Positions 1 through 28,933 are shown, counted from the stretch's first letter. The stretch is DNA of 28,933 nucleotides from a virus (IMGVR_UViG_3300042866_001514:1-28933); one strand, 5' to 3'. A program made the numbers and translations. Notes: generated by a model from the letters alone, not told the origin.

Positions 1-580
1 ATTTTTGAGATGGCTTGCTTGGCATTTGAACTAGATAACATTCACCTGCTACTGAAAGGTTCAGTGCGGCATCTCTAAGCAATCCTGCTTGTCCACCGTA
101 TGCAGAATTTAATCGTGCAAGTGCACGCTCTGCTGCAGCCGCTATACGATCATCTACTAATTCTGATTGACGAACAGAAATTGGAGTCTCTGATGGATCA
201 TCAATTACTGCAGCATATATACGAATACGAGAGACAACGGAGGCAACTAAATTAAAAGCGTATTTAATTTCACCAATTGCGTCATAATATTCCCATGCTT
301 CTGACTGCCACGCACTTGATCCAGCAGATCGACGAATTCTAAATTGCTCAAACTCACCCTTGTCATTGACTTTAATTTGAGCTGCTGCAGCTGTAAGAGT
401 TCTAGGAGTTGAGTAACTTGCAGACTGTGCTGTATTAGTAAATACAGATGAAATTGTTGAAGGCTTTGGAGCCTGAATTATTTGTGTAGAACGAGAAAAT
501 GTTGACTTAGTTCTTTTGCGCTTTGGCTGGGACGGTGGAGGAGTAGGTTGATCTGGTGTGTCGTTAGTAAATAGACCCAC
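1..580 (-). CDS. Phage portal protein, N-terminal part (runs off window)
   Basis: About 193 codons are visible; the gene continues past base 1. The start is GTG at 580, preceded by AAGGAGT four bases upstream. The N-terminus is Pro/Lys/Thr-rich (PDQPTPPPSQPKRKRTKS) and probably disordered. It is followed by a portal-like segment with WQSEAWEYYDAIGEIKYAF, a stretch SVVSRIRIYAAVID, then LARLNSAYGGQAGLLRDAAL and LSVAGECYLV. A Trp/Glu/Tyr-rich helix followed by a 'VxSRIRIYAA' segment is typical of actinophage portal proteins, which form the dodecameric DNA gate at the capsid vertex. The family call is from remembered pattern, not a search. It is the last visible gene of the minus-strand block starting at 2118. 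Confidence 0.75.
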   Translation of the reverse strand, partial: MGLFTNDTPDQPTPPPSQPKRKRTKSTFSRSTQIIQAPKPSTISSVFTNTAQSASYSTPRTLTAAAAQIKVNDKGEFEQFRIRRSAGSSAWQSEAWEYYDAIGEIKYAFNLVASVVSRIRIYAAVIDDPSETPISVRQSELVDDRIAAAAERALARLNSAYGGQAGLLRDAALNLSVAGECYLVQMPSKPSQK

Positions 581-618
581 GGTTACTCCTTGTCATCCTA
601 GTTACGGAATATGAAGTC

Positions 619-915
619 TTACTTATCTTCATATGCAGTCAACAGTCCCGCAATAGCAGATACAGCAAAAACTGTAGCAACTATATAAGTTACTGATGGA
701 ATAATGATAGCCGAAATTACGAACCCTGATCCTATCCAAACGCTAAAACACCACTCACAAGTAGATAAATAACCTAGTCGAGAAGACTCTGGCGGAAACT
801 TACCCCAAAAAGCATTACGAAGGGAGGCTGTAATGGTATCCCTTGTTATCAAGCGAGTCACACGATAAGTGCCTAGCCCAAGAAGTAGAAACTGAAGAAG
901 GGTCATATCTGTCAT
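619..915 (-). CDS. Small membrane protein, DUF1360-like
   Basis: 98 residues with an N-terminal hydrophobic segment (LLQFLLLGLGTYRVTRLIT) and a C-terminal pair of hydrophobic stretches (IGSGFVISAIIIPSVTYIV and VFAVSAIAGLLTA). The centre carries GYLSTCEWCFSVWIG, matching the 'CPWCxSVW' signature I associate with DUF1360 proteins; GTYRVTRLITRD also fits that family. Its function is unknown. The start at 915 overlaps the stop of the upstream gene (ATGA); a second Met at 906 is an alternative start. It lies between the portal gene and a Cys-rich protein, as in some actinophage structural clusters. Confidence 0.65.
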   Translation of the reverse strand: MTDMTLLQFLLLGLGTYRVTRLITRDTITASLRNAFWGKFPPESSRLGYLSTCEWCFSVWIGSGFVISAIIIPSVTYIVATVFAVSAIAGLLTAYEDK

Positions 916-1280
916 TCCATTGGATCCTCACTTGAGTAGACCGAACTATTCTGTCCGTAGGGGTTCCAAGCTCTTAATCTTGATCCGCAGCCGCAGCTGG
1001 CATCTTTGATAAAAGCTATGACCTTTCCAGATTCTGTTAAAACTGCTTGAAGCTTCCCGTCGACATGTCTATGGGTGTATTTCTCTCTAAAGACAAGTGT
1101 AGGACCTTGTGGAGAGTCTTGCGCTATCAAAATGCTATCGCCAAAAACAACTACTCGAACTCTATCAACTTTGCGGGTTCCTTCAGGTGATTTTCCAGGT
1201 ATTGAAAGTTCATCTAACCCAATTGAATTGGGTGGAGCTATCCAGACTAGGGCTGGAAAAACATCCGAAACTGCTCTCAA
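912..1280 (-). CDS. Conserved-looking phage protein with CGCGSRLRAWNPYG motif
   Basis: 122 residues. The likely start is TTG at 1280, inside a TTGA overlap with the upstream stop, with GGA about nine bases upstream. The middle holds a beta-rich segment (RVRVVVFGDSILIAQD, GPTLVFREKYTHRHVDG). Near the C-terminus is ASCGCGSRLRAWNPYGQ, a Cys-x-Cys plus basic/aromatic motif that I recall from hypothetical proteins next to actinophage portal genes. No enzymatic function can be assigned. Translational coupling to its neighbours on both sides implies co-expression with the portal. Confidence 0.6.
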   Translation of the reverse strand: MRAVSDVFPALVWIAPPNSIGLDELSIPGKSPEGTRKVDRVRVVVFGDSILIAQDSPQGPTLVFREKYTHRHVDGKLQAVLTESGKVIAFIKDASCGCGSRLRAWNPYGQNSSVYSSEDPME

Positions 1281-1624
1281 GTATTTAATCCAAACTCTGT
1301 ATATTCCTCTGGGATATAAAAATCATTCCAGCCCAATGCGTAACCTGCTAGTTGTAGGTCAAGCATAATTGGAGCCTCTCTAGAACTATCTTCAATGCTT
1401 GAATCAAAGTCCTCTGAACTTTTTACATGCTTTGCGCTCTTCCAAGCATAATGATTTTTAAGAGAAACTAAGGGGAAAGCCATAGGGTAGCTTGAGTTAG
1501 GGGCAGACATAGTCTCGAGAGATCGTGACTGAGGTCTTTTAGATTTTTTAGGGTTCTTCCAAACAACTACAACAAGCTCTGTATCTTTGTAAGTACCTGT
1601 TTTGGTTTTATAGAGTCTACTCAT
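1277..1624 (-). CDS. Hypothetical protein in the portal operon
   Basis: 115 residues, not recognised. The N-terminus is basic (MSRLYKTKTGTYKDTELVVVVWKNPKKSKRPQSRS), the middle is Ser/Lys-rich, and the C-terminus is acidic and aromatic (LGWNDFYIPEEYTEFGLNT). The ATG at 1624 overlaps the stop of the HTH gene (CAATGAG), and its own stop overlaps the TTG of the next gene, so the reading frame is well supported by context. No membrane segment or Cys cluster is visible. Confidence 0.6.
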   Translation of the reverse strand: MSRLYKTKTGTYKDTELVVVVWKNPKKSKRPQSRSLETMSAPNSSYPMAFPLVSLKNHYAWKSAKHVKSSEDFDSSIEDSSREAPIMLDLQLAGYALGWNDFYIPEEYTEFGLNT

Positions 1625-2118
1625 TGACTTAGACGCCTTGCCATAGCTCGGTAGGTAACCCCAGCGGCTTCAGCAATGGCTGCGGTAGGCACTCCACGAT
1701 TTTTTAGCTGCCTAGCAATCTGAGTTAATTCATTGTTTGCCTGAGCTAGTGGGCTAGTAGGAGAAGTCTTTGCTCTATAACGCTTTGATAGGGCAGATAG
1801 CTCACGGAGTCGAATCCTTAGCTCTGGAGGGACGCCCGGAGAAACAGATCTGAGGCGAGGGGCATGTTTGGTTGGAACTGAGGTTGTAAGAGATTTAGGT
1901 GGGGGTAGAGGGAGTGCTCTCAACTGCTTCACGTCTGGCGCTCTACGAACCCAGAAATGAATAGTGGTCTTAGGCACAGCGGGGCTTAGAGAGCTTCCTA
2001 TGACTCCTAAGGACCATCCAGCTTTCCACAGTCCGCGTAGGCGGGACTCCATCTCTGAGCGTGTGAGCGTAGAGAGGAACATAACCTCCTCTATGGGAAG
2101 TTTTGGTGGATTAAGCAT
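1621..2118 (-). CDS. HTH DNA-binding protein with two helix-turn-helix-like segments
   Basis: 165 residues. A C-terminal HTH is clear at about residues 128-165: ELTQIARQLKNRGVPTAAIAEAAG followed by VTYRAMARRLSQ. An N-terminal segment (EMESRLRGLWKAGWSLGVIGSSL, then PKTTIHFWVRR) also looks HTH-like. They are joined by a Pro/Arg linker. The 'GVTYRAMARRL' ending is common in HTH proteins of actinophage structural clusters. It could be a regulator or a DNA-packaging accessory protein. It is first in the portal operon; its ATG lies six bases after a TACAAT box, suggesting a leaderless transcript. A shorter relative of the HTH ('GVAYRTARKAV') is encoded at 5436-5666. Confidence 0.65.
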   Translation of the reverse strand: MLNPPKLPIEEVMFLSTLTRSEMESRLRGLWKAGWSLGVIGSSLSPAVPKTTIHFWVRRAPDVKQLRALPLPPPKSLTTSVPTKHAPRLRSVSPGVPPELRIRLRELSALSKRYRAKTSPTSPLAQANNELTQIARQLKNRGVPTAAIAEAAGVTYRAMARRLSQ

Positions 2119-2124
2119 GGTCCT

Positions 2125-2130
2125 ATTGTA
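2125..2130 (-). promoter_or_regulatory. -10 box of leaderless promoter for the portal operon
   Basis: On the minus strand TACAAT ends six bases before the ATG at 2118, so the transcript would begin at or next to the start codon. AGGA occurs in this gap but only two bases before ATG, too close for a normal ribosome binding site. No good -35 box is visible. Leaderless mRNAs are frequent in actinobacteria. Confidence 0.5.
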
Positions 2131-2639
2131 CCGACTTTTTAAAGGGTGTACGAAAAGATAGTCTGCCTAATCTTGTACGGAATAGCTAAATATATGAACC
2201 TTTCCATATTTTGCTTTTGACCCCGGAGAAGGATATGTATGTTTTTGGCAATTCTGCAAATCGTTCCGGGCCTTTTTTCTAAAAAAATCTTTTTATTTTT
2301 TACCCCCTAAAAATAATCTTTTTTACTATAAAAAAACCTAAAGACAAAGCAAGGAACTAATTTTTTATTGTTTTTTAGGTTATTTTTAAAGATCTTTATT
2401 ATTTCTTTTTTCTTAATCCTTTTTATTTTTTAATTTCTTAAAAGCTTTTTTTTTTTTTTTATTTTTAAACATTTAACTCTTACTCACTAGTAACTTACTT
2501 ACTAGTAATTTACTTACTAGTAACTTATTGAGTCTTATAAACTACTCACTAGTAACTTAGTGGGTCTTATAGAAAAAAGTTACTGACTAGTAACCCTCTA
2601 AAACTATAACTAGTCATCTATAAAAAATCTTGTTTAGAC
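2131..2639. other. AT-rich non-coding spacer
   Basis: About 510 bases with no credible gene. It begins with a TTCCGGG-containing piece (about 2265-2275), passes through long T and A runs (2276-2470), and ends in the ACTAGTAA repeat cluster annotated separately. It separates the minus-strand portal block from the plus-strand promoters and could hold a replication origin or other cis element. Confidence 0.5.
2486..2594. repeat. ACTAGTAA iteron cluster
   Basis: The octamer ACTAGTAA begins at 2486, 2501, 2516, 2548 and 2586. The first three copies are 15 bp apart, each followed by CTTACT- or TTTACT-like sequence, and a related inverted copy lies at about 2606-2614. Short direct repeats beside long A/T tracts resemble iterons of replication origins or a multi-site operator. 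Function is inferred only. Confidence 0.55.
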
Positions 2640-2669
2640 TTGCAAAAGTGCAGGAAAGTAGGGTATCTT
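2640..2669 (+). promoter_or_regulatory. Promoter with embedded TGCAGGAAAGTAG element (P1)
   Basis: -35 TTGCAA (2640-2645), 18-bp spacer, -10 TATCTT (2664-2669). The spacer carries TGCAGGAAAGTAG at 2649-2661, shared with seven other promoters here. It drives the gene at 2716. Confidence 0.7.
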
Positions 2670-2715
2670 TTACTTATTGGAGCAAGGGGCTTCAATAACA
2701 CAAAGGGAGAAACAA

Positions 2716-2976
2716 ATGTCTTATGGAGTATCAATAACAGTTAAATACACAGAAACAACTTCAACAGGAACTATCACTAAAGAAACAAACTACAACTTCC
2801 ATGTTGATACCGCATCAGGTGCAAGTGACTTAATCTCACAGACCGCAAAGAATGCAAAGGAAATGAATGCAGTTGTTCAAGAAGTAAAGGTCACAGAAGA
2901 GAACCAAAACTCTTATGAGAACCCTTACCGCAAATTATCAGACGGCGAAATCTTGGACTTACTCCTAACCAAGTAA
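2716..2976 (+). CDS. Hypothetical small protein, single-gene unit
   Basis: 86 residues, not recognised. The start is ATG at 2716 with AAAGGGAG seven bases upstream; an earlier in-frame ATG at 2677 lacks an SD. The protein is Thr/Asn/Glu-rich with an N-terminal beta-like segment (YGVSITVKYTETTSTG) and a C-terminal helix (YRKLSDGEILDLLLTK). No Cys, membrane segment or catalytic motif is visible. It forms its own transcription unit with promoter P1 upstream and a strong terminator right after the stop. The same arrangement is repeated for the next two genes, which suggests independently dosed early or accessory products. Confidence 0.7.
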   Translation: MSYGVSITVKYTETTSTGTITKETNYNFHVDTASGASDLISQTAKNAKEMNAVVQEVKVTEENQNSYENPYRKLSDGEILDLLLTK

Positions 2977-2987
2977 CCGCAAGACTT

Positions 2988-3019
2988 AGCCCCCCTATCC
3001 AAGGGGGGCTTTTTCTTTT
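2988..3019 (+). terminator. Rho-independent terminator
   Basis: AGCCCCCCT, loop ATCCA, AGGGGGGCT, followed by TTTTTCTTTTT. It lies 12 bases after the stop of the 2716 gene. Confidence 0.85.
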
Positions 3020-3053
3020 TCAAGACACACCGCAAAAGCTTTTACTTTTGATC

Positions 3054-3083
3054 TTGACAAAGTGCAGGAAAGTAGGTTATTCT
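3054..3083 (+). promoter_or_regulatory. Promoter with embedded TGCAGGAAAGTAG element (P2)
   Basis: Perfect -35 TTGACA (3054-3059), 18-bp spacer, -10 TATTCT (3078-3083). The element occupies 3063-3075. It drives the gene at 3128. Confidence 0.75.
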
Positions 3084-3127
3084 TTTCCTAGTGAGGTCAA
3101 GGGGACTTCACAAAAGGGAGAAATAAA

Positions 3128-3400
3128 ATGACAACACTAGCAATGACCGCAACACTAGAAATCACTCCAGTTCAATTATCTTTAATTGAAATGGCGCTAC
3201 AAATTGAAATCGATACTTACGGCAACAAAACTAAAATGCAAATGACTAGAGAACCTGCTCTCCGTATCTTCTCTCGTCTTATTGGTGACCCTCTACATCT
3301 TCCAAAGTTTAGAGGACTACAGGGACGCAAGGACGCTCTTGCAATAGTTAAAGACTTCCTCATGCAACTTGAGGACGGCAGGGCTACCGTAGTGAAGTAG
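3128..3400 (+). CDS. Hypothetical small protein, single-gene unit
   Basis: 90 residues with a good SD (AAAGGGAG eight bases before ATG). Apparently mainly helical: an N-terminal hydrophobic/amphipathic part (LEITPVQLSLIEMALQIEID), a basic middle (KTKMQMTREPALRIFSRLIG) and RGLQGRKDALAIVKDFLMQL near the end. Not recognised. It has its own promoter (P2) and terminator, like the genes on either side. Confidence 0.7.
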   Translation: MTTLAMTATLEITPVQLSLIEMALQIEIDTYGNKTKMQMTREPALRIFSRLIGDPLHLPKFRGLQGRKDALAIVKDFLMQLEDGRATVVK

Positions 3401-3414
3401 CCAACTCCCTAGAG

Positions 3415-3446
3415 AACCCCCCTAGAAATAGGGGGGTTTTTCTTTT
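3415..3446 (+). terminator. Rho-independent terminator
   Basis: AACCCCCCTA, GAAA loop, TAGGGGGGTT and a run of T. It ends the 3128 gene. Confidence 0.85.
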
Positions 3447-3455
3447 GGCGTGTTG

Positions 3456-3484
3456 TTGCAAAATGCAGGAAGGTAGGTTATTAT
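3456..3484 (+). promoter_or_regulatory. Promoter with embedded TGCAGGAAGGTAG element (P3)
   Basis: -35 TTGCAA (3456-3461), 17-bp spacer, -10 TATTAT (3479-3484). The element at 3464-3476 differs from P1/P2 by one base (GGTAG for AGTAG). It drives the gene at 3529. Confidence 0.7.
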
Positions 3485-3528
3485 TTTCTTAGTGGGAAAC
3501 CAATTACCACTATAGGGAGAGAGACAAA

Positions 3529-3870
3529 ATGAAAACAGCAATTAAATTAACAACAGAGGGCAAGGCTTCTTTGATCGACTTAACCGCAGATAGCAACGAA
3601 CTTGTAACACTTCAAATGGCGGTAGGTGGATACATTGAAGCAAAAACTCTTGAAGGTGGTTACACACTTTTTATGAACGAAGAAGGAAAGTTAATGCAAC
3701 TTCCAATTAACGAAAGAGCAACCGAAATTTGGTTAGCCAACTTTCCTAACTTCCCAGATGTAATTGTGGGAGATGTAGTTATCGCAGGTGGAACAGATGA
3801 TGAAGGCGAGCAACTAGGTCTTGACTCTGACTATGCTGACCGCTTGTTGGAACTTTTTGCACAAGCATAA
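3529..3870 (+). CDS. DUF3846 family protein
   Basis: 113 residues, SD GGGAGAGA before ATG. The order 'LQMAVGGYIEAKTLEGGYTLF', 'MNEEGKLMQLPINERAT' and 'IVGDVVIAGG' matches the DUF3846 pattern as I know it (AVGGxIE, NEEGKLxxLPxN, IVGDVV), a small family frequent in phages and plasmids of actinobacteria and firmicutes. Molecular function is unknown. The family is about this length, so the protein looks complete. It is the third of three tandem single-gene units carrying the common promoter element. Confidence 0.8.
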   Translation: MKTAIKLTTEGKASLIDLTADSNELVTLQMAVGGYIEAKTLEGGYTLFMNEEGKLMQLPINERATEIWLANFPNFPDVIVGDVVIAGGTDDEGEQLGLDSDYADRLLELFAQA

Positions 3871-3884
3871 GAACTAAAGCAAAG

Positions 3885-3914
3885 AACCCCCTACCAAAAG
3901 GCAGGGGGTTTTTT
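3885..3914. terminator. Bidirectional terminator between convergent genes
   Basis: AACCCCCT..AGGGGGTT hairpin with T6 on the plus side and TTCTTT on the minus side. It sits between the DUF3846 gene (plus) and the peptidoglycan-binding gene (minus). Confidence 0.75.
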
Positions 3915-3925
3915 GTTGTCTTTAT

Positions 3926-4354
3926 TTAAGGAAGAACTCCAACGCTCTCACCTTGAAAAAGATAAGCCAAGACTTCTTCATCAAAGCAACCGCATTCATC
4001 AAGTCCCTTGGACTTTCTGAAAGCATTGATCGCTTCAACTGCTCCTTCTTCAAGACGACCAAACTTATCGTTCATTACTGAACTAAAGCCTAAATCACTC
4101 AACCGAAGTTGAACTGTCTTGACTGACTCGGAGTTGCCTTCATAAGCATTTACTTTTAATGCAGAAAGATAAACATACTTTTCAGGATTAGCTTGAAAAG
4201 TTGGGGCTTTCTTTTCTTTCTTTGGTTCTTCTTTTACTGCTACTGGTTTAACTTCTTCAACCTCTACTGGCTTGGACTCGAAAGAGAGCGCTTGCTCATT
4301 AGTTGAAGGTGCTACAGAACCAAGCAACGGCATAAGATTTTCTTGCTCGCTCAT
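3926..4354 (-). CDS. Peptidoglycan-binding protein (PGB_1-like), endolysin partner
   Basis: 142 residues from ATG at 4354 (MSEQENLMPLLG); a longer in-frame ORF would run back into the lysozyme gene and is unlikely. Residues about 30-60 are a Glu/Lys/Val/Pro linker. The C-terminal ~65 residues (SVKTVQLRLSDLGF, then DKFGRLEEGAVEAINAFRKS, KGLDECGCFDEEVLAYLF) match the three-helix PG_binding_1 repeat that binds cell-wall peptidoglycan. No signal peptide or catalytic domain. It starts four bases after the stop of the SLT-like gene, so the pair looks like an endolysin split into catalytic and binding subunits. Confidence 0.75.
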   Translation of the reverse strand: MSEQENLMPLLGSVAPSTNEQALSFESKPVEVEEVKPVAVKEEPKKEKKAPTFQANPEKYVYLSALKVNAYEGNSESVKTVQLRLSDLGFSSVMNDKFGRLEEGAVEAINAFRKSKGLDECGCFDEEVLAYLFQGESVGVLP

Positions 4355-4358
4355 AGTC

Positions 4359-4958
4359 TCACTTCTTTTCTGTGGGGAAATTGCCAAGCCATTGTTTGAA
4401 CTTAGCGTAGTGACTTCCACTACTACTAGTATAAGCGTCTTTACCTATGTGCCATGCTCTCCAAACCTCTCCACCTTGACTCATGTGGAAAGCAATTTGA
4501 GCATTTACAACAGGGTTAAACAAATCTGCATTATGGGAAAGATCAAACTTCTCTCGTCTATCCTCTCCAAGACTGTTTATCATGTTGATTTGGAAGATAC
4601 CGTAGGAGTTATCTCCTGTGAGAGTGTTTCCATTGAAGGCTAGGGGGCGACCATTACTTTCTTTCTTGGCTATTGCCCAAGCTTCTTTTAGTTCTTGACC
4701 TTCAAAGCCAACTGCTTCTAAAAGCCACACCAACTCAATGTCGGTAAGGTTGGTCTTGTTTTCAAAGTAGGACAGAGGCTTAGTCTTTTTGACTGGCTCT
4801 AACTGAACTACTGCTACTGCTTGCGTTGCCACTTGCTCTGTTGCGACAACCTCTTGGACTTTATTCTCTACCGCTACTGCTACTGCTCCTGATGATAGAA
4901 CTATCATGAGCGACAACAGCGCCAGCACCTTTTCAGGGGTCTTTAGAGTTGGGTTCAT
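4359..4958 (-). CDS. Secreted lytic transglycosylase/lysozyme-like endolysin subunit (SLT fold)
   Basis: 199 residues. The N-terminus (MNPTLKTPEK then VLALLSLMIVLSSGAVAVAV) is a signal peptide or signal-anchor, followed by a Val/Gln/Thr-rich linker. The C-terminal half carries an SLT/lysozyme-like domain: EAWAIAKKESNGRPLAFN with the catalytic-type Glu in 'AKKESNG', then GDNSYGIFQINM, and LFNPVVNAQIAFHMSQGG leading to VWRAW. 'GxxQIN' and 'NPxxNAxxA' are family hallmarks. It would cleave the glycan strand of peptidoglycan. The N-terminal signal suggests host-secretion (SAR or Sec) export. It is preceded by a structured leader (4970-5095) and promoter P6, and followed closely by the wall-binding gene. 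Confidence 0.8.
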   Translation of the reverse strand: MNPTLKTPEKVLALLSLMIVLSSGAVAVAVENKVQEVVATEQVATQAVAVVQLEPVKKTKPLSYFENKTNLTDIELVWLLEAVGFEGQELKEAWAIAKKESNGRPLAFNGNTLTGDNSYGIFQINMINSLGEDRREKFDLSHNADLFNPVVNAQIAFHMSQGGEVWRAWHIGKDAYTSSSGSHYAKFKQWLGNFPTEKK

Positions 4959-4969
4959 TTGGTTTTTCC

Positions 4970-5095
4970 TTTGTTAGGTTACGGGGACAAGGTTGCTAAC
5001 TGAGCCAACCCGACCATCGCCTCTTAGGGGATAGCCTTACTTCAAGTGTCTAATTCGTAAATCTCCTTGTGTCGTTAGTTCTTACTGTATAAACT
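4970..5095 (-). promoter_or_regulatory. Structured 5' leader of the lysozyme gene
   Basis: About 130 bases separate the P6 -10 box from the ATG at 4958. The minus-strand RNA can form GGCUAUC/GAUGGUC (with wobbles) and GGUU-G-GCU/AGC-AACC hairpins at 4990-5035, with G/C clusters around them. Long leaders are otherwise rare here. A riboswitch is conceivable because actinobacterial cell-wall hydrolase genes often have one, but I cannot match a known class. Confidence 0.35.
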
Positions 5096-5097
5096 CT

Positions 5098-5127
5098 AGC
5101 ATAAATGCAGGAAAGTCCACTCGTCAA
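5098..5127 (-). promoter_or_regulatory. Lysozyme promoter with reversed TGCAGGAAAGT element (P6)
   Basis: Minus strand -35 TTGACG (5122-5127), 18-bp spacer, -10 TATGCT (5098-5103). TGCAGGAAAGT is present at 5106-5116 on the plus strand, i.e. reversed relative to the promoter, unlike the other members of the set. Confidence 0.6.
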
Positions 5128-5134
5128 ATCCGCA

Positions 5135-5168
5135 TTAAGCGTGTCTTCAAACTATTTTTTACGCTTAA
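5135..5168. repeat. Perfect 8-bp inverted repeat TTAAGCGT/ACGCTTAA
   Basis: TTAAGCGT at 5135-5142 and ACGCTTAA at 5161-5168 with an 18-base AT-rich spacer, just upstream of promoter P6. It could be a dimeric-regulator operator. Confidence 0.4.
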
Positions 5169-5214
5169 AAACCCTGCTGAGCGTGCTAGATCTATAAAAA
5201 TCCCTAAATGCCCC

Positions 5215-5262
5215 AAAAAAAGTGCAGGAAGGACTGTTTTTAGCCCTTCCGCACACTTTTAG
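5215..5262 (-). terminator. Rho-independent terminator of the small-gene operon
   Basis: On the minus strand AGTG..GGAAGG pairs with CCTTCC..CACT across a small internal loop, followed by seven T. It lies downstream of the gene ending at 5277 and insulates the lysozyme promoter. Confidence 0.65.
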
Positions 5263-5276
5263 AGACTTGCGAGCGC

Positions 5277-5432
5277 CTAGCGTCTTTCCCTTGCTGAAAG
5301 GGTTGCAAGAGCGATAGAACTTAGTCCAAGAGACAAAACAAGACTGTCTTCTCCTTGTAGTCCAGCAATTATTGAGCCTACGGCAAGTATCATAGAGATT
5401 ACCGCAGTCCAAACAACTCTTTTTAGATCCAT
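5277..5432 (-). CDS. Small two-helix membrane protein, holin-like
   Basis: 51 residues: MDLKRVVWTAVISMILAVG, SIIAGLQGEDS, then LVLSLGLSSIALATLSARERR. Two hydrophobic segments with a short polar turn and a basic tail fit a small holin or similar membrane protein. SD-like AGGT lies before TAAAAA and ATG. The overlapping longer frame in this place is Cys/Arg-rich with no sensible composition and is rejected. The gene is last in its operon, ahead of the terminator and the lysozyme unit, a position consistent with lysis. The holin role is inference from topology and location. Confidence 0.65.
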   Translation of the reverse strand: MDLKRVVWTAVISMILAVGSIIAGLQGEDSLVLSLGLSSIALATLSARERR

Positions 5433-5435
5433 TTT

Positions 5436-5666
5436 TTACCTCTTTCTTTTTTTATTAGAAGGTTTCTTTTTTGGCTCTGCTTTTTTTCCAGTAGGACTCG
5501 TCCTACCAACTAGCCTTGCAGAAGGGTCTCTAGCCTCTACCCCTTTTGAATAGACGGCTTTTCTTGCAGTTCGGTAGGCAACCCCTAACTCTTTAGCGAC
5601 TGCCTCCATAGATAGACCGCTCTTATAAAGCTTTACTGCTTCGTCTTGAATACTAGCGACTTTCAA
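5436..5666 (-). CDS. Small HTH protein with highly basic tail
   Basis: 76 residues. TTG start at 5666 with AAGGAGAG six bases upstream, overlapping the preceding gene. Residues 5-40 form an HTH (AVKLYKSGLSMEAVAKELG followed by VAYRTARKAVYSKG), similar to the C-terminal HTH of the 1621-2118 protein. The last 25 residues are almost all Lys/Arg/Pro/Ser (KKAEPKKKPSNKKRKR), a non-specific DNA-binding tail. It may be a regulator or nucleoid-like protein and is a candidate to bind the repeated promoter element, with no direct evidence. Confidence 0.65.
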   Translation of the reverse strand: MKVASIQDEAVKLYKSGLSMEAVAKELGVAYRTARKAVYSKGVEARDPSARLVGRTSPTGKKAEPKKKPSNKKRKR

Positions 5667-5838
5667 CTTTATCTCTCCTTAGTCTAGAGATTTCTCCTTC
5701 AAGAAATCTTATCTTTTCATTTTTCTTGTTTATTACTCGGTGCAACTGACCTTGCGCCCTGATACCAACAACCATAACAAAGCAAGAGCCAGCGAGCGCA
5801 ATAATTATTGCGAGCATTGTTCCTGTATCTAAAACCAT
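5653..5838 (-). CDS. Single-pass membrane protein with coiled-coil tail
   Basis: 61 residues. An N-terminal transmembrane helix (MLAIIIALAGSCFVMVVGI) is followed by a charged heptad-like region (RVINKKNEKIRFLEGEISRL then RRDK). This resembles small phage membrane proteins such as spanin- or holin-accessory types, but sequence alone cannot decide. The SD AGGAGG overlaps the stop codon of the upstream gene. The downstream TTG start overlaps its last codons. Confidence 0.65.
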   Translation of the reverse strand: MVLDTGTMLAIIIALAGSCFVMVVGIRAQGQLHRVINKKNEKIRFLEGEISRLRRDKVESR

Positions 5839-5841
5839 TTT

Positions 5842-6009
5842 CTACCTCCTTACGCTTCTAGGGTCTACCTGTTTTGTCCCCTGACAAAATCCACACTCTT
5901 CCGCATGGGCATAACCTAAAGCCCCAACTAGATTAGATACTCCGCAAGACCTCATCAACAGACAGGCGAACTCTTGGTCGGTAAGTCCTGCTTGTAAATC
6001 ATCAGCCAT
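5842..6009 (-). CDS. Hypothetical protein with C-terminal CxxC
   Basis: 55 residues from ATG at 6009 (MADDLQAGLTDQEFACLLMR); AAGAAGAGG upstream is an SD. An upstream in-frame TTG has no SD. The motif EECGFCQGT near the C-terminus plus two earlier Cys could bind metal. The start overlaps the stop of the upstream gene by TGATG-type packing, and the stop is embedded in the SD of the next gene. Confidence 0.6.
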   Translation of the reverse strand: MADDLQAGLTDQEFACLLMRSCGVSNLVGALGYAHAEECGFCQGTKQVDPRSVRR

Positions 6010-6172
6010 TTTTAGCCTCTTCTTTTTCAAATTGAATTGCTTTATCTAAATCTATGTCGCAATAAGGGATACCCTTGTAAATTGTTATAGGTATCTCACT
6101 TGTATCTGCCCAGCAAACTTCGCAAGACTCCAACCCCGTGTATGGACTTGGGTGTTTAACTTTTTTACTCAT
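6002..6172 (-). CDS. Hypothetical 56-residue protein with CxxC
   Basis: Begins MSKKVKHPSPYTGLESCEVC and ends YCDIDLDKAIQFEKEEAKNG. CEVC plus a later Cys in PYCD suggests a small metal-binding fold. Start and stop overlap neighbouring genes (ATGA upstream, TGATG downstream), which strongly supports the frame. No homologue is recognised. Confidence 0.65.
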   Translation of the reverse strand: MSKKVKHPSPYTGLESCEVCWADTSEIPITIYKGIPYCDIDLDKAIQFEKEEAKNG

Positions 6173-6384
6173 ACCAAAATCCCTTCTAATCCTTCGTCAT
6201 TTCCAAAGTCGCTTGGACTTATTAAATCCAGCCACTCCCTAAATAAATAAACCAAACCTTCCTGCTCATTATTCCTTTTCTCAACAAGTCCCTCGTATAA
6301 GAAATAGGCTTGATCTTCTACTAAATCTTCATAGGTTTCATAAGCTTCAATAAGCCGTAACTCTTCTAGCGTATAGGTTGGCAT
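6169..6384 (-). CDS. Hypothetical acidic protein
   Basis: 71 residues, acidic and aromatic (LEELRLIEAYETYEDLVEDQ, then AYFLYEGLVEKRNN, LFREWLDLISPSDFG). Not recognised. The start uses the GGGGTAAAAATG junction, where the upstream gene's TAA lies between the G-tract SD and the ATG. The stop overlaps the next start (ATGA). Confidence 0.65.
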   Translation of the reverse strand: MPTYTLEELRLIEAYETYEDLVEDQAYFLYEGLVEKRNNEQEGLVYLFREWLDLISPSDFGNDEGLEGILV

Positions 6385-6386
6385 TT

Positions 6387-6620
6387 TTACCCCTGCTCTT
6401 TAGTAAAGAGAAACGCAAAACCCGGACCATTACCTTCGGGGTCTTGGGATAAACATAAGCCTTCGCCATTATCGAACTCTAAGAAAGGAATTGGCTCATG
6501 GGCTGAAACTTCCCACCCCAACTCTTCTGCTTCTTCGGCAGTAGCATTTCTAACTTTTATGAGAGTCGCCCCTACGAGCGACCCCCACTCCTTCTCTAAG
6601 TATTTCGATAGGTCGCTCAT
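6387..6620 (-). CDS. Hypothetical protein
   Basis: 77 residues from ATG at 6620 (MSDLSKYLEKEWGSLVG), which overlaps the upstream stop. An ORF extension to 6674 lies inside the upstream gene and is disregarded. The protein has a beta-rich centre (ATLIKVRNATAEEAEELGW, PIPFLEFDNGEGLCLSQD) and ends FLFTKEQG, giving the Gly-TAA end of the shared junction. Not recognised; cytoplasmic by composition. Confidence 0.65.
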   Translation of the reverse strand: MSDLSKYLEKEWGSLVGATLIKVRNATAEEAEELGWEVSAHEPIPFLEFDNGEGLCLSQDPEGNGPGFAFLFTKEQG

Positions 6621-6805
6621 GGGTATAACAAATCTAGGCAAAATTGGTTCATCTGCTCTGTTGGAACTTTGCACTCATCAGGTGTTGTTGCGTCATTAGC
6701 CCAAGCAAACAAACCTAGCAAGATAACGCCAACGGCAATTCGGCGTCTAATAAACTTTGCTTCTGTTTTCACTTTGTCCCTGCTTTCTGTGACTCCCTTA
6801 GCCAC
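6617..6805 (-). CDS. Small membrane protein
   Basis: Up to 62 residues. The hydrophobic helix RRRIAVGVILLGLFAWAND near the middle would cross the membrane; the tail has two Cys (DECKVPTEQMNQFCLD), perhaps an exported disulphide. The annotated start is GTG at 6805 without an SD. A GTG at 6772 preceded by AGGGA five bases upstream would give a 51-residue product and may be the true start. Two copies of the operator element lie immediately upstream (6821-6850). Confidence 0.6.
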   Translation of the reverse strand: MAKGVTESRDKVKTEAKFIRRRIAVGVILLGLFAWANDATTPDECKVPTEQMNQFCLDLLYP

Positions 6806-6812
6806 TAGTAGA

Positions 6813-6850
6813 ACTTTACACTACTTTCCTGCTTTTTTCTACTTTCCTGC
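6813..6850 (-). promoter_or_regulatory. Two tandem GCAGGAAAGTAG elements with a -10-like box
   Basis: GCAGGAAAGTAG occurs on the minus strand at 6839-6850 and again at 6821-6832, 18 bp apart, followed by TAAAGT (6813-6818) as a weak -10. The first copy encodes the final Ala-Gly-Lys-stop of the 6839 gene. It probably drives or controls the genes from 6805 downwards. Confidence 0.5.
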
Positions 6851-7039
6851 TTTTTCCTTCTCTTTGGCGTGTCGCTTGGCTTCCTCTAGCAACTCCTCGA
6901 AACTTCTAAAGTCCTGCTCGAAAGAACTCCAACTCTGTGCCAAAACTTTCTCTTTTCTTTTTGAGGAACTAATACGGCGTGATTTTTTAGTAAGTCTCTT
7001 TACAGTTCCGTAAATTGCACTATCAGGCAAACCCCACAT
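6839..7039 (-). CDS. Hypothetical basic coiled-coil protein
   Basis: 66 residues, SD GGGG five bases before ATG. The N-terminus MWGLPDSAIYGTVKRLTKKS is followed by a very basic Ser/Arg/Lys stretch and a helical, charged C-terminus (EELLEEAKRHAKEKEKAGK). It could bind nucleic acid. Its last codons and stop are formed by the GCAGGAAAGTAG element. It is expressed from the promoter at 7151-7179 through a long folded leader. Confidence 0.6.
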   Translation of the reverse strand: MWGLPDSAIYGTVKRLTKKSRRISSSKRKEKVLAQSWSSFEQDFRSFEELLEEAKRHAKEKEKAGK

Positions 7040-7064
7040 TTTTTACCCCTTCCCTTAGTTAAGA

Positions 7065-7141
7065 CTTAGTAGGGAGTCGTATTGTTTCCGCCCCTTGCAA
7101 GTTCTAGGCGTTCAGGTGACCAGCGACTTCCCCCTACTAAG
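7065..7141 (-). promoter_or_regulatory. Structured leader RNA, closed by a ~15-bp stem
   Basis: CTTAGTAGGG-AGTCG (7065-7079) pairs with CGACT-TCCCCCTACTAAG (7124-7141), enclosing about 44 bases that include smaller complementary parts (CGCC/GGCG). It lies between the promoter at 7151 and the ATG at 7039, in the 5' leader. I cannot match it to a known riboswitch. Confidence 0.45.
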
Positions 7142-7150
7142 TTAAAAGAA

Positions 7151-7179
7151 ATAATACACGACTTCCCTGACATTTTCAA
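7151..7179 (-). promoter_or_regulatory. Promoter with variant element (P7)
   Basis: -35 TTGAAA (7174-7179), 17-bp spacer, -10 TATTAT (7151-7156). The spacer reads ATGTCAGGGAAGTCGTG, a divergent copy of the common element. It drives the minus-strand operon starting at 7039. Confidence 0.65.
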
Positions 7180-7274
7180 ATTGACCGCACACGACACGCC
7201 AAGCCCCAAGTTCCCACACTTTTGTTTTTAGATAGAATAAAATTAAGACACAAGCCAAGAGAAAGGGAACTCAA

Positions 7275-7397
7275 ATGGCAAGAGTAAAAGCAAGAGAAGT
7301 AATGATTTGGATAAATTGCTATCGGTGTGGAGAGCAATTCCAAATTAGACAGATAGATTATTACCGCAACCTAATTTGTAATGGTTGCTTAAAATGA
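7275..7397 (+). CDS. Zinc-ribbon mini-protein
   Basis: 40 residues: MARVKAREVMIWINCYRCGE, then QFQIRQIDYYRNLICNGCLK. Two CxxC pairs (CYRC and CNGC) separated by about 20 residues form a typical zinc ribbon. SD AAAGGGA before ATG. A TAGAAT box is about 45 bases upstream. The stop overlaps the start of a further tiny ORF (ATGA). It probably binds nucleic acid or protein; partner unknown. Confidence 0.6.
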   Translation: MARVKAREVMIWINCYRCGEQFQIRQIDYYRNLICNGCLK

Positions 7398-7474
7398 ATT
7401 GCCAAACCGCAAAATGGCTTTATGAGATTTACGGATACGGAAAAGCTCATGAGTGCGAAAAGTGTTCAAATTGA
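7394..7474 (+). CDS. Possible 26-residue Cys-rich peptide
   Basis: ATG overlaps the upstream stop. The peptide MNCQTAKWLYEIYGYGKAHE ends CEKCSN; Cys-x-x-Cys and a His could bind zinc. No separate SD. Its end overlaps the -35 box of P4. Translational coupling makes it plausible, but it may be chance. Confidence 0.35.
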   Translation: MNCQTAKWLYEIYGYGKAHECEKCSN

Positions 7475-7499
7475 GAAATGCAGGAAAGTAGTGTATCGT
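7471..7499 (+). promoter_or_regulatory. Promoter with embedded TGCAGGAAAGTAG element (P4)
   Basis: -35 TTGAGA (7471-7476), 17-bp spacer, -10 TATCGT (7494-7499). An exact copy of the element lies at 7479-7491. It drives the ArdA-like gene. Confidence 0.65.
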
Positions 7500-7550
7500 T
7501 AAGCCAGTTGGTTAATCATAGGGAATAACCACACTAACAAAGGGAAACAA

Positions 7551-7883
7551 ATGCCAGTTGCAAGTCGTGAAGTAATTGAGGAACAAATAGAAAACGCAGA
7601 TAGAAGTCTTGCAGTTCTTTCTATCTTTGCTATGAACTACCACCTAGACCTTTCCAAATGGGAAAGCTTTGCAGATGACGCAGAGAATAATTATCTCGGT
7701 AACTATGGAAGTCGTAGAACCTTTGCAGAGAATTATGCAGACCGCATTGGGATACTAAACTCAGGGGGCAACGGACAAATAGAAACTCTTGCTCGTTATT
7801 TTAACTATGACCTTTGGGTGCATAACCTTTTCCAAGACGGAACAGTTTGGGAACATGAAGGTCATTACTTCCAAGCTCTTTAA
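7551..7883 (+). CDS. ArdA-like antirestriction protein
   Basis: 110 residues, SD AAAGGGAAA. The region AENNYLGNYGSRRTFAENYA, then DRIGILN, ending ARYFNYDLWVHNLFQDGTVW and a final GHYF, follows the C-terminal pattern of ArdA proteins (x-Y-x-x-EDFAEEYAEE-x-G-L and YFDYEAFARDL). ArdA is an acidic DNA mimic that blocks type I restriction enzymes. Here the protein is shorter than the usual ~165 residues and lacks the N-terminal domain, but it is acidic overall. A compact antirestriction protein fits an early-expressed single-gene unit with its own terminator. Confidence 0.65.
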   Translation: MPVASREVIEEQIENADRSLAVLSIFAMNYHLDLSKWESFADDAENNYLGNYGSRRTFAENYADRIGILNSGGNGQIETLARYFNYDLWVHNLFQDGTVWEHEGHYFQAL

Positions 7884-7896
7884 GAAGTGAGAGTAG

Positions 7897-7926
7897 CCCC
7901 CCAAGAAATTGGGGGGTTATTTTTAT
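7897..7926 (+). terminator. Rho-independent terminator
   Basis: CCCCCCAA, GAAA, TTGGGGGG then TTATTTTTATT; it ends the ArdA-like gene. Confidence 0.8.
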
Positions 7927-8492
7927 TCTCGGTATTGAGTTAAGAGGTAAAAAGGCTCGGCAGTTTTATTATCAAACTTTGAAGATACGGCGAGCGCAGT
8001 TTTAATTCCTGATCTTGCATTAGTTAAAGTTCTTTTCTTTCCTTCTGATAAAGCATTAAGAACACCTAAAGCATAAGCTGAACCTGAACCTACCGCATAA
8101 GCCCCGACAGTATCGTGACACCAAGAGAAGTCTTCGCCTATCTCATAAACAGTTCCATTAACTAAAACAATTATTTGGCTTTCGTGTTCCCCGTCCTTTG
8201 AGTATGAGGATTCCTCAAAACACTTCTTAAGTTCAGGGATAAAGACGGCAGTAATAAACTTATCTAGTTTTACCCCTAGAGTCGAAACAGTGCAGACAGG
8301 TGGCTTAAAGACATGAGCCAACAAGTTAATAGCCCGCACATCACCAGCTACTCCAATTATGTAATTTCCATTCTTAAAAACTTTCCCATTATCTTTCGGC
8401 AGAATGTAACTACGCCCGTCCTCTTCTGAAACCCTAGAGTCATAGCCAATAACTGACCAGCCTTCACCCTGAACCGCAGCTATTGTTGTCAC
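7923..8492 (-). CDS. HslV/20S proteasome beta-like Ntn hydrolase
   Basis: 189 residues. After Met removal the chain begins TTIAAVQGEGWSVIGYDSR: Thr1 as N-terminal nucleophile and Asp17 exactly where HslV and proteasome beta subunits have theirs. A Lys in 'DNGKVFKNG' (about 36) could be the Lys33 equivalent, shifted by a short insertion. NYIIGVAGD matches the substrate-site Gly, and AYAVGSGSAYALGVLNAL matches the conserved Ser/Gly helix start. It should be a self-compartmentalising threonine protease or an Ntn-type amidohydrolase. No unfoldase (HslU/ClpX) is adjacent; the AAA+ protein at 17646 is MoxR-type. Start at 8492, stop close to the ArdA terminator. Confidence 0.75.
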   Translation of the reverse strand: MTTIAAVQGEGWSVIGYDSRVSEEDGRSYILPKDNGKVFKNGNYIIGVAGDVRAINLLAHVFKPPVCTVSTLGVKLDKFITAVFIPELKKCFEESSYSKDGEHESQIIVLVNGTVYEIGEDFSWCHDTVGAYAVGSGSAYALGVLNALSEGKKRTLTNARSGIKTALAVSSKFDNKTAEPFYLLTQYRE

Positions 8493-8504
8493 TTCAATCC
8501 TTAC

Positions 8505-8750
8505 CTAGTAGTTAAAATTATCCCATAATTCATCACGCAAGGCGTATTCATACCTATCGGCAACCATAGAGTTTTTACCCCCTATGTCCTCACTTTCAAT
8601 AAGTTTATCTAGTGAAAGAACCGCAGTGTATTCTTCGTCTTCAAACATGATTACTAACTTTGTATCTCCCTCGGCAGGATCATCAACTATAGCCACGACA
8701 TACGGAGCGTTAGTTCCATTAGAGTGATAAACCTTTTGCACAATTTCCAT
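8505..8750 (-). CDS. Hypothetical acidic protein upstream of the Ntn hydrolase
   Basis: 81 residues, not recognised. Beta-rich start (MEIVQKVYHSNGTNAPYVVA), acidic middle (DDPAEGDTKLVIMFEDEEYT), helical end (RYEYALRDELWDNFNY). It ends 13 bases before the Ntn hydrolase ATG, so the two are probably co-transcribed. A TTATTC/TATTCT box about 15 bases upstream of ATG and an AATCAGGAAAGCTGG sequence near 8770 suggest its own promoter. Confidence 0.6.
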   Translation of the reverse strand: MEIVQKVYHSNGTNAPYVVAIVDDPAEGDTKLVIMFEDEEYTAVLSLDKLIESEDIGGKNSMVADRYEYALRDELWDNFNY

Positions 8751-8795
8751 ACTCTAAAGAATAACCGCATCCAGCTTTCCTGATTTTTACCCCCC

Positions 8796-8827
8796 AAAAA
8801 GAAACCCCCCACTTTTCGGTGAGGGGC
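8796..8827 (-). terminator. Rho-independent terminator
   Basis: Minus-strand CCCCTCAC, CGAAAA, GTGGGGGG (one U-G wobble) followed by TTTCTTTTT. It ends the 8841 gene. Confidence 0.75.
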
Positions 8828-8840
8828 TTAGAGAGTTTTA

Positions 8841-9077
8841 TTATGCTTCTCCCCATAGTTCTTCTAGGGTGTCGGGTTCATAGGGGTCGCCCATTTCTTC
8901 CTTCTCCTTTTCGAAAGTCCAAGCGTGTCCGCACTCGCACTTTACTTCTGAGGATACATTTCCCCAGTCGTCTGTCATAAAGTCTTCTTCCCAAGCCTTA
9001 CCGCACTCATAGCACTCTACTTCTAGAGTTACATCTTCGGCGTATATACCTGAGCCCTTCATACTTCCTTCGCTCAT
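8841..9077 (-). CDS. Zinc-ribbon protein
   Basis: 78 residues. Two Cys pairs, VECYECGKAWEEDF and VKCECGHAWTFE, form a zinc ribbon with acidic flanks (MGDPYEPDTLEELWGEA). SD GGGAGAAAG before ATG. It stands alone between promoter P8 and a strong terminator. It probably binds nucleic acid or protein; nothing more specific can be said. Confidence 0.65.
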   Translation of the reverse strand: MSEGSMKGSGIYAEDVTLEVECYECGKAWEEDFMTDDWGNVSSEVKCECGHAWTFEKEKEEMGDPYEPDTLEELWGEA

Positions 9078-9107
9078 TTTCTTTCTCCCTTCTGAGCAAG
9101 TGTTTTA

Positions 9108-9136
9108 ATTCTACACTACCTACCTGACATTTTCAA
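9108..9136 (-). promoter_or_regulatory. Promoter with variant element (P8)
   Basis: -35 TTGAAA (9131-9136), 17-bp spacer with TCAGGTAGGTAGTG, -10 TAGAAT (9108-9113). It drives the zinc-ribbon gene at 9077. Confidence 0.65.
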
Positions 9137-9142
9137 TAGGGA

Positions 9143-9260
9143 CACTTCACCCCTGCTAGGGAGGCAAGGGTAAAGTGCGATAGGCATTGGAATACCTATC
9201 TCATCAGGGAGCGATAGGAAGGGAATCCGCGCTACTACCTGGACTCCTATTCTAGCACCT
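9143..9260 (-). ncRNA. Structured non-coding segment, function unknown
   Basis: Consecutive hairpins between two genes. CACTTCACCCCTGC (9143-9156) with GCAAGGGTAAAGTG (9164-9177) is fully paired only in the minus-strand RNA (two G-U pairs replace C-A mismatches). GATAGG (9179-9184) pairs with CCTATC (9195-9200), and ATAGGA/TCCTAT lie around 9214-9250. It could be a 3' UTR or terminator, or a separate RNA. It has no tRNA cloverleaf. Confidence 0.4.
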
Positions 9261-9291
9261 ACGATTTACCGCAAAAAACTTTTTACCCCTC

Positions 9292-9597
9292 TTAACCATT
9301 AAAACAATCAGGACACTCTAACTCTCTAACCGCACCAGCTACTTCACTATTAACTTTCCCTCTTCCGTAACAAGTCTCGCAATTAGGGTCACCTTCATCT
9401 AAGACTCCTATGTGATTACAAACCGCTTCTACATCCCACCCGTAGTGATGCTTCATTAACGCCTTTGCACTTCTAAGACAAGCGTCTTCATACACTTCGC
9501 CCTTTTCTACATCTTCTTCTCTTACCGCAACACTTACGATCATAGAGAAATAATCTCCTATAAAGATTACATTCTTCGGTGTAATTAAATTATCCAT
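9292..9597 (-). CDS. Protein with C-terminal DnaJ-like zinc motif
   Basis: 101 residues from ATG at 9597 (AAGG seven bases upstream); ATG at 9603 is two codons earlier but has poor SD spacing. The C-terminus has CNHIGVLDEGDPNCETCYGR, then GKV, and ends LECPDCFNG: CxxC-x-G-x-G and CxxC resemble DnaJ zinc-finger repeats. The N-terminal half is an unrecognised domain with TPKNVIFIGDYFSMIVSVAV. It may be a small zinc-binding adaptor. Confidence 0.6.
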   Translation of the reverse strand: MDNLITPKNVIFIGDYFSMIVSVAVREEDVEKGEVYEDACLRSAKALMKHHYGWDVEAVCNHIGVLDEGDPNCETCYGRGKVNSEVAGAVRELECPDCFNG

Positions 9598-9631
9598 AGA
9601 CATACCTTACCGCTTTTTACCCCCAACAAAC

Positions 9632-9661
9632 AAGAAACCCCCGCCATTTCTGACGGGGGCT
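9632..9661 (-). terminator. Rho-independent terminator
   Basis: Minus-strand GCCCCCGTCA..GGCGGGGGTTTCTTG hairpin, directly after the gene ending at 9674. Confidence 0.75.
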
Positions 9662-9673
9662 TCCTTTAATTTA

Positions 9674-9898
9674 TTACGCTACCGATACCCATTTAACGGC
9701 AGTGCTTAATACATTGTCGTAATCGCCTGACATACTTTCATCAAGATAAGCATTTATTTCTTCCTGAGAAACTCCTGCCTTTCTAAGTGCGTTAGCGACT
9801 CGTCCCATAATTGCAACGGCATTTCCGTCTTCGCCGACAAGTGCTACTTCAATCTCCGCATACTTTGGTGCATCAATCCCTATAAATTCTCTAGCCAT
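9674..9898 (-). CDS. Small conserved-looking phage protein
   Basis: 74 residues. The pattern VALVGEDGNAVAIMGRVANAL, AGVSQEEINAYLDESMSGDY and NVLSTAVKWVSV resembles a widespread hypothetical family in phages and plasmids ('DGNAFxIMGxVxxALRxAGV...SGDYDxLLxTxMxW'). Function unknown. SD AGGAGGG ten bases before ATG. A TTGAAA-16-TATAAT promoter overlaps the end of the upstream gene at about 9930-9958, and a terminator follows. Confidence 0.65.
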   Translation of the reverse strand: MAREFIGIDAPKYAEIEVALVGEDGNAVAIMGRVANALRKAGVSQEEINAYLDESMSGDYDNVLSTAVKWVSVA

Positions 9899-9928
9899 TT
9901 TTCCCTCCTTTCGTCCCTAGTGTCTTTA

Positions 9929-10096
9929 TTATACTCCCGATAACTCTAATTTCAATTCATTTACAATCTTTTCTGCTTCGTGTGCCGTTAAGTATCTAGC
10001 CATAGCCCTGATAACTACAATCGGATTAGCTCCTGCTTCCAATACTTCGCCGATCACTTTTCTATTAAACTCATACTTATCCAATTCTTTTTCCAT
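9929..10096 (-). CDS. Hypothetical 55-residue protein
   Basis: MEKELDKYEFNRKVIGEVLE, then AGANPIVVIRAMARYLTAHE, ending KIVNELKLELSGV. Helical, no Cys. The start uses the GGGGTAAAAATG junction with the upstream gene's TAA inside it. Its 3' end contains the TTGAAA..TATAAT promoter of the next gene. Not recognised; supported by SD, composition and tight packing. Confidence 0.65.
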   Translation of the reverse strand: MEKELDKYEFNRKVIGEVLEAGANPIVVIRAMARYLTAHEAEKIVNELKLELSGV

Positions 10097-10098
10097 TT

Positions 10099-10491
10099 TT
10101 ACCCCTCCTCTTCTTCATCTTTAATAAGGGTGAATGAGAAACCTGCGCCAGTAGGCTCGTCGTGGCTTGACCGTGTTGCAGTAAGGACTGTGCCTTCGTG
10201 CTTAAACCGTAAATTAAAGTCGCCATTTATAGTTAGCGTGTTTAATACTTTGTCGAAAGAAACTATGGCTTCTCCACTTCTGTGTTGCCAACCCATATTT
10301 CTGCCAGTAATTCTTACGGTGTTCCAATCAACGCCTACTGCCTTGCGCCAGTTATTCATCATCTCTTTGAACAACCATTTAGAATCTTCCCAGCAATCGA
10401 AACAATAATCGCTAGGCGTATCGTCTTCGTTAGTGCAAGTGCAATCGCTAGTCATTTCTAGCGTAATCTTTTCTTCGGTGTTTATGCTCAT
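10099..10491 (-). CDS. Hypothetical protein with N-terminal Cys cluster
   Basis: 130 residues. N-terminal TSDCTCTNEDDTPSDYCFDC could coordinate metal. The rest is beta-rich with Trp and charged residues (VGVDWNTVRITGRNMGWQHR, LNTLTINGDFNLRFKHEG). It ends LIKDEEEEG followed by TAA in the shared junction. SD AGGGAAAGG before ATG. The upstream TATGATAAAAT sequence (about 10528-10538) is a plausible -10 region. Not recognised. Confidence 0.6.
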   Translation of the reverse strand: MSINTEEKITLEMTSDCTCTNEDDTPSDYCFDCWEDSKWLFKEMMNNWRKAVGVDWNTVRITGRNMGWQHRSGEAIVSFDKVLNTLTINGDFNLRFKHEGTVLTATRSSHDEPTGAGFSFTLIKDEEEEG

Positions 10492-10590
10492 AGTTTTACC
10501 TTTCCCTAGTTTTTATGAACAAGATAATTTTATCATACCTTTATGCAAATAGGGCTCTTTAACTCCGTATTCTTTTTTCCCAGCGTCCAG

Positions 10591-10809
10591 CTAAGAAACA
10601 ATTACATCATCTAGCCAATAGCCCGCATACTTTTCTCCGTCTTTCATTTCATCATTGAAACTTTCCGCAAACAAGTCTCCCTCTTCGCTATCTATCCAGT
10701 TTTTACCCTCGGCAAGAGTATCGAAAGAGATATGAGCCCAAACAATTTCTACATCATCATCTTCATTTCTAAGTATTGCTATCGCTTTATACGGCTTATC
10801 TATGATCAT
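10591..10809 (-). CDS. Hypothetical acidic protein
   Basis: 72 residues: MIIDKPYKAIAILRNEDDDV, IVWAHISFDTLAEGKNWIDS, KYAGYWLDDVIVS. Acidic alpha/beta mini-protein, not recognised. Starts in the GGGGTAAAAATG junction following the gene ending at 10812. A CTGGGAAAAAAGAATACGG sequence, a relative of the dispersed GCCCGGAAA element, lies just downstream at about 10565-10583. Confidence 0.6.
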   Translation of the reverse strand: MIIDKPYKAIAILRNEDDDVEIVWAHISFDTLAEGKNWIDSEEGDLFAESFNDEMKDGEKYAGYWLDDVIVS

Positions 10810-10811
10810 TT

Positions 10812-11117
10812 TTACCCCCCGTAGTCCTCATCTGTTCCATACCCTGCGCTTGCAAGAGTATCTGCGTCCGCTTCTACATCACTCATCTGTGGGATACCTT
10901 CGTCCGTTACCCAATAACCTGTTCCATCTGCGTTCAGAGTATTTTCCTCAATAGTCCAATCCGCTTCGTCCCAGCGAACTTCGTCCGTCATAATCTTGCC
11001 GATTTCATCTATGAACCTCTGCATAACCGCTTCGGCTTCTTCCATACTGCTCGCCTTGATTTCTACTATTGAGATAGTTAGGTCTCGCCCCGTTGAGTAA
11101 TACTTTTCTGCGCTCAT
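10812..11117 (-). CDS. Hypothetical protein
   Basis: 101 residues from ATG at 11117 (MSAEKYYSTGRDLTISIVEI); this start forms a TGATG overlap with the upstream gene, so an in-frame extension to 11150 is rejected. KASSMEEAEAVMQRFIDEIG is helical, then acidic DEVRWDEADWTIEENTL and a Gly/Asp-rich end DYGG with TAA. The 'tissue' of such proteins (short beta strand plus 'EAxxxA' helix) resembles that of the genes at 15039 and 13802. Not recognised. Confidence 0.65.
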   Translation of the reverse strand: MSAEKYYSTGRDLTISIVEIKASSMEEAEAVMQRFIDEIGKIMTDEVRWDEADWTIEENTLNADGTGYWVTDEGIPQMSDVEADADTLASAGYGTDEDYGG

Positions 11118-11227
11118 CACGCTACCTCGCAATCGTGTCCGTATGCCCACTCGCTTGCTTCTATTTCATCTAATAAATCAAACACACGCTTACACTCAAC
11201 GCATCTTGCCTTAGTGCTAATTTTCAT
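11117..11227 (-). CDS. 36-residue Cys/His mini-protein
   Basis: MKISTKARCVECKRVFDLLD followed by EIEASEWAYGHDCEVA. CVEC together with HDC forms a CxxC..HxC zinc-binding set. SD GGGAAAGAG about nine bases before ATG. Its stop overlaps the next start (TGATG). Too short for automatic calling but well supported by context. Confidence 0.6.
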   Translation of the reverse strand: MKISTKARCVECKRVFDLLDEIEASEWAYGHDCEVA

Positions 11228-11271
11228 TTTTATCTCTTTCCCTAGCCGTTAGCCCCTTGCTAACAATTCTT

Positions 11272-11300
11272 ATTATACACGACCTTCCTGCAATTTCATA
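11272..11300 (-). promoter_or_regulatory. Promoter with variant element (P9)
   Basis: -10 TATAAT (11272-11277), 16-17 bp spacer containing TTGCAGGAAGGTCGTG, -35 TATGAA/ATGAAA. It drives the genes from 11227 downwards. Confidence 0.6.
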
Positions 11301-11353
11301 CGATCCCCTGCCGTTTCTTTTTTACCCCTCGCCTTTTTACCTTGCCGTAGAAA

Positions 11354-11382
11354 GCAAAAACCCCCTGCTTTCGCAAGGGGCT
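11354..11382 (-). terminator. Rho-independent terminator
   Basis: Minus-strand CCCCTTGC, GAAA, GCAGGGGG then TTTTTGCTTT. It ends the 11402 gene. Confidence 0.8.
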
Positions 11383-11401
11383 TCTGCCGACTAGGGATTG
11401 T

Positions 11402-11836
11402 CTATTTGGTAAGAACAACTGTGAAAGTGCTTTCCACCTTAGTCTTAGCAAAGACTTCAGGGAAATCCAATTCCAACTTTTTCTTATCTACATCTGTGCG
11501 ATTACGCTCGGAGATTGTAATTCTCGTTGCGCCGTTTAGTGTTCCCTTTTTAGCAACGCCGACCCATTTCTCGGTGCTACCAACTAACACTTTTTCCCAA
11601 CCCATTAGCAAATAAATTGCTTCTGTGGCTTCTTGCTTTTGCTTTTCCAAATCAGTAATCGCTTCACGCAATCTAACTAATTCGGCAACTGTGGCTTCTG
11701 CCTTTTTCTTGTTCTTATCAAGCGAAATAACTTCACTTGTTGCTACAACTGTTGTTTCATCAACAACTGTCTTGATTGTTTTTCCAGCAACCTTTTTAGT
11801 GGTGCTAGTGGTGGTGCTTTTGATAGTGCTACCCAT
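11402..11836 (-). CDS. Phage protein with coiled coil and conserved-looking C-terminus
   Basis: 144 residues. A Thr/Lys/Ser/Val-rich N-terminus (MGSTIKSTTTSTTKKVAGKT) is followed by a coiled coil (KKAEATVAELVRLREAITDL, EKQKQEATEAIYLLMG). The C-terminus, RNRTDVDKKKLELDFPEVFA then KTKVESTFTVVL, resembles a phage family with 'D(T)KKLKEDHPEL..KTSTYRRF' often near recombination genes; that link is tentative. Own promoter (P5), leader with AAATGACGAAATG, and terminator: a single-gene unit. Confidence 0.6.
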   Translation of the reverse strand: MGSTIKSTTTSTTKKVAGKTIKTVVDETTVVATSEVISLDKNKKKAEATVAELVRLREAITDLEKQKQEATEAIYLLMGWEKVLVGSTEKWVGVAKKGTLNGATRITISERNRTDVDKKKLELDFPEVFAKTKVESTFTVVLTK

Positions 11837-11891
11837 TTGGATACTTCCTATTCATTTCGTCATTTCCTAGGCGTTGTTGCCTAGTAAAAGA

Positions 11892-11921
11892 ATAATAACC
11901 TACTTTCCTGCCTTTCGTCAA
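11892..11921 (-). promoter_or_regulatory. Promoter with embedded GGCAGGAAAGTAG element (P5)
   Basis: -35 TTGACG (11916-11921), 18-bp spacer, -10 TATTAT (11892-11897); GCAGGAAAGTAG at 11900-11911. It drives the gene at 11836. Confidence 0.75.
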
Positions 11922-11945
11922 ATCCAAACCTATCGTGTCGGGAAA

Positions 11946-12149
11946 TTAGTATCCCTCGGCATAGACTTCCTGTTCCTCGTCATAGAGTCCTGTGTAAATA
12001 ACTACCTGCCCCTCATTGTCGTATTCGTGTCCAACCCTTTTGGCTAGGTTATCCACAAGGTATTCGGTAGTAATTGTCCAGCGTGAAATACCAAATCCAA
12101 TCCCAGCACCGATAATCATCATCAGTAAAGTGAAACCATTGAAAAACAT
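11946..12149 (-). CDS. Small membrane protein
   Basis: 67 residues. N-terminal hydrophobic Gly-rich helix (FTLLMMIIGAGIGFGISRW), then a hydrophilic, acidic tail (TEYLVDNLAKRVGHEYDNEG, ending EEQEVYAEGY). One membrane pass with a cytoplasmic tail is likely. Starts in the GGGGTAAAAATG junction with the 12152 gene. Function unknown. Confidence 0.65.
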   Translation of the reverse strand: MFFNGFTLLMMIIGAGIGFGISRWTITTEYLVDNLAKRVGHEYDNEGQVVIYTGLYDEEQEVYAEGY

Positions 12150-12151
12150 TT

Positions 12152-12409
12152 TTACCCCTTATCCGTATTAGCGACAACTTTTTGTGCGATCTCTACAAAG
12201 TCCTCAGCAGCAGAGCTTTGGAAATACCACTCTCCGTTTTCGTAATTCTCTATTACCTCAGACCATTGTTCGTCCGTTAGTGTTAGGTCAGGCTTTTCTC
12301 CCCAACCCGAGCCGTATGACTCAATAATCTTTTTATCCCAATAAGCGACAATCAACTCGTCCTCGCCGTCATAACTTTTCAATTGTTCTAATAAATCTTT
12401 TACTTTCAT
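12152..12409 (-). CDS. Hypothetical protein with LTDEQW motif
   Basis: 85 residues from ATG at 12409 (MKVKDLLEQLKSYDGEDELI), with GGG five bases upstream; the in-frame extension to 12436 is rejected. The opening 'MKVKDLLEQLKSYDGEDEL' resembles small phage proteins beginning 'MKVKELIEKLQ..DPDAEV'. The middle LTDEQWSEVIENYENG is echoed by ITNEQWLKFLRLF in the 12951 gene. Ends NTDKG-TAA in the shared junction. A perfect 6-bp hairpin (12432-12451) lies just upstream. Confidence 0.65.
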   Translation of the reverse strand: MKVKDLLEQLKSYDGEDELIVAYWDKKIIESYGSGWGEKPDLTLTDEQWSEVIENYENGEWYFQSSAAEDFVEIAQKVVANTDKG

Positions 12410-12431
12410 TTTTACCCTTCCCCTTTGGTAA

Positions 12432-12451
12432 GGCACGCCGTTAGACGTGCC
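12432..12451. repeat. Perfect hairpin GGCACG/CGTGCC
   Basis: GGCACG (12432-12437) and CGTGCC (12446-12451) with an 8-base loop, between two genes and close to the start at 12409. No T run follows, so it may be an attenuator or mRNA-stability element. Confidence 0.4.
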
Positions 12452-12471
12452 CTATAAGTTGTGTGACGCCG

Positions 12472-12669
12472 TTAGTAAGAGGCTCCTAGTTTGTCAGGAT
12501 TATTTACTGCATAGTCCATGCCGTCATTGTATCCAGCATAATAAAGACTCTCTAGCCGTTCGGCTAAAGCCTTTGTTGCCTTGTCTATGTTAGACATACT
12601 CGCCTCAAAATACATTATTTCTTCGGCTTGTTCTTTTACATCTTTACGAACTTCTTTTTTTGTTCTCAA
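12472..12669 (-). CDS. Hypothetical helical protein
   Basis: 65 residues, probable TTG start at 12669, just after the stop of the upstream gene and with GGGGGGTGAT upstream. An ORF start at 12708 would overlap the upstream gene by 34 bases. Charged helices RTKKEVRKDVKEQAEEIMYF and IDKATKALAERLESLYYAGY, then NDGMDYAVNNPDK. 'YNxGxDxA' recalls phage proteins of unknown role. Cytoplasmic by composition. Confidence 0.55.
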   Translation of the reverse strand: MRTKKEVRKDVKEQAEEIMYFEASMSNIDKATKALAERLESLYYAGYNDGMDYAVNNPDKLGASY

Positions 12670-12674
12670 TTTTT

Positions 12675-12908
12675 CTACATCACCCCCCCGTAAGTTTCTT
12701 TCCAACAATTAGGGTGCGTGCCTGTAAGCATTTGCTCACGCAACGCTTTATCTAAATCAGGGTAAGCCTCTTGAATAAGTCCACCAAGTTGCCTAACCAA
12801 AAAACCTTCCATAGGAACTTCTACTTGCCCGTAATCTCCACACACAAAACATTTTGGAGTTTCCACAATGTAAGTCGTGTTCTTTACCATTTCACCGAAA
12901 GCCGTCAT
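12675..12908 (-). CDS. Protein with CxxC and HxxC metal site
   Basis: 77 residues. TPKCFVCGDYGQVEVP near the N-terminus and GTHPNCWKE near the C-terminus give a CxxC..HxxC set. The middle is helical (LVRQLGGLIQEAYPDLDKAL). SD AAAGGGAAA before ATG; a TTGGAA-17-TACAAT promoter lies at about 12938-12966. Not otherwise recognised. Confidence 0.65.
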   Translation of the reverse strand: MTAFGEMVKNTTYIVETPKCFVCGDYGQVEVPMEGFLVRQLGGLIQEAYPDLDKALREQMLTGTHPNCWKETYGGVM

Positions 12909-12950
12909 TTTTTTCCCTTTCTGTTCGGTAAGTTTATTGTATCAGATTTA

Positions 12951-13247
12951 CTATTCAATTCCAAGTTCTTGTCGGATAGTGTCTACCGCTTCCATCCACG
13001 CTGCTGCTCGGACTTCATTGAGGACATCATCGTTCACGAAAAGTCTGAGAAACTTCAACCATTGTTCGTTTGTAATCTCAACTCCAAGATCAGACTCTAC
13101 ATCTGACTTACACCAGACGCCCCAATGAACGAGTTCATTTTCGTCAAACTCTTGCGAAATAAACTCCGCAACTTGACCAGCCGTAAGGAACTCTGCATCT
13201 TCTTCTAATTCATCATCATCTATCTCTATGTCATTTTGATTTGTCAT
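12951..13247 (-). CDS. Hypothetical acidic protein with ITNEQW motif
   Basis: 98 residues, very acidic N-terminus (IEIDDDELEEDAEFLTAGQV), then HWGVWCKSDVESDLGVEITN and EQWLKFLRLFVNDDVLNEVR. The ITNEQW segment is similar to LTDEQW in the 12152 gene, suggesting distant paralogy or a shared fold. The start overlaps the stop of the HTH gene (ATGA), so the two are co-translated. Confidence 0.65.
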   Translation of the reverse strand: MTNQNDIEIDDDELEEDAEFLTAGQVAEFISQEFDENELVHWGVWCKSDVESDLGVEITNEQWLKFLRLFVNDDVLNEVRAAAWMEAVDTIRQELGIE

Positions 13248-13756
13248 TTTATATCACCCCCTAAAAAACCTTGATTCTTTTTATGGCGAAAGTTCTTTAT
13301 ATTGAAAGTAGTGTGACCCGTAGCCTCTGCTATTTCACGGGCAGTTATTTTATTGTCGATAGCAAGGATTATTAGTTCTTGCTTTCTTTTTTTCAGGTCG
13401 GAATATTGTTTAGAAATAATTTCCAACTCGGTGAGAATTTTTACCGCAGTAGTGTCTACTGTTACTGACTTTGGTCTGCCCACTCTAAACTTCTGTGTAG
13501 ATTTCACCTCACCTTTTTGAGTGAAACCAATAGAGTAACTCTGCTTTACTCTTTTATAGCGATTAGTTATTGCTTGACTGCTTTGATAACCTAGAGCAAG
13601 AGCAAGTTCTACTGCCGAAACTCCTCGCTCAATCTCATCTACAATCAGTCTGTCAAACTCTAAAACTTCAACCGCAGCTCTATTACCGCCCCACGCTTTC
13701 TTTTGGTCTGGTTTTAGTTCTAGCAATCTTTCGATTACCTTCTCGTCTGCTTTCAT
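13244..13756 (-). CDS. DNA-binding protein with two HTH-like segments
   Basis: 170 residues. First HTH about residues 35-65: IVDEIERGVSAVELALALGY then QSSQAITNRYKRVK. Second near the C-terminus: LILAIDNKITAREIAEATGH followed by TTFNIKNFRHKKN. Between them GRPKSVTVDTTAVKIL and a coiled helix (ISKQYSDLKKRKQE). It parallels the two-HTH layout of 1621-2118. It is a plausible transcriptional regulator for this genome, for example of the promoter-embedded element, but that is inference. A TATAAT box and AAATGACGAAAGG leader precede the ATG. Confidence 0.65.
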   Translation of the reverse strand: MKADEKVIERLLELKPDQKKAWGGNRAAVEVLEFDRLIVDEIERGVSAVELALALGYQSSQAITNRYKRVKQSYSIGFTQKGEVKSTQKFRVGRPKSVTVDTTAVKILTELEIISKQYSDLKKRKQELIILAIDNKITAREIAEATGHTTFNIKNFRHKKNQGFLGGDIK

Positions 13757-13801
13757 CAGCGAGATACCCCTTTCGTCATTTGGATAGTTATTATAGCATT
13801 T

Positions 13802-14296
13802 TTAGTGGTGGAAATCTGCAATAACCGCAAATTGTTTTTTCGGGTCTTTTTCTATTCTTTCCATAAGATAAAAAAGCCCCCCTGTTCCTGCCTCTAAATC
13901 CCAGATAGCACTATCGCTATTCCAGTAATCAGCAATCAAAGTTCCAATCCTTCTTATGTAAAAACCAACCATACCTAAATCAAAGTTATTTATTCTTGGG
14001 TCATAACTATCTATAACTTCACCTAAAGTTTTACCCTCTTTATCGAAAGCAGCTAAACTTTCTTTCATGTGAGTATGGCGATACTCGGAAAAAGTATTTA
14101 TCCATTTCATAAATACTTCAGGGTCATTAGCGTAATTCAGAGCATTAGTAGGTTCATCATCTCCGAACATACCTGTCCAGCGACCACCAACTTCAGACCA
14201 ATCAGACCAATCTGCTTCTTCTAGTCTGCTTTCAACTATCCCTATTGCTTCTTGGTGAGTATCTGCCTCAACCAAAAGTAATTGAACACAATGCAT
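13802..14296 (-). CDS. Conserved-looking phage protein with WSEVGGRWTG motif
   Basis: 164 residues. N-terminal VQLLLVEADTHQEAIGIVES is a beta strand plus 'adapted EAxxxV' helix; WSDWSEVGGRWTGMF follows. The combination is familiar from hypothetical actinophage proteins ('W..Y.VGGRWSG'). The middle covers PEVFMKWINTFSEYRHTHMK and GEVIDSYDPRINNFDLG. The end reads GLFYLMERIEKDPKKQFAVI. Function unknown. SD GAGGGG in the GACGAGGGGTAAAAAATG leader; TAGAAT box about 30 bases upstream. Confidence 0.6.
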   Translation of the reverse strand: MHCVQLLLVEADTHQEAIGIVESRLEEADWSDWSEVGGRWTGMFGDDEPTNALNYANDPEVFMKWINTFSEYRHTHMKESLAAFDKEGKTLGEVIDSYDPRINNFDLGMVGFYIRRIGTLIADYWNSDSAIWDLEAGTGGLFYLMERIEKDPKKQFAVIADFHH

Positions 14297-14341
14297 TTTT
14301 TACCCCTCGTCATTTTGTCTTAGGTCTATTCTACCAAAAAT

Positions 14342-14809
14342 CTACTCCAAATCAAGAACCACGACTTGTCTGCCCTCAACTTGTGGCATTTGATTATTTT
14401 CAATCATGCAGACATTTACAAATTGTTCAATCAGGTATTGGCAAGCATGGTCAAAGGCTTCATCTGCTTGGTGATTGACCATGTCCAAATGCTCTCCGTC
14501 AGAACTGTAAACATCAAACCACGAATTGTTTTGCCAATCCAATCGGGGATAATTCCCAGAACTTGCTTCTGCTAAAGCTTTATCCGTAAGTAGATCATCA
14601 GGGAACTCGCTACTGTTTGTGTAAGTGCTACCCGTTTCCCTGTCCTCAATCTTGGTATCTCCGTCTACATAAATCGTGACTTCAAAATCTCCTAGTCCTA
14701 CTTTGCAGACCGCTCCCTTTTCCCACCACACGCTTTCTTGGTGGTCGCCGTCAGGTGTGTTTCCATCAAGCCAAAAGAACTCAATCTCGTATTCCCCTGC
14801 CGTTGGCAT
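14342..14809 (-). CDS. Hypothetical acidic protein
   Basis: 155 residues. Many Asp/Glu/Trp: YEIEFFWLDGNTPDGDHQES, VWWEKGAVCKVGLGDFEV, ending QMPQVEGRQVVVLDLE. Predominantly beta by eye; no motif recognised. It starts in the GGGGTAAAAATG junction after the 14812 gene. Probably a cytoplasmic accessory protein in the 15191-14342 operon. Confidence 0.6.
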   Translation of the reverse strand: MPTAGEYEIEFFWLDGNTPDGDHQESVWWEKGAVCKVGLGDFEVTIYVDGDTKIEDRETGSTYTNSSEFPDDLLTDKALAEASSGNYPRLDWQNNSWFDVYSSDGEHLDMVNHQADEAFDHACQYLIEQFVNVCMIENNQMPQVEGRQVVVLDLE

Positions 14810-14811
14810 TT

Positions 14812-15039
14812 TTACCCCTCGTTCAGTTTTTTCAAGAGCGAGCCTACTTGTTCCGTTGCTTCGTATTCCAAATCCATTTCGATAGGGTCGTCATAATTTA
14901 ATGTTCTCCACCTGCCCTCATCATGATCTACTCCGTCCCATACCGGGCCGTTCTTAAACCATGAACCTAAAGCTTCGTCTGCCGATGCCCATTTTTTTGT
15001 TTCCGTATTAAAACAAATTAAGTAATGGATTTCTGCCAT
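14812..15039 (-). CDS. Hypothetical protein
   Basis: 75 residues: MAEIHYLICFNTETKKWASA, DEALGSWFKNGPVWDGVD, then EGRWRTLNYDDP and a helical end EATEQVGSLLKKLNEG. Possibly a small alpha/beta fold. Start overlaps the upstream stop (TAATG); it ends in Gly-TAA within the shared junction. Not recognised. Confidence 0.65.
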   Translation of the reverse strand: MAEIHYLICFNTETKKWASADEALGSWFKNGPVWDGVDHDEGRWRTLNYDDPIEMDLEYEATEQVGSLLKKLNEG

Positions 15040-15191
15040 TACAAAATCTCTCTTGCGTCAAAGTTCGCCTTATGAACTAGGTCGCCGTATTCCTCTGCCG
15101 TCCAAGCCTCTGCTTGTCGTAGAGCCTCGTCCTTGCTATCGGCTTCCCATACTGTTCTGATACTTGCCGATACTACAACTTCGTATTTCAT
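15039..15191 (-). CDS. Hypothetical 50-residue protein, EAxxxA type
   Basis: MKYEVVVSASIRTVWEADSK, then DEALRQAEAWTAEEYGDLVH and KANFDAREIL. A beta strand followed by a helix with 'DEALRQAEAW' resembles small phage proteins. First gene of its operon. The leader contains AAATGACGAAAGG; reading that ATG gives a six-codon ORF (MTKGKK) whose TGA overlaps this gene's ATG. Confidence 0.6.
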   Translation of the reverse strand: MKYEVVVSASIRTVWEADSKDEALRQAEAWTAEEYGDLVHKANFDAREIL

Positions 15192-15224
15192 TTTTTCCCT
15201 TTCGTCATTTGTTCTTGTTATCCA

Positions 15225-15255
15225 ATCCTATCATACCTATCCAAATACCCGTCAA
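15225..15255 (-). promoter_or_regulatory. Probable promoter of the 15191-14342 operon
   Basis: -35 TTGACG (15250-15255); -10 candidates TATGAT (15230-15235) or TAGGAT (15225-15230, 19-bp spacer). The GGTATGATAGG neighbourhood recurs upstream of the genes at 17405 and 10491. Confidence 0.5.
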
Positions 15256-15511
15256 TACCAAATTAAAGTTTTTACTTCCTATGCTCTCTTTTTAATTTTT
15301 GAGCGTAATTCCCGGTAGGGTGCTACCTTTTTTTCGGAACTAAAAACTTCTAGTTAAAGGTGTTTAGTTTTACTGTGGTGCGGAAAATAAGTTATTCACT
15401 TCCGTCATGCTTCAGCTAATCCACGCTCACGACTACTTCGGTCTGCTGACTTGGTGGGGAACTGAAAACTTCCACACGATCTTGCGACCCGTTTCTTTTT
15501 ACCCCGACAAC
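15256..15511. other. Non-coding spacer with plus-strand hairpin and repeated elements
   Basis: About 255 bases without a convincing gene. It contains a GGTAG/CTACC hairpin followed by T7 on the plus strand (15314-15334), CGGAAAATAAGTTATT at 15381-15396 (identical to a minus-strand copy at 21093-21108), and GGGGAACTGAAAACTTCCAC at 15457-15476 (near-identical to a minus-strand copy at 22292-22312). Short minus-strand ORFs here lack SD support. Confidence 0.45.
15314..15334 (+). terminator. Orphan plus-strand terminator-like hairpin
   Basis: GGTAG, GGTG, CTACC then seven T. No plus-strand gene precedes it, so it may end a small or antisense RNA, or be chance. Confidence 0.4.
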
Positions 15512-15547
15512 GAAAAACCCCCTACGCAACACCGATTCCGTAGGGGG
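15512..15547 (-). terminator. Rho-independent terminator of the VWA gene
   Basis: Minus-strand CCCCCTACG..CGTAGGGGG then TTTTTCG, about 80 bases after the VWA stop. Confidence 0.8.
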
Positions 15548-15623
15548 CTTCCGTTAATCGTAATCGGGGGGACACACGCACCAATAAGGACGATACCCGA
15601 CCACGAAATCTCTTGCCGTTATC

Positions 15624-17405
15624 TCACGCCACGAACCTTTGCCCTGCCGTTGATAAAACTTTCTCGGCGTTCTTGCCGATAATTAAAGCAGACACACTTG
15701 GGTCAGTTATGTTCTCAACAACTTGGGCGTTCGCCGTTCCACAAATATGTTTAGCAGTTGAGCCGTTATCGCCAATCGGTAGCCATAGAACTGCTACGCC
15801 GTTCTTTGAGCAACGAGCAACCCACGCCTTTGCGTTCTCTGTTTCCTCATGTGTGTAGTGTCCGTCAGATACAACAACTAATAATCTTGCGCCCTCACCA
15901 TTAAGTAGATTGAGTGCGCCGTCCAAAGCACGAAACGCTTTATCAAACTTTTCAGTTCCGTCAGGGGCAGAATAAACATTTACTTCTTTTAGTCGTTGCC
16001 CTGCTTTTAGAGTTGGGAAAACATCTGAACCATAATAAACCATAGCGCAACGACCCTGAACTCGGCGAACTGCCTCACTCATAATCCAAGCAGTAGAAGC
16101 CATTGGGTTCATAGCAGAACTCATTGACCCTGAAATATCTACCATTACGCCAACTGAAAGTGTTGGTTCATCTGTGTGCTTACGAACTTTTTTTGAGAAA
16201 GCAGTTGGTTGAGAATAAACTCCACGACTTTCCAAAGCCTTAGCCTCAATTACTTTTCTCATGTTTAATTTTCCGGGTGGAACAATACTTTTAACTTTAG
16301 TTATTCCACGCTCACGATACTTTGCTCTTTCTAAAGCCTTAGCAATTTTAACTGCGCTATTGCGTTCTTGACCATTAGGGCTTCGCTTCTCAACTAACTT
16401 AGAAGCAGTATGCGCTTCCCCCGGACCTGAACTCTTTGAGAATACTTGACGAGCAATTTCCTCATTTTTCTTTTGCTCTTTAGAAGTATTGGCTTTAGCA
16501 GTTGCGCTCTCTTTCATATCCTCTGATTGCTTTTGGTCTGCTAATTCATTGGCATTAGAAATAGAAATACTTTCGCTCATCTCGCCAAGCATTTCGCTAA
16601 TCATTTCAGCAAAGGCTTCTTGTTGTTCTTGGGTTGGTTGTTCCCCTGCTTCCTCTGCCTTTTCACGAACTAATTTCGCCCACTCAATCGCTAGTGGATA
16701 GCAAGCAGAAATATCAGTATGAGTTGCGTGGTCTTGGAACTGATAAATAATTTCTTTTAATTTCATAACTAAATCAGAACCTAAAATCCCATTGACTTTA
16801 TCTACTAAATCAAAGGCTTCTAATTCATCAAGCGACCCTGCGATAATTCTTGCGTGGCATAATCCAACTAAAGAACTAGCAGAACGAATTGTTGATTGCT
16901 CTGAAAATACTTCTTTGGCTTCGTCAATAATTAAACCCATAGCACTTGCTCGTAAAAAAACTTTTGCGTCAGCGTGGGTCTTAATACCCCATGCTTCTAT
17001 GCGACCTTCCTCTAGCAACATCAAAGCCTCAAACTCATCTTGCTTTAGTGTCTTACCTGCTAGTGGAATATCCCATGCTGAAAACTTTGCGTGGTATGCC
17101 TCATGGCGAATTGCGCCAACTGCTTTAGCAAACTCGTATTGGTTCTTTCGCTTTGTTAAATCGTCAATCATGTTAGGTGTAGTGATTTCGCCAAAGGCTA
17201 CTTTTGTATTTACTTCTACTTCTGCGAGAGCAGGTAAGAAACAAGCAGGTGCGCCTTGACCTGCTTCTGTTCCTAGTAAAGCAACTAGGTCAGTTCTATC
17301 AGCCCAAGTATTTACTAATTGAGTAATTTCATATCCAACTCCTAGCCAATCGCTAGGTGTCTTAATCTTGGAACGATTAAGTTCCTGTGGCTTTATGTGT
17401 GCCAT
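15624..17405 (-). CDS. VWA-domain protein with N-terminal HExxH motif (CobT/metallopeptidase-like)
   Basis: 593 residues, the largest protein here. GAIRHEAYHAKF puts an HExxH at residues 101-105, with LLEEGRIEAW about 28 residues later offering a third (Glu) ligand, as in gluzincins. The middle (about 255-345) is acidic/Gln/Lys-rich and low-complexity. The C-terminal VWA domain has MIDAS residues D423-x-S425-x-S427 in VDISGSMSS and LLVVVSDGHYT (D514). This order recalls putative metallopeptidases with a VWA-like domain and the CobT partner of CobS chelatases. The gene follows a MoxR-type ATPase; such pairs act as ATP-driven, metal-dependent remodelling complexes. Target in phage infection is unknown. 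Confidence 0.75.
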   Translation of the reverse strand: MAHIKPQELNRSKIKTPSDWLGVGYEITQLVNTWADRTDLVALLGTEAGQGAPACFLPALAEVEVNTKVAFGEITTPNMIDDLTKRKNQYEFAKAVGAIRHEAYHAKFSAWDIPLAGKTLKQDEFEALMLLEEGRIEAWGIKTHADAKVFLRASAMGLIIDEAKEVFSEQSTIRSASSLVGLCHARIIAGSLDELEAFDLVDKVNGILGSDLVMKLKEIIYQFQDHATHTDISACYPLAIEWAKLVREKAEEAGEQPTQEQQEAFAEMISEMLGEMSESISISNANELADQKQSEDMKESATAKANTSKEQKKNEEIARQVFSKSSGPGEAHTASKLVEKRSPNGQERNSAVKIAKALERAKYRERGITKVKSIVPPGKLNMRKVIEAKALESRGVYSQPTAFSKKVRKHTDEPTLSVGVMVDISGSMSSAMNPMASTAWIMSEAVRRVQGRCAMVYYGSDVFPTLKAGQRLKEVNVYSAPDGTEKFDKAFRALDGALNLLNGEGARLLVVVSDGHYTHEETENAKAWVARCSKNGVAVLWLPIGDNGSTAKHICGTANAQVVENITDPSVSALIIGKNAEKVLSTAGQRFVA

Positions 17406-17645
17406 GTCTTTCGTCCTTTTCTAATCGTGTGTCCTTACAAAACCTATCATACCATTTTGGGGGGGATAATCAAACTTAGGGCTTGGCGTGGGGTGGGGAA
17501 CTTGGGAAGTGATTTTAGATCCTGGAACCAAAGCTTTAACCCTGCCCTGCGTTATTTAGTTTTATTTACCCCTAGTTATTTAGAGAGTGGGAGTAGAGAT
17601 ACCTAACTCCCACCCTCAAAGCCAACACTAGGTTCTAGGGAAAAC
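17406..17645 (-). promoter_or_regulatory. Leader/spacer between the ATPase and VWA genes
   Basis: A 240-base gap. It contains a hairpin GTGGGAGT/ACTCCCAC (17587-17613) and CTAGGTT..AACCTAG, both just after the ATPase stop, and GGTATGATAGG about 45 bases before the VWA ATG followed by an AAAGGACGAAAGAC leader. A fresh promoter for the VWA gene after partial termination is likely. Confidence 0.4.
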
Positions 17646-18704
17646 CTAGATTTTCGCTGGCTTATGCTCTGCGCCGAACGCCCGAGCAATTACATCAACA
17701 ACTACATCTCTATCTATTTCAGGTGCGCTCGCAATTAAATTAGAAATTGCGAACTCTGTTCCAAAGACTTCACTTGTATCTCTGAAACCTAGCAACTCAC
17801 GCATTTGTGGCGACCATGAGATTTCAGCACTATCGCCTTGTGTGCGCTTGTATAGATTTTGAGCAACGCTAACCATTGTCGCTGGCACTCCTAACTTCTT
17901 TGCCAACGCCCAATCAGTAGTTAGTTCTGCTTGGATTTGGAAACGAGATATTAACGCTTCACTCATGCGAACCCCCGGAGCATTTGGGTTAGTAGCAGAA
18001 ACTACATAAAAATCCTCATGGACTTTAATAGTTCCTCTTTCAGGGTTCATTGGAATTGTTATCTCTTTTCGTCCGTCCATTACTGAATAGACAACTGCTA
18101 AGGCTTTAGGGTCAATCAAACCAATCTCGTCAATAAAGAAAGGCTTTCCAAACTCAACTGCCTTAATAAATCCTGCGTCAATCCACTCAAACTTTCCACT
18201 TGGGGTCTGAATAAACGAACCATAAAAATCATTGGTATCAGTATCACCATTACCAATTAAAGTTATTACTTCGTCATTAGAAAAACTTGCTTCTACTAAA
18301 GCAGTTTTTCCTGTTCCCGGAACTCCATAGAAAAATGCGAATTGTGGAGAACCAACGCCCTCTGAAAAGAACTTCTTAGTTGCTTCTCTTGCTCGGCGTA
18401 GAACTGCTACATCAGTATGAACTCCCCATTGGCGAGTGAAATACTTTTGTCCATTAGGGCGAACATAGAACTCATCAGCACTCATGTTATCCACCTCAAC
18501 TCCACTAGGGGTCATAGCACTAACTCGCTCTCTCGCTTTTCTTTTATCGCCACTTGCTCGCTCAACGCAACGACCACTTGGTAGAACTTTTGCGCTAAGT
18601 CGCAAAGAAGTATCCTCATGGACACTTTGGGTCAAGCAATCAGAAACGATATTCCAAAAATCGCCTCTTAAAGAAGCCAACTTGTCTTTGATAATTGTAT
18701 CCAT
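17646..18704 (-). CDS. MoxR/CobS-type AAA+ ATPase
   Basis: 352 residues. Walker A GVPGTGKT at 127-134, Walker B FFIDE at 189-193, sensor-1 region VVSATNPN around 236-241, and arginine finger in LISRF (R254). A ~120-residue N-terminal domain of unknown type precedes it. The features match the MoxR/CobS group of chaperone-like ATPases, including phage 'CobS-like' proteins. It should assemble as a ring and work on or through the VWA protein encoded next. SD GGGGGC ten bases before ATG; the upstream gene's stop lies in the same stretch, so translation is coupled. Confidence 0.85.
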   Translation of the reverse strand: MDTIIKDKLASLRGDFWNIVSDCLTQSVHEDTSLRLSAKVLPSGRCVERASGDKRKARERVSAMTPSGVEVDNMSADEFYVRPNGQKYFTRQWGVHTDVAVLRRAREATKKFFSEGVGSPQFAFFYGVPGTGKTALVEASFSNDEVITLIGNGDTDTNDFYGSFIQTPSGKFEWIDAGFIKAVEFGKPFFIDEIGLIDPKALAVVYSVMDGRKEITIPMNPERGTIKVHEDFYVVSATNPNAPGVRMSEALISRFQIQAELTTDWALAKKLGVPATMVSVAQNLYKRTQGDSAEISWSPQMRELLGFRDTSEVFGTEFAISNLIASAPEIDRDVVVDVIARAFGAEHKPAKI

Positions 18705-18716
18705 TTTTATTGCCCC

Positions 18717-19175
18717 CTAAGCAATCTCAACAGGAAAGCCAAGTGCTTTTCTGCTTTGGTTGATACGATAAACAACTTTGATAGGTGTTTCACCTTTGTA
18801 AATCTCAATTAAATCATTTTGAGAAGTTTCTATCAGAATTGGGTCATTTACTAATTGCCAATCACCCTCAACCAATCCTGCGAAAATAGAGTTCAGGTGT
18901 TCTAAACGCTTAGAAACATAAGTGTCTTTAAGACCTAGTTCTGCTAAATCTTGTGAGCCAACTTTTGCTAATTCCTCTGCGAACTGAACAGTTGTCTGTT
19001 GCCATAACTTCTTTGGCTTTTCTCTAGAAACAATCCTGCGATAAATCTTGGCAGGAACTAAATCACCTGACGGCGTAAATCCGTCAGGGGTAATAAACAT
19101 TTCTGTTCTGTATCCCGATTTTGCGAACTCGGCATAAACAGAAACACCCTGAATTGACTTTTCTTTGTCTAGCAT
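18717..19175 (-). CDS. Unknown first gene of the ATPase-VWA module
   Basis: 152 residues, not recognised. Begins MLDKEKSIQGVSVYAEFAKS and contains FITPDGFTPSGDLVPAKIYR, then KLWQQTTVQFAEELAKVG and YKGETPIKVVYRINQSR. Mixed alpha/beta, no Cys cluster or membrane segment. It lies 12 bases upstream of the AAA+ ATPase in the same operon, so it may be an adaptor or substrate of the ATPase-VWA pair. AAATGACGAAAAGAG leader and a TTGCTT-16-TAAGAT promoter at about 19225-19255 precede it. Confidence 0.65.
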   Translation of the reverse strand: MLDKEKSIQGVSVYAEFAKSGYRTEMFITPDGFTPSGDLVPAKIYRRIVSREKPKKLWQQTTVQFAEELAKVGSQDLAELGLKDTYVSKRLEHLNSIFAGLVEGDWQLVNDPILIETSQNDLIEIYKGETPIKVVYRINQSRKALGFPVEIA

Positions 19176-19273
19176 TGGTATCTCTTTTCGTCATTTACCT
19201 AATTCCCTACGAACTAGGTGTTGGGTCAATCTTACCATTTTCTATCATAGAAGCAAATTAGGCTAGGTGTGTC

Positions 19274-19328
19274 TTAAAAAAGGTTCTACCCCCACACTAA
19301 AATGACGAGTAAAAGTATGGGGGTAGAA
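19274..19328 (-). terminator. Strong 15-bp hairpin terminator
   Basis: TTCTACCCCCACACT (19284-19298) pairs with AGTATGGGGGTAGAA (19314-19328); the single mismatch is a G-U pair only in minus-strand RNA, which then runs into six U. It ends the 19395 gene. Confidence 0.75.
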
Positions 19329-19394
19329 ATCTATGTTTCCAGTTCCTAAGAAAGAGAAGCTTTAGAAAACCCTTTCTATGAGAACTGAAAGTTA

Positions 19395-19679
19395 TCAGTT
19401 CATATCGACTTCGATCAACTGTGCTGGAAGTTCGTCGGCAGGGGGTAAAACTTTGTGCGGTTTAATTCCGTACTTTTTAAATTCTTTTTTATACTTCTTT
19501 GAGTCACGACCCTCTGTAATCCAATCCGATATCAGTCGTGCAACCAAAAAGCGTTCCTCGTCCTTAGCTTCACGAACTAACAAGAAGTCCTCGTGTATCC
19601 AGTTTTCTGTACCAATCACCGTTATCTTGTCAGCGTTTCCGTAGTTTCCGTCAACATCAAAATAATGTATACGTCCCAT
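19395..19679 (-). CDS. Hypothetical protein
   Basis: 94 residues from ATG at 19679, seven bases after AAAGGAG; a GTG two codons earlier has no room for an SD. MGRIHYFDVDGNYGNADKIT opens a beta-rich domain; EEERF-type charged helix (KDEERFLVARLISDWITEGR) and a Lys-rich segment KKYKKEFKKYGIKPHK follow. Not recognised. The leader contains CTAACGGCTAGAGG, a motif seen ahead of several genes here. Confidence 0.65.
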   Translation of the reverse strand: MGRIHYFDVDGNYGNADKITVIGTENWIHEDFLLVREAKDEERFLVARLISDWITEGRDSKKYKKEFKKYGIKPHKVLPPADELPAQLIEVDMN

Positions 19680-19761
19680 GGGCACTCTCCTTTCCTCTAG
19701 CCGTTAGTCTACCTGCTGCTGCAGCGCTGTTACTCGTCTTGCCGTTTTTATTTCCGGGCAT
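19657..19761 (-). other. Doubtful 34-residue ORF beginning MPGNKNG
   Basis: ATG at 19761 lies in a GCCCGGAAATAAAAACGGC element and reads MPGNKNGKTSNSAAAAGRLT; it overlaps the start of the 19395 gene. There is no well-spaced SD. Mentioned because other copies of the element also open ORFs with MPG(N/T)xN. Confidence 0.2.
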
Positions 19762-19826
19762 CTGGCCTGGATCCAAACTCCTCTTGCCGTTGAGTGGGGC
19801 AGGGTTTTACCCCCACCCCCTCGCCG

Positions 19827-20072
19827 TTATTCAATCCAAAGGTCTCCTCTAATGAACCCGTGTTCTTTCACAACTGCTACACCCTTCATGAATGCTTCGT
19901 CTTTTGTAGTAGCACCTCGGACTAGCGAGAAGTTGTGCTCGCCGTCTTCGTCCGTGTAGCCAACTTGCCATGCTTCCCATGCCTCGTTGTATTCCACCTT
20001 GACGGCTTGCCGTAAGTCCTCTATCTCGCCGTTTCGTAGTTCAATCTCAAAGTAGCCCTCGTTCTTAATCAT
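19827..20072 (-). CDS. Hypothetical protein
   Basis: 81 residues: YFEIELRNGEIEDLRQAVKV, WEAWQVGYTDEDGEHNFSLV, then AFMKGVAVVKEHGFIRGDLW. A beta-strand-rich start with one helix; not recognised. The ATG overlaps the stop of the YubB-like gene (ATGA), giving coupled expression. Confidence 0.65.
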   Translation of the reverse strand: MIKNEGYFEIELRNGEIEDLRQAVKVEYNEAWEAWQVGYTDEDGEHNFSLVRGATTKDEAFMKGVAVVKEHGFIRGDLWIE

Positions 20073-20674
20073 GCCGTTGCCTTTGCTTTCTCTAGTGCTG
20101 GTGGGCAGTCGTCATAAAGATACTCTTCATACTCTTCAGGGTCTTCCGCATACTGTTCGCAGTTATAGCACTCAACACCAAGAGTTTCCCAAGCCGAATG
20201 GTTTAACTCGCCACCTTCTTCGGAAACCATCTCGCCAGCCTTGTAGATTTCAATACCCCAGAAATCACAACCAGACTCGTAATACTTATGTTCAATACTT
20301 AGTTCCGGGAAAATCTCTGACAGCGTTTTTGTTGTTAGTGTTGGTGGGGCCCAAGCAGAGTCAAACGAATAACTAATAAACTCATCTCCCTCTTTATAGT
20401 CATTCATATAAACATTGCCATAGACATCCCACTTAGTTCCCCAAGAGTTGATGTTGTTGTGATACCAGTCGTCTGGACCTTTGCTCTCAAAATCTTTTCC
20501 TAGCAATGATTCTGAATCAGGAACAGATGGTTTGATATTGGCAAGTGAGTAAAGAACATTCTCTATCTGCTTACCATCTTCATCAGTTATTGGTCTGCCA
20601 ACAAACTCTTTTAACTTCTTGACTGCATCAGCGTTTCCACTAATGCTGATTGTGTTATCGCACCAATTAGGCAT
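20069..20674 (-). CDS. YubB/api92-like ferredoxin-fold protein
   Basis: 201 residues from MPNWCDN at 20674 (SD GAGGAA); it overlaps the upstream gene by eight bases. MPNWCDNTISISGNADAVKK, WYHNNINSWGTKWDVYG, and FDSAWAPPTLTTKTLSEIFP, then YYESGCDFWGIEIY are the recurring signatures of the YubB ferredoxin-like (DUF1281/api92) family found on plasmids and phages. The extra C-terminal tail (about 165-201) holds VECYNCEQYAEDPEEYEEYL with a CxxC. Function of the family is unknown. Confidence 0.8.
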   Translation of the reverse strand: MPNWCDNTISISGNADAVKKLKEFVGRPITDEDGKQIENVLYSLANIKPSVPDSESLLGKDFESKGPDDWYHNNINSWGTKWDVYGNVYMNDYKEGDEFISYSFDSAWAPPTLTTKTLSEIFPELSIEHKYYESGCDFWGIEIYKAGEMVSEEGGELNHSAWETLGVECYNCEQYAEDPEEYEEYLYDDCPPALEKAKATA

Positions 20675-20915
20675 TGTGTTCCTCATGTTCTATTACAGAC
20701 TGAGTAATCTCTAAACCAAGAGCCTCAATCGCTGTCCCTAAATCGTCAATCGCTTCATCTATATTTTGACGAACATCAAAGTAATCCCATGGATTCTCGT
20801 CAGTCTTTGGTGAGCGAATGTATTGCAAATCAACTGCACATGAAACTGCAATGTTAATTACCTTAATTGCATTCTCATCACCAGCCAAATACTTTTCTGC
20901 TAGTTCTTGATACAT
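20667..20915 (-). CDS. Hypothetical helical protein
   Basis: 82 residues from ATG at 20915 (SD GGGA), MYQELAEKYLAGDENAIKVI; a longer ORF to 21014 crosses the leader and promoter-like sequence. Mostly helical (NIDEAIDDLGTAIEALGLEI). The leader has AAATGACGAAAGGGAAAAC, whose own ATG would give a ten-codon out-of-frame ORF. Not recognised; co-transcribed with the YubB-like gene. Confidence 0.65.
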   Translation of the reverse strand: MYQELAEKYLAGDENAIKVINIAVSCAVDLQYIRSPKTDENPWDYFDVRQNIDEAIDDLGTAIEALGLEITQSVIEHEEHNA

Positions 20916-21145
20916 GTTTTCCCTTTCGTCATTTGTTTGGTCAAGCAATAGAAAATCTATCATAGAGATTCCAATGACGCAAGCACCTGAGTCAGGAGTT
21001 TCTTTCTTAACCAAAAGTTTTCATTTCCCCTCCAGGTCCCTGCACCTCCAGGTGGTTTTACGCTCAAAGGCCTGGGCGCTTAACAGCACGCCAATAACTT
21101 ATTTTCCGGGCTGATGACCTTCTTCTGGTGTCCCATCTGAATTTA

Positions 21146-21355
21146 TTAGTTCCCGGTGACCTGGTCATCAACGAAACTTGTTTGGGCGAGCGCAATTGAA
21201 AACAACTCGTTGTACTTCACCATTTGCTCAATGTCCTCCGTGAAGCAAGTGGCAGCGTGCTGCAGCAGATCTTCATCCGACATTATGTTTTCCGGGTCCT
21301 CGAGCATCACAGCTTCGTCGAACTCGAACTCTATCTTGGTGCGAATCTTCCTCAT
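21146..21355 (-). CDS. Hypothetical acidic protein
   Basis: 69 residues: MRKIRTKIEFEFDEAVMLED, PENIMSDEDLLQHAATCF, then EDIEQMVKYNELFSIALAQT. Short beta strand plus helices, not recognised. SD AGGA eight bases before ATG; leader CTAACGGATAGGA. The stop codon lies in an ACCGGGAACTAATAA copy of the dispersed element. A large hairpin lies immediately upstream. Confidence 0.65.
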   Translation of the reverse strand: MRKIRTKIEFEFDEAVMLEDPENIMSDEDLLQHAATCFTEDIEQMVKYNELFSIALAQTSFVDDQVTGN

Positions 21356-21390
21356 TCGATTTTTCCTATCCGTTAGTAGTTTAAAAATTA

Positions 21391-21451
21391 AGGAGACCAG
21401 ACCTGCTACACAAAGCGCTAACCGTTAGCGACCCTGCAGGTCTGGCCTCCT
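21391..21451 (-). terminator. Large nested hairpin (16-bp outer stem, 7-bp inner palindrome)
   Basis: AGGAGACCAGACCTGC (21391-21406) pairs with GCAGGTCTGGCCTCCT (21436-21451); the one mismatch becomes G-U only in minus-strand RNA. The 29-base loop contains CGCTAAC/GTTAGCG (21416-21430). On the minus strand it is followed by TTAATTTTTAAA. It lies between the genes at 21522 and 21355, so it may be a terminator or processing element. Confidence 0.6.
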
Positions 21452-21521
21452 ATAGTCAAGCCGTCTTGCCCGTTCACTGACGCAGCTTAAAGGCGGGCCT
21501 GAATTCTTTTTTCCGGGCTTT

Positions 21522-21677
21522 CTAGCTTGCCGCTTTTTGATTTTCCTCAATCAGCGTTCTTAGTTGACTAGCCGTTGTTATGCTAGCAATGGCACCGACC
21601 AAATACTCGATACCGTTATCACCCCACTTAGAGCGGACCACATCAGCGAGCCGTGTTTCTAACTCCGACTGAATCAT
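21522..21677 (-). CDS. Hypothetical 51-residue protein
   Basis: MIQSELETRLADVVRSKWGD, NGIEYLVGAIASITTASQLR, TLIEENQKAAS. Helical. Start overlaps the upstream stop (GCATGA). Five bases after its TAG begins a GCCCGGAAAAAAGAATTC copy of the dispersed element, and an overlapping basic frame (TTG start, ARKPGKKNSGPP) can be read but has little support. Not recognised. Confidence 0.65.
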   Translation of the reverse strand: MIQSELETRLADVVRSKWGDNGIEYLVGAIASITTASQLRTLIEENQKAAS

Positions 21678-22033
21678 GCCGTCTCCAATGCCAAGTGATA
21701 ACTTATAAAGGTTTCAAATGGAACGGGCGTGCCGTTGTGGATAACTAGTTGTTTCTCAAAGTCGACGGTTGTGGTGTCGTAAGACTCCTCGCCGCCAATG
21801 TCGACAGACAAGCCGTAGCCTGTTTCTGAATCCCACTGGTTACCGATTAACTGTGAGACAGCAATCCGAATGGCGTAGTTGTTGTCTTCCCATCGTGGCT
21901 TTGCTTTAGCAATTGCATAAGCAAGGTCCGCTAGTTTGGAGTCGCCGCCCCAATGTGAGTAGAGCACTACGTCATGCCCGTTTGATTTGAAATTGAAGTT
22001 TGTTCTTGAACCCAATTGTTTTCCTTTCGTCAT
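21674..22033 (-). CDS. Hypothetical phage protein
   Basis: 119 residues if ATG at 22033 is used. That ATG belongs to the AAATGACGAAAGG element which is a 5' leader elsewhere, so the true start may be TTG at 22015, six bases after AAAGGA. The body (VVLYSHWGGDSKLADLAYAI, AKAKPRWEDNNYAIRIAVSQ, then YGLSVDIGGEESYDTTTVDF) resembles a hypothetical family in many phages ('YxHWxG..L..LxxAL......RWxDxxYLxRIxF'). Function unknown. Confidence 0.6.
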   Translation of the reverse strand: MTKGKQLGSRTNFNFKSNGHDVVLYSHWGGDSKLADLAYAIAKAKPRWEDNNYAIRIAVSQLIGNQWDSETGYGLSVDIGGEESYDTTTVDFEKQLVIHNGTPVPFETFISYHLALETA

Positions 22034-22064
22034 TTAAATCCCTAGGGTCCCCTAGTAAATCTAT

Positions 22065-22093
22065 TATATAACTATCCTAAGGGCATGTGTCAA
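22065..22093 (-). promoter_or_regulatory. Consensus-like promoter for the 22033 operon
   Basis: -35 TTGACA (22088-22093), 17-bp spacer, -10 TATATA (22065-22070), overlapping TATAAT one step downstream. CTAGGGGACCCTAG lies at the start-site region (about 22040-22055), a candidate operator. Confidence 0.65.
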
Positions 22094-22173
22094 CTACTGA
22101 CGCCGAAGAATTTTTGATGTCTTCTGGCCCATCAATAGATAATGTTATTTCCGGGGATCCAGATCTGCAGCTG

Positions 22174-22611
22174 TCAGGCGGCCAAAACGTTTTCACTTCC
22201 TGGCCATATGTATGGGAGATTTTCAGGTACCTCTGGCCAATGCATCCTGTAGTGCTCTGGAAATTTTCGAATCAAGTTACTTTGGTGTGAGACGTGGAAG
22301 TTTTCATTTCCCAGCCAAGATGGCAGCTGCAGCTCCTCGCTGTGCCCGGAAAGTATTAATTCAAATCGCGGCAGCATCGAATCGTTGTAACCTCTTCGAA
22401 TCCATTCTTCGCAAATAACTTTTCCATACAGTGCAAGCGCTGGGACATGGTCCCTCCACATCACTGCTGCTGGATGATTCCTCCAGCCTCTGGTCTCACC
22501 GTTAATTGCTCTTATCAGTTGCCATGTCTCTACCCGTTGTTTACCTAGTCGGCGATAGTCCAGTACTTCTGCACTCCGTTCGAACTCTGCGTATGGCAAG
22601 AATGTTTGCAT
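22174..22611 (-). CDS. Pyrimidine-dimer DNA glycosylase/endonuclease V-like protein
   Basis: 145 residues, complete. MQTFLPYAEFERSAEVLDYR, RLGKQRVETWQLIRAINGE, WRNHPAAVMWRDHVPALALY and WLGNENFHVSHQSNLIRKFP, ending LPYIWP, match the MSMEG_6728/Pyr_excise-like family as I recall it ('MQTFLPYPDF..SA..LD.KRLGKQRVE..QI...'). Relatives of T4 endonuclease V cut DNA at UV-induced dimers. SD GAGGGAG eight bases before ATG. Lytic phages gain by repairing UV-damaged genomes. The specific activity is inferred from family. Confidence 0.8.
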   Translation of the reverse strand: MQTFLPYAEFERSAEVLDYRRLGKQRVETWQLIRAINGETRGWRNHPAAVMWRDHVPALALYGKVICEEWIRRGYNDSMLPRFELILSGHSEELQLPSWLGNENFHVSHQSNLIRKFPEHYRMHWPEVPENLPYIWPGSENVLAA

Positions 22612-23073
22612 GTTGTCACTCCCTCATCCGTTTGAATATATAACCCTACCCATCCCTCGCCGCTAAATCAACAACCGTTAATAAATTCCTGCAGCTATCC
22701 CTCGCCGCCTGGAACAAACAAGCCGCGATGTCAATGCAGCTGCAGCTGTGATCAACGGTTATATTTTCCGGGCACTACCTCGCCGCTGTCAGCTCGAACT
22801 ACTCCTCAGTAACTTGCCGTTTTATTTCCGGGTGCGGATCGGGCCCGAAGCTCTTCAGCTCGCCGCTGCCGTTATATTATATTTTCCGGGCTTGATGCAA
22901 GCACGCCGCCTCCGCCTGAACCACCGCCACCGCCAGCTCAGCACCAGGTGCACTGGAAACCAGGAACAAACAATCCGTTGTTGGAGGGACGGATCCGTCT
23001 TCGCGGGGTTGAGCCAAGCCGACTCAAGTTTGGAATCCCTCGCCGCCATCCAGGGCCGGGAGAAAAAACATTG

Positions 23074-23154
23074 TTATTTCCTGGTCCGCAGATCTGCAGC
23101 TTGAGCTCGTAACCGACCCGGTGATTCATTGCTCACGTTATTAGTTCCAGGCAT
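23074..23154 (-). other. Doubtful 26-residue ORF beginning MPGTNN
   Basis: Reads MPGTNNVSNESPGRLRAQAA then DLRTRK. It begins in one copy of the dispersed element and ends in another (AGGAAATAA). No SD. It could be fortuitous; listed because of the parallel with the MPGNNN ORF at 23617. Confidence 0.2.
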
Positions 23155-23160
23155 CTGGAG

Positions 23161-23244
23161 CTACAGCTGCGGCCAACCGTTTGATTTGTTTTTTCCCGGC
23201 TTGTGGACCCGTTGGTCCCATTGGTCCTGTTGGTACTTTCTCAT
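23161..23244 (-). other. Doubtful 27-residue ORF with KPGKNKSNG
   Basis: MRKYQQDQWDQRVHKPGKNK then SNGWPQL. ATG overlaps the stop of a nine-codon ORF (GGATGA). No good SD. Another frame of the same bases reads a collagen-like GPMGPTGP, so codon assignment is uncertain. Confidence 0.2.
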
Positions 23245-23452
23245 CCGTTAGGTTTCTTAAGGTTCATTAGTTCGCACTAGTCGTACAGGGTTAATTCTAA
23301 GTCTGTCCGTTTATCCACAGGCTGTTGTGGATCTGCGGGTAGCTGGTACCCGGAACTAACAACACCGTTTCACGATGTGGATCCTGAGCTCAGACGCTAA
23401 CCGTTATATATTTGCGAGCGCTTATCCCACGCCGCTTTTGTTGAAACTTAAA

Positions 23453-23617
23453 CTATCCCGCTGCGCTCGCCGTTTTCATTTCCAGGGCGATGGCAGCAGC
23501 TTCATTTGCCCGTGCCGTTAAACGGATGTGTTCTTCGCGGGACTTGGCTAAAGTTATATCTTCCTGAAGGCGGGCCGCTAGCTCATCGAGCTTCTGTAAG
23601 TTATTATTTCCTGGCAT
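23453..23617 (-). CDS. Probable 54-residue helical protein beginning MPGNNN
   Basis: MPGNNNLQKLDELAARLQED, ITLAKSREEHIRLTARANEA, then AAIALEMKTASAAG. A good amphipathic helix with sensible composition. The ATG lies 14 bases inside the end of the terS gene, in an AGATGCCAGGAAATAATAAC copy of the dispersed element; another copy lies near its 3' end. SD is weak. Its position after the small terminase suggests a packaging-related accessory if real. Confidence 0.45.
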   Translation of the reverse strand: MPGNNNLQKLDELAARLQEDITLAKSREEHIRLTARANEAAAIALEMKTASAAG

Positions 23618-24536
23618 CTTGATCCGATCCGTCTTCTGGTTTGGGGGTTACATCTGTGATTGTATAAACTTCCGTGACATCCACGCCGTCATTAACAAGT
23701 TGAGTTGTTCGTTCCGATGCCACAGCTTCGAGCCTGGCGAGCCGTTCCGCAAGAACCTCTGCTGGGGAGCGGTCTGTGGTTTTGACATCAATGTTTAGTT
23801 CCATGCCGCCTCGGACTCCAGCACGGTCAAGGATTTCTGTAGCCGCTTTAAGTTTGACTGGTTCGGAGACAGCCGTCTCCATTAGTTCCTCAAGAACATC
23901 CACAGCGTAGGTGGAAGCCTGACTTATTTTTTGACGGGCAATCTCGACATTGTTTGCCGTCCGTCTGGTCGAGCCCAAATGAATACGACACAGACCGTCA
24001 TCTTTGATTCGCCCACTGTTCCATAGTTGGCATCTTGTTCCATCCGTCTTGGTCATCCGACATCTTCCCGGTAATCCAAGTGGTGCTCGCTTTGCGGATT
24101 TCGGGCCGCCCTCTTCCTGTTCTTTTAACCAGTTGCGAGTTGCGCCCAACACCCAAGGGGGTGCAATCTTTAAAGCCTCGTCATCTAAAAGTAGATCGAG
24201 GCCCGTTACGAAATCTGAGTTTACATTTCCAGGATCTGACAACAGCTGTTTCTTGTTGTTGATGCTGATGAGCGCTCGCTCTTTATCCTGCTCTATTGAC
24301 CTAGCTATAATAAGATTAGTGGCAGCGCCTGTCTGGTCGTCAAAGACTGGAGACCACTTCAGCATTGAACGCCGAAGCATGGCACGGTTCTCAAATGTGT
24401 CTTGGCAGATGCCTCGTTCAATTTCTATGATGCCGAGCTCTTCTAGGTTAGGCCGACGATCATATGGAGTTTCGACAATTGGGATTATATTTTCCGGGGT
24501 GTCTTCCTCTTCAAAGTATTCAACAATCTCACTCAC
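23604..24536 (-). CDS. Probable terminase small subunit
   Basis: About 310 residues. Preferred start GTG at 24536 (GGGA eight bases upstream; TTG at 24542 is an alternative). Around residues 158-190 (numbered from the TTG) GRCRMTKTDGTRCQL and GLCRIHLG give a C-x9-C..C-x2-H set like the 'C....G.RC...C.FHGG' motif of many small terminases. LKAATEILDRAGVRGG (about 231-246) is another recurrent terminase-small ending, followed by a helix AEVLAERLARLEAVASERT. The protein would bind phage DNA to start packaging. No large subunit is in the window. The 3' end overlaps the MPGNNN ORF. Confidence 0.6.
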   Translation of the reverse strand: MSEIVEYFEEEDTPENIIPIVETPYDRRPNLEELGIIEIERGICQDTFENRAMLRRSMLKWSPVFDDQTGAATNLIIARSIEQDKERALISINNKKQLLSDPGNVNSDFVTGLDLLLDDEALKIAPPWVLGATRNWLKEQEEGGPKSAKRAPLGLPGRCRMTKTDGTRCQLWNSGRIKDDGLCRIHLGSTRRTANNVEIARQKISQASTYAVDVLEELMETAVSEPVKLKAATEILDRAGVRGGMELNIDVKTTDRSPAEVLAERLARLEAVASERTTQLVNDGVDVTEVYTITDVTPKPEDGSDQDARK

Positions 24537-24561
24537 AAACAATTTCCCATTTCTCTATGAT

Positions 24562-24582
24562 AAAAACCCTGAGGGTTTTTTA
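24562..24582. terminator. Short symmetrical terminator
   Basis: AAAAACCCTGAGGGTTTTTT, T-rich on both strands, between the holin-like gene and terS. It could end the holin-like transcript. Confidence 0.5.
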
Positions 24583-24605
24583 CCCCCAGGGCTTTTACCC
24601 CTTAA

Positions 24606-24887
24606 TTACTTTTTAGCTTTTTTCGCTGCTTCGGCGGCTAGTTTTTTTCCAGCTTCCTTAGCAACACCTTCGGCGATACGGCCAAAGGCTGGGTCTTTCT
24701 TGTTCAACCAGCGGAGTGCGGTTGGGATGATGGAGGCCCAAAGTGCGTTGGCTACAAGGAGCCACTCACCTGCACCGAACTCGAGAGGTGACCCGATACC
24801 TGAGGTTTGCATGACGATCATTACTGCGCCAATAACTTGACCTGCAAGGTTACGGAGGTACGACTCGATTGCTACTTTGTTAATCAC
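24606..24887 (-). CDS. Holin-like membrane protein
   Basis: 93 residues, GTG start at 24887. Two hydrophobic segments (LAGQVIGAVMIVMQTSGIG and WLLVANALWASIIPTALRWL) and a Lys/Ala-rich tail (GVAKEAGKKLAAEAAKKAKK). Two helices with a cationic tail fit phage holins, which form inner-membrane lesions that let endolysin reach the wall. A TTGGCC-17-TATATG promoter-like sequence lies about 60 bases upstream and ACGGGG/CCCCGT can pair in the leader. Holin is inferred from topology; it is distant from the endolysin genes. Confidence 0.6.
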   Translation of the reverse strand: MINKVAIESYLRNLAGQVIGAVMIVMQTSGIGSPLEFGAGEWLLVANALWASIIPTALRWLNKKDPAFGRIAEGVAKEAGKKLAAEAAKKAKK

Positions 24888-25121
24888 GAGTACTCGTTTC
24901 TACGGGGGTAAAAAGATTTGCCCCGTGATACATATAATGGCATGGGTTTGATTGGCCAAAAGTTTTTTGGGAAAGTTGTTTGAAACAGTAGGGGTCTGAC
25001 GCTTTTATAAACAATAAACTGATTTTGAGCGTGTTTTATTAGATTTATTGCCCTACTTCATTATAGAGAATGTTGTACGAAAAAGTTAAAAGTATGTCTA
25101 AAAAAGTGCTTCCTGGATTCC

Positions 25122-25259
25122 CTAAAAGGTTTCTTGGTTAGGGTGTTTTGGTTTTCTCTTGTATTTCTTTTTGGATTCAACTGGTCGAGAAGCAGACGAT
25201 CTTCGTAGTTCTAAAAGTCGCCTAAGTTCTTCTTTTGTCTTCTTAAACTTAAAATCCAT
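25122..25259 (-). CDS. Hypothetical basic 45-residue protein
   Basis: MDFKFKKTKEELRRLLELRR, SSASRPVESKKKYKRKPKHP, NQETF. Very basic with one helix; may bind nucleic acid. SD AGGAGAACAGG before ATG. It overlaps the end of the 25249 gene and is last in the 27198 operon. The end coordinate may be off by one base. Confidence 0.55.
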   Translation of the reverse strand: MDFKFKKTKEELRRLLELRRSSASRPVESKKKYKRKPKHPNQETF

Positions 25260-25476
25260 TTTCCTGTTCTCCTATGAAGTTCTCTACTTTGGTCAGGTGA
25301 AAGCCCATTGTCTTTTCGCACTTGAACCATGTTAGCTCGATTCCATATTTGTCCCTAGTAGAGATTATTATAGAGAAGATTGTTTTTGGGTCTCTATAGA
25401 TTTTCTTATAATTATGATGATGACATCTGGTTAGGGTTGACCATGTCTTGGGTTTTCTAGGATGCTCTGATTTCAT
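25249..25476 (-). CDS. Hypothetical basic protein
   Basis: 75 residues: MKSEHPRKPKTWSTLTRCHH, HNYKKIYRDPKTIFSIIIST, RDKYGIELTWFKCEKTMGFH. A His/Cys-containing segment (RCHHHNY) could bind metal or nucleic acid. SD GGAGAAGAG; overlaps both neighbours. Not recognised. Confidence 0.6.
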   Translation of the reverse strand: MKSEHPRKPKTWSTLTRCHHHNYKKIYRDPKTIFSIIISTRDKYGIELTWFKCEKTMGFHLTKVENFIGEQENGF

Positions 25477-25684
25477 CTCTTCTCCACCCTACAAATGATT
25501 TAACATATACAACTCCATAAGCAAGTGCAGATACAATAAAACCATACTGCTTAGTTTCTAAGGCATACACAATCCAAAGACATTCGCTGACACAGAGAAT
25601 GAGCCAACCCCAAATGGTTTTTCTTCCCACAAAAAAGATTCCTGTGACACCAATTATTGCCAATACATAGGACCAGTACTCCAT
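25457..25684 (-). CDS. Small membrane protein, three helices
   Basis: 75 residues: YVLAIIGVTGIFFVGRKTIW, GWLILCVSECLWIVYALETK, QYGFIVSALAYGVVYVKSF, then WRRDEIRAS. Three hydrophobic segments with a GRK loop and a basic C-terminus. Similar small membrane proteins occur in actinophages, and the pattern recalls part of PnuC-like transporters, but function is unknown. Start overlaps the upstream stop (TAATG). Confidence 0.65.
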   Translation of the reverse strand: MEYWSYVLAIIGVTGIFFVGRKTIWGWLILCVSECLWIVYALETKQYGFIVSALAYGVVYVKSFVGWRRDEIRAS

Positions 25685-26025
25685 TAAATATCCTCTACTG
25701 CTTTATCAAGTTTAAACTCTTGACCCTCCACATAGGGTTTGTCATTAAAGCCGTTAGCATCTGTAGCCGTTTGACCAGTGAGTATATCCATGGCATGTCT
25801 AAGTCCTAGGGTGTAAAGACTTGTATCTGCTTGTCCATAGACAGACTCCCAGTAGTCGATCTTCTCTTGGAGCTTTTCTACTTGGCTATCTTGTAAATCC
25901 ATGGCTGCTTTTTTCATGGCAAGGTAGATGTCCAACTGAGTATCTGAGTCAAACTTCTTTTGGGCAAGTAAAGAAGTTAGGGTGTTGAAAATGGTTTCTT
26001 GAAAGTTTTTATCTAGTTCGCTCAT
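25684..26025 (-). CDS. Hypothetical helical protein
   Basis: 113 residues. NFQETIFNTLTSLLAQKKFD, TQLDIYLAMKKAAMDLQDSQ, VEKLQEKIDYWESVYGQAD then SLYTLGLRHAMDILTG: largely alpha-helical with coiled-coil tendency. Not recognised. ATGA overlap with the upstream Zn-binding gene and TAATG overlap downstream place it in the 27198-25122 operon. Confidence 0.65.
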   Translation of the reverse strand: MSELDKNFQETIFNTLTSLLAQKKFDSDTQLDIYLAMKKAAMDLQDSQVEKLQEKIDYWESVYGQADTSLYTLGLRHAMDILTGQTATDANGFNDKPYVEGQEFKLDKAVEDI

Positions 26026-26552
26026 GAGGCAACTCTACACTTCTGACAAACAAAATCATCGTAGCCAATAGAGCCTTCAGTCTGCTTTAAGGTTTTATCT
26101 GAGTTAAAGACTGCAGGGATGATTCTGTCTTGTTCTGTTGTGCAACCGCAGAGAAGGCAGGTGCGTTCTACTAACCATTTTATTGTACTATTTTCAACTT
26201 TAGATAGAGCCCTAATACCTCTAGTTAAAGCATGAAGTTCACCTGACCCAGTAGTCTTCTTTAGGAAGTACTTGGTGTTAGAGACTTCTAGTACAGGTAT
26301 CAACCTGCGACAACTACAACTCTGTGCATTAGGAGTGCATTTGAATGGTTCAGTTGGATCGCTCCATTTTAAGATAGCAACAGGTTTTTCCCAACCTATT
26401 GTTGCTGCAGCCTTGTGTCTATCCATAGCATGACCACAGATACAGATTCTTCGATCCACCCCTTGTTTATTTACTAGAGATGTATCGTGTGTATCTATTT
26501 CGTGAGGATCTATTCCCATGTCAGCCAACATATCTAAAGCTGGGTTACTCAT
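26022..26552 (-). CDS. Cys/His-rich putative zinc-binding protein
   Basis: 176 residues from ATG at 26552 (AGAGAGG eight bases upstream); GTG three codons earlier is less likely. RRICICGHAMDRHKAAATIG and CTPNAQSCSCRRLIPV form one Cys/His cluster in the N-terminal half ('CxCGHxxxxH' is like actinophage hypothetical proteins), and RTCLLCGCTTEQDRIIP with DFVCQKCRVAS forms a second at the C-terminus. Two zinc sites are likely. Function unknown. Confidence 0.65.
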   Translation of the reverse strand: MSNPALDMLADMGIDPHEIDTHDTSLVNKQGVDRRICICGHAMDRHKAAATIGWEKPVAILKWSDPTEPFKCTPNAQSCSCRRLIPVLEVSNTKYFLKKTTGSGELHALTRGIRALSKVENSTIKWLVERTCLLCGCTTEQDRIIPAVFNSDKTLKQTEGSIGYDDFVCQKCRVAS

Positions 26553-26778
26553 TGAAGCCACCTCTCTGTTCTTTTAGTCTTTCAACAATGTCAGAAAACT
26601 CTGCTTCAGTCTGAGCCCTATCGTGCATCTGACCAAGCATCTCTTCCATAACAATCATCTTTCGCTTTGTAGCATGACGCTTCATAAGAAGCATTGTCGT
26701 ATACATCGACACTAGAGTTGTTAAACTGCATGTCGCACCAATTAAAGCCATATCTAAAATAGTCAGGCTCATTGTCAT
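26545..26778 (-). CDS. Single-pass membrane protein with charged tail
   Basis: 77 residues. An N-terminal membrane helix (ILDMALIGATCSLTTLVSMY) with a Met/Lys/Arg-rich junction, then a coiled-coil-like tail (EEMLGQMHDRAQTEAEFSDI, VERLKEQRGG). Start at 26778, or the ATG at 26772. ATGA-type overlap with the upstream gene. Not recognised. Confidence 0.6.
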   Translation of the reverse strand: MTMSLTILDMALIGATCSLTTLVSMYTTMLLMKRHATKRKMIVMEEMLGQMHDRAQTEAEFSDIVERLKEQRGGFNE

Positions 26779-27032
26779 TTATCTGTCCTTTCGTCTTTTT
26801 TGTTTATTGTATAACCTTCTTCATCAAGTGCCCTTAGCATTGCCACAACATCGTCATAAGCAATCTCGGACCATTTTTCTATATCCGTTGGTATGTTTCT
26901 AGGAAACCACCGTTTTAGTAAACCCACTGCTGCTGTCTGAATTATCTCAAACTCAACAGCATCAGCGAACTCATCATCAGAAAGATTGCTGACTAACTTA
27001 AGATGATTGGTTACATCACTTGGTTGATTCAT
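26775..27032 (-). CDS. Hypothetical acidic helical protein
   Basis: 85 residues from MNQPSDVTNHLKLVSNLSDD (27032); the ORF can also start at 27044 with extra Trp/Met residues. ADAVEFEIIQTAAVGLLKRW and EKWSEIAYDDVVAMLRALDE are helical. SD is unclear (GGTGG close to ATG). It overlaps the upstream coiled-coil gene. Not recognised. Confidence 0.55.
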   Translation of the reverse strand: MNQPSDVTNHLKLVSNLSDDEFADAVEFEIIQTAAVGLLKRWFPRNIPTDIEKWSEIAYDDVVAMLRALDEEGYTINKKDERTDK

Positions 27033-27198
27033 CATCCACCACATCCGAAACTAACTCCGTCCATGTTTTTTGAACACTCAACAAAACTTCAACATCTGCT
27101 TTTATAGAATTAACTGCCTTCATTAAAAGGTCAATCTTTTTCTCAAAAGCTTTGATCTCTTTTTCCAAGAGCCAAATCCTTTTCTCAACTTCGTCCAT
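27016..27198 (-). CDS. Small coiled-coil protein
   Basis: 60 residues, SD GAAGGAG before ATG. IWLLEKEIKAFEKKIDLLMK, then AVNSIKADVEVLLSVQKTW: heptad-patterned coiled coil through most of its length, acidic end. First gene of the 27198-25122 operon, with overlapping promoters at 27220-27260. It may oligomerise; function unknown. Confidence 0.65.
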   Translation of the reverse strand: MDEVEKRIWLLEKEIKAFEKKIDLLMKAVNSIKADVEVLLSVQKTWTELVSDVVDDESTK

Positions 27199-27224
27199 CG
27201 TCTCTCCTTCGTTACAATAAACCT

Positions 27225-27260
27225 ATAGCATCTATAATCTATAGTCAAGCAATAATACTT
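27225..27260 (-). promoter_or_regulatory. Promoter region for the 27198-25122 operon
   Basis: TTGACA, 16 bp, TATAGA on the minus strand, with an overlapping TTGACT..TATAGG about 20 bp nearer the gene. Approximate coordinates. Confidence 0.55.
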
Positions 27261-27661
27261 GTCAATACTATACCACTATATTACTATATTTTACTATAGT
27301 GGGTATGTAGGACTATGGATTTTGATAGGTCCGTAGCGCACACATACACGCGATGTAAAACTATAACTCTTTCAAAATATTTAGTTTTTTCTGACCGCAT
27401 GTTTTTTAGAGCTTTTACCCCCTCTTTTTTCTAGTTTTAATTTTGATCTATTTTAGACCCCCTAAAAGGGAAAAGTCAATTATATCTTTAAAATACTTTA
27501 AAATTATTTTAGAACCGCATGATTATTAAATTATACCTCTATAGAGGGTATGTAGAACTATATTTTTGGAAAGTTTCGCCTAGGAAAAAATTAATTATTT
27601 ATCGCCCAGACTTGACAAAAAGTATAGTCCTACATAAGCACTATAGTCTTATAGTCAGTAT
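27261..27661. other. AT-rich non-coding spacer with TATGTAGgACTAT repeats
   Basis: About 400 bases, no gene. TATGTAGGACTAT at 27304-27316, TATGTAGAACTAT at 27549-27561, and an inverted TATGTAGGACTAT at 27624-27636; many CTATAG steps; ACCGCATG twice (about 27395 and 27512). A TTGACA box at about 27612 could be part of a plus-strand promoter with no obvious gene. Candidate replication or regulatory region. Confidence 0.45.
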
Positions 27662-28321
27662 TTAGGGTAGGTAGACTGTCTCTTTATGATGCTTGACCCT
27701 GACCATAGGGTCGACCATAACCCTATACCCAGCTCTCCTAGCATTGTTGCAAAAAGAGTAATCCTCCCCAACATTGCACTCAAAGTCCACTTCGTCCCAT
27801 TTGACCCTATCAATCAAAAACCATGGCCTAGGGGTATTTTCAAATACCTCAGCCTTCATAGCCACAAACCCAAATCCAACTCCCCCTACCTCTAGGGGTT
27901 CAACATCTAACATAAACTCGCTCCTATTGACCTTCTTAGGGCGACCCTTCTCATCTAACTTGTTAACTGCCACCGTCCCATCAGGAGAGGTCTGGTAGAG
28001 CCCGGAAATAATATCTAGGGGTGAGTCCAACAGCTTCAGGAAATCACCTACCTCCCATTCGATGTCTGAATCGATCCAGAAGATTTTTTCACAGCTGAAG
28101 GCCCCGGAACCAATAACCCGAGTTTCCCAGTTATGGCTGTAGGTGTCCGTTGCTGTAAGTTCTCGAGCACTTGGCACAAAGGATGAATACTTGTTTAGCC
28201 AAATGTAGGACTTACCCAAACGATCTAATTCAGAGCATGTAAGTATTAAACTTTTAACATACTCAGCTTTCATGCTATGGCCGGGAGTTGCTATCGCTAC
28301 ATCGTAATGGGGTGTCGTCAT
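27662..28321 (-). CDS. Glycosyltransferase-like protein (GT-A fold)
   Basis: 219 residues. HYDVAIATPGHSMKAEYVKS resembles a GT-A N-terminal strand and loop; KIFWIDSDIEWEVGDFLKLL has a DxD metal/nucleotide-sugar motif (DSD). VGGVGFGFVAMKAEVFENTP and GEDYSFCNNARRAGYRVMVD then VRVKHHK match the acceptor/catalytic segments of phage and Anp1/GT2-like transferases. It likely transfers a sugar to a phage structural protein, DNA base or host glycan; the acceptor is unknown. Start at 28321 lies seven bases after a TAGTAT box with no SD, so the mRNA may be leaderless. Confidence 0.75.
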   Translation of the reverse strand: MTTPHYDVAIATPGHSMKAEYVKSLILTCSELDRLGKSYIWLNKYSSFVPSARELTATDTYSHNWETRVIGSGAFSCEKIFWIDSDIEWEVGDFLKLLDSPLDIISGLYQTSPDGTVAVNKLDEKGRPKKVNRSEFMLDVEPLEVGGVGFGFVAMKAEVFENTPRPWFLIDRVKWDEVDFECNVGEDYSFCNNARRAGYRVMVDPMVRVKHHKETVYLP

Positions 28322-28357
28322 ATATCGAATACTACATTATGCGACTATTATTTGACT
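28322..28357. promoter_or_regulatory. Divergent leaderless promoters sharing 36 bp
   Basis: Minus: TAGTAT (28329-28334) then 7 bases to ATG at 28321. Plus: TATTAT (28346-28351) then 6 bases to ATG at 28358. The -10 boxes are 11 bp apart, so the two polymerases cannot bind together. Confidence 0.5.
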
Positions 28358-28573
28358 ATGCAAACACCCCAACAAGAACCCACAGAAGTAGAGTGTTCTT
28401 GGGAGGGTTGTCCTTCTCACCAAACTTTTACCCCAGCAAGAGCCATCACAGTTCATTGGCCAAGAGCGATACAGAAGGTAAGATATTTTCATTCAACAGA
28501 GTGCCTATCTTCATGGGCTCAAAGTTTTCCATCAGGACTATTGATTACTGGAGAGGATTCAGTTAATGTATAA
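28358..28573 (+). CDS. Small Cys/His protein, probably zinc-binding
   Basis: 71 residues from ATG at 28358. VECSWEGCPSHQTFTPARAI, then KVRYFHSTECLSSWAQSFPS: C-x4-C..H and H-x3-C pairs resemble MYM/FCS-type zinc fingers ('FCSxxCLxxW'). No SD; the ATG follows TATTAT by six bases, suggesting a leaderless mRNA. Longer overlapping ORFs from 28277 and 28288 start inside the divergent gene and are rejected. Confidence 0.55.
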   Translation: MQTPQQEPTEVECSWEGCPSHQTFTPARAITVHWPRAIQKVRYFHSTECLSSWAQSFPSGLLITGEDSVNV

Positions 28574-28590
28574 CTTGTTTCCTAATAAAT

Positions 28591-28773
28591 ATGTTTGACA
28601 AACAAACCAATACTCAAGAGGTAGCAGAAATGGCTGCCAAACTTATTACTCAAGGTTACATGGTTCAAAAAATTTGTTGTGGCGAGTGTGATCAAGATGA
28701 CCTTCTAGTTCAGGTTCACACTTGCAATCCTCACAATTACACACATAATTGCACACCTAAAAGAAAGAAGTAA
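28591..28773 (+). CDS. Hypothetical Cys-rich protein
   Basis: 60 residues: MFDKQTNTQEVAEMAAKLIT, QGYMVQKICCGECDQDDLLV, then VHTCNPHNYTHNCTPKRKK. An N-terminal helix followed by CCGEC and a His/Cys-rich tail, with a basic C-terminus; metal-binding likely. SD is weak. Two bases separate its stop from the next start. Confidence 0.55.
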   Translation: MFDKQTNTQEVAEMAAKLITQGYMVQKICCGECDQDDLLVQVHTCNPHNYTHNCTPKRKK

Positions 28774-28775
28774 TA

Positions 28776-28933
28776 ATGTGCGAGAACGTTGCAGTAACTT
28801 GGAGTCAGTACGATACAGTAAGAGATCAAATAGAAAACGATGTACGACATAAGATTTATGATGAACTTAAAGAAGTAATCGAATACTCTAAACTTCATAA
28901 GCTTTCGGATCAGTTTATTGCGGGACTTGAGTG
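28776..28933 (+). CDS. Hypothetical protein, N-terminal part (runs off window)
   Basis: 52 codons visible: MCENVAVTWSQYDTVRDQIE, NDVRHKIYDELKEVIEYSKL, then HKLSDQFIAGLE. Helical and charged, not recognised. The ATG follows the upstream TAA by two bases. The gene continues beyond 28933. Confidence 0.6.
   Translation, partial: MCENVAVTWSQYDTVRDQIENDVRHKIYDELKEVIEYSKLHKLSDQFIAGLE

Follow-up and report, generated by a model that had tools for sequence, protein, structure and literature searches.

We suggest that a short asymmetric DNA element, lying between the -35 and -10 boxes of ten phage promoters, is an operator. It is probably recognized by a 76-aa helix-turn-helix (HTH) protein of the same phage, which would bind in the spacer and repress about ten small transcription units, its own operon included. 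The sites, their geometry, conservation, inversions and shifts, the co-occurrence with the HTH gene and the autoregulatory gene order were computed directly.

The window (the whole stretch of DNA analysed) is an entire virus record from IMG/VR, 28,933 bases long. A record of 134,380 bases (G001) contains it in near-identical form at offset 70,575. The closest annotated relatives of the AAA protein of this phage belong to Actinomycetia phage DSL-LC01 and to Microbacterium and Gordonia phages, and three WhiB proteins are encoded in G001; we therefore conclude that the phage infects Actinobacteria. A freshwater host of low GC content is a guess based on composition. As far as the partly covered literature shows, the element has not been described.

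The element and its promoters

Eight sigma70-type promoters containing the element had originally been predicted and all of them were found in their places. On the plus strand, these are TTGCAA-N18-TATCTT at 2640..2669 (element 2649-2661, gene 2716-2976), TTGACA-N18-TATTCT at 3054..3083 (element 3063-3075, gene 3128-3400), TTGCAA-N17-TATTAT at 3456..3484 (element 3464-3476, gene 3529-3870) and TTGAGA-N17-TATCGT at 7471..7499 (element 7479-7491, gene 7551-7883). The minus strand carries TTGAAA-N17-TATTAT at 7151..7179 (element 7159-7171, gene 6839-7039 of the xxxLPDS family), TTGAAA-N17-TAGAAT at 9108..9136 (element 9116-9128, zinc-ribbon-like gene 8841-9077), ATGAAA-N17-TATAAT at 11272..11300 (element 11280-11292, a 36-aa Cys-rich ORF at 11117-11227 read by eye) and TTGACG-N18-TATTAT at 11892..11921 (element 11900-11912, gene 11402-11836). 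The positions first assigned to the element were correct for the promoters, but those on the plus strand mark the -35 box and those on the minus strand the outer end of the -10 box. The 13-mer itself lies at 2649, 3063, 3464 and 7479 (plus) and at 7159, 9116, 11280 and 11900 (minus).

The element is more frequent than the "at least eight" promoters first stated, as three more copies were found. Two of them form a tandem pair (6821-6833 and 6839-6851, 18 bp apart) in a minus-strand promoter at 6813..6851 with the -10 box TAAAGT, which precedes a predicted operon running from 6805 to 5277. The tandem arrangement is conserved in six related records (G019, G006, G007, G008, G004 and G005) and weaker in G022. 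The third copy, at 5106-5118, is inverted; it reads TGCAGGAAAGTCC on the plus strand and lies in the minus-strand promoter TTGACG-N18-TATGCT (5098..5127) of an SLT/lysozyme-like gene (4359-4958). Relatives keep this inverted element, which occurs as a perfect AGTGCAGGAAGGTT in L141. In total, 11 copies are present in 10 promoters, all between 2.6 and 11.9 kb of the window. Most of the promoters have near-consensus -35 and -10 boxes and spacers of 17-18 bp; the -35 boxes TAGAAA at 6836 and ATGAAA at 11295 are poor.

The element is asymmetric, about 13 bp long and contains no palindrome. Its originally proposed 13-bp sequence is real, but the conserved form is nearer to AAAgTGCAGGAARGT, the final "AG" being unconserved outside the clade of the window. 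Searched with three mismatches, the 13-mer gives 17 matches compared to 10.4 +/- 3.3 expected, which is barely over chance. A matrix scan, the check suggested along with the original prediction, was far more selective: the ten best matches in the 134-kb G001 (at least 15.8 bits) are confined to 9.3 kb and all fall in the part matching 2.6-11.9 kb of the window, while four Markov shuffles of G001 contained 0, 1, 0 and 2 matches of at least 15.8 bits among the matches listed. The strong sites are located in promoters; weak matches (8-14 bits) stay at or under the level of the shuffles and are mostly intragenic.

Within the clade of the window, the element is followed by TANNNT after 2 nt, and TTG precedes it at a distance of 8-9 nt. 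Among 47 non-redundant matrix matches, chosen without using the spacing, TANNNT begins exactly 2 nt past the core in 27, compared to an expectation of about 0.8, and in 23 TTG begins 8 or 9 nt ahead of the core. G001 and the ten relatives nearest to it contain 75 matches to the pattern core-N2-TANNNT, and the reversed core used as a control has a single match over the 1.2 Mb searched. One further match in G022 is chance-like, and single matches in G060, G054, G057 and a Pseudomonas contig look like chance as well. A simple repressor would not need the strict distance of 2 nt to the -10 box, and this observation speaks against an operator.

Co-occurrence of the element and the HTH protein

The candidate regulator is encoded at 5436..5666 on the minus strand. 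Viral contigs were scanned with the alignment of this HTH alone, which resulted in 80 loci (GC 39-55%, some with only about 60% identity), with a bias to HTHs of the same specificity, because conserved recognition-helix peptides were required. When 6-mers were counted de novo in the TTG-N16-18-TANNNT spacers, TGCAGG/CAGGAA emerged in most of these loci. At least one core-bearing promoter spacer is found in 75 of the 80 and at least two in 73. Altogether there are 397 such spacers (339 forward, 58 inverted); 200 permuted cores gave 31.6 on average, and the top permutations are shifted versions of the same word. HTH-less relatives contain 10 core-bearing spacers in 502 kb, i.e. the background. 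The AAA-protein figure is 55-64% in these relatives versus 55-59% in distant HTH-bearing genomes, and the scores tend to be somewhat lower in HTH-less genomes. Given the similar divergence of both groups, kinship alone is insufficient to explain the association.

The reciprocal test, which is weaker, started from records selected by the element. The HTH is encoded in 13 of 22 and in 30 of 40 of them, the latter 30 being mostly HTH records already known. Of the nine HTH-less records in the first set, G021 is cut off near the sites and the remaining ones measure 5-19 kb; among the ten in the second, several are short or have a single match alone. No record with multiple copies of the element that spans the whole region yet lacks the HTH was seen among those selected by the element. 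The recurring element is usually accompanied by the same small HTH protein. In lineage L197-L201, the HTH is kept and the element has diverged (TGTCAGrGGT).

Window genes were also compared by tblastn with 20 relatives and DSL-LC01. A homologue of HTH 5436 was detected in every element-bearing genome covering the region, and none was detected in the element-less relatives G011-G018.

The candidate regulator and its predicted operon

HTH 5436 consists of a trihelical HTH followed by a conserved segment RDPSxRxxGRTxP and, in several members, by a basic tail. Its recognition helix, GVAYRTARKA, is invariant save for one A/S exchange. AlphaFold places the trihelical HTH at residues ~6-40 (pLDDT of the block up to 93) and leaves the tail at low confidence. 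Searches of PHROGs, Pfam and NCBIfam returned generic or below-cut-off matches alone, and Foldseek with the model found only generic HTH matches (E > 0.2). There is a match to IS21-type IstA at E = 0.009. The HTH domains of IS21 transposase IstA, Tn3/gamma-delta resolvase and Cbp1 are of the same trihelical kind; HTH 5436 has no catalytic domain and the likeness exists at the level of fold alone.

Eight small genes lie close together on the minus strand, the HTH gene being number seven; judged by gene spacing and a terminator fold, they probably form an operon (5277..6805). The operon follows the sole two-element promoter of the window and is closed by an intrinsic terminator at about 5222-5255. 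A copy of the element at 5222 was not counted; it belongs to the stem of this terminator, and in L140 and L173 the stem is kept and the word is lost. In 32 of 34 non-redundant loci, a promoter with the element is found 58-1770 bp upstream on the strand of the HTH gene, the shortest distances being 58 bp (L164) and 80 bp (L159). The two loci without it are L129, which is cut off, and L199, in which the element has diverged. Since tandem elements are present at the promoter of its operon, negative autoregulation of the HTH gene is predicted.

Proposed mechanism and its alternatives

According to our model, HTH 5436 would bind AAAGTGCAGGAAGGTAG DNA within the -35/-10 spacer of strong sigmaA-type promoters, and the asymmetry of the site makes it probable that it would do so as a monomer. 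The bound protein would block RNA polymerase, and some ten small transcription units among the non-structural genes would be repressed jointly. The repression of its own operon via the tandem operator would create negative feedback, with an early burst of expression and a shut-off as the protein accumulates. The original idea of a regulator site at which bound protein would obstruct RNA polymerase in front of many short transcription units is supported by these data. That HTH 5436 is the binder is suggested by the co-occurrence. Repression as the likely sign of regulation is suggested by the position in the spacer, the strong-looking -35 and -10 boxes, normal spacers of 17-18 bp and indifference to orientation.

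This indifference becomes apparent in distant phages. The fixed position in the promoter, which had been part of the original prediction, holds within the clade of the window; elsewhere, the element has moved with respect to the -10 box or is inverted. In distant phages, CAGG lies 13, 12, 11 or 8 nt from the -10 box. The promoter of the orthologue of gene 6839 has a forward element in the clade of the window and an inverted one in L150, L155, L156, L163, L179 and L202, while that of the SLT gene has an inverted element in the clade as well as in several distant relatives. The letters common to both orientations are approximately those of the conserved form given above. A protein that occludes the spacer can tolerate inversions and shifts, whereas a promoter feature read by RNA polymerase should not.

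The same HTH might instead bind the element as an activator or an appropriator of RNA polymerase, docking beside sigma region 2/3 at weak promoters in the manner of T4 MotA or MerR-type spacer binders. We regard this reading as unlikely. It would account for the strict 2-nt spacing in the clade of the window and for the two poor -35 boxes, and the co-occurrence is silent on the sign of regulation. However, a docking activator could hardly tolerate inversion and shift, even at orthologous promoters, and most of the promoters have near-consensus boxes at the usual distance.

Considerably less probable is an extended consensus, i.e. a spacer feature read by the host or phage-modified RNA polymerase with no separate regulator involved; a feature read by a phage-modified polymerase had been offered as the original alternative. 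The fixed register in the clade of the window would agree with it, and so would DSL-LC01, where another conserved block abuts the -10 box of more than 30 near-identical promoters. Yet the constant orientation and register that would distinguish such a promoter class are not found beyond the clade: inversion and shift of the element in relatives, even at an orthologous promoter, argue against a feature read by polymerase, and so do the tandem copies at 6821 and 6839. A phage sigma factor was also considered, but no Sigma70 region-4 domain (Sigma70_r4) was found in G001, and the promoter pattern is all but absent from bacterial genomes.

Similarly improbable is a reading in which a different protein of the phage binds the element, be it HTH 1621-2118, HTH 13244-13756 or the product of one of the small conserved genes next to the HTH gene. 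Three HTH proteins had been named as candidate regulators; HTH 5436 fits the phyletic pattern, but the other two fit poorly. HTH 13244-13756 is confined to the phage of the window. HTH 1621-2118 is present in all element-bearing genomes checked, but also in element-less G013, G014 and G017 and in DSL-LC01, where a gene of similar length sits between terminase and portal; a link of this protein to packaging is more likely. Several small genes beside 5436 are conserved along with it, but they have no recognisable DNA-binding fold, and no other conserved gene of the neighbourhood resembles a DNA-binding protein. The HTH gene is co-inherited with its neighbourhood, so a neighbour could bind the element, which is a point against our model.

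Finally, phages can exploit host regulators and the promoters are of host type, but a host transcription factor site copied by the phage into many promoters is hardly credible, as the pattern has one match only, in the Pseudomonas contig, in ~85,000 bacterial genomes (257 Gb), which leaves essentially no host regulon, and the sites track a phage gene.

Leader hairpins

Another recurrent feature of the element promoters is a predicted hairpin at the 5´ end of mRNA. An example, TTATTGGAGC aaggg GCTTCAATAA, is located at 2671..2699 (plus strand) directly after the -10 box. Similar hairpins follow several other element promoters; the sequence of the stem varies, the pairing is kept and the AAGGG loop is frequent. 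A hairpin is present in 12 of 33 non-redundant leaders of the clade of the window, versus 3.1 in shuffles, and in 37 of 118 leaders across all loci, versus 12.6. Among element-less TTG/TANNNT matches, 23% bear a hairpin, and the excess over this control is modest outside the clade of the window. The leader of the SLT gene is highly conserved and was considered as a riboswitch; it has no match in Rfam.

Possible role in phage growth and significance

No tyrosine integrase was found in six records, and a short serine resolvase is present in all six, these records being incomplete. A homologue of HTH 5436 was not found in ~85,000 bacterial genomes, so no prophage source of the gene was identified there. 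As neither a tyrosine integrase nor a bacterial HTH homologue was found, we lean towards timing of lytic growth, rather than immunity, as the putative role of the circuit. More tentatively, and with some doubt, we speculate that in a widespread group of large actinobacterial phages with no recognisable integrase, a built-in timer is formed by an asymmetric but orientation-free operator in the spacer and a minimal protein that has a single HTH and binds as a monomer. The HTH protein would be made from promoters that it closes, and all small host-takeover cassettes would fire once and shut together. If so, DSL-LC01 and other sister lineages would rely on the same circuit, in which the operator word is another one and the HTH has diverged.

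The 76-aa protein and the 15-bp site represent a candidate pair of regulator and operator in uncultured actinobacterial phages, which form a large group. If our assumptions are true, operator regulons that span many promoters, as in P1 or L5, also occur in phages without a visible lysogeny module, and regulon membership is marked for many uncharacterized small genes. Further, the HTHs of different lineages, each matched with its operator, would provide a natural data set on specificity change in small HTH proteins.

Comparison with known systems

The C1 repressor of phage P1 is autoregulated and acts on 22 dispersed asymmetric operators, each of which silences a promoter (PMC8546580). The system proposed here is similar in having many asymmetric sites at promoters, as computed, and a regulator gene behind its own operator, provided that the predicted operon is real. 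In contrast to C1, the candidate has only 76 aa, and its sites occupy the -35/-10 spacer in either orientation. Operators of P1 are 17 bp long and their sequence, ATTGCTCTAATAAATTT, is unlike the window element (PMC8546580). Moreover, P1 is temperate and employs anti- and corepressors, whereas no tyrosine integrase was found in the phage group of the window.

Stoperators of the L5/TipsytheTRex type, found in actinobacterial phages, are asymmetric 13-mers in more than 20 copies, probably bound by monomers (PMC9283540). The element resembles them in its size of about 13 bp, its asymmetry and its many copies (11 in the window). L5 sites lose their function on reversal, lie also in non-promoter intergenic spaces and stop elongation (PMC9283540). 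The strong sites described here are inside promoters and their inverted copies are conserved; intergenic placement oriented with transcription was not observed. The likeness to stoperators that was noticed originally is therefore one of regulatory logic but not of membership, as reversed sites are conserved here and dead in L5. The L5 repressor is also larger, with 183 aa and two DNA-binding domains (PMC9283540), versus 76 aa and one HTH in the candidate.

The start-associated sequences (SAS/ESAS) of cluster K mycobacteriophages present another asymmetric 13-bp repeat, with 11-19 copies limited to non-structural genes (PMC3203893). SAS (GGGATAGGAGCCC) is found immediately ahead of start codons (PMC3203893), whereas our element is located between the -35 and -10 boxes, before the 5´ leader and its hairpin.

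The nearest complete phage record found is DSL-LC01 (OQ999401), the complete genome of which was assembled from a lake metagenome (PMC10611076). Its small-gene region holds the above-mentioned promoters, with the block GATTCTAAAGATG-T-TATAAT, i.e. GATTCTAAAGATG directly upstream of the -10 box, and also a homologue of the HTH (44.7% over 47 aa) with a diverged recognition helix. These promoters differ from those of the window in the GATTCTAAAGATG sequence itself, in an inverted repeat that is often present around the -10 box and in having no -35 box.

Features around the element promoters

At five leaders in the window, the mRNA would begin with a hairpin (2671-2699, 3093-3120, 3492-3516, 7510-7530 and 11248-11268) that starts 4-9 nt past the -10 box. 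The stems of these hairpins differ, and the loop often reads AAGGG. They possibly play a role in mRNA protection, or else present a second regulatory signal. The minus-strand leader of the SLT/lysozyme-like gene (4959-5105) is near-identical among relatives and reads ACGAATTAGACACTTGAAGTAAGGCTATCCCC...; Rfam returned no match for it, and it could be a structured regulatory RNA. Further, the element is spelled by the stem of the HTH-operon terminator (5222-5255) in some phages and not in others; in the related viral record G009, the terminator-stem copies form an inverted pair (78416/78436). Repeats of ACTAGTAACTTA occupy positions 2480-2600, within a very AT-rich intergenic stretch 5´ of the first element promoter.

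Other repeats and encoded proteins

The 13-bp element is missing from the right part of the window, where TATGATAG recurs 5´ of minus-strand genes (15235, 17451, 19249 and 20964, minus strand), possibly as a second promoter class. Immediately 5´ of start codons lies AAATGACGAAAGG / AACGACGAAAGGACA (13781, 15210, 19196, 20934 and 22035, minus strand). It is present also in viral loci L150-L191 and in phage DSL-LC01, and resembles a start-associated sequence common to all of them.

An AAA ATPase and VWA-domain pair (15624-18704) is kept in all phages of the group compared; in DSL-LC01 its members are annotated as AAA ATPase and cobalamin biosynthesis protein. The small-gene region also codes for an HslV/proteasome-like protein (7923-8492) and a pyrimidine dimer DNA glycosylase (22174-22611).

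DSL-LC01 harbors its own promoter family (22.6-43.3 kb), comprising more than 30 near-identical promoters of the form GATTCTAAAGATG-T-TATAATaGAATC, lacking a -35 box and often with an inverted repeat flanking the -10. This related phage has a different promoter word from the one in the window.
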